A stretch of DNA of 64,000 bases. Source: Gammaproteobacteria bacterium RIFCSPHIGHO2_12_FULL_63_22. GTDB taxonomy: Bacteria > Pseudomonadota > Gammaproteobacteria > Xanthomonadales > Xanthomonadaceae. Position 1 is the first letter of the stretch. Each line of letters begins with the position of its first letter. The stretch lies in NCBI GenBank assembly GCA_001801685.1, contig MGYJ01000041.1:1-64000 (forward strand), in the 5' to 3' direction. Positions 1 to 64,000 of this stretch are shown in pieces. The notes beneath the pieces are model-generated. The model searched no databases. It worked only from the letters and a program-made list of their open reading frames with translations, and was not told the DNA's origin. A program made the position numbers and the translations under genes.

Positions 1-750
1 CTGTTCGACCCGGTCGAACTGCTGCGCCCGGGCTGGCCCCTGCACCGCGAACTCGAACGCCTGGTCGCGCAGGCGCCGGGAGCGGATGGCGGTCGCGTGA
101 TCGCCTTCGGTGCGGGCGGCGGCGGGACCGGCAGCGCTTCGGGCGCGGGCGGTGGCGCCGACGAAGGTCCGGGCGATGCGCCGGCCAACCTGCGCCCCGA
201 CCCGGATTTCGCCGGCGGCGCGCTGCGCCTGCTGCCCTTCGTGTTGCGCGGCGAAGCGACGCTCGCATCGCGCGTCTCCGAAAATCTCGAGGCCATCCTG
301 CTCGATACCGGCATGGCCGGCGCCGACACCGCACTGCTCGCACAGGAAGCGTTCGGCGCCACCATCGAACACGCGCGCTACCTCACGGTGCATGACCTGA
401 CGGCGATGATCGCGATGCAATACGAAAACGTCGGCCTGGGCGCACTCTGGCCCGTGCTCGAAACCGCGCTGCTGTCCCCCGGCCAGGAATGCTGGCTCGA
501 CCAGCCACCGGAACCGATGGTGCACCTGATGGACGGACAAGCGCGCATCGCGATGCTCGACGACGATGCCTGGCTGGCATTGCAGCCGGAAGAAATGCGC
601 AACGCCGAATCGGCGCGCATCGAACGCAGCTTCATCCGCTTCCAGATGCGCCAGCGCCAAATCGCCGCCCTTCTCGAAGCACACGGCATTCCCGCCACGT
701 TCGATCATTGCTCTTCAGGCCTTGATCCACGGTCTGTCTTGTCTGGCTGA
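1..750 (+). CDS. Unrecognised protein, C-terminal part (5' end outside window)
   Basis: The frame is open from base 1, so the N-terminus lies outside the window; 249 residues are visible. I do not recognise the family. A glycine/alanine/serine-rich low-complexity stretch (about residues 37-60) separates a short N-terminal part from a mostly helical C-terminal part. The C-terminal part contains an acidic segment (LDDDAWLALQPEEMRNAE) and an Arg/Gln-rich helix (RFQMRQRQIAALLEAHG). No catalytic motif, signal peptide or membrane segment is visible, so a cytoplasmic protein is likely. The internal GTG at 97 begins only a sub-ORF and is not the start. It is not obviously linked to the oppositely oriented GNAT/ntr operon that follows. 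Confidence 0.7.
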   Translation: MFDPVELLRPGWPLHRELERLVAQAPGADGGRVIAFGAGGGGTGSASGAGGGADEGPGDAPANLRPDPDFAGGALRLLPFVLRGEATLASRVSENLEAILLDTGMAGADTALLAQEAFGATIEHARYLTVHDLTAMIAMQYENVGLGALWPVLETALLSPGQECWLDQPPEPMVHLMDGQARIAMLDDDAWLALQPEEMRNAESARIERSFIRFQMRQRQIAALLEAHGIPATFDHCSSGLDPRSVLSG

Positions 751-874
751 GGCGAGGCGCTTGTCGGCGTCGGCGGAGGGGGTATCTGCGGTCCACACTC
801 GGACGCGTCGTCCATGACCACCGAGTGTGGCCCGGCGATGGCACCCCACCCCGGCAGCACCACGCGCCGCCCGA

Positions 875-1369
875 TCAGCTTTCCGAATGGTGCGTCTCGG
901 CCTCGTACATCCGATACCCGGAGTCGGACATACCCAGGAATTCGTAAGTCCGCTGCGCATTGCTGTTCTCGCGCTCGACGTAGAGTCGCAGTCCGCAGAC
1001 ATCGTCCTGTTGGCGCGCGAGTTCCAGCACGTGCGCATACAGCGCGCGGTACACACCCTTGCGCCGATGCGCCGGCGACACGTACACGCTCTGGATCCAC
1101 CACCACCAGGCGCAGCGCCAATCGCTCCATTCGAAGGTGAACATCAATGTGCCGACGGGTTCACCATCGATCTCGGCCATGAAGTAACGCGACCGCGACG
1201 GGTCGCCGACGCCGATGCCGATGCCGCGAGACACGAGGCCAAGGTCGAGTCGCTTGTTTTCTGTTTCGAAGGCCATCGCCTCGGCCCAGCGCGCCATCAG
1301 TGACACATCGCCCATCGTGGCCTCGCGCACGGCGACGGTCACGACTGGCTTGGCAGTCTTGCGAGTCAT
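875..1369 (-). CDS. GNAT-family N-acetyltransferase
   Basis: A 164-residue protein of typical single-domain GNAT length. The acetyl-CoA pyrophosphate-binding loop of motif A is visible as SVYVSPAHRRKGVYRALY (about residues 93-110), preceded by the usual beta4 strand (WWWWIQSVYV). A later LYVERENSNAQRTYEFLGM segment matches GNAT motif B, where the asparagine and 'YEFLGF'-like end are typical. The family transfers acetyl from acetyl-CoA to an amine on a small molecule or protein; the substrate cannot be told here. The ATG overlaps the ntrC stop codon (ATGA), so it is translationally coupled to ntrC as the last gene of the ntrB-ntrC operon. That linkage could tie it to nitrogen status, but this is inference. 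Confidence 0.88.
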   Translation of the reverse strand: MTRKTAKPVVTVAVREATMGDVSLMARWAEAMAFETENKRLDLGLVSRGIGIGVGDPSRSRYFMAEIDGEPVGTLMFTFEWSDWRCAWWWWIQSVYVSPAHRRKGVYRALYAHVLELARQQDDVCGLRLYVERENSNAQRTYEFLGMSDSGYRMYEAETHHSES

Positions 1370-2793
1370 GGTTTTTTCCTGGTACGCCCCGCACCCAGCT
1401 TACGCGACACGGTGTTGCGACCCAAGCCAAGCAAGATCGCCGCCTGCTGCCGGTGGCCGCCGGTGTGTTGCATGGCCGCATCCAGCACCACCTGGTCGAA
1501 GCGCTCGCGCAGGTGTGCGTGCAGGTCGGGTTCGCAGCGAGCCAGCGCTGCCTCGGTCGCCAGCGTCAGCGCCCGCGTCCAGTCCGCCGCCGCCGCGGGC
1601 CCGCTCGGCTGGAACAGGCTGCGCAGGTCTCGCAAGGTGATGGTATCGCCCGGCGCCAAGGCCGCCAGTCGCCAGCACAGGTTTTCCAGTTCGCGGATAT
1701 TGCCGGGCCAATCGTGTTGTTCGAGGCGATGCATCGCTTCGGGATGCAGTGTCTTCGCCGTGGACCCCAATCGCGTCGCGGCCTCGGACAGGAAGCGGTT
1801 CGCCAGCAAGCCGATGTCGGCCTTGCGCTCGCGCAGGGGCGGCAGCTTCAGACGCACCACGTCCAGGCGATGCAGCAGGTCGGCGCGGAATCGGCCGTCG
1901 GCCACCAGCTTGTCGAGATCCTGGTGGGTCGCGGCCAGTACGCGCACGTCCACGCGGATCAGTTCGCGGCCACCGACGCGGAAGAATTCGCCTTCGGCCA
2001 GCACGCGCAGCAATCGCGTCTGCAGGGCCGCCGGCATGTCGCCGATTTCATCCAGGAACAGGCTGCCGCCATCGGCCTGCTCGAAGCGGCCGACGTGGCG
2101 CTTGTTCGCCCCGGTGAACGCGCCGGCCTCGTGGCCGAACAATTCCGATTCCAGCAACTCGGCGGGAATGGCCGCGGTGTTCAAGGCGACGAAGGGCTTG
2201 GCTGCACGCGGCGATTCACGATGCAGCGCGCGCGCCACCAGTTCCTTGCCGGTGCCGGTTTCGCCGGTGATCAGCACGCCGATCGGCGCCTGCGCCAGGC
2301 GGCCGATGGCGCGGAACAGCTCGCGCATCGCCGGCGTGCTGCCAATCAGTTCCTGTTTGCCGTTGCGCTCGGGCGCGATGGCGTCCGCGCGTGGCGTGGC
2401 CTCGGGCAAGGCGCGTTCGGCCAGCGCGATCGCGTCGTCAAGGTCAAAAGGTTTCGACAGGAATTCGTGCGCACCGCCGCGGAAGGCACCCGCGGTGCTC
2501 GCGATGTCGGTGTAGGCCGACATCACGATCACCGGCAATTGCGGATGGCGCGCCTTCAGGATGTCGAGGAAGGCCAGGCCATCCATGCCCGGCATGCGCA
2601 CGTCGGTATAAACGAGGTCAGGCAGGGCTTCGCTGTCCAGGCCGTCCAGCGCGGCTTTCGCGCTGTCGAAACTCTGCACGCGGTAGCCGGCATCGCGCAG
2701 CGCCTCGGCCAGCACGAAACGGACTGCGCGGTCGTCGTCCACGACCCACACGCGTGCGGGAAGTGACGACTTGGCGGCGGCATCAACTGTCAT
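1366..2793 (-). CDS. glnG: Nitrogen regulation response regulator NtrC (NR(I))
   Basis: 475 residues with the full three-domain enhancer-binding architecture. The receiver domain (about 14-125) has the phospho-acceptor Asp in VYTDVRMPGMDG. The sigma-54 AAA+ domain (about 145-385) carries Walker A GETGTGKE, the sigma-54 loop ELFGHEAGAFTGA, Walker B DGGSLFLDEIGDMP and an arginine-finger region. A Fis-type HTH lies at the C-terminus (HTGGHRQQAAILLGLGRNTVSRKL). Phosphorylated by NtrB under nitrogen limitation, it oligomerises at TGCAC-type enhancer boxes and drives sigma-54 promoters. Boxes of that type occur in this window at the ntrB start and upstream of glnA. It overlaps ntrB by 11 bp and the GNAT gene by 4 bp. 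Confidence 0.97.
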   Translation of the reverse strand: MTVDAAAKSSLPARVWVVDDDRAVRFVLAEALRDAGYRVQSFDSAKAALDGLDSEALPDLVYTDVRMPGMDGLAFLDILKARHPQLPVIVMSAYTDIASTAGAFRGGAHEFLSKPFDLDDAIALAERALPEATPRADAIAPERNGKQELIGSTPAMRELFRAIGRLAQAPIGVLITGETGTGKELVARALHRESPRAAKPFVALNTAAIPAELLESELFGHEAGAFTGANKRHVGRFEQADGGSLFLDEIGDMPAALQTRLLRVLAEGEFFRVGGRELIRVDVRVLAATHQDLDKLVADGRFRADLLHRLDVVRLKLPPLRERKADIGLLANRFLSEAATRLGSTAKTLHPEAMHRLEQHDWPGNIRELENLCWRLAALAPGDTITLRDLRSLFQPSGPAAAADWTRALTLATEAALARCEPDLHAHLRERFDQVVLDAAMQHTGGHRQQAAILLGLGRNTVSRKLGAGRTRKKP

Positions 2794-3850
2794 CGCCCAC
2801 CTCGTCAGCCAGCGGCACCGGCACCAGCAGCGTGAATACCGTGTGCCCGGGGCGCGAACGATAGCTCAGCGAACCGCCATGTTCGCGCGCCACCTGTTGC
2901 GCCAGCGGCAGGCCCAGGCCGGTCCCTTCGGCGCGCCCGGATACCAGCGGAAGGAAAATTCGTTCTGCCAGATCGTCGGGCACGCCGCGTCCGTTGTCGG
3001 CGATCTCCACGCGCACCACCAGGCGATGCGGCACGTCGCCGATCAGCACGTTGTATTCGGCGCGCGTGCGCAGCGACACCGTGCTGGCGCCGGATTCAAG
3101 CGCATTGCGCACCAGGTTCCACAAGGACTGGGTCAGGCGATCGGCGTCGCCGTCGATGTCGGGCAGGCTGGGGTCGTAGTCGCGCACCAGTTTCACCGAC
3201 CACGCGGCTTCGGCATCGGCCAACTGGCGCACGCGCTCGAGCACCGAGTGGATATTCAGCGGGCGCAGTTGGTTCGGCGGCGCGGGATTCATCAGGCGAT
3301 CCACCAGCGCCGCCAGCCGATCGACTTCCGAGCCGATCAGCGCAATCAGTTCGCGTTCGTCATCGTTGTCCAGTCGCGTGTTGGCGCGACGGCCGAGCAA
3401 TTGCGCGGCGCCCTTCAAACCGGCGAGTGGATTGCGGATTTCGTGGGCAAGGCCTTTCAGCGCCGCAGTCAACGCGGCCGGCAAGGCGGTCGCGGGATCC
3501 TGCCCGGGAAACTCGCTGATCGGATGTGCCTCGAGCACGACGCCGCCATCCGCCTCGCGCCTGATCCACAGGTCGGCGAAGTGCTCGCTGCCGCCGGGCC
3601 CGGGAAAGGCCAGCCGCGCGCGATGTACGCGTACCGGCTCGCCATTGACCGGCAGCCGCTGCACCAGCGCGATCAGGCGGCCGTTCTCCACGTCCATCGC
3701 ATCCAGCGCCTGGCCCTGCAGGCGCCGGGCGCTGACGCCCATCCAACTCGCGAAGGCGGTGTTGCAGTCCATCAGCATCGCAGCCGCGTCCAGCCGCGCC
3801 ACGGGGGTGGCCAGGCTGTCGAGGTCTGCAGAGATTCCGGACTCGGGCAT
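2783..3850 (-). CDS. glnL: Nitrogen regulation sensor histidine kinase NtrB (NR(II))
   Basis: 355 residues from the ATG at 3850. An N-terminal PAS-like domain (LDSLATPVARLDAAAMLMDCN onward) precedes the dimerisation H-box with phospho-His in LAHEIRNPLAGLKGAA. The HATPase domain shows an N-box (NLVRNALESGA), G1 (VEIADNGRGVP), an F-box-like IFLPLVSGR and G2 (GTGLGLPLAQQ). In the family this cytoplasmic kinase/phosphatase phosphorylates NtrC, with PII protein switching the two activities. I rejected a longer ORF starting at 3994 because it runs through an NtrC box and into the island border and has no kinase homology there. No Shine-Dalgarno precedes 3850: the NtrC box abuts the start codon, so translation may be leaderless or start slightly downstream. 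Confidence 0.95.
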   Translation of the reverse strand: MPESGISADLDSLATPVARLDAAAMLMDCNTAFASWMGVSARRLQGQALDAMDVENGRLIALVQRLPVNGEPVRVHRARLAFPGPGGSEHFADLWIRREADGGVVLEAHPISEFPGQDPATALPAALTAALKGLAHEIRNPLAGLKGAAQLLGRRANTRLDNDDERELIALIGSEVDRLAALVDRLMNPAPPNQLRPLNIHSVLERVRQLADAEAAWSVKLVRDYDPSLPDIDGDADRLTQSLWNLVRNALESGASTVSLRTRAEYNVLIGDVPHRLVVRVEIADNGRGVPDDLAERIFLPLVSGRAEGTGLGLPLAQQVAREHGGSLSYRSRPGHTVFTLLVPVPLADEVGDDS

Positions 3851-3867
3851 TGCACCATCATAGTGCA
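3851..3867 (-). promoter_or_regulatory. NtrC-binding box directly upstream of ntrB
   Basis: On the minus strand the 17 bases read TGCACTATGATGGTGCA. This fits the established enterobacterial NtrC consensus TGCACYANNNTGGTGCA at every defined position. It ends one base before the ntrB ATG. An NtrC box overlapping the transcription or translation start of ntrBC is the arrangement used for autorepression in enteric bacteria (glnL promoter); the same role here is inference. Confidence 0.8.
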
Positions 3868-3918
3868 AAACCGGGACCGCGTTTCGGAAACGGGATAAGG
3901 TTAAAGTGGGCAGAACTC

Positions 3919-3947
3919 CATAGTTTGTACCTAATGTACCGACTATG
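3919..3947. repeat. 29-bp inverted repeat at left island border
   Basis: The arms CATAGTTTGTAC and GTACCGACTATG are separated by CTAAT. The arms match at 10 of 12 positions (CATAGT/ACTATG and GTAC/GTAC pair perfectly; the two central bases differ). It lies upstream of hsdM and contains the start of the border repeat at 3938. It could be an operator for the HTH-hsdM protein or part of a recombination/transposase site. Confidence 0.6.
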
Positions 3948-3952
3948 TGATT
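3938..3952 (+). repeat. Left copy of 15-bp island-flanking direct repeat
   Basis: ACCGACTATGTGATT; 14 of 15 bases are identical to 33042-33056 (ACCGACTATGCGATT) in the same orientation. Weaker relatives with the GACTATGTG core occur at about 32932-32940 and 32956-32964. Consistent with an attachment-site-like or transposase-binding duplication; the function is unproven. Confidence 0.5.
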
Positions 3953-3979
3953 GACAAATGCTATGTTTGTTATACAAAC
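3951..3979 (+). promoter_or_regulatory. hsdM promoter with palindromic operator
   Basis: A -35 TTGACA (3951-3956) and a -10-like TATACA (3971-3976) are separated by 14 bp, shorter than the ideal 17. The -10 is embedded in the inverted repeat GTTTGTTATACAAAC (3965-3979; 6-bp perfect arms), and a further AACAAAC half-site follows at 3981-3987. Transcription would begin within a few bases of the hsdM ATG at 3988, which has no Shine-Dalgarno, so a nearly leaderless message is predicted. The HTH domain at the N-terminus of HsdM is a natural candidate to bind the repeat. Confidence 0.5.
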
Positions 3980-3987
3980 TAACAAAC

Positions 3988-5807
<1,820 letters not shown>

Positions 5808-5811
<4 letters not shown>

Positions 5812-7060
5812 ACGACTCCTTGCAAATGCGAACTCTTGGGGACCCGCGCGTCGCAGAGGTGATTCTCGGCCAGTCACCACCGTCATCTGCCTACAACGAT
5901 GCAGAGGATGGGTTGCCGTTCTATCAAGGGAAAGCAGACTTTGGGCTGATGCATCCCAGTCCACGAATGTGGTGCAACGCCGGCCAAAAGTTCGCAAAGG
6001 CGGGGGATGTCCTGATGTCCGTCCGCGCACCCGTGGGCGACGTAAATATGGCTGCTGGCAATTGTGTCATCGGGCGCGGTGTAGCTGCGTTTCGAGCGGG
6101 CGCTGACGTTGATCCTTGGTTTCTCTATTTCGCGCTGCTCTACTCGAAGCCAACGCTGGAAGCGAGAGCAACTGGCTCAACTTTTGCCAGCGTCAACAAG
6201 ACGACGCTGCACGAACTGGCGATTCCTTTTGCCCCGCGTTCCGAGCAAGAAGGGATTGGGACTGTGTTGCGGTTAGCAGTTGAGAAGCTCGGACAGGAGG
6301 AAAGCGCGATCGAAACCGCAATGAAACTCAAGCGGGCCGCCATGCGCGAATTGTTCACGCGCGGTCTGCGTGGCGAGGCACAAAGGGAAACGGAGATCGG
6401 ACTCCTGCCAGAGAGTTGGGAGGTAACCGCGCTCGGCTCGCTTGGAAAGATCGGAAATGGTTCGACACCGAAGAAGACTGTTCTAGCCTATTGGAAAGGC
6501 GGAACGTTTCCTTGGCTCAACAGTGCGAAGGTATATGACAGAGAAATCAAGTCCGCTGATAGGTTCGTGACGGCCGCTGCGCTCTCCGAATGCCACTTGC
6601 CGCGAGTACAACCCGGCGCGGTCCTTATGGCGATCACCGGGCAGGGCAAGACCCTTGGGCACTGTGCCGTGCTGGAGATCGAGGCAAGCATCAGCCAGCA
6701 TGTTGCCTACTTGCAGGCCAACGCGGAACGCGCCCATCCGGGTTTCGTGCGTGGTTATCTCGAAACGCAGTACGAGTACCTCCGGCAGATGGCGTCCGGC
6801 GGTGGAAGCACGAAGGGCGCGCTTACTTGCGGTTTCTTGAGGGACTTGCCGATCCCGCTGCCACCCACGCTGGACGAGCAGCGCGAGATCGTCGCCATCC
6901 TTGACGCGCTCGACCGCAAGATTGCCCTGCACCAGCAGAAGCGCGCAACGCTGGACGAGTTGTTCAAGTCATTGCTGCACAAGCTGATGACGGGCGAACT
7001 CCGCGTTGACGATCTCGACATGTCAGCCCTCTCGTCGGTCCCAGTACCGACGGTGGCGCC

Positions 7061-7064
<4 letters not shown>
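5808..7064 (+). CDS. hsdS: Type I restriction-modification specificity subunit HsdS
   Basis: 418 residues with the two-fold HsdS layout. There are two target-recognition domains (about 10-155 and 195-340), each followed by a helical conserved region ([24 protein letters not shown] and [23 protein letters not shown]...[19 protein letters not shown]). Each target-recognition domain ends in the 'lPlP' style ([25 protein letters not shown]). The two domains read the two halves of the split DNA site and the helices set the spacing while docking HsdM. The recognition sequence cannot be predicted by eye. ATG overlaps the hsdM stop (ATGA) and the end overlaps the hsdR GTG start (GTGA), so the operon is translationally coupled. 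Target-recognition domains are fast-evolving, so close relatives may differ here. Confidence 0.93.
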
Positions 7065-10005
<2,941 letters not shown>

Positions 10006-10009
<4 letters not shown>

Positions 10010-10341
10010 AGGCCTCCCATTACCCTGCACAGGATCTCCGACGATTGACCATGGCCTGGGCGATCAAGCTCAAGGTCAATCCTCGAATTATTCGCGTTCA
10101 GGAAATGCGACGCAAATGGGGTTCGTGCTCCTCAAACAAGATCGTCACTCTTGCGGCCGATCTGGTGGATGAAGATCGCGCCTTTCAAAACTACGTGATC
10201 GTGCACGAACTACTTCACCTCAAGTACTCCAAGCACGGCCGCGTGTTCAATGCGTTGCTCAGTGCGTATGTTCCGGGATGGAGGCGGTGGGAATCGAAGC
10301 AATTCCGCGTTCTGGCTCCCAAGTCTCTTAGGACCCATTAG
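10006..10341 (+). CDS. YgjP-like zinc metallopeptidase (DUF45/M48-type)
   Basis: 111 residues. The zinc signature is clear: [16 protein letters not shown] (HExxH followed by a third histidine in K-H-G), preceded by the family motif [11 protein letters not shown]. This is the compact WLM/YgjP-like domain, about half the length of a full YgjP protein. Genes of this type commonly follow type I R-M operons, and here ATG overlaps the hsdR stop by 4 bp. A role in proteolytic control of the restriction subunit, analogous to ClpXP-mediated restriction alleviation, is plausible but is inference. The 3' end overlaps the convergent tniQ gene by 14 bp, so no transposon end can lie between the two operons. 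Confidence 0.88.
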
Positions 10342-11698
10342 CGGCCCACTGAGCAACCTCATGGGCCCGCCGAGTTTCGAAGGCGAGGAGCTCGCCTTCA
10401 TCTTCACTAAGGGCGAGCGCCTCGCGGAGTCCGGCGCAGGCGCTGGCACACTGTTCCGCGGCTGCGGCGTTAAAGTCGAATCGTTGGACGAGGTGCTGAA
10501 TCAGCGACTCCTTGAAGTCTACGGGAACACCGCCTTTCTCGAGTAGCCTCATGCACGACGTAGCTCCAAGCTTGAAGCGTTGCACACTAAGAAGACGATC
10601 TTGCGATCGAAACCGTGTCGTGAATGATTCATGCTCCAAAGGACAGTAGTCCCGCACACCGTCGCACCAAAGTCCCAGCTCGCGCCAAAGTACCGAGGGA
10701 GGGGGCAGCGGGGAGGCGCCGGATGCGAGCTTGTCGATGACATACACCACCCTTCGGTGTGGGCGGGTGAGATCTCTTCTTCGGAACAACAACCCATCGA
10801 AGCGCGCCACTCCCGGCACGATTCGAGGCGAAGCGGCAAATGAGGGATGGCACAAGATCTCATGGATCGCTACGCCTTGGAACGCGGCGAGATTTAGGAG
10901 CGTAGTGACAGTCGGGAGTGAACGCTTCAGGGCCCGCCTGTGGTACTCCATCGCGATGTACCCGCGAATTGGTGGCGGAAGCGGCTCACCGTTGGGTCTG
11001 GCACGCATCTCTGCCAGGAACTCGAGGTACTTCTCGTTTGTTATTGGCGTATCGACGGTTGCTATCCACGTCGTGAACTCCAAAAGGGCCGCATTCACCC
11101 AGAGGGCCTGCTTGTCAGACTCTCTCGCCCCTTTCCCGTGTGCGAGCGAACATTGGCACCGCTGACATTTGCGCCTGTGGCGATATCCCGCTGAGAATTC
11201 CTGAGAGACGCCGCAAGATGAACAACGCGACTCCAACTGCACCCCATGATTCGGGCAGGCAGTAAGCATGTCGAATGCCCAGATTAGGGGCTCGCTGGAG
11301 CTCGGGTCATCCCAGTCCAGGTAGCACGCTGGACACCATACGCGTCCCTCTCCGCGAATCTGCCTCCGACGGGTACCTCCCCTTCCCATTACATCCGCTA
11401 GAACATGGAATGTACCCGTATGGAGATTATGAACGCCGGTGTCATGCTCTAGCGCGGCCAATAGGGATCGGAAGTTGCTCCTTGGCCCTATCCAACTGCT
11501 TGGAAAGATCGCATTGCCAGCCTTCGGCGCTCTCGGGTCGTCCCGTAACAGAAACTCTTCGAGCTTTCGAATCGTCAGACAGCATTGAGCCGCCATGCGG
11601 AGGGCGTAGTGATGAAGAGACTCCTGAAGCCCCGGCCCACCGGAACGGAGCGGACTCGGCGGAAGCGGGGTGACTAGGCCTCGGGATTTACCTCGCAT
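10328..11698 (-). CDS. tniQ: TniQ/TnsD-family transposition target-site selector
   Basis: 456 residues, longer than the shortest TniQ proteins and close to TnsD size. The N-terminal TniQ domain carries paired zinc-binding motifs: [11 protein letters not shown]...[19 protein letters not shown] (C-x2-C...C-x2-H...C-x2-C) and a further KCQRCQCS pair. The C-terminal half has helix-turn-helix-like segments ([18 protein letters not shown]) as in TnsD-type DNA readers. In Tn7-like elements TniQ recognises the insertion site or a guide complex and recruits TnsC. It starts 3 bp after tnsC as the last gene of the tnsAB-tnsC-tniQ operon. With no Cas genes nearby, direct DNA-sequence targeting is more likely than RNA guidance. 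Confidence 0.85.
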
Positions 11699-11701
11699 GC
11701 G

Positions 11702-12709
11702 CTACTCCCCAGCCGCCAAGTGAGCTCGATGAATTGCGAAAAGCTCATCCTTGGTAGCCGGTCTGCTTATCCTGTGAAGCAGATTCGCCTGGTCCCATAG
11801 GGCGGATACGTGGTCCGGAGTCTCAAAGGCCGCGGCTAGGTCGGCTGCGCTGATTTTTTCGCTGCCACGACTGGCTGCATTGACCTGAGCCTTGGCAAAC
11901 ATTTTCTTGACCGGCCGCATGCTCGTGGCTGTTGCAATGGCGATCTCGATGATCTGGCAACGGATCACCTCCTCGGATTCGAGCGCGTAATTGCTCCCAA
12001 CTTTCATGACTACCTCGTTTGCAAACTCGTTAAGCTGAGCCTTGTCTAGTACGTCGTAGGGGCGAATGAAGACGCGTTCAAGCCGCTCCGCGATTTCCGG
12101 CCGTCCTTCCCAAAGCTGGTAGCCCTCGGGTATCAGGTTGAGGATTCCCATAGTTTCAGTCGTCTCGAGCAGACTCATCAGATTCCAGAGGTGGTTCTTT
12201 GGCTCTTCACCTTTCGCAGATTTCCCTATGGCGGCGCCGTGCTCAAAGAGGACGTACTTGATCTTGCGATCAATTAGCGTCTCACCGAATGCACGCCAAT
12301 ACTCGTGCTCCGGCGTCCCCTGTGCGAAGCGGCTCGAAAACCATGCCTTTTCCGCGGCGAGCAATGATTCGAGATAGCTCTCGGACAGTTGTTCGTCGGA
12401 ATCGCGGTAGAGAGCGCGCAGATCCGGCTTGAGGGCGGCCCGATGACAGCGAGCTGCGAACGCTTTGGGGGAAAACGTAGAATTGGTGTCGAGGAGTACC
12501 ATAACTTCCGTTGCCGGGATGTATCCCTCTCCCCACTCGTCCGGCGCACCGAGAATTTCGCGTAGTACCTCGTTTCGCAAGAACGTTTTGCCCGCACCAG
12601 GCATTCCGCAGATCCCAACCAATCCTCCCGGCACGTGCTCCCTTAGCGCGAACTTCAAATGCTGTCTCGCACTCTTGTAGTGCCTGTGCTCAATTGGCGC
12701 CCTAAACAT
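11702..12709 (-). CDS. tnsC: TnsC/TniB-type AAA+ transposition regulator
   Basis: 335 residues. Walker A is VGICGMPGAGKTFL (residues 32-44). The expected Walker B strand reads KIKYVLFEHGA (150-159): the usual 'DE' is 'FE', so the glutamate is present but the metal-coordinating aspartate is not. A sensor-1-like segment (MGILNLIPEGYQLW) and an RxxxR stretch (RLERVFIRPYD) follow. In the family TnsC polymerises on target DNA with ATP, links TniQ to the transposase and gives target immunity. Its start abuts the tnsAB stop (TAAATG). The changed Walker B suggests slow or absent hydrolysis, which would affect disassembly and immunity; this is inference. Confidence 0.85.
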   Translation of the reverse strand: MFRAPIEHRHYKSARQHLKFALREHVPGGLVGICGMPGAGKTFLRNEVLREILGAPDEWGEGYIPATEVMVLLDTNSTFSPKAFAARCHRAALKPDLRALYRDSDEQLSESYLESLLAAEKAWFSSRFAQGTPEHEYWRAFGETLIDRKIKYVLFEHGAAIGKSAKGEEPKNHLWNLMSLLETTETMGILNLIPEGYQLWEGRPEIAERLERVFIRPYDVLDKAQLNEFANEVVMKVGSNYALESEEVIRCQIIEIAIATATSMRPVKKMFAKAQVNAASRGSEKISAADLAAAFETPDHVSALWDQANLLHRISRPATKDELFAIHRAHLAAGE

Positions 12710-15226
12710 TTAGGTGGCGCTCAAGGCTGAACTGCCCCAGTCGACCGTCGGATACTCTATCTGCAGCTCTTTGAACTCGGGCAGCTTCGTTTCCGGCAGC
12801 CTGTCGGTGAGGTGTTCTTTCCCGAACATTGCCTCCGTCATCTCCGCTTCCCGTCTCTCAACTGTCACTCTTTTCTGCTCCTTGTTGTGCGCGGCGGCCT
12901 CGGAGCGCCAAATCGGCTCGCAAAGAAGCTTGAATAGCTTGTGCTCTCCCGATCGCGAGAGCAGCGGCACGCAGTCTCTACGGAACGCCCGATACCAATT
13001 TCCACCAGCCTTGGCGTAGACAACTGCTGGGTTTATGCAGTCCTTTCTTATTTCAGTGATGTGAGTAGTTCGCAGAGCCGCATTCAGAGCCGCACCAGCG
13101 TAGGTTCCCTCGACCAGACGAATCCCACGCGACCGCTCTATCGTGCGCGGAACTTCTATTTCAGTTGAGGTCAGCACTCGGAACGCATCGTTGAACTCGC
13201 AACGAATGCCTCCCTCGCCCGCAAGATCAGTTAGGTACTCACGCAAGTCTGCCGGGCTCATTTTGTCGTTGCCAACCCGAGTGCTTGCAAACTCGCTGTA
13301 GAAGTACCCCTCAAATTGCCGTACGACGTGTTCGAAACCTTTGATGGCAGTCTTTCTACTCTTCATGCGGCCGTCCTTGGCCCGCCCCATCTGGTCGGGC
13401 AATGTGCTGCCGGGTCCTCTATGCGCTACGAAATGGTTTACCCGACCGATCAGATTCTCGGCCAAGCCGTTATAGCGGCTTCCGCCCGTCGGCGGCCAGC
13501 GGAGTTCAATTCCGAAGTGCTCCGCGAACTTCGAGATCCAGCTGCCCGTGTTTTCAGGTCCGCGGTCCAGTTGGATGCAGCGTGGCAAGAAGCCATGGCG
13601 CCAGACGAATTCGCGCATCAGGATGGCGAGCCCGTCCGTTCTCGCCGGGCCAAACATTAGGGCGTGCGCCATCGGATAGCCTGATGCCCCGTCCACGGCT
13701 GCATAGAACCTAGGGACGGAGGAAGGAAAGAGGGTGAGGATGTTTGCCGCGATGCGCTGGTCGAAGTTCGACGAGTCGATAATCAGCGTGTGACCAAAGA
13801 GGATGCTTGGCAGACTGCAGCGGCTTCCATCGGTTCGTGCCCTCTCCTTCTGGTACTGCCGAATACCGTCGACGATGAGTGTGCGGCGCGTCTGGTCTGT
13901 CTTGCGGATCTCCCTGTTGAGCGTGCTTTCGTGTGGAACATCGACGCCGTCAGCCTTGCAAAGTCCTCCCAGCGCCAGCCAAGCCTCAAAGCGGTCTGGA
14001 AATTCTCCACCGTTCCAACGCTCAACGACCTTTGCTAGTGCCGTCAACTGCTTTTCCACCAGTCGACGATCACGATTACCGCACTCGTCTTGACGGGATA
14101 GGCAGGCTTCGATCGGGCTAGTTCCACTGGCTATCGCAGCAAACACCAACTTCGCCAAGTCACTCATCCGCCTAGTGGGAGGCTCCTCGCCGCGGGCGAT
14201 TCTCTGAAGCCGATCCCACCTTTTCTTGGCAATTTCGACGTGCTCCGCCTTGGCTAACAGTATCCGGTCACTAATTCGAAGTTCCGCTGTTTCCGCCAGG
14301 TGGGAGCTCCAGAGTTCAGCGTCAACTACATCTCTATGCCCGCCCGCACTGAACAGCAGAAATGTGTCCACGTCCCCCATGGAGATAATTCTCTCCAAGC
14401 CGAAGGCGCTGCCTTCCGCGAGCATTTTTGCCGCCGAGCGAATGCTGAAGCCGGGAACGAGCTCGGAGATTTCTTCGATCGTCAACGGCCTGTCGCGAAG
14501 CGCGGCAGTTGCGGCACGGCGCAAGCTCTTGTCGGCGTCCGCATCTTCCGACCTGAGTTCGGCGTTGATGAGCTCGGCGTTCTGGAGCTCCACTGAGAAC
14601 AGTCGACCGACGGAGTAGACCTCCGCCTCGATTCCGAGTCGCTTGGCAAACCCGACGTGCGCAGTATTGATCCAGGCATCGCCTTGACGCTTCCACACGT
14701 CTTCCTTCTTTTGAGCGAGCTTCTCGAGCGCCTCCTCGGTCTTGCACTCGACAAGCACGATACGATTCTTGTAAAAGACCAGAAAGTCCAACGTTGGGTT
14801 TGAGACGTGCTGGCCTGTGCGCCCGGTGGGCACGCGCCGGCACTTGACCTGTGTTACGTACCCTATGACGTTCTGGTTGCGTTCTATCGAATAATGGAAG
14901 AGGCGCTCAACAGTATGGCTCTCCAGCCACCTTGGTCCGCCGTTCTTGCGGGACTGTACGCGGGTAATGAGGTTGTCGAGTGCGCCCTTGCCTGGCTTTC
15001 GCGTTGGCGCTTCAAGCACCATTTCTTCGATGGCGTCGATTTGACTCTCGCTGAGCCCGAGCGCCTCGTAGACAGGGTTCCGAAGCTCTCGGCTGAAAGT
15101 TTCTGGGCGTGGCGGTTGCGGTAGTCCGTCGCCGGCGGCGCGCAACGCTTTGCCAAGAGCTTGCGCGACCGCTTCGCTTATCGCGGTCGGGGTTCCGACG
15201 GGCAAGTCTAGAGTTGAGTCAAGCAT
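12710..15226 (-). CDS. tnsAB: TnsA-TnsB fusion transposase (Tn7-like)
   Basis: 838 residues. The N-terminal part is a TnsA-like restriction-fold endonuclease with an E-x(n)-D-x(12)-E-x-K pattern: ESHTVERLFHYSIE, then PTLDFLVF and VLVECKTEE (D147, E160, K162). A winged-helix-rich middle follows. The C-terminal retroviral-integrase-type domain has D484 (HTLIIDSSNF), D554 (CIQLDRGPEN) and E590 (RYNGLAENLIG), with the D-to-E gap of 35 residues typical of DD(35)E transposases. TnsA cuts the 5' and TnsB the 3' strand at the element ends, so a fusion predicts cut-and-paste movement. I chose ATG 15226, with GAGG about 10 nt upstream. An alternative GTG at 15322 would add 32 residues without homology and lies in the predicted antisense-RNA region. 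Confidence 0.87.
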   Translation of the reverse strand: MLDSTLDLPVGTPTAISEAVAQALGKALRAAGDGLPQPPRPETFSRELRNPVYEALGLSESQIDAIEEMVLEAPTRKPGKGALDNLITRVQSRKNGGPRWLESHTVERLFHYSIERNQNVIGYVTQVKCRRVPTGRTGQHVSNPTLDFLVFYKNRIVLVECKTEEALEKLAQKKEDVWKRQGDAWINTAHVGFAKRLGIEAEVYSVGRLFSVELQNAELINAELRSEDADADKSLRRAATAALRDRPLTIEEISELVPGFSIRSAAKMLAEGSAFGLERIISMGDVDTFLLFSAGGHRDVVDAELWSSHLAETAELRISDRILLAKAEHVEIAKKRWDRLQRIARGEEPPTRRMSDLAKLVFAAIASGTSPIEACLSRQDECGNRDRRLVEKQLTALAKVVERWNGGEFPDRFEAWLALGGLCKADGVDVPHESTLNREIRKTDQTRRTLIVDGIRQYQKERARTDGSRCSLPSILFGHTLIIDSSNFDQRIAANILTLFPSSVPRFYAAVDGASGYPMAHALMFGPARTDGLAILMREFVWRHGFLPRCIQLDRGPENTGSWISKFAEHFGIELRWPPTGGSRYNGLAENLIGRVNHFVAHRGPGSTLPDQMGRAKDGRMKSRKTAIKGFEHVVRQFEGYFYSEFASTRVGNDKMSPADLREYLTDLAGEGGIRCEFNDAFRVLTSTEIEVPRTIERSRGIRLVEGTYAGAALNAALRTTHITEIRKDCINPAVVYAKAGGNWYRAFRRDCVPLLSRSGEHKLFKLLCEPIWRSEAAAHNKEQKRVTVERREAEMTEAMFGKEHLTDRLPETKLPEFKELQIEYPTVDWGSSALSAT

Positions 15227-15283
15227 AGAGAGCGGCCTCAGTTCGGCACTGTCCGGATTAGTTCGGGACAATGAAGGGACGAC

Positions 15284-15311
15284 TTGACATGTCGGCCCGC
15301 CGCCGTAGACT
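15284..15311 (+). promoter_or_regulatory. Strong sigma-70 promoter divergent to tnsAB
   Basis: TTGACA (15284-15289), a 16-bp spacer, then TAGACT (15306-15311), on the strand opposite to tnsAB. No credible protein-coding gene follows; a terminator lies about 75 bp downstream. Start of transcription is expected near 15318. Confidence 0.55.
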
Positions 15312-15317
15312 CGCTCT

Positions 15318-15397
15318 GTCACTCTCCAATGACGAGATGCGGATCCCGGAAACGGCCCGTTCGCAATGCCGGCGCCCTAGGGCGCCGGTTTTGTTTT
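15318..15397 (+). ncRNA. Predicted ~80-nt RNA antisense to the tnsAB leader
   Basis: It is bounded by a near-consensus promoter (15284-15311) and a perfect hairpin terminator with a U-rich tract (15369-15397). No start codon with a ribosome site gives a meaningful product. It is complementary to the tnsAB 5' leader and to the region of the alternative tnsAB start at 15322, so it could limit transposase synthesis, as antisense RNAs do for other transposons (for example IS10 RNA-OUT). Prediction only. Confidence 0.4.
15369..15397 (+). terminator. Rho-independent terminator
   Basis: The 20-bp perfect palindrome CCGGCGCCCTAGGGCGCCGG (15369-15388) is followed by TTTTGTTTT (15389-15397). The U-tract is only on the plus strand, so it terminates plus-strand transcription. 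On the minus strand the same stem is followed by CATTGCG, and read-through from the small HTH gene into tnsAB would be possible. Confidence 0.75.
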
Positions 15398-15413
15398 CTG
15401 GGATCGAATCAGC

Positions 15414-15647
15414 TCACGCGGGGTTCTCCTGGCTCTTTTGACCTTGGGATTCGATCCACTCGGCCACGTCTTCAACGCGAGCAAAGCGCCCTCTGCGCCC
15501 CTCGATACGGAAGACTTCGAATCCGAGTCGGCCTCTTTGCACCGCCACCCGCAACGCATCGGTGTTCTTAAATCCTGCCAACTTTGCAAGGTCCCGGCCA
15601 GATACCAGGAGCCCATAGGCCTCAATCAATCTTGCCGTGGTGGACAT
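15414..15647 (-). CDS. Small HTH DNA-binding protein upstream of tnsAB
   Basis: 77 residues from ATG 15647, with GGAG about 7 nt upstream; a longer start at 15707 would run into the divergent gene's promoter. The segment GRDLAKLAGFKNTDALRVAVQRG looks like an AlpA/excisionase or MerR-like winged helix. It is followed by FEVFRIEGRRGRFARVEDVAEWI, the usual wing plus closing helix. Such proteins are transcription regulators or recombination directionality factors. It lies just upstream of tnsAB on the same strand and is divergent from the gene at 15714, with a perfect TAAGTACTTA palindrome between them. A regulator of the transposition operon is the most natural reading; this is inferred from position. 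Confidence 0.7.
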   Translation of the reverse strand: MSTTARLIEAYGLLVSGRDLAKLAGFKNTDALRVAVQRGRLGFEVFRIEGRRGRFARVEDVAEWIESQGQKSQENPA

Positions 15648-15681
15648 TTGCGGACTCCGGGTCTGTTCGGTTGTGTCACGA

Positions 15682-15691
15682 TAAGTACTTA
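15682..15691. promoter_or_regulatory. Palindrome between divergent genes (candidate operator)
   Basis: TAAGTACTTA, a perfect 10-bp palindrome in the 66-bp gap between the HTH gene (start 15647) and the gene starting at 15714. Its placement suits an operator for the small HTH protein. Only one copy is seen, so the claim is weak. Confidence 0.3.
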
Positions 15692-15713
15692 CGACTGGCC
15701 ATGCCACGGGAAA

Positions 15714-16730
15714 ATGTCCAAACAGATTTTTCCAGAAGTCCCAACGAGCAGCGGCGACTCGGCTCTTCTGAGGCAGGCCAACCTCCTCTACCGTGAGCTG
15801 AGCTCTGCCGCAGTGGACGTAGAGTTGGCACGAATAGCGCGAACCTGGGATGTGGACGAAGTGGAGATGTACGTAGAGCGGCGGCGGACTGGCTTATCTC
15901 ACTCCGCTGCGTTGTCCGAAAGGCGCGAGCGAGGAAGAGCCCGGCGAGGCAAGAAGACGTTCCACTCTATTCGGAGCGGAGGCACATTGAAGCCTGGTCA
16001 TGCAGCTCGACTACAGGCGCTTTTCCCGCGCTCGAATATTTCACTCTGGTTTTCCCACCCTCTGGCCCGAGTGCTGTGCGATCCCTCGCTGAATGCCGAT
16101 TGGCTGATAGGGCATCTTCGTACGTTGCCAATCGGAAGGGTGCGAAGCGCTGTTTGGGAGGGCGCACCCGTGCAGGCGAGAGGAGTTAGAACTCTTCGGC
16201 TCATACCGTGGAAGCCGCAGCTGCGCTCTTCGCTAGATCGAATTGGTACACCGCTCTCGCTCTTTGCACTTCTAACGCGGTTGAGACTGGAACAGCTGCT
16301 CGGCAATTTCGATGGAGGCTTCGAGGCGACGCAAATTGCGTGGAGGTTGTTACCTAGGGCTATTGCGCGTTGTCGCCACCTACTCGTTTCTATGGACGCC
16401 TTGATCGTTTCCCTCGATTTTTTCTTAAGCTGGCAGCCGTACGCCGATGCCCGACTCTACGAGCTGCTTCACGGCTTAGACGGCTCGATTGGTCGTCGCG
16501 AGGCTACCTTGGAATGCCAACGCATTTGGCGAGCTGATTCGTCAGTTCCGCGAGATGTGAAGCTACTTCGAAAGAGCTACTTGCGACCAGAACTTGTACC
16601 CGACAGTTCTTGCGAATCTACTGTCTGGGATCTGTTTTGTGCAGCCGCGTCGTATGAAGAAGAAGGCGTTAGCAACTCGGCTAACGCTGCGTGTGAGCAG
16701 TGGGAGCGGTTCTCATATGGCAATTTTTGA
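15714..16730 (+). CDS. Unrecognised island protein, 338 aa
   Basis: I do not recognise this protein. From ATG 15714 (GGGA just upstream) it has an N-terminal helical region with an HTH-like run (SSAAVDVELARIARTWDVDEVEMYVERRRTGLSHSAALSER). A strongly basic stretch follows (RRERGRARRGKKTF), then a Leu/Trp/Arg-rich body without an obvious catalytic motif (SNISLWFSHPLARVLCDPS, LLTRLRLEQLLGNF). The acidic C-terminus ends in an aromatic tail. The basic segment hints at nucleic-acid binding. It is divergent from the small HTH gene and close to the transposition operon. Such neighbours in Tn7-like elements are usually cargo, often defence genes. Composition fits the island, not the core genome. Confidence 0.6.
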   Translation: MSKQIFPEVPTSSGDSALLRQANLLYRELSSAAVDVELARIARTWDVDEVEMYVERRRTGLSHSAALSERRERGRARRGKKTFHSIRSGGTLKPGHAARLQALFPRSNISLWFSHPLARVLCDPSLNADWLIGHLRTLPIGRVRSAVWEGAPVQARGVRTLRLIPWKPQLRSSLDRIGTPLSLFALLTRLRLEQLLGNFDGGFEATQIAWRLLPRAIARCRHLLVSMDALIVSLDFFLSWQPYADARLYELLHGLDGSIGRREATLECQRIWRADSSVPRDVKLLRKSYLRPELVPDSSCESTVWDLFCAAASYEEEGVSNSANAACEQWERFSYGNF

Positions 16731-17094
16731 GGTCGGGCGGCATCGATTGGCTGCGGTAGCGGTACGATAAGCGTCTTGGTAGGAACGTGGCTAGGAACTA
16801 CGGCGCCTCCAAATGCTGGCGAACCTCGCTCATTCCTTGGGTGCCGCTGAGCAATGAATGGTCAAGCGCGCTCTTTCCGAGGACCGCGTTGTCACGGCGG
16901 ATCCACGTTGTTATCGATGGCGCCAAGGCTTCCTACCATTTACCTAGGCTAGGCCATATCCGAACGATCCGATGAATGGAAGCGGCACCACTTTTCAGCC
17001 TGGAGGCTGTCGTTGACATCTGTTCGCGCTACCATCTTGGCCACACCCACCATATCGGTGGCCAGAAGCAACGCAAACAGGTCGGCCAAGGCAC
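16731..17094. other. Gene-poor gap, 364 bp
   Basis: No intact gene is seen. It contains a short minus-strand coding remnant (see 16798-16940), a TTGACA hexamer at about 17013 and a small CCACC...GGTGG hairpin at about 17047-17062 shortly before the TPR lipoprotein gene. These may form that gene's promoter region. No repeated transposon-end motifs were recognised. Confidence 0.4.
16798..16940 (-). pseudogene. Possible ankyrin-repeat C-terminal remnant
   Basis: The minus strand encodes a run ending in a TAG at 16798-16800 that reads ...DNAVLGKSALDHSLLSG followed by TQGMSEVRQHLEAP. This has the look of a degenerate ankyrin repeat (the 'G-x-SALDHSLL-x-G' turn-helix pattern). Upstream the plausible reading frame shifts (LGAIDNNVDP lies in another frame) and no start is present. 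If real it is a decayed 3' end left by an earlier rearrangement. The evidence is a short match by eye only. Confidence 0.25.
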
Positions 17095-17961
17095 ATGTAC
17101 GCAAGACGCAGAATTGCCCACGTAGCGACAATTTCGATGATGATTCTGGCTGGGTGTGGGAATCGACAAACAGAGGCGAACGAGCGGGCAGCCTGCGAGG
17201 GAAAGGACGCCACGCCGAAAGAGTCGATCAATGCATGTACCAAAATCATTTCGAGCAAGGACCCGGACACCGAAACACTCTCCTATGCCTATCTTTACCG
17301 CGGCATTTCGTACGATCACCTTGGACGCGCTGGCGAGGCCAAAGCAGATTTTGAGCAATCCCTTCGGATGCTCCCAAACAATGCGCTCGCCGCAACAAAT
17401 CTGGGGGCGCTCCATGGGAAGGAAGGCCGCTTCACGGTAGCGATGCAATACTTGGACAGGGCGATTCAACTCGACGAGTCCAATCCCTTCGCCTGGAGAA
17501 ATCGTGCCATTGCTTTGGAGCGGTTAGGCAACTTCCCCAAAGCGTTGGAAGATATCAATCGCGCCGTTGCACTAGACGGGGCAGATCATCTGGCTGTGGC
17601 GGAGCGCTGTTGGCTGAATGCGGTGACCAACCAAAAGCTTGATCAGGCGCTTTCCGATTGCAATCTGGCGTTAGCAACCCAGCCGGAATCTTCAAACATT
17701 CTCAATAGCCGCGGACTGGTCTATTTTCGCAGGAAGCAATTTCCAGAGTCTATTTTGGACTACGACGCCGCTATACGTGGGGATCCCAGTGAACCTTCAT
17801 CGTTTCTAGTTCGCGGATATGCCAAGCGAGCGATGGGCTTGGACGAGGAAGGCGCTGCCGACATCGACAAAGCAGCTCAACTCTCAAGTGAAGTCTCGTC
17901 GTTCTACGCAACAATTGGTGTGCCCGACGAAGTGCAGTCAGTCCCTCCTGGTTCGAGATAG
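17095..17961 (+). CDS. TPR-repeat lipoprotein
   Basis: 288 residues. The N-terminus is a lipoprotein signal: basic start MYARRR, a hydrophobic core, then the lipobox LAGC at about residues 18-21, so export and lipid anchoring are expected. The rest (about 60-270) is built of tetratricopeptide repeats: YAYLYRGISYDHLGRAGEAKADF, NPFAWRNRAIALERLGNFPKALEDI, and ILNSRGLVYFRRKQFPESILDYDAAI. TPR arrays are protein-protein scaffolds. AAGG lies 6 nt before ATG 17095. It is followed by a bidirectional terminator and the convergent RHS-partner gene. Its partner is unknown; the gene may be a passenger of the island. Confidence 0.85.
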   Translation: MYARRRIAHVATISMMILAGCGNRQTEANERAACEGKDATPKESINACTKIISSKDPDTETLSYAYLYRGISYDHLGRAGEAKADFEQSLRMLPNNALAATNLGALHGKEGRFTVAMQYLDRAIQLDESNPFAWRNRAIALERLGNFPKALEDINRAVALDGADHLAVAERCWLNAVTNQKLDQALSDCNLALATQPESSNILNSRGLVYFRRKQFPESILDYDAAIRGDPSEPSSFLVRGYAKRAMGLDEEGAADIDKAAQLSSEVSSFYATIGVPDEVQSVPPGSR

Positions 17962-18032
17962 CAAACCTAGCTGACTGATATGCAGCGAGTCACACTGCAT
18001 ACCGTCATCAAAGTCTCGCGCGCCTGCAAAAT

Positions 18033-18056
18033 GGGCAGGCAGTGCTCTGCCTGCCC
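18033..18056. terminator. Bidirectional intrinsic terminator
   Basis: GGGCAGGCAG (18033-18042), loop TGCT, CTGCCTGCCC (18047-18056): a perfect 10-bp stem. It is followed by TTTC on the plus strand and ATTTTG on the minus strand. It sits between the TPR gene (ends 17961) and the oppositely oriented gene ending at 18063, so it can serve both. Confidence 0.85.
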
Positions 18057-18062
18057 TTTCGA

Positions 18063-18437
18063 CTAGTGCTCTCTGGAGATCGCAATTTGACTAGAGTGCC
18101 GCATCTTTAGCTTAACGTCTGCCAAAAAGGCGTGCGGTTCTACCGGAGTTATCACAACCCTGGTGAATAGTGCATGTTTGCGAGAAATCAATACTGCCCA
18201 TTTTGTTATGCGATTTCCGAATCGTAGGGCTCCGAACCCGAAGGGGAAGCCCCAGGCGCTTACCACGGCAATGTCATTGATGTCGGAAATCGGGATTCTC
18301 AGAATCGGAAATCGCTTCAGCAACACAATTTGAACCTCTTCACCATGAAGTCGATAGTCATAGATTGGCCGAAGCGCATATAGAACCCCCAGGAACCCAA
18401 CCAAAGCAGCGATCTGGAGAATGAGAGTCAGGCTCAT
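18063..18437 (-). CDS. Small membrane protein downstream of RHS gene (candidate immunity protein)
   Basis: 124 residues. One N-terminal hydrophobic helix ([20 protein letters not shown], about 3-22) precedes a beta-rich domain reminiscent of bacterial PH-like domains ([29 protein letters not shown]...[17 protein letters not shown]). It therefore appears to be membrane-anchored with a small folded domain. ATG overlaps the RHS stop by 4 bp (18434-18437), so the two are translationally coupled. A small gene in that position next to an RHS protein is the classical place for a cognate immunity protein, but no known immunity family is recognised and the RHS tip is not an obvious toxin. Confidence 0.7.
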
Positions 18438-21400
18438 GGGCCGGTAGATACAGTCTGCGTTGGATATTGGCTAAGACTACCTCCAGTACCCGGACCGAAG
18501 GTGAAGGACACCAGCCAGATTGGCCCGGCTGTTGAAATATTGAGTGAGAACCCCTTGGTGACGAAGCCAATGTTCGCGGAGAGGGTGTTTGACATACCTT
18601 CTAACTCGGTAGGGCAGGTCGCGTTGGTCAGAAACCCGCCACCGCCGACACCCGCGAAGGCGCCGAGAACGGTGTTCTTCTTCATATCCCCAGCAGGTGC
18701 CGACCACTGCGTGCCCTTCGTGGGCCCCTTGCTGAGTACGCCTCCGCTTGCGAATCCTCCTGTGTGGTAGCCCTCTACGCCACCACCAAAAAGTCCGTAT
18801 CCCGCGGAGCCTTGGACCCCCAGCGCCAAGTGCCCTGAACCTGCCTCGGCGTTTGCGGAGACCACGAATCCGCCGCCGCCCGTGCCGGTGGGGTCGACGT
18901 ATGCGACCGGGTTGCCGAATACGTAGCCATACGTATTCGGGCCAGAATTGAGACCGATCGGGTCGCTCTGGAGGTATCGTCCAATGGTGGCGTCGTAGTC
19001 GCGATTCAGGTTGTACCAAGTGCTGGTCTCGCGGTCGAAGTACTGCCCAGGCAAACCAACATTCAGCCCCCCAAGTACATCGTTGGTAACGGTACGATCG
19101 AACGCGTAGTTCGCTGCGGCCCACACGACTGTACGACTTGAATTGGTGACTACTTCAGGCCGACCAAGTTGGTCGCTGTGGACGTAGTAGAGAGCGCTGG
19201 CTCGAATAAACCCAAATATCTCGTTGCCTCCCCAGACATAGTCGGTCCATGATCCGCCGACGGTCAGCTCAGCAATGAGTCGACCATCCTGGGTATAGAT
19301 AAAACGCGAGACGCCGTAGGGCCCCGACTTCTGGACTCGATGGCCGAGGCCATTGACCTGATAGGAGGTCGTCTGGCCCGATCGAGTACTCGTATCAACA
19401 CGTCCAAAGGCGTCATAGTGCATTCCAACCGCCACGCCATCAGCGCCGATGGCGCCAATGACGTTTCCATTGGAATCGTATGTCCAAGCGCGAGACGCAA
19501 CGCCCGACTCAACTTTGTTCAGCAACCGATTGCTCGAGGCCGCGTAGTTGAGAGTCGATGTTAAACCAGCTTTCGTATAGCCAGTGCGGTTGCTCACACC
19601 ATCAAATCCGAAGCCTTCTCCGACGCCGTCTCCGCGGCCCGCCCCTGTTAGCCTGCCTACGGCGTCGTATGTGAAGCTCTGAGTGAGACTGCTTGACCGA
19701 CCGTTGGCGATTCCGACTATCTTGTCTCGAGAGTCCCAAGTGTAGGTGAGGCTCTGGATGGTGGCGCCCCCTCCAATGGAAATCGAGCTAGTAAGTCTCG
19801 CGTCATTGTCGTAGTTAACTGTCCGCACAACGCCATTGCCATAGCGAAGCGAGCTTAACTGCCCTGTGGGCTGAAGCGATACCGCGTCAACAACACTCTG
19901 AATTGAGCCTCCAATGTTCGCGCTTACCGAGCTAAGCGAACCGATACCATACGTGTAGCTGATCGACCTCCCATCGGGAAAGACGATGCCCGCAATCCAA
20001 TCTCGGGGCGCATAGCTAAAGGCGGTGGTGTAGTCAACATTGCCAATTCGATTGATCTGCTGCGTGACTGACCCAGTTGAGTTGTAGGCGTACGACGTAA
20101 TCCCAGTCGAGTCGGTCACACTACAGAGTCGACCACGCCCGTTGGAGCATGTGTCATAGGCGTAGCTCTGGACTGCGGAACCTGACTGCTGGCTGAGGAC
20201 GCGTCCAAGTGTGTCGTACGTATATATGATCTGGGAAAGATCGCCCTTCGTCATGCTGGATCGGCGACCATACTGATCGTATGCGTAGGTGAATACACCG
20301 ATGTCCGGACTTTGCATTCGCCAAACTTGGCCGAACCCGTCCACAGAATAGGCCGTCGTCAAGCCTCGCTGATCAGTCAACGTCGATATTTGGCCAGCTA
20401 GGTCGTAACCGACGCGAAGCGTTCCCGCGGCGTCGGATATCGAGGCAAGTCTGTTTTGGCCATCGTAGTTAAACGTGGTGACGTTACCGAGGGAGTCTGT
20501 TGCCGAAGTGACGTAGCCACTCGCATCATACCCGTAGCGCACGTTTTGCGCATGGTTTCCTCGACTTGCCTTTTTCCTTCCAAGCTCGTCGTAGTCTGTG
20601 AAATACGACGCGACCCCGGAGGTTGAGCCGCCCCTTACAACCTTGTTCCTGTACTCGTCAAAGAAGGCGAAAGCGTATTTTCGATTGACTGTGCCCTGGA
20701 CAGCGTTGCTCGCCACGTCATAGGCCAGAGTCCACTTCTTTTCCAGGCTTTCTTCAAAATTCTCTGGATCCGGGTCCGATATCTCCTCGGGCACCGTGAT
20801 TGAAGTCAAGCGGTTCGCGGAATCGTATCCGAACTGCTGCGACTCGCCAGAGGCATTGGAAGCGGTCAAAACTCGACCCTGGACGTCGTAGGTTCTCCAG
20901 TCCGTCCAAACTCGGCCGTCAGAGGAATAAGTTTCCAAAGTCGGCCGACCTCGCGAATCGAACTGGAAGTCGACTGCAGCGCCATTGATATCGACTGACC
21001 GGGATGGAAGCCCCAAGCCATTGTGACCGCTGTAAGTCACTAGGTTACCGAGTGCATTAGCAACTCGGATCAGGTCGCCTGTGGAATTGAAATACTGTGT
21101 AGTGGCGTCTCCGGTACCCGGAAGCGGCCCGTCCACGGTAAAGCTAGAGGGAATCCCGTTAGCGTGTGGAGACCCATAGCTGATGTTGGTCACGTGCGTT
21201 TGGTTTGCGACGCCGACCGGCGAGAGATTGGTCACAGTCTCTGTCACAACACGACCAAATCCGTCATAGCTATACGATGTTGACTTTACGCCGCTTACGG
21301 TAGAACTCACAACTCGATCCAAAGCTTCGTTCCACTGCAAGAGCACAGTTGTCGCGCCAGCCGAGCCAGAGCCACGAACAATTCGCGTCAGATGACCACT

Positions 21401-22753
21401 TGAGTCAAAGTCAAGATCAGTTTGTTTATCGTTGAAGTCGGTAACAAGGTCGCTGTAACCGTTTGCATCTTTGGAGCGAGTGTAGAGAGATGACGGACAT
21501 GAGGCCGAAGCGAGTCCGGTGACGGACTCAAGCTCGCCTGCTACAAATCGGTACGACGCCTGTTTTCCTAGGGGGTTGGTTTCACTCGCTACGAGAACGC
21601 CTTCAGTCGGAGTGGAGTAAACAATGCTGTGCTTGTTGATTGACGTAGCTCCTATGCGGTACTCGGTGCGGGTGGCGCGCCCCTTTCCATCGTATAAGAA
21701 CCAAGACAAACGCGTAGATCCAAAACTCTTCCCAGTGAGCGCTCCGCTATACGCCAGGCTTTCATAGTGATAGGTAATTGGATTTGCTGATCCGCCAGGA
21801 AGCACCACCGTCGACAGCAAGTGTTCCCCTGTGCCAAACCGATTCGCAATATACGTATAGCTGTAGGTGTTTCCCGCGGGATCGACAACTTGAGTAAGCT
21901 GATCTCCTGTCCAATTGAACTGAATGTATCGTCCGCTGCTGGCGGTAACCCGGCTTAGTTTGCCGTTGGTCCCATAGGCGAACGTGTAGCCGAGCCCTTG
22001 AGGGTTGAGAACGGAGAGCGGATCTCCAAGAGCGTTGAACTGGGCAACGCTGTCATTGGCCCAGTCCAGTGTATAGGACCCGTCTACGGCCTTCATGAGC
22101 GTCGCCTTGATGCCCTTTGCCGAAGTGAGCCATTTGTTGGCAATGATTGGATCGGGGGCAAATGGGATATTTCCTCGCGAGGGGAAATTCACGCGGATTT
22201 CCGTCGCGCTCATTACGTTGACTTTAAAGTCGAAATTGCTTTCCCAGTACCGACCAAATAGCCCGCGACGATCGTGATAGCTGTTGTATTGGCGCTGAAG
22301 CGCGAGGGGTACGAACCCGTCAGAAACGAAGTCGGTTTCAAACTCGACCTTTACCCCGGTGCTAAGCTCGATCGGATTGCCAACGGCAGTTGACACCGTT
22401 GGTGCTGCACTACTCCCGGGCGTGGATGACGAGGAACCACAATTGCTATCCGCTTGATTGGAGTCACCTCGCCCCGAAGCTCGCCCGCTGCCGCCCCCTT
22501 CAAACAGTCCGAAGTCCGGTCGCCCGGGAATTCCGGAGTGGTCACCAAACAGGAAGTCAAGGTCATACCCCGCAGCCTCGTAGTCACACTTCACATCATT
22601 GAAGTCGCAAAACCAATTCGCATTGCTGCCGTCGTTAGTGCAGATAATGTTGCCGCCAGTGCAGACTTTCTTTACTACGGCCCGCGTGGACAGCGGTATT
22701 GCGAGTAACAAAGTGGCTAGCCCTGCGTGGCAGGCCCATCGAGTCATCGTCAT
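18434..22753 (-). CDS. RHS/YD-repeat secreted protein (polymorphic-toxin-like)
   Basis: 1439 residues with a cleavable N-terminal signal peptide (hydrophobic stretch about 8-24 ending in STRA). A Gly/Ser-rich linker follows, then the DUF6531-type segment ([18 protein letters not shown]...[24 protein letters not shown]). A long array of YD repeats comes next ([35 protein letters not shown]). The RHS core end is [22 protein letters not shown]...[10 protein letters not shown] at about 1245-1288. The last ~150 residues are the variable tip: glycine- and serine-rich with predicted strands ([18 protein letters not shown]) and no recognised nuclease or deaminase motif. RHS shells encapsulate the tip until delivery to a neighbour cell or the surface. 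The coupled small membrane gene may be its partner. Confidence 0.88.
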
Positions 22754-23084
22754 CGTGCATTCCCTGTGTTCTTTCGAATTGAGTTGGAAGCTTCGGTAGC
22801 GCTCGAAAATTTCGCTTGCCGAAAGTCAGTCCCCACTAGAACTTCGCTACCGTGTTGCACCTGCTTCGTCGCTGCGCTTTAAGAGATTCTGGTGTGGAGG
22901 TCGGTGCGCCAGAGTGGAGTAACGGCGAGCTTCCAAGAACTGTCAATGCGATTCCGATGCCAAGGGCTCGACCAGGCTGTATAGAATCGCTAACCTAGTG
23001 GGGGAAGCCCCGAACTAGACAGCCAAGCTGTACAGTTGGGCTGGACAAGCTTGCGTGCGAATTCGACCTTCTGAGTGGTGTCCT
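22754..23084. other. 331-bp intergenic region between divergent RHS and XRE genes
   Basis: No gene is seen. It holds the RHS upstream region and a near-palindromic candidate operator at 23020-23043 before the XRE gene. An internal imperfect repeat of 'TTCGCTT/TTCGCTACCG' type at about 22810-22850 was noted but not interpreted. Confidence 0.4.
23020..23043. promoter_or_regulatory. Candidate operator for XRE regulator
   Basis: An imperfect 24-bp palindrome, CAGCCAAG-CTGTACAG-TTGGGCTG, centred on the perfect CTGTACAG. It lies 41 bp upstream of the XRE gene start at 23085. Autoregulation is the usual arrangement for such regulators; inferred from position and symmetry only. Confidence 0.4.
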
Positions 23085-23504
23085 ATGGCAAGTGGAAATC
23101 GCGTTCGACAGGCCCGTCGGCACGCCAAGCTCTCGCAACGTGCCCTTGCAGAGAGGGTGGGAGTGCACCGCAGTGCAGTCGCGCAGTGGGAACAAGCGAA
23201 TGGCAGTCACCCCACAATGGAGCACATTGCGCGGATCTCACTCGCGACATGTGTGAGTTCTGAGTGGCTGATGACTGGCCGTGGACGAATGAAGTACCGT
23301 TCGGACATCTTGTTGACTGAGTCAGAAGATGAGTCGCCGGCGCTGCTGCTTCAGCACAGCGCACAATCCGAGACGGAGGAGAGGGCGCTCATGGCAATGC
23401 GGCGGCTGCCTAATTCGATTCTTCTGCCTATCGTTGAGATGCTCGAATCGTTGACCAGGCCGACACGACTCAAGCTGGTGACTAGAGCGGGATATTCTCG
23501 ATGA
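23085..23504 (+). CDS. XRE-family transcriptional regulator
   Basis: 139 residues from ATG 23085. The first ~65 residues are a Cro/CI-type helix-turn-helix (RVRQARRHAKLSQRALAERVGVHRSAVAQWEQ...PTMEHIARIS). This is followed by the SSEWLMTGRG motif common in phage-type XRE repressors and a helical C-terminal part for dimerisation (ALMAMRRLPNSILLPIVEMLES). It probably represses its own promoter, with the palindrome at 23020-23043 as candidate operator, and perhaps the divergent RHS gene. The 3' end overlaps the convergent gene at 23482 by 23 bp. Confidence 0.85.
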   Translation: MASGNRVRQARRHAKLSQRALAERVGVHRSAVAQWEQANGSHPTMEHIARISLATCVSSEWLMTGRGRMKYRSDILLTESEDESPALLLQHSAQSETEERALMAMRRLPNSILLPIVEMLESLTRPTRLKLVTRAGYSR

Positions 23505-24015
23505 AGTCTGCTGTCAGCTCAACGTCATCATGCGGCGCGAATATGCCCTCGATGCGCTTGTCTGCGGAGCGAACATCCTCCAGCACTTGGTGCAGCTCCT
23601 CGACTGGGTAACCACGGATGTGCCGTGAGCCCACCAACGGATGTTCGGTCGATAGAATGAAGAACGGACCGCTGAGCTCAAACCTCCCGTCCCATTCAAT
23701 CTTGATGCGCGCCGAAAGGTCTCGAACGGAGATCGATTGGCGGTCGCCGTGCCACGCCAAGCACAACACTCGACCCCCTTCAGGATCGAGCATCCAGGCG
23801 TCGCCGTCGTCCGTGGACATTGGGATAAACGGCTGCGAGGTAGAGGCCCCGGGTTCAATATCGACGACCTTGGCGACGCCAGTCAAAGCGGCCTCGACGA
23901 TGGCGTCAAGGTCGGGGAGGAGACCGCGCCCCTGGTGGGCTTCTGTGGCCTCGCGCAGGCAAAACACCATGTGGCGCCAGTGATCGTAGCCGGCTATTCG
24001 GGCAACCCGGCCCAA
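23482..24015 (-). CDS. Unrecognised protein, possibly N-terminally truncated
   Basis: I do not recognise this 177-residue protein. The C-terminal two thirds are beta-rich (GDAWMLDPEGGRVLCLAWHGDRQSISVRDLSARIKIEWDGRFELSGPFFILSTEH) with an acidic end. The N-terminal part is helical (YDHWRHMVFCLREATEAHQG). The start is uncertain. Only a TTG at 24015 or an internal ATG at 23970 is available. Protein-like sequence continues upstream of the TTG (KHAELLGRVARIAG) until an in-frame stop about 50 bases away, so a 5' truncation is possible. It is convergent with the XRE gene and overlaps its end. Function unknown. Confidence 0.5.
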   Translation of the reverse strand: MGRVARIAGYDHWRHMVFCLREATEAHQGRGLLPDLDAIVEAALTGVAKVVDIEPGASTSQPFIPMSTDDGDAWMLDPEGGRVLCLAWHGDRQSISVRDLSARIKIEWDGRFELSGPFFILSTEHPLVGSRHIRGYPVEELHQVLEDVRSADKRIEGIFAPHDDVELTADFIENIPL

Positions 24016-24282
24016 AAGTTCTGCGTGCTTACCGCCGCCGTTCCGCTGTAGACGAACGCCAAGTGCTCACTGCCCGGATTCGCGACAGAGGGGAATCAGA
24101 CATGGATCAGGTGAATGTCATCCCGATAGGGATTGCCGAAGTGAGCAGCAGACGTTGACCACGCCGGGAGCCAGCATAGCGAAGCGCAATGGCTTGTCTA
24201 GTGGAGTTGATTTGACGAGTTCCAGCCCAGGAAGTGCGTGCGCTGCCGGAGCCAGGCCGGGAGTGCCCTGTATCCTTATGGC

Positions 24283-25653
24283 ATGCACCCCATTTCGCTT
24301 ACCCGCTTCAATGCCCTGGCCGCCTGGTGCCGCTTCGGGCCGACCATGTGGATACTGGAGGAGGTTGCTTGGTTCGAGTCGGGGGACGGGAAACTGCTCG
24401 GGCTGGTAGTTCGAGACCGGACGGACGGCGATTTTCTCGGAATCTACTTGGCGAAGGATCGTGCCGAGCGCTTCCGCCAGATCAGTCAGACCGATGTTTT
24501 TTTCGGCACACCCGAGGACACGGCGGCAGCGCTAGTTGCCGGAGCGCCGGCGCTGTCGGCGTGTCTGGAGGCCGAACAGCAACCAGGCGACGAACCGCTC
24601 ACGGCGGTCGACTTCTTCGAACTCGAAGTTCCGTGCGAGCGCCTGCATCCCAGCTTCGCCACCCTTCACAACAGCGAAGGCTTCAGCCCCGCGCGAGGAC
24701 TCGTGGGCGCAATGATGCGGTGGTACAAGGACGTCGATGGGAACTTCATCGAGCAGTTTCAGACCATAGGTTTCGACGCTCGCCTGCTCGAGCTTTATGT
24801 CTACGCCCTGCTGGTCGAGAATGGCTTCTGGGTCTCCCGCGACCATGCCGCGCCCGACTTTCTTGCCGAGGACATCATCGGCACGATTGCCGTGGAGGTA
24901 ACAACGGCCAACCCGACCCAGGATCGCCAAGGCAATCCCCAGCCGCCGCCCGAAGTGACTACCGCGGAGGAGCATCGCGCCTATCTGAAGCAGTACATCC
25001 CCACCAAGTTCGCGGCAACGCTCACCAAGAAGCTCGGTAAGGAGTACTGGACCCAGCCCCATGTTGCCGGCAAGCCGCTGGTGTTCGCGATCCAGGATTT
25101 CCATGCGCCGGGATCCATGACCTTCGCGCGCACCGGGTTGTTTAGCTATTTATACGGCTATGACCACGAGGCTCATCACGACGCGGACGGCAAGCTCGTC
25201 GTGGTGGCGACCAAGGTCGCGGAGCATCGCTGGGGACACAAGACGGTCGCGTCGGGCTTTTTCGATCTGCCTGGTGCCGAGCACGTGAGCGCGGTGCTCT
25301 TCAACACCGCCGCAACACTCCCCAAATTCAATCGCATCGGCTACGTCGCCGGATTCGGCTCCCGGCGGGTCCGGATGATTCGCCACGGCACCCTCTGGAA
25401 TCCGGACCCGGATGCAGCCGAGCCGATCCCGTTCTCGGTGCGCGTCGACGATCCGGACTACGACGAGTCTTGGACCGAGGGTTTGGACGTGTTCCACAAC
25501 CCGCATGCCGCGATTCCGCTCAATCCCGAGCACTTCCCGGCGGCCGTACATCACTATCTCCAGCCGGACGGTAACATCAGCTCCGTCCAGGCCGGCAACA
25601 TCCTGCATCCTTTGGCATCCTGGACGCAGATTTTCATCCCCGCAGACGCCTGA
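24283..25653 (+). CDS. Unrecognised 456-aa protein with possible restriction-like fold
   Basis: ATG 24283 gives MHPISLTRFNALAAWCR, a start that fits the look of related hypothetical proteins I remember; a GTG at 24238 with AGGAA upstream is the alternative. A central region, LLELYVYALLVENGFWV...APDFLAEDIIGTIAVEVTTANP (about 170-220), has the helix-E, strand-D, strand-E-x-x layout of PD-(D/E)XK nucleases, with threonine where lysine would be expected. The C-terminal half shows strands and a late Trp/Pro-rich segment and no second motif. Its GC is higher than its island neighbours. It may be a stand-alone defence nuclease or a DNA-repair-type protein; that is inference, and no function is assigned. 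Confidence 0.6.
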   Translation: MHPISLTRFNALAAWCRFGPTMWILEEVAWFESGDGKLLGLVVRDRTDGDFLGIYLAKDRAERFRQISQTDVFFGTPEDTAAALVAGAPALSACLEAEQQPGDEPLTAVDFFELEVPCERLHPSFATLHNSEGFSPARGLVGAMMRWYKDVDGNFIEQFQTIGFDARLLELYVYALLVENGFWVSRDHAAPDFLAEDIIGTIAVEVTTANPTQDRQGNPQPPPEVTTAEEHRAYLKQYIPTKFAATLTKKLGKEYWTQPHVAGKPLVFAIQDFHAPGSMTFARTGLFSYLYGYDHEAHHDADGKLVVVATKVAEHRWGHKTVASGFFDLPGAEHVSAVLFNTAATLPKFNRIGYVAGFGSRRVRMIRHGTLWNPDPDAAEPIPFSVRVDDPDYDESWTEGLDVFHNPHAAIPLNPEHFPAAVHHYLQPDGNISSVQAGNILHPLASWTQIFIPADA

Positions 25654-25725
25654 GGCGCCATAGTCGCGCATCGCGGTGCCGTGAATTTCGCTGAGGTGTA
25701 CCTCGCTAGCCGCCATCAGAAGCGC

Positions 25726-26883
25726 CTATTTATAGGCCTCGCCGGTTAGAAGCAGACTGCAGACTTCCGGTCGCGAGTCTCTGACCGTTTGGGGATTGAC
25801 GACGTAGCGTGTTGGCTCAGCATGCGGAATGGCCACTCCATACTGCGCGCCAAGATCCTGTGGACGCATCTCAAAGCATGCCAATCCCGCTCCTAGCGTG
25901 ATGAGCTTGCTTCCGAAGGGGGTGATTACAAGTCTGCAGCCGCCAAGGACGACCATACTGTCGCGATACCGGCTCATTGCACCGAATAGTTGACGATAGG
26001 CCTCGAAGGGCTGTGACTCGTGTACATAGAGAATGTTGCTAGTCGGGGTGCGGCGCGAATCAAAGAGAGGGCTTCGGTATTCCAAAAGCAGCCGATCAGC
26101 TCGCCGCGGGTCTCGAGAAGGATGTGGCAGCACCGGACAAATTTCCGCGTCTCCCGGAATGGCATCCGATCTCATTATCTGCTGTAGCTGCTGTACGCGA
26201 TGCTCGCCAAGAATTGGGAACCACACGAGCGGCCAATCCTGGACGCTTTCTGCCTGCATAGCGCCGGAGAACCCAGGAACCAGGACGATCTCGCTGCTTG
26301 GGTCCTCTGCCATGATCAAGCCGTCGAGACCGGCGTCTTCCGCGACCAGCACCTGAAAATTGACGCCGCCGGCATAGAGAGCATCGCCGGCTGTCTTGTC
26401 CGGAATCAAACGGTTGAGCAAGCTGGTCATCAGGGCCAGATATACGACCCTGGGTAGGGAGCTTGCATCGAGGATGATGTCCGTCTGGTTGGAGACCATC
26501 TTTAGAACCTTGTCGGTTCCCATTCGCAATGCGCTGCTCGCACTAAGCTCGTCACCGTCTTCCGAGACCCCAAGAGTCAGCTTTTCAACGCTCCCGATTC
26601 CGGAGAACAGCGCGGAAAGCTCTTCTCCGTTTTGTCGCGTCAGTTCTTCGAGGTCCTCATCAAGTGTGTAGTTTGCGAAATCGATTAGCAGCAGCTTTGC
26701 CTCCTCAACGACGGCCCCGGAGTCTCGAATGCTGTTGACACACTCACGCATCACCGATTGGGCTCTTACGTCGAAGCCGCCACCGGCAATGTAGAGCAAT
26801 CGGATCGGACGATCCTCAAATAGCCGATCCCACAGATCGTTTGCATCTGCCCCCCGCCGGAACACGTATTGATCCCAGAGCAT
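25726..26883 (-). CDS. Orphan protein, last gene of the six-gene operon
   Basis: 385 residues, not recognised. ATG 26883 lies 2 bp after the ATPase stop; a longer ORF from 27096 only overlaps that gene. The N-terminus has a strand-turn motif RLLYIAGGGFDVRAQSV (about 28-44) resembling the first strand and glycine loop of a Rossmann-like fold. LLLIDFANYT and DIILDASSLPRVVYLAL are probable further strands. The C-terminal half is alpha/beta (VLGGCRLVITPFGSKLITLGAGLACFEM). Two acidic strand ends (LLIDF, IILDASS) could bind metal or nucleotide. No known toxin motif is seen. As the last gene after the ATPase it may be the effector or an adaptor, but its role is unknown. Confidence 0.7.
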   Translation of the reverse strand: MLWDQYVFRRGADANDLWDRLFEDRPIRLLYIAGGGFDVRAQSVMRECVNSIRDSGAVVEEAKLLLIDFANYTLDEDLEELTRQNGEELSALFSGIGSVEKLTLGVSEDGDELSASSALRMGTDKVLKMVSNQTDIILDASSLPRVVYLALMTSLLNRLIPDKTAGDALYAGGVNFQVLVAEDAGLDGLIMAEDPSSEIVLVPGFSGAMQAESVQDWPLVWFPILGEHRVQQLQQIMRSDAIPGDAEICPVLPHPSRDPRRADRLLLEYRSPLFDSRRTPTSNILYVHESQPFEAYRQLFGAMSRYRDSMVVLGGCRLVITPFGSKLITLGAGLACFEMRPQDLGAQYGVAIPHAEPTRYVVNPQTVRDSRPEVCSLLLTGEAYK

Positions 26884-26885
26884 GT

Positions 26886-28802
26886 CTAGTTTCCTATCCC
26901 TAAACGTTTTTGAGGCTTCCAGCCGCGCGCCATCCAATCGATGAGGTCCAGACACGAGACATCTTGCCATCCGCCCATTTGCAGCGGCAGACCGAAGTGA
27001 GCGCAAAGCGTCCGATTGAGATATAGAATCGAACCAGACTCGCGTGCCGTACTGGCGCCGCTCGCTCGGAGAACTAGTAGATTCTCTGCAATGCATTCCG
27101 ACAACACTTTCTTGAGCAGATCCCCTTGGTCGCCCATGTTCCTAGCGCCGCCCTGCAACTTGTCCATTTCCGACTGCGAGAGGCGAATTCCTGTCACTCC
27201 CGGCGCATATGGTGAATTTGGTAGGAACGTGCGCTCGCGGCAGTAACCGCCAATGGACATGATGAGCTGACGCGCCCGGGTTCCCTCTGTGTGCTGTTTC
27301 GGGACAAATTTTAGGCGTCTGGCCGCGGCGTCACGAAGCATCTTCTCTTGTTCTGCCGGGGACAGTTCCGGGCTTCGCTTCCCAAGGACCTGGCTGGCTA
27401 CGATGCCGTCGTACAGCGTTGCTGCCATCGATAGCAGTTCTTCGACATTATAGGTAGCCATTACGCAGAGACGTTCGAGGCCGTAGTAATACGGCAGACC
27501 TAGCTCTTCATGCAATTGAATCTCTGCCGCACCACGCAGCGAAGACGTGTCCTTCTCGTCGATGTCCTCTGCTGGCAGCGCCAGGTCTAGGCTCATCTGT
27601 TTTTTGGATGCGTCTCTCGCCACAAGGATTCGGGTCATGAACAACTCTAAGAGCATGTCCAACGTCGGATCCGCGATCTTTTTCTCCGCACGCGCGAGCC
27701 ACTCGCTGTAGCGGGCATTATTTTCGTGCGGCTGGATTGCCGCTCGGAATGCCTCGATGCCGGGCTGAACGAACTGGCTTATTTCCTCAGGTTCAAGCTG
27801 ATCTCGCAGTCGCTGCGAGAAAGTCCCGGTAACGGCGTCCTGACGATTCATGCGGCGGTCTAGAACGTTCTGCGCAAAAGACGAGAATTGATAGATGCCT
27901 TTTGATCCACTCCACAGTTCTTCCAGTGGATATTCCTTGATGTCCCGACCTTCGCGAGCGCCCTGCGATAGCAGCGAGTCTCCGAGAACCAAAGTTCGCA
28001 TGGCGAGCCAAACCGGAATCGCTGGCCGCTGCACGGTGAGTTCGTCAATCAGACCATCGCGCTGCTTACGGCGCAGACGGTGGAGGTCGTCCACCATCAG
28101 AAGGCGGTTGGTGGCCACAGGCTGTCCGTTCTGTAGAAATTGAACGGACTGTAGCCAGAGTACGCCCTCAAATCGGGGGCTTGAAGGCAATGCGTGCCCC
28201 GATCGACCGGCGAACGCATCCAATTCCGCGTAAATCCTCTTTTCCTGTTCCTCTGCCCAGGCCGCTAGTTCGCGCGCAGATGCGAGCTTCGGAATTCCCT
28301 GGATGTCTCTCGCCTCTTCCCCATATTCGAGTTTGATAGTTTCCAATGACTCGTCCGAGCTGAAGCCAAGATAGGCTCCTAGGCTGCGTATCGTGCGCAG
28401 GACGACTCGGCAGTCGAGCAAGGCGCGAAATGGTCCTTCCTCAATGGTGGATGCGCTGGGCGGGAGGTCCGCATATCCCGAGGCACAGGAAATCATTACT
28501 CCCAACAACTTGGGCCCCTCTAAGTCACTTAGCACGCCTTTCGAAACAAATTGCGGAAATGATTCCTTCAGCTCGTTTGTGCCCTTGGCGCGCCAAAAGC
28601 TCCGAAGCACGCTTGGCGTAAATGCTCGAAGAATCGTCGTTTTGCCGCCGCCTGGCGCGCTGCGAAAGATGTGCACGCCTCCTTTGAAGGCTTCGTCGGA
28701 GAGTTTCTCCAAAACCTTCGGAGAGAACACGAGCGCGAATTCCTGATCTGACGTCGTGCGCTCAGATCTCCGCTCAAGAAATGGATTGACGTTGTATGCC
28801 AT
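26886..28802 (-). CDS. P-loop ATPase (STAND/ORC-CDC6-like) of the six-gene operon
   Basis: 638 residues. Walker A is HIFRSAPGGGKTTILRA (about residues 44-60); Walker B is NRLLMVDDLHRL (232-243). Between them lies an unusually long helical insertion (about 60-230). The region after Walker B includes IPVWLAMRTLVLGDSLL, where sensor-1 would be expected, and the C-terminal ~300 residues are helical with winged-helix-like ends. The layout resembles ORC/CDC6-like or STAND ATPases found in bacterial defence islands, where the ATPase senses an invader and controls an effector. Start and upstream stop overlap by one base (TGATG), so it is coupled to the phosphoribosyltransferase-like gene. Assignment to a named family would need a profile search. 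Confidence 0.8.
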   Translation of the reverse strand: MAYNVNPFLERRSERTTSDQEFALVFSPKVLEKLSDEAFKGGVHIFRSAPGGGKTTILRAFTPSVLRSFWRAKGTNELKESFPQFVSKGVLSDLEGPKLLGVMISCASGYADLPPSASTIEEGPFRALLDCRVVLRTIRSLGAYLGFSSDESLETIKLEYGEEARDIQGIPKLASARELAAWAEEQEKRIYAELDAFAGRSGHALPSSPRFEGVLWLQSVQFLQNGQPVATNRLLMVDDLHRLRRKQRDGLIDELTVQRPAIPVWLAMRTLVLGDSLLSQGAREGRDIKEYPLEELWSGSKGIYQFSSFAQNVLDRRMNRQDAVTGTFSQRLRDQLEPEEISQFVQPGIEAFRAAIQPHENNARYSEWLARAEKKIADPTLDMLLELFMTRILVARDASKKQMSLDLALPAEDIDEKDTSSLRGAAEIQLHEELGLPYYYGLERLCVMATYNVEELLSMAATLYDGIVASQVLGKRSPELSPAEQEKMLRDAAARRLKFVPKQHTEGTRARQLIMSIGGYCRERTFLPNSPYAPGVTGIRLSQSEMDKLQGGARNMGDQGDLLKKVLSECIAENLLVLRASGASTARESGSILYLNRTLCAHFGLPLQMGGWQDVSCLDLIDWMARGWKPQKRLGIGN

Positions 28803-29905
28803 CAGAAGTCCCTATGCCTTACGACCCGGGGGAACAACCCGGGGTAGGCGAAGTGCTCGGGGCCCCACAGTAAGTAGACTGAATTGTTTGGAGTGTTGTG
28901 GGAGAGCACTACCGGCAGCGCGCAATTGGCAAACCCAAGCCGTCCGTCCGCGCCACCGACCTTCATGTGTTTGTCGTTTGCCCTGACGTCAAAGTATTTG
29001 GTTTTCCCAAGCAGCGCAGTGAGAGGAGGCGATGTCTTCTCAGTCAACGCAAGGCTTCTCTCAAGGCGGCACAGCACTCGCAGTTGCAGTGGCTTGAAGC
29101 CGCGCTCGGAGGTGAACCGCTCGCTCCAGTACTCGATATGATCGATAGCCTGACGCGTAGCTACGTAAAGCACCAGAAACACTTCGTAGTGCGAAGGGTC
29201 AATTAGATGTCTCTCGTGCAACTGTTCGTAGATCTTCTGAAGCTTTCCGCCATATGACTTGCTCTCGCTGTCATAACGAATGTATGTGTTGCCGCTGCCT
29301 GAGAAGTCGTCTAACAACCAAATTAGGTTGAAGTGAGGTGCTTGGGACTGGAGCCCCGCTTTTTCCAGCTCCGCCTTCAGATCCTTGAGCATCGATGCGG
29401 ATTTTTGTTCTCCGAGTTCGTAGGCTTGCCAGATCTGCTCGTTGTTGATGCGGTGATTGCTCGCTCGGCGAAGTTCGTTGGTCCTCGCACCATCGCTAAG
29501 CCCTAAGTACAGGGACTTCAGCCGTAACTCTTCGAACCTCTTGTGCCGCGACAGTTCGCCAACCTTGTGGGTTGGGATGTCGTTTTCCTCCGCTACAAGG
29601 CGGAGGCGTTCTTGGACGATTACATCGGGATATGCAGTCTCGACCAGATGAGCCACCTCCGTGTCGGAAAAGTAGACGAGTCTTTCCTTGACGAGCTCAA
29701 GCGCCGCGGGGCGGTCTTCAGGGTCGAGCTGCTTGAGCCAAAGCGCCAAACTTTCGATGAACCTGCGTCCTGGGCCGAAGCGCTGGTAATAATCGTATTT
29801 GTAGTAGGCAAGGAGCTGCAGCCCGGCAACGTTTTCAAGGACCTGGTCTTGGTCCTGCCAACCCATTACCCGCGCCAAAAGCTTCGCAGCGTTGCTGTCT
29901 TGCAT
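28802..29905 (-). CDS. Phosphoribosyltransferase-like protein of the six-gene operon
   Basis: 367 residues from ATG 29905, 2 bp after the upstream stop; the longer ORF from 29989 merely overlaps the SIS-HAD gene. An N-terminal helical domain (about 1-185) is followed by a strand-loop motif FNLIWLLDDFSGSGNTYIR (192-210). This is close to the PRPP-binding loop of type I phosphoribosyltransferases (hhhhDDhxxTGxT), with SGSGNT for TGGT. A further YEVFLVLYVATRQAIDHIEYW strand-helix follows. Such a protein would bind PRPP or a ribose-phosphate nucleotide. It may transfer the phosphoribosyl group or serve as a nucleotide sensor. Its position between SIS-HAD and the ATPase links sugar-phosphate chemistry to ATPase control. 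The catalytic role is unproven. Confidence 0.75.
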   Translation of the reverse strand: MQDSNAAKLLARVMGWQDQDQVLENVAGLQLLAYYKYDYYQRFGPGRRFIESLALWLKQLDPEDRPAALELVKERLVYFSDTEVAHLVETAYPDVIVQERLRLVAEENDIPTHKVGELSRHKRFEELRLKSLYLGLSDGARTNELRRASNHRINNEQIWQAYELGEQKSASMLKDLKAELEKAGLQSQAPHFNLIWLLDDFSGSGNTYIRYDSESKSYGGKLQKIYEQLHERHLIDPSHYEVFLVLYVATRQAIDHIEYWSERFTSERGFKPLQLRVLCRLERSLALTEKTSPPLTALLGKTKYFDVRANDKHMKVGGADGRLGFANCALPVVLSHNTPNNSVYLLWGPEHFAYPGLFPRVVRHRDF

Positions 29906-29907
29906 GG

Positions 29908-31860
29908 CTATTGTTCGCTCAATGGTTCGTGCGACACCGAGACTCCAAAGTATCCATTCCCGTCTGTCTGGAGACGGTCCAAGTACCAAAGGGTTGCGTC
30001 TACATCCCTCTTGTGACCCGGGGCTAGTTTCCAGCCGCGGTCTAGCCGCCGCGACGGCATGTCCACACTCAGCGAAAAGCGGTGCTCAAGTAGTGACACA
30101 TCGTTACCTGGCCAGGCCCCTTGATCTCCCATTGTCAGGACCTGGTGCGGGTCGATCCTGTCAGTTTGGATGATGTGCGCGATGAGCCCAGACTTACTTA
30201 TCCCCGGCGCCAGCACGTCGACGGAGTGCTTACTGGTGAACATCGTGCTTGTCGTCAATCCGGCTTGGCGCAATGCATCGGCCACGACAAACCACATTCG
30301 GTCCGTAGGTAGCCCGTCCCGAAACCGGATGCTTACTTGGTAAGGGTGGGTTGGCTTGATTCTCTCTATCGGGACGCCCAATGACTTCAGCTTTTGCGCG
30401 ATGCGGGTCACGTGACTGAGAAATTCGACGGTGCCGGGCGGAAGTTCGAGTGGAGTAGTTGCTGTTCCGATCCACCCACCGTTGTATAGGCCGAGAAGTA
30501 GCCGCTCACGAATGGCTTCTGGAAGAACCCTTTCTAGCTCTTCCTGTATAGAATCGCCGCGCCCCGATGCAATCCCGACTCGCACTCCGGCCTCAACGAG
30601 GCGTTTGATGTGACGGACAATGTGCTCGGTAGGCGGAGACGTTCTTCTCTGCGATGCCGTGAGGGTCCCGTCATAGTCGAAGACAATGGCCTGAAATCTC
30701 TGCTCGGTAAGTGAGTTGATGAACGCATCGCGAGCTCGAGTCATGTCACTACGCCGTCGTTGGGACGGCCAACGAGCGCCAATTACGTCGTACTTGGACT
30801 GCTCGGCTGCGGAAACTCGCTCTCCGGGCGGCGGAATGACTTTGGGGAGGTCAATATAGTAAAGATCGCGGCCGAACTGCGGGACTTCAGGCTGCCCTGG
30901 GTCCTTGCCAAACCGTTCAGCAATCAGCCTAACGAGATGCATTTGACCAATCAGGCCGACGATTAGGTCTCGGGGTGACGATCCGGCAAGCGGCATCGCT
31001 AGAGTTGGAACTTCTGCCGGGAAGAGCGCGCTCATTTTTGTCCACAACCCTTCGAGCGAGGGCTCGATTAGCGCCAGGATTGTGATGTCCTGAGGTCGCT
31101 CGGCAAGCCACAGGTGCCTGCCATGAGCAAACGAGCGCAGATCGGCCAGCTGACAGTGTAGGAGTGCTCCTTCCGAAAGCTTTGATTCTAGGTCTGCTGC
31201 GATTGGATGCAGCAAGGGTGAATACGTGGCGACGATTGCTCCTCGCTGCGCCGTGGCTTCGACGAACTCCTGAGCCGAAGCCACCCACTGCGCAATCGTC
31301 TGATTTCCAATTCGCAGTTCGTCCATCGACGCGGGAAGTGCGTTGGGATTGCCATCTAGCTCGCTGTACGCACGCGCCACGAGTACCGCGTCGAGCAGCA
31401 GGCTGTTCGTCGCTAGGTAGCCATCCTTTTCCTGCAATTCGAATACGTGGGCGCTGACATCCGATAGAAGCGATACGCCCTCCATTAGCGGACTGGAGGT
31501 GCGATTTGTAAGAACGTGAACCGGCCTCGCGCTGTGATGCCTAGCGCGCTCCAGCGCTTCCGTGATGTCCGGGTTCTTGCCTTCTGCCGAGACAAGAAAC
31601 ACTGGACTGGAGGACGCGAGCGTCGGATTGCAGATGATCTCCAAGGGCGTCGACGGTCGCGATACGCGACCGGTGTACGACTCATGAAGGCTGCAGAGGA
31701 GCGAGGCGACGGTAAATGATCCGCCCGATCCGACTCCGATGATGCTCGACTCACTTGCCCCAGCAATTGCTTGTTTCAGGCGCGACACGTCTTCATGCAT
31801 GGCTGCCTGATATGTAGCCGACAGCTTGTCTAGCTCTGATTGGTAGCGATTAGTCGGCAT
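29908..31860 (-). CDS. SIS-HAD fusion protein (sugar-phosphate isomerase domain plus phosphatase)
   Basis: 650 residues. Residues about 20-330 form two SIS subdomains as in GlmS/AgaS. They include the phosphosugar loop IIGVGSGGSFTVAS (40-53), and ESKLSEGALLHCQ followed by ADLRSFAHGRHLW (about 225-251), which matches the catalytic 'K-x-x-E ... HG' region of the isomerase family. Residues about 388-640 are a HAD phosphatase: nucleophile D395 and D397 in VFDYDGTLT, S432 in ASGRG, K556 in ISKSG, and MGDQGAWPGND (D579, D587). A C2-type cap lies between motifs II and III, as in sucrose-phosphate or Cof-type phosphatases. The fusion suggests conversion and dephosphorylation of one sugar phosphate. 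It starts 25 bp after NADAR. Confidence 0.82.
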   Translation of the reverse strand: MPTNRYQSELDKLSATYQAAMHEDVSRLKQAIAGASESSIIGVGSGGSFTVASLLCSLHESYTGRVSRPSTPLEIICNPTLASSSPVFLVSAEGKNPDITEALERARHHSARPVHVLTNRTSSPLMEGVSLLSDVSAHVFELQEKDGYLATNSLLLDAVLVARAYSELDGNPNALPASMDELRIGNQTIAQWVASAQEFVEATAQRGAIVATYSPLLHPIAADLESKLSEGALLHCQLADLRSFAHGRHLWLAERPQDITILALIEPSLEGLWTKMSALFPAEVPTLAMPLAGSSPRDLIVGLIGQMHLVRLIAERFGKDPGQPEVPQFGRDLYYIDLPKVIPPPGERVSAAEQSKYDVIGARWPSQRRRSDMTRARDAFINSLTEQRFQAIVFDYDGTLTASQRRTSPPTEHIVRHIKRLVEAGVRVGIASGRGDSIQEELERVLPEAIRERLLLGLYNGGWIGTATTPLELPPGTVEFLSHVTRIAQKLKSLGVPIERIKPTHPYQVSIRFRDGLPTDRMWFVVADALRQAGLTTSTMFTSKHSVDVLAPGISKSGLIAHIIQTDRIDPHQVLTMGDQGAWPGNDVSLLEHRFSLSVDMPSRRLDRGWKLAPGHKRDVDATLWYLDRLQTDGNGYFGVSVSHEPLSEQ

Positions 31861-31885
31861 CGCGTGGATAGCAGTCGCGATCCGA

Positions 31886-32473
31886 CTACGCCGCTACAGG
31901 CACTGAGTCGCGGTTGCGAGACCCGTTCGCGTGCTTAGCCTTTTTGCTGCTCTCCTTCATCCGCGACTCCTCTAGCTTCCGGATTTGTTCGCGCACTTCC
32001 ATGAGCAGCACTCCGAGCATGTTTAATCCCTTCCCTTTTACTTCGCCCCACGTTCGATTCACGAGATTGTCGGTTCGCCCAACTTCCACTAGTCGCGAGT
32101 TACCTGTCGAAAGCAGTAGCTGTTTCAAATCTTCATGCTGTGAAAATTTCGCCAGCAACACGTCTCGCATTCTGTCGAACTTGGTCTTTGACCAGTCCGG
32201 ATTGATGTCCCAGGTGTAGAGCCCATGCGCAGCCATAGCAACCAGCGAAGGAGTAGGCGCACTGAGAATCCACTCTCGAACCTCTTCCTTTCGAGCCTTG
32301 CCGGCCTGGTACGCATGCTCAGCTGTAGGGTACTCCCGGCCCTCGAAGACCATCGAGCGCCGAAAAAGATTGCTGAAAGCGCCGTACGGCTTCTCGTTTG
32401 ATCGATAGAACGAGATATCAACCTGCCTACTAGTCGCTTTCGCGGATTTTGAGGGTGCCGCGGTTCGGGTCAT
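31886..32473 (-). CDS. NADAR-domain N-glycosidase (YbiA-like)
   Basis: 195 residues. The NADAR core (about 20-165) is clear: ISFYRSNEKPYGAFSNLFRR, the signature YPTAEHAYQAGKA with the catalytic-region glutamate, then WDINPDWSKTKFDRMRDVLLAKF and a late GLNMLGVLLMEVREQ. The C-terminal tail is lysine-rich. The family hydrolyses N-glycosidic bonds in NAD-derived or riboflavin-pathway compounds, and some members remove ADP-ribose from guanine. ATG overlaps the RHH stop by 4 bp (32470-32473). No DarT-like ADP-ribosyltransferase is nearby, so if it is an antidote or processing enzyme, its counterpart must come from within the operon or from the invader. Confidence 0.88.
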   Translation of the reverse strand: MTRTAAPSKSAKATSRQVDISFYRSNEKPYGAFSNLFRRSMVFEGREYPTAEHAYQAGKARKEEVREWILSAPTPSLVAMAAHGLYTWDINPDWSKTKFDRMRDVLLAKFSQHEDLKQLLLSTGNSRLVEVGRTDNLVNRTWGEVKGKGLNMLGVLLMEVREQIRKLEESRMKESSKKAKHANGSRNRDSVPVAA

Positions 32474-32661
32474 TGGCTGGTCTCCTTCTTTGAAGCGATG
32501 GGAATCTCTTGGCCCTTGCAGTAGTTGAGGATCAAGACTTCGATCAGCCCCGTTAGGCTTCGGTTGTCCCGATCCGCAGCAATCTCGGCCGCGGCCTTTA
32601 GCTGCGGCGTGACCCGCAACGTCATGGTCGTCGTCTTCGTTTTCGGGCGACCTCTAGGCAT
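32470..32661 (-). CDS. Ribbon-helix-helix (CopG/Arc-like) regulator
   Basis: 63 residues. The strand KTTTMTLRVTPQLKAAAEI followed by two helices (AAAEIAADRDNRSLTGLIEVLILNYCKG) is the RHH fold, and the basic N-terminus (PRGRPKTK) would contact DNA. RHH proteins bind as dimers to short repeated operators and repress their own operon. Two 16-bp direct repeats spaced 33 bp apart lie just upstream (32667-32715). It is the first gene of the six-gene operon and overlaps NADAR by 4 bp, the usual arrangement of an autoregulator with its partner. Confidence 0.85.
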   Translation of the reverse strand: MPRGRPKTKTTTMTLRVTPQLKAAAEIAADRDNRSLTGLIEVLILNYCKGQEIPIASKKETSQ

Positions 32662-32666
32662 GCCTT

Positions 32667-32715
32667 TAATGTACAGCTTTTTTCGGTACCTTGTCTGTAT
32701 TATGTACTGCGTTTT
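32667..32715. promoter_or_regulatory. Direct repeats upstream of the RHH gene (candidate operator)
   Basis: Two copies of TWATGTACWGCKTTTT: TAATGTACAGCTTTTT (from 32667) and TTATGTACTGCGTTTT (32700-32715). They start 33 bp apart, three helical turns, in the 5' region of the RHH-NADAR operon. The spacing puts both on one face of the DNA, as expected for RHH dimers binding cooperatively. A GGTACC lies between them. Confidence 0.5.
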
Positions 32716-33012
32716 AGTCTTTCGGGAAGGGCGGTACGCAAATTGATACCTCTCCGGCGTCTCACGCGGGGCGCCGGTAGACAGTTGAAAGGCCGGTCAG
32801 GGACTGGAGGACTCTGAATTTCCCGGCGGGGAGTCACGGGAACTTTGAAACCGAAGTCTCGCTCGCAAGACCGAGCTGGGGCGCGACCAGGTCCGGCAAC
32901 CCGTTGCCAGAACTTTTGTGCACAGACTATGTGCTTCGAGACGCCAAAAATTGATTGACTATGTGGCTGATTCGTAAAGAAAAGGCCAGCACTAGGTCAT
33001 ACTCAAGCGAGA

Positions 33013-33048
33013 AGTCGGTGCCCGAGAGCGCAGGACTGGGCACCGACT
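33013..33048. repeat. 11-bp perfect inverted repeat at right island border
   Basis: AGTCGGTGCCC (33013-33023) and GGGCACCGACT (33038-33048) pair perfectly around a 14-nt loop. The right arm runs directly into the border repeat. The left border has a similar facing pair (CATAGTTTGTAC / GTACCGACTATG). It could be a hairpin in the TonB-receptor leader or half of a recombination site. Confidence 0.7.
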
Positions 33049-33056
33049 ATGCGATT
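33042..33056 (+). repeat. Right copy of 15-bp island-flanking direct repeat
   Basis: ACCGACTATGCGATT; it differs from the left copy (3938-3952) only at position 11 (C for T). It lies 37 bp before the TonB receptor start, i.e. where the GC-rich core genome resumes. Confidence 0.5.
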
Positions 33057-33092
33057 CAGATGTCACCGACTTTCAGATCTTGGCCAAAGGGC

Positions 33093-35201
33093 ATGAAATC
33101 CTTCCGGAATCCCGCGGCGCTGGCCTGCCTGGGCCTGTCCCTGCTCCCCGTCGTCGGCCGGGCCCAGGTTGCCGCCAAGCCGGCGGCCACGACCCTGCCC
33201 GGCGTCGTCGTAACGGCCACCCGCAGGGGCGAGGATGCGTTGCTGGTGCCGGCTGCCATCGATGTCATCGACGCTGCCGACATCCAGCGCGCGCAGCCGC
33301 GCATCCATCTTTCGGAATCGCTGCAGCGGGTGCCTGGCGTGGTCGCGCGCGACCGGCAGAATTACGCGCAGGACCTGCAGATTTCCATTCGCGGTTTCGG
33401 CGCGCGCTCGACCTTCGGCGTACGCGGCGTGCGCCTGTACACCGATGGCATTCCGGCCACGATGCCCGACGGCCAGGGACAGGTGTCGCATTTCGCGCTC
33501 GATGCCGCACAGCGCATCGAAGTATTGCGCGGACCGTTTTCAGCGCTGTACGGAAATTCTTCCGGTGGAGTGATCGCGCTGTATTCGGCCGACGCGCCCG
33601 CGCAGCCGACGCTCGGCCTTGAGCTCGACACGGGAAGCCACGGCATGTCGCGCACTTCGGCATCGTGGCGGACGCGCTGGGGCGTGGATGATGTGGGCAG
33701 CCTCGATGCCGGCCTGTCGCATCTGGAGACGGAAGGTTTTCGCCGGCACAGTCGCGCGCAACGCACCAGCGGCCAGGTGTCCTTCAAGGGCGCAATGGGA
33801 CGGGACGGAAACTTCACGTTGCTGGCGAACACGCTCGACCTTCAAGCCGATGATCCACAGGGCCTGACTGCAGCGGAACTGTCGGGCGACCGTCGCTCCG
33901 CCTCGCCCGGGGCGCTCAACTTCGACACGCGCAAGTCGGTCGCCCAGCAGCAGGCCGGTGCGCGCCTCGAGCATGTGCTGTCGGGACAATCGACGGTTTC
34001 CTTTACCTCATACCTGGGGCGACGACGCACGCAGCAGATGCTGTCCGTGCCGGTCGCGGCACAGACCGGCAGTCCGCTCAATGGCGGCGGCGCCATCGAC
34101 CTCGACCGCGACTATCACGGCGTGGATGCGCGCTGGCGCGGGTCGGCAGACCTTGCGGGCGCTCCTGTTTCCGTCACTGCAGGCGTCGAATACGAAGTGT
34201 CCGATGAGCGACGCCTGGGTTTCGAAAATTTCAGCGGCGCCTCGCTGGGTGTGGTCGGGGCCTTGCGTCGTGATGAAGACAATCGCGTCAGCGGCCTGGC
34301 CTTTTATGCGCAGGCCGACTGGCAGCCGGGCGATCGCTGGCGATTTAATGTCGGCCTTCGCAACAGCCGCGTGCGCTTCGATTCCCGCGACGCCTACATC
34401 ACGGCGCTCAATCCTGACGACAGCGGTGGCCTGGAGTATCGGAAGACCACGCCGGTGGCAGGCATCCTTTTTCGCCTTTCACCCACGGCCAGCCTTTACG
34501 CGAACGCCGGCAGCGGGTTCGAAACGCCGACCTTCGCCGAACTGGCCTATCGAAACGACGGATTGAGCGGGCTCAATACCCGGCTCCGTGCTGCGCGCAG
34601 CAACAACGTCGAGTTCGGATTCCGGTCTCGACGCGAGGGCAGCGCCGGGCGAGGCAGGAGGGAAATTTCCGCCGCCGTGTTCGAGTCCCGCACGCGCGAC
34701 GAACTGGTCGTCGTCTCCAACCTCGGCGGCCGCAGCACCTTCGGCAATGCCGGTGCGTCGCGTCGGCGCGGCGCGGAGTTCTCTTTCTCGAATTCGCTGG
34801 CAGATCGCTGGCACCTCGCCGCCAACTACACCTACCTCGAGGCGCGCTATGTGGGCGGCCGAGACATCCCCGGCCTGTCACGCCACCAGGCCTGGGCCGA
34901 ACTGCGCTTCAGCCCGGATGCGAATCTCGACTTGCTGCTGGAAGCTCGCTTGGTCGGCCGGATCTTCGCCAACGATGCCAACACGGCGGCCGCTCCCGGC
35001 CATTCCACGTTCGACCTGGGCCTGGAACGCAGGCTGGAATTCTCCGGGCTGGACTGGCGAGCCTTCGCCCGCCTCAACAACCTGCTTGATCGCGACGTCA
35101 TTGGCTCGGTCATCGTCAACGACGCCAACGGCCGCTATTTCGAGCCCGCGCCCGGTCGCAACTGGGTGGTCGGCATCCACGCCACCCGATCCTTCAAATA
35201 G
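33093..35201 (+). CDS. TonB-dependent outer-membrane receptor
   Basis: 702 residues from ATG 33093 (AAAGG just upstream). An N-terminal signal peptide (about 1-25, ending in GRAQ) leads to a TonB-box-like LPGVVVTATRR. The plug domain follows (IDVIDAADIQRAQPRIHLSESLQRVPGVV...NYAQDLQISIRGFGARSTFGVRGVRLYTDGIPATMPDGQGQ, RIEVLRGPFSALYGNSSGGVI). The remaining ~530 residues form the 22-strand barrel with typical NAGSGFETPTFAELAYR and final-strand sequence. It imports an iron-siderophore, metal or other bulky ligand using TonB energy; the ligand cannot be told. The longer ORF from 32955 crosses the island border and was rejected. It is the first core gene after the island, and its native promoter may have been replaced or displaced by the insertion. 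Confidence 0.92.
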   Translation: MKSFRNPAALACLGLSLLPVVGRAQVAAKPAATTLPGVVVTATRRGEDALLVPAAIDVIDAADIQRAQPRIHLSESLQRVPGVVARDRQNYAQDLQISIRGFGARSTFGVRGVRLYTDGIPATMPDGQGQVSHFALDAAQRIEVLRGPFSALYGNSSGGVIALYSADAPAQPTLGLELDTGSHGMSRTSASWRTRWGVDDVGSLDAGLSHLETEGFRRHSRAQRTSGQVSFKGAMGRDGNFTLLANTLDLQADDPQGLTAAELSGDRRSASPGALNFDTRKSVAQQQAGARLEHVLSGQSTVSFTSYLGRRRTQQMLSVPVAAQTGSPLNGGGAIDLDRDYHGVDARWRGSADLAGAPVSVTAGVEYEVSDERRLGFENFSGASLGVVGALRRDEDNRVSGLAFYAQADWQPGDRWRFNVGLRNSRVRFDSRDAYITALNPDDSGGLEYRKTTPVAGILFRLSPTASLYANAGSGFETPTFAELAYRNDGLSGLNTRLRAARSNNVEFGFRSRREGSAGRGRREISAAVFESRTRDELVVVSNLGGRSTFGNAGASRRRGAEFSFSNSLADRWHLAANYTYLEARYVGGRDIPGLSRHQAWAELRFSPDANLDLLLEARLVGRIFANDANTAAAPGHSTFDLGLERRLEFSGLDWRAFARLNNLLDRDVIGSVIVNDANGRYFEPAPGRNWVVGIHATRSFK

Positions 35202-35242
35202 AACGGCGCGGCCGTGTTGAGAGCGGCGAAGCCGGGAGTTCC

Positions 35243-36019
35243 TTAAGCCGGCGAGCCGTTTTCCTGCGGATTGCCGTAGAACGCCGCCAGTCGCGCCGCG
35301 ACGGCGGGATAGGCTGCGTGCAGAAGCCCAGGCGCGGTGAACCAGTATTCGCTGCACACGGCGAAGAACTCTGCCGGCGATTCGCCGGCGTAAGCATCGA
35401 TGGGCGTCTCCCGGGCCCCATCGAGGTCCGCGCGCAAGTGGTCGAACGCCGCCTGGAAATCGCGCGCCCATCCGGACACTTCGTTCACATGCAGGCGCGG
35501 CGCGCCATCGACGCCGTCGTGCAGGCCGTCGAGCTTGTGTGCGATTTCGTGCACGACTACGTCGTAGCCGGGCCGCGGCGTGTCGACGCTCGCGCGCACG
35601 TCGGCCCACGACAGGACCATCGGGCCGCGCCACCAGGACTCGCCGGAAGCATGCCCCTCCCATTCCGAAACGACGCCCGCGTGGCCGTCGTAGTCCTGCG
35701 CGGGCCTGCGAAACGGGCGCGGGTAGACGATCACCTCATGCCAGCCTTGCAGCCAGCCGTAATCAAGGTTCAACACCGGTCGACAGCACAGCATCGCGAT
35801 CAGTACGCGCTGGTCGTCATCGAGCTCCATGCCGCCGGCGGCGCTGATCGCCTTGTCTGCCAGGAATCGTTCAGTGAATTCGCGCAGCCGCACCTTCGTC
35901 GCGGCATTCAAGGTGCTCGTCCACGCCGGGCGACGTAGTGCACGCTGCCACCTGTGCTCGGGCAAGGGCAGGCGAGTGGATGCGCCGATCAGGCGCTGCA
36001 ACCAGAGGGTCAGTCCCAT
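35243..36019 (-). CDS. MtfA-like zinc peptidase (M90 family)
   Basis: 258 residues from ATG 36019. The M90 signature VVVHEIAHKLDGLHDG (HExxH-KLD, about 165-180) is intact. A later glutamate in YAGESPAEFFAVCSEYWF is the usual third zinc ligand region, and the N-terminus has the family LREFTERFLADKAISAAGG block. MtfA in enterics binds the glucose repressor Mlc and has aminopeptidase activity; whether that role applies in this lineage is unknown. Cytoplasmic, no signal peptide. It lies downstream of glnA on the same strand behind a terminator and is convergent with the TonB receptor. Confidence 0.87.
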   Translation of the reverse strand: MGLTLWLQRLIGASTRLPLPEHRWQRALRRPAWTSTLNAATKVRLREFTERFLADKAISAAGGMELDDDQRVLIAMLCCRPVLNLDYGWLQGWHEVIVYPRPFRRPAQDYDGHAGVVSEWEGHASGESWWRGPMVLSWADVRASVDTPRPGYDVVVHEIAHKLDGLHDGVDGAPRLHVNEVSGWARDFQAAFDHLRADLDGARETPIDAYAGESPAEFFAVCSEYWFTAPGLLHAAYPAVAARLAAFYGNPQENGSPA

Positions 36020-36077
36020 TGAAGACAATGTGTGGGCGCGCCGACGCCAGCGCAAGCGCTTTTCAAGGGCTGGAAAG

Positions 36078-36105
36078 AAACGACCCGGTTTCCCGGGCCG
36101 TTTTT
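36078..36105. terminator. Terminator downstream of glnA
   Basis: The plus strand reads AAACGACCCGG-TTT-CCCGGGCCGTTTTT: a GC-rich stem (CCCGG/CCGGG extended by CG/CG and AAA/TTT with one bulge) with T tracts on both sides. Located 22 bp after the glnA stop on the glnA strand, it should terminate glnA before the MtfA-like gene. Confidence 0.75.
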
Positions 36106-36126
36106 CATCGCAGGTTGTCGCGAAAC

Positions 36127-37536
36127 TCAGATCGCGTAGTACATCGCGTATTCCAGCGGATGCGTCGCCGCGCGGAACTTGGTCACTTCGCCCATCTTCA
36201 GCGCGATGTAGCTGTCGATGAAATCATCCGAGAACACGCCGCCGGCTTTCAGGAACTCGCGGTCGCCGTCCAGTGCGTCGAGCGCCTGGTCCAGCGAATG
36301 GCAGACGGTCGGGATGTTCTTCTCTTCTTCCGGCGGCAGGTCGTACAGGTCCTTGTCGCTCGGCGCGCCCGGGTCGATCTGGTTCTTGATGCCGTCCAGG
36401 CCGGCCATCATCAGCGCCGAAAAGATCAGGTAGCCGGAGTTCATCGGATCCGGGAAACGGATCTCGATGCGGCGGCCTTTTGGATTTGCGACATACGGAA
36501 TGCGGCACGAGGCGGAACGGTTGCGGGCCGAATAGGCCAGCATCACCGGCGCTTCGAAGCCCGGCACCAGGCGCTTGTAGCTGTTGGTGGTGGAGTTGGC
36601 GAAGGCGTTGATGGCGCGCGCGTGCTTGAAGATGCCGCCGATGTACCAGAGCGCGATCTGCGACAGGCCGCCGTAGCCGTCACCGCTGAACAGGTTGACG
36701 CCGCCCTTGGCCAGCGACTGGTGCACGTGCATGCCGCTGCCGTTGTCGCCGACCAGCGGCTTGGGCATGAAGGTGGCGGTCTTGCCGTTGCGATGCGCCA
36801 CGTTCTTGATGATGTACTTCATCATCAGCAGCTCGTCGGACTTCTGCACCAGCGTGTTGAACTTGGTGCCGATCTCGCACTGGCCCGCATTCGCCACTTC
36901 ATGGTGGTGCACTTCCACTTCCTGGCCGGCGGCCATCAGTTCCTTGCACATCTCGGCGCGGATATCGTGCAGCGAATCGACCGGCGCGACGGGGAAGTAA
37001 CCACCCTTCAGGCCCGGGCGATAGCCGGTGTTGCCGCCTTCGTACTTCTTCTTCGAATTCCAGTGTGCTTCCTCGGAATCGATCTCGAAGAAGGTATTGC
37101 CCATTTCATTGGCGTAGCGGACCGAATCGAAGATGAAGAATTCCGGCTCCGGGCCGAAGAAGGCCTGGTCGGCGATGCCGGTGGCTTTCAGGTAGGCCTC
37201 GGCGCGCTTGGCGACGCCGCGCGGATCGCGCGAATAAGCCTGCATGGTGGCCGGGTCGAGGATGTCGCAGACCAGGATGAGGGTCGGGTCGGCGGTGAAC
37301 GGATCGAGCACCGCGGTGTTCACGTCGGGCAGCAGGATCATGTCGGACTCGTTGATGCCCTTCCAGCCACTGATGGACGAGCCGTCGAACATCTTGCCGT
37401 CTTCGAACAACGCAGGCTCGATGATGCTGACCGGAAAGGTCACGTGGTGCTGGACGCCGCGGACGTCGGCGAAACGCAGGTCGACGAATTCGATCGCGTT
37501 GTCTTTGACCAGCTTGGTGACGTGTTCGTAGGACAT
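36127..37536 (-). CDS. glnA: Glutamine synthetase type I (GSI-beta)
   Basis: 469 residues, the standard length. The family blocks are intact: the FDGSSISGW latch, the E-box [12 protein letters not shown], the ammonia/glutamate-binding [38 protein letters not shown], and the adenylylation loop [14 protein letters not shown] with the modifiable tyrosine. It makes glutamine from glutamate, ammonia and ATP as a cytoplasmic dodecamer, with GlnE-type adenylylation expected. GGAG lies about 8 nt before ATG 37536. Upstream are a perfect sigma-54 promoter (37574-37589) and NtrC boxes (37651-37667; 37681-37697), so it is a direct target of the NtrB/NtrC pair encoded in this window. Confidence 0.98.
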
Positions 37537-37573
37537 GGGGCAGCTCCGTCAGGATGGGGGACACCCAACTGAT

Positions 37574-37589
37574 AGCAATCGTCGTGCCA
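37574..37589 (-). promoter_or_regulatory. Sigma-54 promoter of glnA
   Basis: On the minus strand TGGCACGACGATTGCT matches the -24/-12 consensus TGGCACG-N4-TTGCW at all defined positions. The predicted start is near 37563, giving a leader of about 27 nt. Confidence 0.9.
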
Positions 37590-37650
37590 ACTCTCGCAAT
37601 TTCCATGTCATTGATTAAGCGACGATTTATTTGGTCAGAACAAGCGAGAT

Positions 37651-37667
37651 TGCACTGTTTTGGTGCA
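37651..37667. promoter_or_regulatory. NtrC enhancer box 1 of glnA
   Basis: TGCACTGTTTTGGTGCA has perfect TGCAC/GGTGCA half-sites. The centre is about 96 bp upstream of the predicted sigma-54 start, in the enhancer range. Confidence 0.85.
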
Positions 37668-37680
37668 GCCAGGGACCCCA

Positions 37681-37697
37681 TGCACCACTCTGGCGCT
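37681..37697. promoter_or_regulatory. NtrC enhancer box 2 of glnA (weaker)
   Basis: TGCACCACTCTGGCGCT: one perfect half-site and a degenerate second. It starts exactly 30 bp from box 1, about three helical turns, matching the paired-site geometry of enteric glnA enhancers. Confidence 0.6.
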
Positions 37698-37778
37698 GAC
37701 GTGAAGCCCTTGTGCACGTTGCCGGAATGGCGCCAAAAAGGCATAAGGGAGATCAGTCGCAGAAAGCTTCTCCAGGGC

Positions 37779-40064
37779 ATGCCAAACGAAACAAAACCGG
37801 GCCCCATCGGCACCGCTGTCGATAGCAGCGTTTACTTCACCTTGTTCGAAGGCACCGGCGACAGCATCTTCCTGATGCGCGGGGAACAGTTCGTAAACTG
37901 CAACCCGGCCACCCTGCAGATGTTCGGTTGCACGCGCGAGCAGATCATCGGCCAGCCGCCGTATCGCTATTCGCCCGAGTTCCAGCCCGACGGCCAGCCC
38001 TCGCAAGACAAGGCGCTGGAAAAGATCGGCGCCGCGTTCGAAGGTCGGACGCAACATTTCGAATGGCTGCATTGCCGTTACGACGGAACCACCTTCGACG
38101 CGGAAGTCACCCTGAACGTCGTGGAGATCGCCGGCGAGCCGCACCTGCTGGCGACCGTGCGCGACACCAGCGAGCGCAAGCGCGCGGAAGCCGAACTGGC
38201 GCTGTCGCGGCGCACGCTGATGGAACGCAACGACAGCCTGCGCCGCATCAACAGCCTGTCCACCCGATTGCATGGCGCGCTCGAAATCGAAGAGATCCTC
38301 GCCATCACGCTCGAGGCCTTGCGCGGCCTGACGCCCACGCCGCAAGTCGTGATTTGCCTGCAGGAAATGGACGGCCGCGGCCTGCAGGTCGCAGCCAGCG
38401 AAGGCGCCGGCGAAGCCCTGCCGCTCGGCCCGGCAAGCCCGCTGGCGCAGGCGCTGCATGCGCTGGCGCTGGCCGAGCAGCGCATCTACGTCAGCGCCGA
38501 TTTTGCATCGCTCGAGGACCGCAGCACTGCCAATGCCAATGCCGATGTCGACGCGAATGCCAACGCCAGCACCGCGCTTCCGGCAGCCGCACTGGTCGAG
38601 GCCGGCGTCCGTGCCGGCGTGGTCATCCCGCTGCTATATCGCGACGTGCCCCTGGGCAGCATCGGCCTGCTGTACGACGCGCCGCGCAGCTTCGGCGATA
38701 TTGAACTCGAATCCTTCGTCGCCATCGGCAATACCGTTGCCTCCGCGCTGGCCAGTGCACGGCACGTGGACGGGCTGGAATACCTGGCGCACCACGACAG
38801 CTTGACCGGCTTGCCCAACCGCATGTTCCTGCACCGCGAGTTCGAACGCATGCTGGCCGCGCGCGGCGAGTCGAACACCGGCGGAGCGCTCTTGCTGCTC
38901 GACCTCGACCGCTTCAAGGAAATCAACGACACGCTCGGCCACCATGTCGGCGATTTGCTGCTGCAGCAGGTCGGCCCGCGCCTGCAGGAAGTATTGGCCG
39001 GCGAGACCGCGATGCTGTGCCGACTCGGTGGCGACGAGTTCGCCCTGCTGCTGCCCAATGCCGGCGACCCGGCCCTGGCGCGCGCCATCGCGCAACGCCT
39101 GCTGGACGCATTGCGTAGGCCCTTCCTGGTGGATTCGATGCAGTTGCTGGTTGACGCCAGCATCGGCATCGCCTTCCATCCGGGCGATGGCGAAGACAGC
39201 AACTCGTTGCTGCGCACCGCCGACGTCGCGATGTACGAAGCCAAGCGCAAGGGCGGCGGCGTCGCCATCTACGACCGGTCGCTCGACCAGAATTCACCCG
39301 AACGCCTGAGCATGATCGCCGACCTCAACGAAGGCATCCGGCTGCGCCAGCTATGCCTGCACTACCAGCCCAAGCTGGACCTCAAGCGCGGCCGGCAGGT
39401 CGGCTTCGAGGCGCTGGTGCGCTGGAACCATCCGCGCCTGGGCCTGCTGATGCCGGACAGTTTCCTGGCCCAGGCCGAGTTGAGCGAGACCATCCACCCG
39501 CTTACCGACCTGATCCTTGAAATGGCCGTCATCCAACTGCGCGCCTGGCGCGACGCCGGCCTGTCGAGCAGCATTTCGGTGAACCTGTCGGCGCGCAACC
39601 TGATGGACGACCGCTGCCTGCTGACCATCCGCCGCCTGCTGCAGCAGTACCGCATCGAAGCGGGCGCGCTGGAAGTGGAGATCACCGAAACCGCGTTGAT
39701 GCACGAGCCCGAACTGGTCGCCGAGCGGCTCGACCGCATCGCCGCCCTGGGCGTCGGCATCTGCATCGATGATTACGGCACCGGCTATTCGTCGCTGGGC
39801 TACCTGCACCGCCTGCCCATCCATGCGCTGAAGATCGATCGCCTGTTCGTCACCGACATGCGCAACGGCGAACACGACGCCATCATCGTGCGCTCCACCA
39901 TCGCCCTCGCGCACAGCCTGGGCCTGATCGTGGTGGCCGAGGGCGTGGAAGACGGCGAGACGCTGGAAATGCTGGTAGGCATGGGCTGCGACCAGGTACA
40001 GGGTTACCATTTGTCCATGCCCTTGCCGCCGGAGCAACTTGCGATGTTCGAGTCCACTGCATGA
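37779..40064 (+). CDS. PAS-GAF-GGDEF-EAL cyclic-di-GMP turnover protein
   Basis: 761 residues from ATG 37779; the ORF is open to 37554 but that part covers the glnA control region. An N-terminal PAS domain (about 20-140, FEGTGDSIFLMRGEQFVNCNPATLQMFG) is followed by a GAF domain (about 165-330), then GGDEF (LCRLGGDEFALLLP, motif intact, no clear I-site) and EAL (VGFEALVRW, NLSARNLMD, EITETALM, IDDYGTGYSSLGYL: catalytic residues present). The protein may be a phosphodiesterase with a cyclase-like regulatory domain, or bifunctional. No membrane segment is seen. The GAF domain contains an Ala-Asn-Asp low-complexity tract (38529-38570). It is divergent from glnA, and its stop overlaps uppP by 4 bp. 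Confidence 0.93.
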   Translation: MPNETKPGPIGTAVDSSVYFTLFEGTGDSIFLMRGEQFVNCNPATLQMFGCTREQIIGQPPYRYSPEFQPDGQPSQDKALEKIGAAFEGRTQHFEWLHCRYDGTTFDAEVTLNVVEIAGEPHLLATVRDTSERKRAEAELALSRRTLMERNDSLRRINSLSTRLHGALEIEEILAITLEALRGLTPTPQVVICLQEMDGRGLQVAASEGAGEALPLGPASPLAQALHALALAEQRIYVSADFASLEDRSTANANADVDANANASTALPAAALVEAGVRAGVVIPLLYRDVPLGSIGLLYDAPRSFGDIELESFVAIGNTVASALASARHVDGLEYLAHHDSLTGLPNRMFLHREFERMLAARGESNTGGALLLLDLDRFKEINDTLGHHVGDLLLQQVGPRLQEVLAGETAMLCRLGGDEFALLLPNAGDPALARAIAQRLLDALRRPFLVDSMQLLVDASIGIAFHPGDGEDSNSLLRTADVAMYEAKRKGGGVAIYDRSLDQNSPERLSMIADLNEGIRLRQLCLHYQPKLDLKRGRQVGFEALVRWNHPRLGLLMPDSFLAQAELSETIHPLTDLILEMAVIQLRAWRDAGLSSSISVNLSARNLMDDRCLLTIRRLLQQYRIEAGALEVEITETALMHEPELVAERLDRIAALGVGICIDDYGTGYSSLGYLHRLPIHALKIDRLFVTDMRNGEHDAIIVRSTIALAHSLGLIVVAEGVEDGETLEMLVGMGCDQVQGYHLSMPLPPEQLAMFESTA

Positions 40065-40867
40065 CTGACCTGCTCGCCGCCCTCCTGCTCGGCATCATCG
40101 AGGGCGTCACCGAATTCCTGCCAATCTCGAGCACCGGGCATTTGCTGATCGCCGAGCGCTGGCTCGGACACCGCTCCGACCTGTTCAACATCGCCATCCA
40201 GGCCGGCGCCATCCTGGCCGTCGTGCTGATCTATCGCGAGCGCCTGTGGCAGCTGATCAGCCGATTCAGCCAGCCCGACAACCGCGATTACGTGCTGAAG
40301 CTGTCGGCATCGTTCGGCGTTACCGCCGTGCTCGGCGTCGCGGTGAAGGCCATGGGTTTCGAATTACCCGAAACCGTCGGCCCGATTGCCTGGACGCTGA
40401 TCATCGGTGGCTTCGTGATGCTGGGCGCGGAGCACATCGCCTCGAAACGATCGGCCGAACATGGCGAGCGCAAGCTCATCACCTGGCCGGTCGCGATCCT
40501 TGTGGGCGTGGCGCAGGTGGTTGCCGGCGTGTTTCCCGGCACGTCGCGGTCGGCCGCCGCCATCTTCGCAGCGCTTTTGTTCGGCACCGGCAACCGGGGC
40601 GCAGCGACTGAATTCGCCTTCCTGGTCGGCATCCCGACCATGTTCGCCGCCACCGCCTACGAACTGGTGGACGTCGTGCGCAGTGGCGAGGCCGTTCACG
40701 AGAACTGGACCGCGCTGGGCGTCGCGTTCGTCACGTCCGCGATCACGGCGTTTGTCGTGGTGAAGTGGTTGCTGACCTACATCCAGACGCACCGCTTCAC
40801 GGTGTTCTCGATCTACCGGATCGTGCTGGGCGCGGGCTTGTTGCTGTTCCTGCCGGCCGGATTCTGA
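40061..40867 (+). CDS. uppP: Undecaprenyl-diphosphatase UppP/BacA
   Basis: 268 residues, the family length, with about eight membrane helices. The catalytic glutamate-rich block GIIEGVTEFLPISSTGHLL (about 11-29) and the second conserved block VFPGTSRSAAAIFAALLFG are both present. It dephosphorylates undecaprenyl pyrophosphate to recycle the lipid carrier for peptidoglycan and O-antigen; excess activity gives bacitracin resistance. ATG overlaps the end of the GGDEF-EAL gene (ATGA), so translation is coupled, an uncommon pairing of c-di-GMP signalling and wall-lipid recycling. Located in the inner membrane. Confidence 0.96.
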   Translation: MTDLLAALLLGIIEGVTEFLPISSTGHLLIAERWLGHRSDLFNIAIQAGAILAVVLIYRERLWQLISRFSQPDNRDYVLKLSASFGVTAVLGVAVKAMGFELPETVGPIAWTLIIGGFVMLGAEHIASKRSAEHGERKLITWPVAILVGVAQVVAGVFPGTSRSAAAIFAALLFGTGNRGAATEFAFLVGIPTMFAATAYELVDVVRSGEAVHENWTALGVAFVTSAITAFVVVKWLLTYIQTHRFTVFSIYRIVLGAGLLLFLPAGF

Positions 40868-40875
40868 TTCTGCGG

Positions 40876-41862
40876 CTAGATCGCCGCTTCCAGTCGCGCC
40901 GACACCCAGCGCTCGGCAAAACCGCGTAGCCCGGGTCCCTCGATGAAGCCGCAATGGCCGCCGTGCTCGGCAATTTCCAAGGTCGAGTGCGCAGGCAGCT
41001 GCAGCGCCTTCAAAGTGTCCACCGGAATGATCGGGTCGTCCGCCGCAGCCAGCACGCTGACCGGAATGGCCAGGCCCGACAACCGGCCGCCGGCCACTGC
41101 ATAACCGCTGAAATATTCTTCCACGTCGCCCATCTGCGTGTGCCGCTCGACCAGCCAGCGGGTCAGGCCGCGCATGTCGCGTGACAGCACCGCATCGTCG
41201 AAATCGTGCTGGTCGGGAAACAGCAGGCGCTTCTTGCGTAGCGAACTGCGCCATTTCTTCATGAAGTACCAGTGGTACAGGCCGTTGCCCGTTTCCAGCG
41301 CGTGCATCACCGCCGATGGATCGACCGCCGGGCATACGGCCGCCGCATGCAGCAAGGGGATACCCGCGTCCGGCGCCGCCAGCGCCAGGCGCAGGATGAA
41401 ATTTCCGCCGAGGGAATAGCCCGCACCGAGGAAGGCCCGGGTCGGGAATTTTTCCGACACCCATTTCGCCGCGTGGACCACTTCAGCCAGCCGGCAGGAA
41501 TGGAACAAGCCTTCGTTGAGGTGATGGGTGTCGCCGTGGTCGCGGAAATTCAGCCGGAACACATCGAACCCGGACCCGAGCAGGTGCGCCGCGGTATGCC
41601 GCATGTAACCGGAGTCGGCGCTGCCTTCCCAGCCATGCAGCAACAGCACCAGGCCCTTGGGCTCGCGCCAGGGCACCGCGCTGTGCAATCCGAACAGGCG
41701 CACGCCGTCACCGGCATCCACGATGTGTTCAGTGGTCACCGCGCCGGTGCGCGCCAATGCGCGCAGCCCACCCGCGCGACGCATCGGCATCGAGCTCAGC
41801 GCAGACTGCAGGTGCGGGTTGCGCAGCCAGCGCGGCGCGGAATAGCTGCGGTGCGGCGTCAT
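40876..41862 (-). CDS. YheT-like alpha/beta hydrolase
   Basis: 328 residues of alpha/beta-hydrolase fold. The oxyanion region is LVLLLHGWEGSADSGYMR and the nucleophile elbow is LGAGYSLGGNFILR (G-x-S-x-G). The acid lies in the SVLAAADDPIIPV strand, and the catalytic histidine is probably in AEHGGHCGFIEGPG. The overall pattern matches the YheT/ABHD1-like esterase family, cytoplasmic, substrate unknown. ATG overlaps the acyltransferase stop by 4 bp, so both genes are co-expressed, which suggests a lipid or ester substrate; inference. Confidence 0.9.
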   Translation of the reverse strand: MTPHRSYSAPRWLRNPHLQSALSSMPMRRAGGLRALARTGAVTTEHIVDAGDGVRLFGLHSAVPWREPKGLVLLLHGWEGSADSGYMRHTAAHLLGSGFDVFRLNFRDHGDTHHLNEGLFHSCRLAEVVHAAKWVSEKFPTRAFLGAGYSLGGNFILRLALAAPDAGIPLLHAAAVCPAVDPSAVMHALETGNGLYHWYFMKKWRSSLRKKRLLFPDQHDFDDAVLSRDMRGLTRWLVERHTQMGDVEEYFSGYAVAGGRLSGLAIPVSVLAAADDPIIPVDTLKALQLPAHSTLEIAEHGGHCGFIEGPGLRGFAERWVSARLEAAI

Positions 41863-42647
41863 TGCGACATCGCGGCAATGATCCGGTCGCGTGAAATTTC
41901 AGCCATGCGCCGGCGGCCATCGGCATCCACCGACACCGGTTCCAGGAAATGCACTTCCACGCGTCGCGCCGGCTCACCCAGCAGGCGCCAGAAATTCTGC
42001 ATGAAATTCTCGCGCGGCTTGAAGGCCACCGTCGTCTGCGCGCAACCACCCACGCCGTACTTCAGCGCAACCGGCTGCGACGGCACGCCCGCCAACACCG
42101 CCGGCTGGAAGATGCGCGCATGGAACACGCCCACGCTTTGGCCATTGTTGGTGCGGCCCTCGGGAAACACGCCGATGGCGCGACCCTTCTGCAGGCGCTC
42201 GAGCATCTGGTGCATCACGCCATGCAGCGACTCGTTGTCGCCGCGATGATGGAAGATGGTGCCGCCCCGACTCGCCAGCCAGCCAACGATCGGCCAGCGC
42301 GCGATTTCGGCCTTCGCGACGAAGCCGACCACGCGCTGGCTGTGCAGCAAGGTGATGTCGATCCAACTGACGTGGTTGGCCACGAACAAGGCCGCGCCCG
42401 GCAGCGGCGTGCCGAAGCGCTGCACGCGCATGCCGAACACCCGCACCATCAACACCGACCACGCACGAATGGTGCGCGAATCCAGGCCCTCGCCGCCGGG
42501 CCGAATGCGCCGGCTGATCGGGTTGATCATCAACATGACGATCGCCAGGCCCACGGTCACGTGCAACACCAGCAGCGGCAAACGCCACAAATACCGCAGC
42601 GGACGACGCCAGTCAGGATTTTGCGCAGCGGTTTCAGCAGGCACGGA
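41859..42647 (-). CDS. Lysophospholipid/1-acylglycerol-phosphate acyltransferase (PlsC-like)
   Basis: 262 residues from ATG 42647. An N-terminal membrane helix (PLLVLHVTVGLAIVMLMIN, about 20-40) anchors the protein. The acyltransferase motif is FVANHVSWIDITLL (H-x4-D), and motif III is AIGVFPEGRTNNG. It transfers an acyl chain from acyl-ACP or acyl-CoA to a lysophospholipid or ornithine-lipid precursor; the exact acceptor cannot be told. It is followed by the coupled YheT-like hydrolase. The upstream region holds the 458-bp inverted-repeat element (42723-43180). Confidence 0.88.
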   Translation of the reverse strand, partial: SVPAETAAQNPDWRRPLRYLWRLPLLVLHVTVGLAIVMLMINPISRRIRPGGEGLDSRTIRAWSVLMVRVFGMRVQRFGTPLPGAALFVANHVSWIDITLLHSQRVVGFVAKAEIARWPIVGWLASRGGTIFHHRGDNESLHGVMHQMLERLQKGRAIGVFPEGRTNNGQSVGVFHARIFQPAVLAGVPSQPVALKYGVGGCAQTTVAFKPRENFMQNFWRLLGEPARRVEVHFLEPVSVDADGRRRMAEISRDRIIAAMSQ

Positions 42648-42722
42648 CATGCCGCGATTGTGCACGAAGCCCACTAGAGCCTGCACACGATCTCCACCAT
42701 CCGTTGAATCTCGGCGCGGCCA

Positions 42723-43180
42723 CTTGACGGCGCCGGGGGACGGGTCCGCCCTGGTCGACTCGGCGTAGCCGCTCCTGCGGACTCAGAGTCGACCGGTTGG
42801 CCATCCATGGCCAACCTCCTGTCCGAACCCGCCCCCCGTCACCGCCAAGCGGCCGTCCGAAACCAACGAGGGTTCACCAAGGGAAAGAGCAGGATCGGTC
42901 AAGCATTGGAGTCGAGAGATTTCGAATGCGTCGTACGTGCACCCGACGCCATGAATGCACATCCAGCTTGAAGACGCGTCTGCCCGATTCACTTCGGAGC
43001 GGATGCGCGTTGCGGTTGAGGTTCAACAACACGCGATGGTGTCTGACGAACGCTTGGCGGTGACGGGGGATGGGTTCGCACAGGAGGCGGGCCATGGATG
43101 GCCCGCCGGTCGACCCTGAGTCCGCATGGAGCGGCTACGCCGGGGCGACCAGGGCGAACCCGTCCCCCGGCGCCGTCAAG
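42723..43180. repeat. 458-bp element with ~130-bp inverted repeats and nested hairpins
   Basis: The left arm 42723-42851 and the reverse complement of the right arm 43051-43180 are about 85-90% identical by eye and enclose ~200 bp with no credible gene. Each arm contains a short hairpin. Left: GGTTGGCCAT-CC-ATGGCCAACC (42795-42816). Right: GGCGGGCCAT-GG-ATGGCCCGCC (43086-43107). Both are perfect, with compensating base changes. The left arm also has a GGTCGACTC/GAGTCGACC stem (42753-42794). It resembles a REP/MITE-type non-autonomous element. No clear target-site duplication was seen. It occupies the gap between the PlsC-like gene and the thioesterase gene, whose stop is 14 bp away. Confidence 0.8.
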
Positions 43181-43193
43181 CGTTCGCGCCAGA

Positions 43194-43622
43194 TCAGGAG
43201 CCGCGGACGGCCATGGTCAGCCGCGACGCGCAGACCAGGCGGCCTTGTTCGTCCTCGATGCGGATGTCCCACAGTTGCGTGCTGCGGCCGACGTGCAGTG
43301 GGCGGGCGGTGCCCGTGACGATGCCGGAGGTGGCGGCGCGCACGTGGTTGCAGCTGAGTTCCAGGCCGACCGCCTGCTGCTTGAAGGGGTCTTCCATGCA
43401 CAGGTTGCCGGCGATGCTCGCCAGAGTCTCGGCAAGAAGCGCGGACGAGCCACCGTGCAGCAATCCGTAGGGCTGCAGGGTGCGCTTGTCCACGGGCATG
43501 GTGCCGCGGACGAAATCCTCGCCCAGTTCGGTCACCACGATGCCAAGGTGCTCGATCGAGCAGCCCTGGTTGGATTGGTTGATCTCGTCCAGCGAGGGAC
43601 GGCGGCGGAACGGTCCGGCCAT
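43194..43622 (-). CDS. Hotdog-fold thioesterase (PaaI/MenI-like)
   Basis: 142 residues. The hotdog signature YGLLHGGSSALLAETLASIAG (about 52-72), with the catalytic-region glutamate in AETLAS, and GLELSCNHVRAATSGIVTGTA are typical of PaaI/YdiI-type thioesterases that hydrolyse aromatic or acyl-CoA esters. In some bacteria the enzyme works in menaquinone synthesis on DHNA-CoA; no menaquinone genes are nearby, so the substrate is open. Cytoplasmic. It is followed on the same strand by no other gene because the inverted-repeat element intervenes. Confidence 0.88.
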   Translation of the reverse strand: MAGPFRRRPSLDEINQSNQGCSIEHLGIVVTELGEDFVRGTMPVDKRTLQPYGLLHGGSSALLAETLASIAGNLCMEDPFKQQAVGLELSCNHVRAATSGIVTGTARPLHVGRSTQLWDIRIEDEQGRLVCASRLTMAVRGS

Positions 43623-43633
43623 GTTCGGCTGGC

Positions 43634-44242
43634 TTAGCGGACGCGCAGCAGGCCCGGGCGCCAGGCCGACGTGTAGCCTTCGCGGGCATAACCGGAGCTG
43701 TTGCCATAGCCGGTGCCGGCATCGCGCGAGCGCTGGCGGTGCATGCGGTCCTGCAGTTCGTCACGACGCGAACCCAGCCAGTCGGCACGGCCGACGGACG
43801 CGGGATCCATGCCGCGGCGATCGGCTTCGCCCTGGCGGTAGTCGCAGAATTCTTCGTACGCGTCGATCTCGTGCTTGAGTTCGCGCACGCACAATTCGAT
43901 GGCGATGGCATCGTCGAAATAACCGAGCACCGGCACGCTGTCGGGAATGATGTCCTGCGGGTCGGCGAAATAAACCAGGGCCGACAGCACGCGCTGGCGA
44001 TCTTCCGCCGGCAATGCCCAGCCTTCGTCGCGGACCATGGCGATCAATGCATCGAGCTTGTCCAGGCGCTGGAAGATGAAGTCCGGCAATTCCATGTCGC
44101 CAGCGCCCTTCAACAACGCGCCTGCTGCCTCCATGATTTCTTCCGAGGTCTTGTCGCCGGCGGTGTCCGCGGCGGCCTTGATGGCCTTGGTGAAGTGTTC
44201 CAGGTCGCGGTCGGACAGTTCGAAGCTGATGGCGAGGGGCAT
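43634..44242 (-). CDS. YkvA/DUF1232-domain protein
   Basis: 202 residues. The DUF1232 motif is visible as RQRVLSALVYFADPQDIIPDSVPVLGYFDDAIAIELCVRELKHEI (about 85-130), with its 'D-x-IPD...G-x-x-DD' pattern. Flanking regions are charged and helical, and the C-terminus is Gly/Ser/Tyr-rich (GTGYGNSSGYAREGY). The family's role is unknown; many members are membrane-associated, but this one lacks a long hydrophobic helix. It sits 11 bp from the thioesterase gene on the same strand and may share a message with it. Confidence 0.8.
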   Translation of the reverse strand: MPLAISFELSDRDLEHFTKAIKAAADTAGDKTSEEIMEAAGALLKGAGDMELPDFIFQRLDKLDALIAMVRDEGWALPAEDRQRVLSALVYFADPQDIIPDSVPVLGYFDDAIAIELCVRELKHEIDAYEEFCDYRQGEADRRGMDPASVGRADWLGSRRDELQDRMHRQRSRDAGTGYGNSSGYAREGYTSAWRPGLLRVR

Positions 44243-44324
44243 GGGATTGATCCAGCGGGGTTAGCTAAAGGATGAAGCCTAGGCTGCGGGGCTTTCCCAG
44301 TCAACGCCGAAGCGCGGGCGGCGG

Positions 44325-46148
44325 CTAGAGGATCGGGATGAAGCCGGCCCCGAACACCGTCAGTACGCGGGTATAGATCGACTTCAGGGTCAGGTTCACT
44401 TCCGGGAAGTCGCCGACCGCCTCGTAGCAATCATGGAAGCCGGGCGCCCCGGGCGGCAGGGGCTGGCAGCCGGGCTTGAGCTCGTAGCTGGTGGCGTATG
44501 GAAACGGCCAGACATCGAAAATCGGCAGCTTCTCCGACAGCTTGCCCAGGTTGTAATTGAGTTGCGACAGCGCCGGCAGGGTTTCACGCGGGGCGATGGT
44601 CCAGGAATTGCCCGGCTTGATGTCGCGCCGGATGCTGTCCGCCAGTGCGGTGGCGAAGGCCGGGTCGTGCACCATCACCAGGCTTTCGGTATTGAAGTCA
44701 TTCGACCGCGGGTCGAAGTTGTGGCTGCCGACGATGCCGATGCGCTCGTCCACGACCATGGATTTGGAATGCAGGCCGATGCGCACGCCGGCCCGCTTCA
44801 GCGGCACCGGCCGACGGCTGGAGCCCGAGCCCAGCCAGCGTTCGTCCGATTCGTCGGCGGCGGCCAGCGCCTCGGCGGCGCCTGGAACCGCCGTCAGGTT
44901 GATGGGCATGTCGGCCGGAAAGGGCTTGTACTCATGGATCTGGAAGCCCAACTCGCGCAGGTACAGCCGCTTGTACTTGTGCGACATCGCATAGACGGGA
45001 AAGGCATCCGTCGCAGCGAGCGAATTGGTGGAGACGATGACCGACAGCGGCGGATTGCGCTTGTGCAGGCGCCGGAACAATTGCCGCGCGGGCCGCGACA
45101 TCACCAGGTAGGGCGTCTGCAACAGCAACTGCTTCTCGCTGCTGGCCAACGCGCTCAACAGGGCTTCCGACGCATCCACGCGACTCTTCGGGCCCTCGTC
45201 GTGCTTGCCGGGCAGGTCACCGAAGAAATCGATCCTGCCGACCTGGTACAGGAAGGGCGACAAGTGCGCGAACACCGCGCCGCCATCGCCGGCATCCGAG
45301 GCCATCTTCTGCACGCGCTCCGAGCGCGGCGGTGGTGGATTGTCGGGCGGGCCCTTGTTCGCGATCAGCACACGGGCCACATCGCCAAGGTCCGAGGGCG
45401 GCAAGGCGCGGCGGTCGTTCCAGAACGCATCGAAATTGCGCTTCATCGCCTGGGTGACCGGACCGGCGATCAGCAGGTCGCGGTCGCGGTAGTTGTATTC
45501 GTCATTCCAGTCGAAATATTCGTCCTGCACGTTGCGGCCGCCGATCACCGCGACGCGATCGTCGATGATCATCACCTTGTTGTGCATGCGCTGGTTGAGG
45601 TCGCGGAAACGGAAGATGATCGCGCCCGCGAATTCCAGCGGACTGACCTTGGCCTGGTCGAACACCGGGTTATAGACGCGAAGCTCGAAGTTGCGATGGA
45701 AACCGGCCAGGCGCGCCTGCAATTCCGGATCGGCCAGGCCACCGAGCTGGTCCATCAACAGCCGCACCTTCACGCCGCGCTTGGCGGCGGCGCGCAGTTC
45801 GTCCAGCACCACGCGGCCGGCATCGTCGCGCTCGAAGTGGAAGGTTTGCAGGTCGATGCTGTGGCGCGCGGCGCGGATCAGGTGCACGCGGGCCAGCAGG
45901 GCGTTGTGGCCTTCGTCCAGGATCAGCGCGCCGTGCCGCGGCGCCTCGGGCGTGGACGCTGCGTAGGCCTGGTCGCCCAAGGCCAGCAAGGGCGAGTCGA
46001 CGGCGCATTCGGTGGTGCAGCCTACCTCGGTGCTCCGCGCATTTTCGGCGTAGTCGCCTGCCTGCACGCGCTCGTTGCGGGACACGTGCGAGCAGGCGCC
46101 CAGCAACAGAAGCGTGCCGGCCAGGGCGAGGCGCAAGCCGCGATTCAT
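44325..46148 (-). CDS. Phospholipase D / cardiolipin synthase family lipoprotein
   Basis: 607 residues from ATG 46148. The lipoprotein signal peptide ends in the lipobox LGAC (about 14-17). The first HKD motif is RMHNKVMIIDDRVAVIGGRN (about 205-225); the second is GLHSKSMVVDERIGIVGSHNFDPRS (about 425-450). Two intact HKD motifs form one active site for phosphatidyl transfer or phosphodiester hydrolysis. The layout fits the ClsC/YmdC or PLD-like groups, and the lipobox places it at the envelope. ATG overlaps the YceI-like stop (ATGA), so it is the last gene of a SixA/YceI/PLD run. Confidence 0.9.
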   Translation of the reverse strand: MNRGLRLALAGTLLLLGACSHVSRNERVQAGDYAENARSTEVGCTTECAVDSPLLALGDQAYAASTPEAPRHGALILDEGHNALLARVHLIRAARHSIDLQTFHFERDDAGRVVLDELRAAAKRGVKVRLLMDQLGGLADPELQARLAGFHRNFELRVYNPVFDQAKVSPLEFAGAIIFRFRDLNQRMHNKVMIIDDRVAVIGGRNVQDEYFDWNDEYNYRDRDLLIAGPVTQAMKRNFDAFWNDRRALPPSDLGDVARVLIANKGPPDNPPPPRSERVQKMASDAGDGGAVFAHLSPFLYQVGRIDFFGDLPGKHDEGPKSRVDASEALLSALASSEKQLLLQTPYLVMSRPARQLFRRLHKRNPPLSVIVSTNSLAATDAFPVYAMSHKYKRLYLRELGFQIHEYKPFPADMPINLTAVPGAAEALAAADESDERWLGSGSSRRPVPLKRAGVRIGLHSKSMVVDERIGIVGSHNFDPRSNDFNTESLVMVHDPAFATALADSIRRDIKPGNSWTIAPRETLPALSQLNYNLGKLSEKLPIFDVWPFPYATSYELKPGCQPLPPGAPGFHDCYEAVGDFPEVNLTLKSIYTRVLTVFGAGFIPIL

Positions 46149-46735
46149 GGCGTGGGCTTTTCCGCGCGCAGGCGTACCGTGAACCTGAAGTCCACCTCGT
46201 CCTTCACCATGGATCGGTAGGCAGTCATTCCAAACGCATGGCGGCTGACGGTTCCCTGGACGTTGATATCGCAGTCGCGACCGGGCTGGTCGCAATCCGA
46301 AGGTAGCAGTTGGAAACTGACTGGCTGCGTAAGACCGCGCAAGGTCAGCTTGCCGGCCAGGGTCCCGCCTTCATGCAATACCGCATCGCTGAAGAGTTCC
46401 GACTCGAAACGGATGGTGGGATAGCGGTTCAATGCCAGGAAGGCGTCCGACCGGGTAACCCGCTCCATCCAGCGCGGCCCGTCCACGCGCACGTTGCGGC
46501 CATCCACCTGCACGACGGCGGTCCAGCCCGCTTCCTTTGATCCGGCGAACTTGCCGCTGACTCGCGTCAGGTGGCCCTGGGTCGGTTTACGCATGCGCAA
46601 GGTGACGGCGAAGGACGCGCTGGACTGCGGGCCGTCGATGGCCAGCGTTTTCACTGCCGGCGGGGTTTGTGCCTGGGCGGCCATGGTCGCCAGCGCGGCA
46701 AACAGGAACAGCGACGCGCGGGGCGCGCGGCTCAT
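46145..46735 (-). CDS. YceI-like periplasmic protein
   Basis: 196 residues from ATG 46735 with a cleavable signal peptide (hydrophobic about 7-20, ending AAQAQ). The YceI lipocalin-like core is seen in LAIDGPQSSASFAVTLRMRKPTQGHLTRVSGKFAG, MERVTRSDAFLALNRYPTIRFESE and GKLTLRGLTQPVSFQLL. Family members bind isoprenoid-type lipids in the periplasm; some respond to pH or osmotic stress. It is coupled to the downstream phospholipase-D-like lipoprotein, and its start lies just after the sixA stop, so envelope lipid handling is a reasonable joint theme. Confidence 0.87.
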   Translation of the reverse strand: MSRAPRASLFLFAALATMAAQAQTPPAVKTLAIDGPQSSASFAVTLRMRKPTQGHLTRVSGKFAGSKEAGWTAVVQVDGRNVRVDGPRWMERVTRSDAFLALNRYPTIRFESELFSDAVLHEGGTLAGKLTLRGLTQPVSFQLLPSDCDQPGRDCDINVQGTVSRHAFGMTAYRSMVKDEVDFRFTVRLRAEKPTP

Positions 46736-46739
46736 CCCG

Positions 46740-47216
46740 TCATGGCCACCAGAACGCCGCGAGCTTGGCGGCGCCCGGCTCGAGTTGTGCATCCACAGGC
46801 AGGCTCAGCACCGCGACGCCGCCGGCCGGCATGCCGCGGAAGTCTCCGGACTGGCCCGAGGCGAGCAACGCGGCCATCTGTTCCAGGCCCGGGTTGTGCC
46901 CGATCAGCAATACACGTGCGTGCTCGCGATGTTCGTCGGCCACCTGCATCAGCGTGCCAGGCGTGGCCTCGTAGATTCGTTCGTCCTGCAGCTGCTCGAC
47001 ATATCCCATCGCCTGCAGCACTTGTTCCAGGGTTTCCCGCGCGCGCCGCGCCGGCGAGCAGATGACCCGGTCGGGAAGGTAGCCGTGGTCCTTCAGCCAG
47101 CGTCCGGCGGCTTCGGCTTCAGCCAGCCCCTGGCGCGACAGGGCTCGATCGCGATCGTCCTGGCCCGCAGCGGCGGACTCGGCATGGGCATGGCGCAGCA
47201 GGATCAGTTCGCGCAT
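46740..47216 (-). CDS. sixA: SixA-type phosphohistidine phosphatase
   Basis: 158 residues from ATG 47216, overlapping the ParA-like stop by one base (TGATG). The histidine-phosphatase signature is LLRHAHAES (nucleophile His in RHG-type motif), with the second arginine in VICSPARRARETLEQ and the catalytic histidine in LLIGHNPGLEQMA. SixA removes phosphate from histidine residues of phosphotransfer proteins, for example ArcB or PTSNtr components in enterics. No phosphorelay partner is nearby apart from the distant NtrB. Confidence 0.9.
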   Translation of the reverse strand: MRELILLRHAHAESAAAGQDDRDRALSRQGLAEAEAAGRWLKDHGYLPDRVICSPARRARETLEQVLQAMGYVEQLQDERIYEATPGTLMQVADEHREHARVLLIGHNPGLEQMAALLASGQSGDFRGMPAGGVAVLSLPVDAQLEPGAAKLAAFWWP

Positions 47217-47848
47217 CAGACAGTCTTCCTTAACCATTTGAGGATGGGCGCCCAGTCTTCCTGGTGGCCGCGGATTTGTTCGGAGTGGTAATCGAAGACG
47301 CTCTTGCCCAGGGCCACCATCAATACGTACGCCTGGGTGTCACGCAACTCGCCGACCACCGGGTAGGGCCAGGACTTGAGCTGGCTGACCGCCTGTTGCG
47401 AAGCGCTGGTCCAGGGCTTTAGCCGGTTGCCGACCAGGCCGACCGGCAATTTGCCCTTCTTCACACGCGGATTGAGGGCGAGTGAGTTGAGGAAGGGCAC
47501 GGTCGCTTCGAGGTCGATCATGGACGGGTTGACCGGCACGATCACCGCGTCGGCCCGGGCCAGGTAGGCCTCCAGGTCGTCGCCCATCGCACCCGCCGCG
47601 CCGTCTATCACCATGCGTTCGATATCGCTGGGGACGGCTTTTTCCCAATTGCGCCTGGTGCCGTCGATCGGCAGTACCGCCGTCTGGGATGCCGCGCGCT
47701 TTTCGCACCAGTGGGTGGACGACTTCTGCCGGTCGGCATCGACCAGCACCGTGCGCTTGCCGTCCAGCGCGAAGTAGGCGGCCAGGTTGGTGGCCAGGGT
47801 GGACTTGCCGGCGCCGCCTTTCGAGCTGGCGACCAGTACCGTGCGCAT
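47216..47848 (-). CDS. Orphan ParA/MinD-like ATPase
   Basis: 210 residues from ATG 47848 (AGGAG upstream; 47854 is the alternative). The deviant Walker A SSKGGAGKSTLATNLA is at residues about 7-22. Switch II/Walker B-like RMVIDGAAGAM is present, along with the later PVNPSMIDLEATV and GLVGNRLKP segments of the ParA fold. There is no parB or parS-like gene nearby, so this is an orphan ATPase of the kind that positions other cellular cargo or regulates envelope and motility proteins. It leads the run parA-sixA-yceI-pld on the minus strand and is divergent from gltB. Confidence 0.88.
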   Translation of the reverse strand: MRTVLVASSKGGAGKSTLATNLAAYFALDGKRTVLVDADRQKSSTHWCEKRAASQTAVLPIDGTRRNWEKAVPSDIERMVIDGAAGAMGDDLEAYLARADAVIVPVNPSMIDLEATVPFLNSLALNPRVKKGKLPVGLVGNRLKPWTSASQQAVSQLKSWPYPVVGELRDTQAYVLMVALGKSVFDYHSEQIRGHQEDWAPILKWLRKTV

Positions 47849-47991
47849 GGGCATCTCCTAGCGAGGGGCTTCAGTCCACTTTACATGAAAGAGCAGAAAC
47901 TCTAACTCGCTGTGTGACCTTGGCATTGAAGCGTTCGCCAACCCGGCCATCACGGTCGCGGGCGAGCGCGCCCCCAAGCTCCGGAGGGTCC

Positions 47992-53852
<5,861 letters not shown>

Positions 53853-53861
53853 GCTGTAGGC

Positions 53862-55349
53862 ATGAGCGAACTGCAAGACCTGTCGTCCCTGGTGCGATCC
53901 AACACCCCGTTGATCGTGATCGAAACCCCCGATGAAGCCCGCGTGGTGGACCTGTTCCGCCACGTACTGGCCAACGTCTGGCGCGCACTTTTTCGCTGGT
54001 CCATCACCGAAGGCATGCGCCGGGTGGACATGGACCGCGAGGACCCGGCCGAAACCGCGCCCGACATGACCACCACGCTGCTGGCCATCAAGGGCCACGA
54101 CCAGCGCGGCATCTACCTGTTGCTCGATGTCGTCCCCTACCTCGGCTACGCCAGCACGCAACGCATGCTGCGCGAAATACTGGAGCGCCGCGGCAGCCTG
54201 GACCACACCATCGTGCTGGTCGGCAACAAGATCGAGCTGCCGCCGGAACTCGAAACCCTGGCCGTGCGCTTCGAGCTGCAGCTGCCCGACGAAAATGCGC
54301 TGCTGAAAATGGTGAAGGACGAGGCCGGCCTCTACCAGAAGGAAAACGGCGGCCGCCGCGTCGAGATCGACAAGGAAATATTGGCGGTGATCGTGCGCAA
54401 CCTGCGCGGCCTGTCGCTGACCGAAGCGCGGCGCATCGCCCGACATCTGATTTTCGCCGACGGCGCCATCGGTCCGGCCGACCTGCCCGAATTGGCCAAG
54501 CTGAAATTCGAGCTGCTCAACAAAAGCGGCCACCTGCATTTTGAATACGACACCGCGCGGTTCTCCGACGTGGCCGGCCTTGATCGATTGAAGAAATGGC
54601 TCGGCCACCGGCGCGAAGTTTTTTCCAGCGGCGAGCTGCCGGTCGGGCTCGACCCGCCGAAGGGCATCCTGTTGCTGGGCGTGCAGGGTTGCGGCAAGAG
54701 CCTCGCCGCCAAGGCCGTGGCCGGCGCCTTCAACGTGCCGCTGGTGCGCCTGGACTTCGGCACCCTGTACAACAAGTTCCACGGCGAGACCGAGAAGAAC
54801 CTGCGCGATGCGCTGGCCTCGGCCGAACAATTACAGCCCTGCGTGCTATGGATCGACGAGCTGGAAAAAGGCCTGTCCGCTTCCACCGGCAGCGAGGATG
54901 GCGGCGTCTCGCGCCGGGTGCTCGGTTACTTCCTGACCTGGATGGCCGAACGCAAGTCGCGCGTCTTTTTGGTCGCCACCGCCAACGCCGTGCATGAGCT
55001 TCCGCCGGAATTGCTGCGCAAGGGCCGCTTCGACGAAATCTTCTTCGTCGACCTGCCCGACGACAATGCCCGCGCCGACATCTTCCGCCTGCACCTGGAA
55101 AAGCGCCGCGTGGACTGGAGCGAGTTTTCCCTCACGACGCTATCGGAAGCCAGTGCCGGCTTTTCCGGCGCGGAGATCGAGCAGGCCATCGTCAGCGCGC
55201 TCTATGCCGCGCATGCCGACAAGCTCATCGTCGATGAAAAACGCTTGCTGGGCGAAATTCGCGGTACCCGTCCGCTGTCGGTGCTGATGGCCGAACAGGT
55301 CGAGTCGCTTCGCGAATGGGCGAAGTCGCGCACGGTGCCGGCCGACTGA
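53862..55349 (+). CDS. Ycf46-like AAA+ ATPase
   Basis: 495 residues. The N-terminal half (about 1-220) is an inactive AAA-like domain (LIVIETPDEARVVDLF, IYLLLDVVPYLGY). The C-terminal half is a full AAA+ module. It shows GILLLGVQGCGKSLAAKAVA (Walker A about 267-282), pore-loop-like YNKFHGETEKNLRDAL, Walker B CVLWIDELEKGL, sensor-1 VFLVATANAVHELPPELLRKGRFDE with arginine fingers, and the GFSGAEIEQAI helix. The pattern matches the Ycf46 family, found in cyanobacteria, plastids and proteobacteria, of uncertain role. It follows gltD by 10 bp, so it may be transcribed with gltBD. Cytoplasmic. Confidence 0.88.
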   Translation: MSELQDLSSLVRSNTPLIVIETPDEARVVDLFRHVLANVWRALFRWSITEGMRRVDMDREDPAETAPDMTTTLLAIKGHDQRGIYLLLDVVPYLGYASTQRMLREILERRGSLDHTIVLVGNKIELPPELETLAVRFELQLPDENALLKMVKDEAGLYQKENGGRRVEIDKEILAVIVRNLRGLSLTEARRIARHLIFADGAIGPADLPELAKLKFELLNKSGHLHFEYDTARFSDVAGLDRLKKWLGHRREVFSSGELPVGLDPPKGILLLGVQGCGKSLAAKAVAGAFNVPLVRLDFGTLYNKFHGETEKNLRDALASAEQLQPCVLWIDELEKGLSASTGSEDGGVSRRVLGYFLTWMAERKSRVFLVATANAVHELPPELLRKGRFDEIFFVDLPDDNARADIFRLHLEKRRVDWSEFSLTTLSEASAGFSGAEIEQAIVSALYAAHADKLIVDEKRLLGEIRGTRPLSVLMAEQVESLREWAKSRTVPAD

Positions 55350-55391
55350 TTGAATTCGTAGCGGCCAGCGCCTTCCGCGCCAGCCGCCGAC

Positions 55392-57464
55392 TCAGCGGCA
55401 GCGCAACTGCCTGCGCAGGTCTTCGGCCTTTAGGATCAACGTAATTCCCCGCTTCTGTGCCAACTCGCGCGCAGCGACGCGGGTTTCGGTCTGCGCGATG
55501 TATTGATCGAGGTTGCGGCAGGCATCGGCATCGGTGGCGGTGCTGCCAACCAGCGCCAGCACCGAGCGCAGCGTGTTGCTGCTGGCTGCCAACGAGACCG
55601 GACTGGTGATCGTGGCCTGGTCATCGGTCACGATGGTACCGGTCGCCACGCCATCGGCCAGGGTCGCCCCACTCACATTGGAAACCGTGACGGTAAAGGT
55701 TTCGTCGGGCTCGGCCACAGCATCGCCATTCACCTGCACCTCGAAGGCCTGTCGCGTGCGGCCGGCATCGAGCACCCGACCGACCTGCGCGCGCGCCACA
55801 TAGTCGCCACCGGACGTTGCGCTGCCATTGCTGGTGCTTATGTCGAAGGACACGCCGGTGGACATCGGCGACGACAGGCTGATCACGAAGCGCGCCGTGA
55901 CAAAACCGCTGGCGCCCTCGGTGACGCTGGCATCACTGATCGACAGCCCCGACAGGTCATCGTTGACGATGCTGCCCAGGGCCTGGCCGTCGGACACCAT
56001 CGCGCCGCTGACGTTGAGCAGGTTCACGGTGAAGGTCTCGCGCGCTTCCACCGCGCCATCGCCATTGATGGTCACGTCGAAGGCCTTGCTGCTCTGCCCC
56101 GCGGCGATCACCTGCCCGGCCAGCGCCTGCGCCACATAATCGTCGCCCGCCGCGGCCGTGCCGTTGTCGGTCAGGATGTCGAACGAAACCGGCTGGATGA
56201 TCGGCTGCGAGGATTGCACGGTGAAGCTCAGCGTCTTGCTGCCCGCCTGGCCCTCGGTCGTGCTCGCGTCGGCGACGGACAGCACCGGCGCGGGATTCAC
56301 CGCGCCCGTGTAGTTGGTGAAGACGCCCTGGCCGTTGTTCGACCAGGCGTACTGGCCGTTGTACTGGCTGTTGGCATCGTCCATGAAGATGTCCAGCTTC
56401 CGGTCGCCGTTCACGTCCTGCACGCGGAGGAAATCGAACCAGCCCTGGCTGGTGTCCATGGTCATGCGCGCGCCGGTTTCATCCGTGAACTGGCGTGGCG
56501 CGCCCTGGCGCACGATCTGGATCGCGCGACCGGTATAGAACGGCGACTCGCCCGTACGCAGCACGACCAGGTCTCGGCCGCCATCGCCATCGATGTCCTC
56601 CACGGCGAAGTCCATCACGATGGCCTTGCCGGGCATTTCCGGAAGCACCGTCTTGCGCGACACGCTGAAGGCGCCGGAAGCGTCGCCCCAGTAGATGGTG
56701 TTCGGCGCACCCTCGAATTCATGGCCGCCCAACAGCACGTCGAGGTAACCGTCCTGGTCGATGTCCGCCATCTCGCCGGTGTAGAAATTCTTGTAAAGCA
56801 CGTCCGAGGGCAGGCGGGATGTGTCCTTGCTGAAGGCGCCCACACCGTTGTTGACCAGGAAGAAGGCAGCTCCCTGCTGCACGACCAGGATGTCCACGCT
56901 GCCATTGCGATCGATGTCGCCGGAGGCGGCGGCGTGATGGAAGCCAAGGTGTGACTCCAGCGACGAGTCATAGCGAAGCGTGCCATCTCCGTTGGACAGG
57001 AACAGCTGCGGATATTCCCCGGGGAAGGGTGGCTGGTCGTATCCATGGCCGACGATGAAGACGTCGGGCCAGCCGTCGCCGTTGTAATCGCCGACCAGTG
57101 CCTTTCGCGCATGGATCAGGCCGGGCTGCGAGGTACTCAGGCGGGTGGCCGTGGCATCCACGAAACCACTACCGGTGTTCATCATGATCTTGACTGGCGT
57201 GCGCTCGTTCTGGCCGGTGCCCGAGGCGACCACCACGTCGATGCGGCCGTCCTTGTCGAGGTCTGCGTAGGCTGCGCCATGGGTGAACACGCCCGGGTAG
57301 TAGCGGTTGAACCACAGCGTGGACTTGCGCAGCGTGTACGAGCTGCCGGCATCGGCGTCATCGGCCTTCGTGGCCAGCTGCTGCGATTGCGCAGCGGATG
57401 AAAACATCGAGGCAAGCAAAGCCACCACCACGCCCACCCGGATGGGCGCTCCACTCAAACGGCT
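55392..57464 (-). CDS. Secreted FG-GAP / Calx-beta repeat protein
   Basis: 690 residues from ATG 57464 with a signal peptide (hydrophobic about 8-22, ending in SAAQSQ). Residues about 45-405 carry FG-GAP/VCBS repeats with Asp-rich calcium loops (DLDKDGRIDVVVASG, DYNGDGWPDVFIVG, DIDQDGYLDVLLGG, DIDGDGGRDLVVL). Two Calx-beta domains follow (about 410-515 and 520-625; SVADASTTEGQAG...SIVNDD and SISDASVTEGASG...TIVTDD). A short C-terminal helix with two cysteines ends the protein. Likely a calcium-binding surface or secreted protein; adhesion is the usual guess. Convergent with the Ycf46-like gene. Confidence 0.85.
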   Translation of the reverse strand, partial: SRLSGAPIRVGVVVALLASMFSSAAQSQQLATKADDADAGSSYTLRKSTLWFNRYYPGVFTHGAAYADLDKDGRIDVVVASGTGQNERTPVKIMMNTGSGFVDATATRLSTSQPGLIHARKALVGDYNGDGWPDVFIVGHGYDQPPFPGEYPQLFLSNGDGTLRYDSSLESHLGFHHAAASGDIDRNGSVDILVVQQGAAFFLVNNGVGAFSKDTSRLPSDVLYKNFYTGEMADIDQDGYLDVLLGGHEFEGAPNTIYWGDASGAFSVSRKTVLPEMPGKAIVMDFAVEDIDGDGGRDLVVLRTGESPFYTGRAIQIVRQGAPRQFTDETGARMTMDTSQGWFDFLRVQDVNGDRKLDIFMDDANSQYNGQYAWSNNGQGVFTNYTGAVNPAPVLSVADASTTEGQAGSKTLSFTVQSSQPIIQPVSFDILTDNGTAAAGDDYVAQALAGQVIAAGQSSKAFDVTINGDGAVEARETFTVNLLNVSGAMVSDGQALGSIVNDDLSGLSISDASVTEGASGFVTARFVISLSSPMSTGVSFDISTSNGSATSGGDYVARAQVGRVLDAGRTRQAFEVQVNGDAVAEPDETFTVTVSNVSGATLADGVATGTIVTDDQATITSPVSLAASSNTLRSVLALVGSTATDADACRNLDQYIAQTETRVAARELAQKRGITLILKAEDLRRQLRCR

Positions 57465-57570
57465 CATGCATTCCCCAATGGATTCGATAGCTTCGCCCCT
57501 ATCCCAACGTGCGCCATGCAGGCTGTCAATAGCCCAGTTCAATCACATTCGCTCGAGCGGGCGTCTTCAC

Positions 57571-58068
57571 ATGCACAATGTCGGGATGATCCGTGACGTG
57601 TTTCCCGAATCGCCCGAATTCTATGTGCCGGTCATCGTGGCCCTGGTGCTGATGCGCGCCAGCCATCGGCTGGGCATGTGGCCGTACGCGATGCTCGCGT
57701 TGCCCGGCACTATCGCCCATGAGTTCGCGCACTACGCCACCGCGCTGGTACTCGGCGCATCGCCTTCGTTTCCGACCTTGCTGCCACAACGCACCGCGCA
57801 CGGTTGGCGCTTGGGGTCGGTGACGTTTCGCGCCGGTTTCGTTCGCGCGCTGCCGATCGCGCTTGCGCCCATCGCCCTGTTGCCGCTCGCGATCTGGTGG
57901 ATGGCCACCTTCATGGCGCCGGCCACCGGCTGGGTCCACTACCTGCACGCCTGGATCGTGGCCGCCCTGGTCTCGGCCAGCCTGCCGTCCTCGGCCGATT
58001 TCAAACTCGCCCTGCCCGCCCTGGCCGTCATCGCCGTCGTCGCGCTGGCTTATGCCTATCTGACATGA
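57571..58068 (+). CDS. Putative M50-like membrane metallopeptidase
   Basis: 165 residues from ATG 57571 (57586 is an alternative start). Membrane helices are predicted at about 20-35, 45-60, 93-112, 120-140 and 146-163. The zinc motif GTIAHEFAHYATALVLG (HExxH within a hydrophobic helix) is like site-2-protease-type peptidases. A second NPDG/DP-type ligand motif of classical M50 proteins is not obvious, so the protein could be a short relative with unknown substrate, or inactive. It is divergent from the FG-GAP gene and upstream of the sulfate transporter operon, with no clear link to either. Confidence 0.7.
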   Translation: MHNVGMIRDVFPESPEFYVPVIVALVLMRASHRLGMWPYAMLALPGTIAHEFAHYATALVLGASPSFPTLLPQRTAHGWRLGSVTFRAGFVRALPIALAPIALLPLAIWWMATFMAPATGWVHYLHAWIVAALVSASLPSSADFKLALPALAVIAVVALAYAYLT

Positions 58069-58222
58069 ATCAAGGCGAAAAGGTCTTTAGACAGGCCTGA
58101 TACGCAAATCCCATGCTGATGGGGGACGTGCGCAATGCAATGCTGGCGATGCTCGCGCCATGCAGCCTGCAACACCTCGCGTCTTATCATTTTGCTAACG
58201 AGCCATCAGGGACTCTGCAGTC

Positions 58223-59230
58223 ATGAATCGCCGCTTTTCACTCGTCGTCGCGTCCTTGTTGCTGGCCTCCGGGTCGGCGACGTCGCGCGCCGCCGAGCTG
58301 CTGAATGTTTCCTACGATCCGACCCGCGAACTGTTCCAGGCGATCAACACGGAATTTTCCGCTGAATGGCGGGCGAAGACCGGCCAGGCGGTGCGCGTGA
58401 ATACCTCGCACGGCGGCTCGGGCAAGCAGGCGCGCGCAGTCATCGACGGGCTTGATGCCGACGTCGTCACCCTGGCCCTGGCGGCCGACATCGATTCCAT
58501 CGCCAGCAAGGCCGGCCTGCTGCCCGCCAACTGGCAGTCGCGCTTGCCAAGCAATAGCGCGCCGTATCGGTCCACCATCGTGTTGCTGGTGCGCAAGGGC
58601 AATCCGAAGAACATCCGCGACTGGAGCGACCTCGTGCGCGCGGACGTTGCCGTCGTCACGCCCAACCCGAAGACATCCGGCGGCGCGCGCTGGAACTACC
58701 TGGCGGCCTGGACCTTTGCCGCCAAACAATCCGGCGGCGACCTCGGCAAGACCAAGGACTTCATGGCGAAGCTGTACAAGAACGTGCCGGTGCTCGACAC
58801 CGGCGCGCGCGGCTCCACCACCACCTTCGTCAACCGTGGCATCGGCGACGTGCTGGTGGCATGGGAGAACGAAGCGCACTTGGCCCGCGGCGAAGCGCAG
58901 GGCAAGGACCTGGAGATCGTGATTCCCAGCATCAGCATCCTGGCCGAGCCACCGGTCGCGTTGGTGGACAAGAATGTCGATCGCCACGGCACCCGCAAGG
59001 TCGCCGAGGCCTACCTGCAATTCCTCTACAGCGCGCGCGGACAACAGCTTGCAGCGCGCTACCACTTCCGCCCATCGCGCCCGGACCTCGTGCCCGCTGC
59101 CGAGCTCGCGCAATTCGCCACCCTCACCACCGTCACCATCGACGCGGCCTTCAAGGGTTGGAAGAATGCGCAGGCCGTGCACTTCGGCGACGGCGGATTG
59201 TTCGACCAGATCTACCAGCCCAGACGATGA
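58223..59230 (+). CDS. sbp: Sulfate-binding periplasmic protein
   Basis: 335 residues with a signal peptide (about 1-23, ending in SRA). The family start [17 protein letters not shown] and the sulfate-contacting [25 protein letters not shown]-type segment, [19 protein letters not shown] and [25 protein letters not shown] are present. It captures sulfate (or thiosulfate; CysP is close in sequence) and delivers it to CysTW. It is the first gene of the operon sbp-cysT-cysW-cysA, with 10 bp to cysT. CysB-type control under sulfur limitation is expected from other bacteria; no operator was recognised here. Confidence 0.95.
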
Positions 59231-59240
59231 GCCGCCTCCG

Positions 59241-60086
59241 ATGACACTCGCCCTCGCCCGCCGCTGGCGACAGGCCGGACCCTTGCCGGGGTTCGGCCTG
59301 ACGCTGGGCATCACCCTGGGCTGGCTGGGCCTGATCGTGCTGTTGCCGCTGCTCGCCTTGCTGATAAAGGCAGCAGGGCTCGGACCGCAGGGCTGGTGGG
59401 AGATCGCCAGCGACCCGCGCGTGCTCGCCGCGATGCGTTTGAGTTTCGGCACCGCACTGATTGCGGCGCTGATAGATACCGTCATCGGCCTGTTGATCGC
59501 CTGGGTGCTGGTGCGCTATCGCTTTCCCGGACGCGCCGCCCTGGATGCGCTGATCGATTTGCCGTTCGCCCTGCCGACCGCCGTCGCAGGCATCGCGCTG
59601 ACCGCCATCTATGCGGGCAACGGCTGGATCGGCCAATACCTCGAACCGCTCGGCTTCAAGATCGCCTACGCACCCGCGGGCATCGTGATGGCGCTGCTGT
59701 TCATCGGCCTGCCCTTTACCGTGCGCACCGTGCAACCGGTGCTGGAAAATCTGCAGGCAGAACACGAGGAGGCTGCCGCATCGCTTGGCGCCAGCCGCTT
59801 CACCACCGCGCGCCGCGTCATCCTGCCGCAAATCCTGCCGGCCATGATCACCGGCTTCTCGCTGGCCTTCGCACGCGGTGTCGGTGAATACGGCTCGGTC
59901 ATCTTCATCGCCGGCAACCTGCCTTACGTCTCCGAGATCGCGCCTTTGCTGGTCGTGATCAAGCTCGAGGAGTTCGACTACCACGGTGCCACGGTCATCG
60001 CCACGCTGATGCTGGCCGCATCGTTCGCGATTCTATTCCTGGTCAACAAACTGCAGCGCAAGGTGGCCCGTGGCCAGGCTGTCTGA
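59241..60086 (+). CDS. cysT: Sulfate ABC transporter permease CysT
   Basis: 281 residues from ATG 59241, with about six membrane helices (first at about 20-43). The coupling helix EAA loop, which docks into the CysA ATPase, is [20 protein letters not shown] (about 181-200). The conserved [38 protein letters not shown] block is typical of CysT/CysU. It forms the inner-membrane pore with CysW. The longer ORF from 58974 overlaps sbp and is not used. The cysW start lies within its last codons. Confidence 0.95.
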
Positions 60087-60927
60087 GCGCAGCCCGCTGA
60101 TGGAACCGGCCTGGTGGCGCTGGGCGTTGATCTCGTGCGCCACCTTGTTGATCATCGCCGTCGTCGTGCTGCCCTTGGCGATCGTGCTGGTCGAAGCGTT
60201 TGGCGCGGGCCTGCAGGCCTACATCGGCAACGTCACCGAAGCCGACACCGTGGCCGCGATGAAGCTCACCCTGCTGGTCGCGGCGCTGTGCGTGCCGGCC
60301 AACATCATCTTCGGCATCGCCGCCGCCTGGGCCATCACGAAATTTTCCTTCCCCGGCAAGAACCTGCTGCTGACGCTGATCGACCTGCCGTTCTCGGTGT
60401 CCCCGGTCGTGGCCGGCCTGGTGTTCGTGCTCTTGTTCGGCGCGCATGGCTGGTTCGGCTCGGAACTGCGCGAGCACGATATCAAGATCATATTCGCCAC
60501 GCCCGGCATCGTGCTGGCGACCATCTTCGTCACCTTTCCCTTCGTCGCGCGCGAGCTGATCCCGCTGATGCAACAACAAGGCGCCGACCAGGAAGAGGCC
60601 GCGGCATCGCTGGGCGCCAGCGGCTGGCAGATCTTCTGGAAGGTGACCTTTCCCAACATGCGCTGGGCGCTGCTGTACGGCGTGCTGCTGTGCAATGCCC
60701 GCGCCATGGGCGAGTTTGGCGCGGTGTCGGTGGTGTCGGGCCATATCCGCGGCCTGACAAACACGCTGCCGCTGCAGGTTGAAATCTTGCACAACGAATT
60801 CAACAGCGCGGCCGCCTTCGGCGTGGCCTCGCTGCTCACTTTGCTGGCCCTGATGACACTGGGCCTGAAATGGTGGCTGGAGCGACGCCATGGCGAAGGC
60901 CTGGCGCGCACGGTCCGCGGTCACTGA
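60070..60927 (+). CDS. cysW: Sulfate ABC transporter permease CysW
   Basis: 285 residues with GTG 60070 overlapping cysT by 17 bp; ATG 60100 is a possible later start. About six membrane helices are present. The EAA loop is [21 protein letters not shown], and the C-terminal [42 protein letters not shown] block is the CysW hallmark. Second pore subunit, paired with CysT. Confidence 0.95.
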
Positions 60928-60937
60928 AGGGACGCAC

Positions 60938-61987
60938 GTGGAAATCCTGGTAGAAGGCATCAGTAAACAATTCGACGGCGTCGCGGCCTTGACGCCGATC
61001 GACCTGGCGATTCCGTCAGGGCAGTTGGTTGCCTTGCTCGGTCCGTCGGGTTCGGGCAAGACCACGCTGCTGCGCCTGATTGCCGGTCTGTTGCCCGTGG
61101 ATGCCGGCCGCATCGTGTTCGGCGGCAAGGACGCGACGCGCCTGAGCTTGCGCGAGCGGCAAGTGGGTTTCGTGTTCCAGCATTACGCCTTGTTTCCGCA
61201 CATGAGCGTGTTCGAGAACGTCGCTTTCGGCCTGCGCTCGCGCCCACGCGCCAAGCGGCCGAAGGAAGCCGAACTGGTGACTCGCGTGGACACGCTGCTG
61301 AAGCTGGTGCAGATGACCGACTTCCGCGACCGCCTGCCGGGGCAACTTTCCGGCGGACAACGCCAGCGCGTCGCACTCGCCCGCGCCATGGCCATCGACC
61401 CGACCGTGCTGCTGTTGGACGAACCCTTTGGCGCGCTGGATGCCAAGGTGCGCATCGAACTGCGCCGCTGGCTGCGCCGCCTGCACGACGAGACCGGCTT
61501 CACCACCATCTTCGTTACGCATGACCAGGAAGAAGCCCTGGAACTCGCCGACCGCGTCGTGGTGATGAACAAGGGCCGCATCGAACAGGACGACACGCCG
61601 GACCGCGTATACGCGCGGCCTGCGTCCGCGTTCGTGTTTGATTTCCTCGGCAGGTCCAACCAGTTGGCTGGCGAAGTGCGTGATGGGTTGTTCCATGCCA
61701 GCGGATTGGTGGCACCACTCGCTGCATCCAACACCGCCAACGGCCCCGCAACGCTATTCGTGCGACCGCATGACATGCGGCTCGCAAGCAATGGCGATTG
61801 CCAGGTGCATGCGCGCGTGGAGGCAGTGCATCGATTGGCCGGGCGCATCACGGTGGATGCGTCGGTTGAAGCCCAGCCGAGGCCGATGCTGATGGATATC
61901 GCCGGGACGGATTTGCCGAATGTGCCGGAGCGCGGCGAAATGGTGTGCCTGGGGTTGAACAACTACCAGGTCTTTGCGAACGCCTGA
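60938..61987 (+). CDS. cysA: Sulfate/thiosulfate ABC transporter ATP-binding protein CysA
   Basis: 349 residues from GTG 60938 (GAAGGGA about 5 nt before it). Walker [15 protein letters not shown] (about 31-44), Q-loop [21 protein letters not shown], signature [16 protein letters not shown], Walker [17 protein letters not shown] and H-loop [20 protein letters not shown] are all intact. A C-terminal TOBE-like domain (about 240-345) follows. It powers sulfate import through CysTW. Last gene of the sulfate operon; 80 bp separate it from the TolB-like gene. Confidence 0.96.
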
Positions 61988-62067
61988 CGGCTCGCGGATT
62001 GCTACTTGCAATTGCGCGTGGCGGCGCGCCATCCTGCGGCCTTGGGGGGACCCGACCGGAGTCTGCC

Positions 62068-63060
62068 ATGCACCAACTTGCCTTCGCGCTACTTACAACC
62101 CTGCTGTCGACGGCGGCGATGGCGACGGCAGCAGCCTCAGCGCCTGAATCCAAGCCGCCGCACGCCAAAGCCAAGCCAGTCTGGCAGGAGTCATTTTCGG
62201 ACGCCGACTGGCGCCTGGCCTGGAACAGCAAGCGCGACGGCAAGTGGCATATCTACCAACTCGACGCGGCCGGCAGCCCGGTCAACCTGACCCGTCACGT
62301 GTTTGACGACTGGCTGTGGAGCACGCGCGACGGCCAGCTGTTCGCGCTGACCACCGAGCGCAAGGAAGACGAGCCTCGCGGCTGGCGCGGACGTCGCCTC
62401 GACGCGAGCGGCTCGCCGACCGGCGCCATTGCGAATGAGAAACTCAGCGATGGCTTCGTCGACTGCCTGGCCGATGGGTCGTTGTGCGCGGGCGAAGTGG
62501 TGATCGAAAAGAAGAAACGGATCGCCTTGTTCAACCCCGACGGAAGCAGGAGGCAGTTGCTCGGTGATGGCAGCCACGACGACGCCGATCCGCAATTCTC
62601 TCCGGACGGCTCGCGGCTGCTGTTCCGTTCGAATCGCGGCGGTTCGTGGGAAATCCATGTCGGCAATCGCGACGGCAGCGACGCGAAGGCGATCACGTCG
62701 CATCCGGACAACAACGCGCTGCCCGAGGCGGCCTACGGCGGCGAAGGCCCGGCGCGTTTTTCGCCGGACGGCCAACGCATCACCTGGATGCGCGAGCTTC
62801 CCGGGGCGGGCAACGATGTCTGGGTGATGGACGTGGATGGATCCAACCCTCGCAATCTCACCGGCGACCAGGCGGGAGGCGATGGCTATCCCAGCTTCTC
62901 GCCCGATGGGCGCCTGATCGCTTTCGATTCGAAGCGCAGTGGCGACAACGAGATCTACGTGATGGACGCCGACGGCGGCAACGTTCGGCGAGTGACCGAT
63001 TCACCCGGAAGCGACCTCGCCGCAATGTGGGTGCGCGTCCCGAAGGAGGCCGGCAAATGA
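62068..63060 (+). CDS. TolB-like beta-propeller exported protein
   Basis: 330 residues from ATG 62068 with a signal peptide (hydrophobic about 4-22). WD40-like/PD40 repeats form a propeller: DPQFSPDGSRLLFRSNRGGSWEIHVGN, PARFSPDGQRITWMRELPGAGNDVWVMDVDGSNPRNLTG, YPSFSPDGRLIAFDSKRSGDNEIYVMDADGGNVRRVT. These match the TolB C-terminal repeat pattern, but the TolB N-terminal domain is missing, so this is a stand-alone periplasmic propeller of unknown partner. Its stop overlaps the next gene's ATG (ATGA). Confidence 0.85.
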   Translation: MHQLAFALLTTLLSTAAMATAAASAPESKPPHAKAKPVWQESFSDADWRLAWNSKRDGKWHIYQLDAAGSPVNLTRHVFDDWLWSTRDGQLFALTTERKEDEPRGWRGRRLDASGSPTGAIANEKLSDGFVDCLADGSLCAGEVVIEKKKRIALFNPDGSRRQLLGDGSHDDADPQFSPDGSRLLFRSNRGGSWEIHVGNRDGSDAKAITSHPDNNALPEAAYGGEGPARFSPDGQRITWMRELPGAGNDVWVMDVDGSNPRNLTGDQAGGDGYPSFSPDGRLIAFDSKRSGDNEIYVMDADGGNVRRVTDSPGSDLAAMWVRVPKEAGK

Positions 63061-63674
63061 AGATCGAATTGCGCGCGGAAAAGAAGGTGGATGATGCGAC
63101 TGCCAAGGCCGACACGGGCAAGACGCTGTCGGAATGGTTCAAGGTGCTCGATTCCTTTGGTGGCCCGGCCAAAGGCCGTCGCGAAATCGGCAGCCACCTC
63201 AACGACACCTACAAGCTCGACCCCTGGTGGAGCACGACGCTCAATATCGAGTACGAAGCTGCACACAAGCTGATCGAAAAGGACGGCAAGCCCAAGGGCT
63301 ACATGATCTGTGCGACCAAGACCATCAAGGCCACGCCGGAGCAGTGTTACGCCGCCTTCGCCAGTGCATCGGCGCTCGACGCGTGGTTAGGGCCGAAGAA
63401 CAAGTTGGACATGAAGGAAGGCGGCCTGCTCGAAAATGCCGACGGCAATCGCGCCACCATCAGGAAGTTCAATCCGGGCAAGACCATTCGCATGACATGG
63501 CAGCAAGCGGACGCCGCAACGGATACGCCTGTTGAAGTGAAGTTTCAGCCTAGTGGCGCGAAGACCACCGTGATGGTGATGCACGACCGCCTGCAGGGCC
63601 GTGAACAGGCCGATGGCTTGCGCCGGGCATGGGGCGGGGCGCTGGATGCGCTGAAGGCCGTGCTGGAGAAGTAG
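63057..63674 (+). CDS. SRPBCC/AHSA1-domain protein with DUF4287-like N-terminus
   Basis: 205 residues. The N-terminal ~75 residues (TGKTLSEWFKVLDSFGGPAKGRREIGSHLNDTYKLDPWWSTTLNIEYEAAH) resemble DUF4287. The C-terminal ~120 form an AHSA1-type START-like fold (TIKATPEQCYAAFASASALDAWLGPK, ENADGNRATIRKFNPGKTIRMTWQ, VMVMHDRLQGREQADGLRRAWGGALDALK). Such proteins bind hydrophobic ligands or assist chaperones; the ligand is unknown. ATG overlaps the upstream stop, so the two genes are translated together. Confidence 0.82.
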   Translation: MKIELRAEKKVDDATAKADTGKTLSEWFKVLDSFGGPAKGRREIGSHLNDTYKLDPWWSTTLNIEYEAAHKLIEKDGKPKGYMICATKTIKATPEQCYAAFASASALDAWLGPKNKLDMKEGGLLENADGNRATIRKFNPGKTIRMTWQQADAATDTPVEVKFQPSGAKTTVMVMHDRLQGREQADGLRRAWGGALDALKAVLEK

Positions 63675-63710
63675 TTGCCTGACGCTCGATAAGGGCGCTG
63701 TACGAGACTT

Positions 63711-64000
63711 CTAGGCAAACAGCTGCTCAAGGTTTTTCGGCAGCACGGTACCTGTGAGTTGCCGCGCTTCCTTGGCAATATTTACCGTCATGGTCGTCCG
63801 GGCGACGTCGAGCAACGCTTGATCGATTTGCCGGCCCTGCTTTTCGGCTAGCCAGGCAAGCACCGTGGCGAGGTGCCAGAGCGCGGTCTTGCCGTCATGC
63901 ACGGCCGCCGGAAAGGTCTGGATATGGGTGACCATCAGCTTGCGCATGTTCTGGCGCGAGAAGCCCGCGATTTCGGCCACATCCGTCAGCCCGACGAAAT
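63711..64000 (-). CDS. HTH-type DNA-binding protein, N-terminus outside window
   Basis: The minus-strand frame is open to the window edge (FVGLTDVAEIAGFSRQNMRKLM... at the visible start), so the N-terminus is missing; about 96 residues are seen. LTDVAEIAGFSRQNMRKLMV is a likely helix-turn-helix of excisionase/MerR-like type. The rest (WHLATVLAWLAEKQGRQIDQALLDVARTT) is helical. Probably a small regulator; no target known. Confidence 0.6.
   Translation of the reverse strand, partial: FVGLTDVAEIAGFSRQNMRKLMVTHIQTFPAAVHDGKTALWHLATVLAWLAEKQGRQIDQALLDVARTTMTVNIAKEARQLTGTVLPKNLEQLFA

Follow-up and report, generated by a model that had tools for sequence, protein, structure and literature searches.

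A mobile four-gene core of a SIS-HAD fusion, a phosphoribosyltransferase, an ATPase and a CARF protein, with NADAR or PfkB genes: a candidate conflict system

Our analysis has shown that four genes with conserved active-site motifs form a core, encoding a SIS-HAD fusion, a phosphoribosyltransferase (PRTase), an ATPase and a CARF protein, and that this core moves together with a gene for a PfkB kinase, for a dedicated NADAR or with both. We tentatively favor reading the operon as a mobile conflict system, most likely directed against phages, in which the ATPase and the CARF protein would gate a PRPP-using effector whose product the helper enzymes would undo or process.

The window, i.e. the whole stretch of DNA analyzed, comprises 64,000 nt of contig MGYJ01000041.1 (assembly GCA_001801685.1; positions 1-64,000, forward strand). 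Six genes, all on the minus strand and each open and in frame, span 25726-32661. From the RHH gene to the sixth gene the intergenic gaps are -4, 25, 2, -1 and 2 bp, the first being a 4-bp overlap of the RHH and NADAR genes. Checked on the sequence, the coordinates and spacing agree with the original prediction of a six-gene operon, and the close packing of the genes confirms that the operon is real. For the PRTase gene and the sixth gene, the start positions match those of their homologues. The features, with the evidence for each in brackets, are as follows.

32671..32707, minus strand: putative RHH operator with four RTAC boxes (upstream-region comparison)
32470..32661, minus strand: RHH-like probable autoregulator, 63 aa (weak family matches; homologues in NADAR loci)
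31886..32473, minus strand: NADAR-family protein, 195 aa, presumed N-glycosidase (Pfam, TIGR02464, structure profile)
29908..31860, minus strand: SIS + HAD-IIB fusion, 650 aa, sugar-phosphate isomerase/deglycase-like and sugar-phosphatase-like (family and profile matches)
28802..29905, minus strand: PRTase-CE, 367 aa, type I phosphoribosyltransferase-like, PRPP loop DDFSGSG (PF24390, PADLOC, model)
26886..28802, minus strand: ORC-CDC6-like P-loop ATPase, 638 aa (PF24389, motif conservation)
25726..26883, minus strand: CARF6-family protein, the sixth gene, 385 aa (PADLOC, fold model)
24238..25653, plus strand: PD-T7-1 anti-phage gene, a convergent neighbor outside the operon (PADLOC, 2.3e-167)

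A scan for promoters and terminators gave nothing in excess of shuffled sequences, and the repeats flanking the operon included no convincing transposon ends.

Relatives were gathered by PRTase similarity. The resulting 83 loci, several of them near-duplicates, represent the best 80 of 274 by this measure, and more distant contexts therefore lie beyond them. All four core genes were present in 58 of the 59 complete loci, showing that their grouping is not due to chance, and the PRTase, ATPase and CARF genes share one strand in each complete relative with the core. An independent anchor gave a similar picture, since 17 of 18 plasmid records found with the CARF protein were also found with the PRTase. 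The independent scatter of genes that the original prediction had suggested looking for in a co-occurrence survey was thus not seen for the core. Helper genes vary among the 59 loci, with NADAR alone in 23 (one truncated locus included), PfkB alone in 28, both in 8 and neither in none. The exact six-gene set, initially proposed as the unit, was rejected as such because NADAR and RHH are lineage-specific; it is one clade's variant, and other loci carry a PfkB kinase. The system ranges from bacteria, including Proteobacteria, to one archaeon. No match was found in complete E. coli genomes (searched in near mode) or in phage records. The proposal that the system is undescribed may hold for the whole gene set, of which there is no account among the literature matches listed (their coverage is partial, and an earlier mention is possible), but not for its parts, as CARF6, PRTase-CE and ORC-CDC6-like families are already catalogued.

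The system is also mobile. It is present on plasmids, second copies of the core were found, and partial or broken copies persist among relatives. In the window, the island includes the PD-T7-1 gene and a type I methylase gene. To compare neighborhoods, 267 of 519 ORFs called in the flanks of 68 loci (9 near-duplicate loci omitted) were scanned alongside 267 of 296 ORFs from 20 control regions around GGDEF/Cas10-like matches in 14 host genomes; ORFs longer than 900 aa were excluded from both sets, and the first control batch was reduced from 144 to 137 ORFs to equal the flanks. At 1e-15, PADLOC families numbered 13 in the flanks and 4 in the controls in the first batch (137 ORFs each), and 159 and 27 in the second (130 each); these are counts of families rather than proteins, since PADLOC families overlap. 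Grouped by name, the first batch contained nine defence proteins in the flanks and none in the controls (Fisher p 0.0034), a grouping judged after the results were seen, with control matches to SspA/DndA, DEDDh and C3a214 (GlgB) set aside post hoc as housekeeping. For the second batch, family names come from the 25 leading entries of each list (159 flank and 27 control families), and its controls also matched PDC-S02, mad3, DpdF, PsyrT, BrxHI, SngC, PbeA and caspase families. One reverse transcriptase family match was seen among the flank ORFs of relatives, and synteny could not be followed at the relatives' TonB-receptor loci because of their short length. The expectation of a recurring unit with parts for ribose and sugar-phosphate chemistry was borne out. 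As for the predicted defence role, the setting is probably one of defence; the anti-phage function itself is what we infer from neighborhood, mobility and effector kinship.

The PRTase points to the likely effector. It matches PF24390 (1.7e-16) and, best of all, the PADLOC PRTase_III-A models (9.9e-18), which we take to be those of retron type III-A. Residues D199, D200, F201, S204 and G205 are conserved at a level of 95% or higher across 90 sequences. The top folds for its structural model (pLDDT 94.5) are uracil PRTases, with probabilities of up to 1.00 but none with E <0.001, and the superposition is only partial, at a query TM of about 0.2. Judged by its PRPP-loop motif and modeled fold, the protein is a type I phosphoribosyltransferase-like enzyme that is predicted to bind PRPP. 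The available text of PMC12548924 describes PRTases as the effectors typically found in type III retrons, and a validated system with a PRTase is included in the portion available of PMC13092281. The accessible part of a 2022 paper (PMC9122126) presents the PRTase as the probable effector of the DprA-PRTase system of P2-like phages, likens the DprA of that system to antitoxins of shosTA and others, and calls the mode of action of the retron PRTase unknown. The term 'PRTase' is absent from the available portions of PMC4012209 and PMC12669027.

Retron type III-A, which consists of PRTase and winged-helix genes, thus shares with the operon a PRTase homologous to the PRTase_III-A models. In contrast, the operon has an ATPase and a CARF protein in the place of the sensor. 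Family and PADLOC scans of the six operon proteins found no reverse transcriptase, and there was no Rfam match at 3900-33300 of the window, so no retron ncRNA was found there; a retron identity was rejected on these grounds. The DprA-PRTase system likewise combines a PRTase as suggested effector with a candidate sensor (PMC9122126, in the part available). However, the partners of the operon's PRTase are an ORC-CDC6-like ATPase, a CARF protein and sugar-processing enzymes, without DprA.

The helper enzymes may tell what the effector makes. Family matches upheld the original domain calls for the NADAR protein, the HAD domain, the PRPP-loop protein and the P-loop ATPase. The SIS and RHH calls were both weak from single sequences, and that of SIS was strengthened by a family profile. 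Alone, the SIS-HAD fusion matched HAD at 2.8e-11 and SIS at 0.057 (HAD-SF-IIB, 48.8 bits over 41.8); its family profile led to NagB-II/FrlB-type SIS structures and to sugar phosphatases, and its motif residues reach 95% or more conservation across 87 sequences; D395 of the HAD domain is a conserved residue. In comparing the SIS domain with GlmS, we assume an E and an H 16 residues apart. On the tree, PfkB needs one change, having been lost once, in the window's clade, and repeated NADAR-for-PfkB swaps were rejected for this reason. NADAR changes seven times on the same tree, or five without L046 and L064, whose contigs end before the NADAR place; this was a quick tree, in which the tool flagged long branches that meet.

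The NADAR domain lies above the curated cut-offs (Pfam 5.4e-29, 102 bits vs 35.1; TIGR02464, 92.3 vs 73.7 bits), and by family profile the nearest solved structure is YbiA (2b3w, 3e-28). E144 is among its conserved residues. All eight plasmid NADARs with at least 55% identity occur in records also carrying the system, tying this NADAR subfamily to the CARF-PRTase system. NADARs reverse guanine ADP-ribosylation and act as antitoxins in DarT-NADAR operons, according to the available part of PMC11125620. The DarT1-NADAR and YarT-YbiA toxin-antitoxin pairs described there share with the operon a NADAR as a possible eraser of ribosyl adducts, but the operon's candidate writer would use PRPP rather than NAD. 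Among the six operon proteins, family and PADLOC scans found no ADP-ribosyltransferase match, which sets the operon apart from DarT-NADAR. The NADAR scores 64.1 bits against the anti-phage NADAR family NF053876 ('DS32_2', NCBIfam), far under its 240-bit cut-off, and matches PADLOC PDC-M42C at 4.9e-09, a likeness at the level of the NADAR family.

The RHH protein by itself gave weak matches to HicB (0.03) and YlcI_YnfO_N (0.0083), and homologues turn up in 13 of the 22 loci that combine a full core with NADAR but lack PfkB. Four RTAC boxes begin 46, 39, 28 and 13 nt upstream of its start codon. Their positions are identical in the window, L043 and L045 and all four are shifted by 1 in L044, the related copy of Arenimonas oryziterrae, while L042 has three of the four and L049 and L063 have none. 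An operator-like array is thus present in 5 of 7 upstream regions compared, which were drawn from 20 loci that gave an RHH match (in the other 13 the start-codon pattern found no start). The suggested autoregulation is therefore possible, with the RHH protein predicted to repress its own promoter.

Turning to the candidate sensor, the ATPase matches PF24389 (4.2e-21), with its Walker A residues P50, G51, G53, K54 and T55 and also D238 conserved in no fewer than 95% of the 85 sequences compared. In 274 genomes of the class, PF24389 matched 36 at E<=0.001 and 8 over the cut-off, the operon's own genome included. The sixth protein, first called unrecognized, belongs to a catalogued CARF family: it matches PADLOC CARF6--CARF_CARF_CARF (PDLC01910) at 8.8e-116 over residues 1-385 and profile positions 1-348 of 348, and its description as an orphan was dropped. 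A Pfam scan gave nothing over cut-off. Its structural model (pLDDT 93.2) matched Csa3-cA4 with probability 1.00 at rank 17 (rmsd 4.1 over 159 columns, E 1.4e-3) and Csm6 at 0.92-0.96 (ranks 11 and 15); the list was headed by KaiC and transporter domains, loose Rossmann matches with poor superposition. Sequence and model together mark it as a CARF6 protein with a predicted CARF Rossmann-like fold.

CARF family and fold are shared with the type III CRISPR effectors Csa3, Csm6 and Chp, and two SMODS genes lie elsewhere than the operon in its own genome. Both observations would suit an ancillary CARF-type effector set fed by cyclic oligonucleotides from a type III CRISPR or CBASS system elsewhere in the genome. 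We consider this very unlikely, however, since the own genome has no match to Cas10 (PF22335) or Cas1 and most hosts tested show no strong match to Cas10 or SMODS. A Cas10 match of at least 50 bits, our definition of a strong one given that the E. coli control also passes the 27-bit cut-off, was found in 8 of 50 host genomes (16 of 50 exceed 27 bits). SMODS exceeded its cut-off in another eight, none shared with the Cas10 hosts, leaving 34 of 50 with neither, in a cyclase search of SMODS only and with completeness known for one of the 50 genomes. A type III CRISPR accessory was thereby rejected for the own genome and most hosts tested. For the same reason the CARF ligand is probably not a type III CRISPR cOA but a product of the operon itself or a common metabolite. 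Further, in Chp a CARF domain is fused to a HAD phosphatase (PMC12715507, in the part available), whereas the operon encodes HAD and CARF in two different genes.

An island of metabolic or biosynthetic function is unlikely, although its enzyme classes fit: SIS-HAD, PfkB, PRTase and NADAR, with conserved motifs, would make or salvage a special sugar-nucleotide under regulation by CARF and ATPase, with no part in defence. The PRTase could indeed be biosynthetic, as a distant relative (26%) on a Streptomyces plasmid lies beside prs (PRPP synthase), pgi and PEP mutase-family genes. This reading is at odds with a core in which an ORC-CDC6-like ATPase accompanies a CARF protein, with a mobile, patchy spread and defence-rich flanks, and with the retron-type kinship of the PRTase. 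Quite improbable to us is a toxin-antitoxin-like ribosylation module serving mainly plasmid or island maintenance, in which the PRTase would be the toxin and NADAR and SIS-HAD the antidote. Plasmid location, a possible autoregulator and the antitoxin role of NADARs in DarT-NADAR operons (PMC11125620, available part) agree with it, but a large ATPase and a CARF protein exceed the needs of such a pair, NADAR is absent from 28 of 59 complete loci, and partial or broken copies persist.

Returning to the conflict system that we favor, the ATPase and CARF protein would be its sensing and gating part, freeing the PRTase upon infection. With PRPP, the PRTase might then form a phosphoribosylated base, nucleotide or macromolecule, or a ribonucleotide-like signal for the CARF protein, and its action would lead to growth arrest. 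SIS-HAD, with PfkB or NADAR, would process or clear the ribosyl product, either through N-glycoside hydrolysis by NADAR or through phosphorylation, then deglycation by SIS and removal of the phosphate by HAD. Such removal may limit self-damage and serve as an off-switch. A more specific and rather unlikely version is a PRPP-based counterpart of ADP-ribosylation immunity, in which the CARF/ATPase-gated PRTase would write phosphoribose on nucleobases, whether free or within DNA or RNA, and have its own erasers in NADAR or PfkB-SIS-HAD.

PRTases recur as effectors in retrons and in DprA-linked defence. Here the PRTase is surrounded by probable downstream or antidote enzymes, and its substrate might therefore be deduced from these helpers as an N-ribosyl or sugar-phosphate adduct. 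Since most of the hosts tested carry the CARF protein but match neither Cas10 strongly nor SMODS, CARF sensing outside CRISPR becomes directly testable. If the version with PRPP-based immunity is true, phosphoribosylation from PRPP would serve immunity as a reversible modification or signal, used from Proteobacteria to an archaeon.

Our survey of relatives has shown that the four core genes (SIS-HAD, PRTase, ATPase and CARF) occur as a set in 58 of the 59 loci with enough flank; 24 of the 83 loci in total were set aside. This answers the call of the original prediction for a co-occurrence survey, bearing in mind that PRTase-anchored counts contain the PRTase by construction and that some loci are near-duplicates. 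The odd locus, L075, has a truncated PRTase along with SIS-HAD and NADAR. NADAR without PfkB, a sugar kinase encoded in other copies of the system, was found in 22 full-core loci (13 of them with RHH) and in L075, PfkB without NADAR in 28/59, both in 8/59 and neither in 0/59. The members found of PRTase, ATPase and CARF share one strand in 59/59; SIS-HAD precedes PRTase in 59/59, on the opposite strand in 3/59. Some core gene, or both NADAR and PfkB, was missing from 11 of the 24 set-aside loci, which is uninformative and no more than expected at contig ends. The whole core was present in nine of ten profiled plasmid loci, the tenth (L040) having a CARF piece alone. SIS-HAD comes after the CARF gene in one of these nine (L038) and also in L039, and two plasmids (L033, L036) hold a second copy of core genes, complete or cut. 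As a sign of loss, the copies in L130 (a Rhizobium sp. CC-CFT758 plasmid), L040 and L128 look broken or partial: annotated genes are split, or a CARF piece or PRTase stands alone. In a Nostoc assembly, two adjacent open frames share the ATPase match (L077, 11080-13077).

In the window, all six predicted genes are there with open frames, in the order stated and with gaps of -4, 25, 2, -1 and 2 bp. The sixth protein, previously called unrecognised, is CARF6 (PADLOC, 8.8e-116), and the RHH gene keeps its name tentatively, with weak matches as the sole basis. Pfam scores were 5.4e-29 (NADAR), 1.7e-16 (PRTase-CE), 4.2e-21 (ORC-CDC6-like) and 2.8e-11 (HAD); the SIS match of SIS-HAD, 0.057, was under the cut-off. 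The best PADLOC PRTase_III-A model matched the PRTase at 9.9e-18. Sequence profiles linked SIS-HAD to NagB-II/FrlB-type SIS proteins and sugar phosphatases, NADAR to YbiA and PfkB to fructokinases, and gave no credible match for either CARF or PRTase. AlphaFold models of the latter two were confident (pLDDT 93.2 and 94.5). The predicted CARF fold superposes on Csa3-cA4 (probability 1.00, E 1.4e-3) and Csm6 (0.92-0.96), in a list where loose Rossmann matches are numerous and several of them have better E-values. For the modelled PRTase, the top alignments were with uracil PRTases, at probabilities of up to 1.00 and with no E-value under 0.001. Conservation of at least 95% was seen for the ATPase Walker A, D199 and D200 of the PRTase PRPP loop, the SIS glycine motif with E230 and H246, and D395, D397, K556 and D579 of HAD. 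PfkB enzymes phosphorylate sugars, SIS enzymes isomerise or deglycate and HAD enzymes dephosphorylate. A CPxCG-like cysteine motif occurs in the consensus (alignment A7) of PfkB kinases from this system.

The operon most likely lies within a genomic island, and the interval between the following two genes is the probable insertion site.

2783-3994, ntrB
36127-37536, glnA
PD-T7-1 gene (PADLOC), same segment as the operon and convergent with it

This placement is based on G+C content, mostly 55-60% in the operon segment and mostly near 65% in the flank to its right, and on the ntrB-glnA distance, which is about 32 kb in the window (3994-36127) and 0.07-3.3 kb in 6 of the 10 relatives fetched from 36 family relatives with an ntrB match (L157, L159, L160, L162, L163 and L164); glnA was not found within the fetched stretch in the other four. 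The segment also contains an RHS gene, a type I methylase gene and transposition genes (TniQ and rve). At 10328-15322, the TniQ and rve transposase genes, together with one that occupies the TnsC position and has no Pfam match, probably make up a Tn7-like transposition module; on an Agrobacterium plasmid (L127), the system likewise has TniQ, TniB and transposase genes close by.

Flank ORFs of relatives matched more PADLOC families than control ORFs from regions around GGDEF/Cas10-like matches in host genomes (13 vs 4 with 137 ORFs each, 159 vs 27 with 130 each), counts in which families overlap and which a single large defence locus could inflate. Flank names include PglZ, PglX, BrxL, GajA, AbiEi, AbiEii, HerA and restriction enzymes; SspA/DndA, mad3 and PDC-S02 head the control, which holds some defence names too. 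In the second batch of flank ORFs, matches included a PADLOC family of reverse transcriptases for one ORF (3.2e-88), and TnsB and TnsC for others. Close to the system, one Rhizobium plasmid has a caspase-family gene (L038, 14040-15494) and another a patatin-like phospholipase gene (L033, 10374-11999).

Scanning the PRTase alignment against genome contigs yielded 349 stretches, of which 274 were relatives. By record title, the best 80 of these 274 span 13 named phyla, one locus being unassigned, with 53 in Pseudomonadota and one archaeal locus (Nitrososphaerota, from a metagenome assembly); many of the 80 are metagenome bins, where contig misassignment is possible. Plasmid records numbered 18 by CARF query and 19 by PRTase query, 17 being common to both. 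The PRTase search found three loci on viral contigs and no match in the phage records searched. An IMG/VR contig classed as viral (L122, 7221-14191) carries a full RHH-NADAR-type copy, whose surroundings include a match to a DNA methyltransferase family and PHROG families without known function. A distant PRTase relative (26% identity) on Streptomyces scopuliridis plasmid NZ_CP109092.1 (L129, 8929-9900) shares its region with PRPP synthase, pgi, PEP mutase-family, aconitase and dehydrogenase genes, which may belong to a pathway for a phosphonate or nucleotide-like natural product.

On the 80-row tree, PfkB presence requires one change and NADAR presence seven, or five once two contigs that end ahead of the NADAR position are left out. 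The window falls in a 32-row clade without PfkB, with NADAR in 30 rows, the remaining two being those shortened contigs. Among the members of this clade are also a Chloroflexota bin, an Acidobacteriota bin and a Thermodesulfobacteriota strain, a spread suggestive of horizontal transfer. The NADAR is a well-conserved component: identity to the window's copy was 64-90% (median 70%, 50 loci), compared with medians of 32-41% for core proteins, taken from larger, more distant sets (82-89 loci). All eight plasmid NADARs with at least 55% identity are in records bearing this system; the two others found at E<=1e-20 (47%) come from records absent from the PRTase-query results, and neighbours differ around the one inspected. 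Upstream of RHH, the window, L043 and L045 have RTAC boxes at -46, -39, -28 and -13 from the start codon; in L044 (Arenimonas oryziterrae) each of the four is off by one, L042 has 3/4, and L049 and L063 lack the pattern. The array, fitting five of seven regions compared (of 20 loci with an RHH match, 13 were missed by the start-codon pattern), could be a putative tandem RHH operator.

Potential signal producers were searched in 50 hosts, namely the window's genome and the source genomes for 49 of the 80 loci. Cas10 matched with at least 50 bits in 8/50; its family cut-off was passed by 16/50, but also by the E. coli control. The cyclase family SMODS was over cut-off in 8/50, and because the two sets of eight do not overlap, 34/50 hosts show neither match, 49 genomes being of unstated completeness. 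The window's genome gave no Cas10 or Cas1 match. It has two SMODS nucleotidyltransferase matches away from the operon, about 0.9 kb apart (G000:C90:24208-26065), possibly CBASS.

The component families are already catalogued in Pfam and PADLOC, and the parts have therefore been noticed by others before. As a whole system, the operon has no description among the literature matches listed, whose coverage of likely papers is incomplete. According to three papers, PRTases are effectors of type III-A retrons (PMC12548924), a PRTase is the suggested effector of a DprA-linked system (PMC9122126), and NADARs remove ADP-ribose from guanine (PMC11125620). The PRTase studied here is accompanied by a CARF protein and an ATPase, which would be a natural sensor and gate for it, and by NADAR or PfkB/SIS/HAD enzymes whose substrate could be its product. 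Because of this combination, we favor either an effector with its own antidote or a ribonucleotide signal that the system makes for itself and its CARF protein reads; each step past a conserved operon with conserved active-site motifs is one that we infer. We propose the operon as a candidate PRTase-effector, CARF-linked defence system that carries NADAR or PfkB as its dedicated module.
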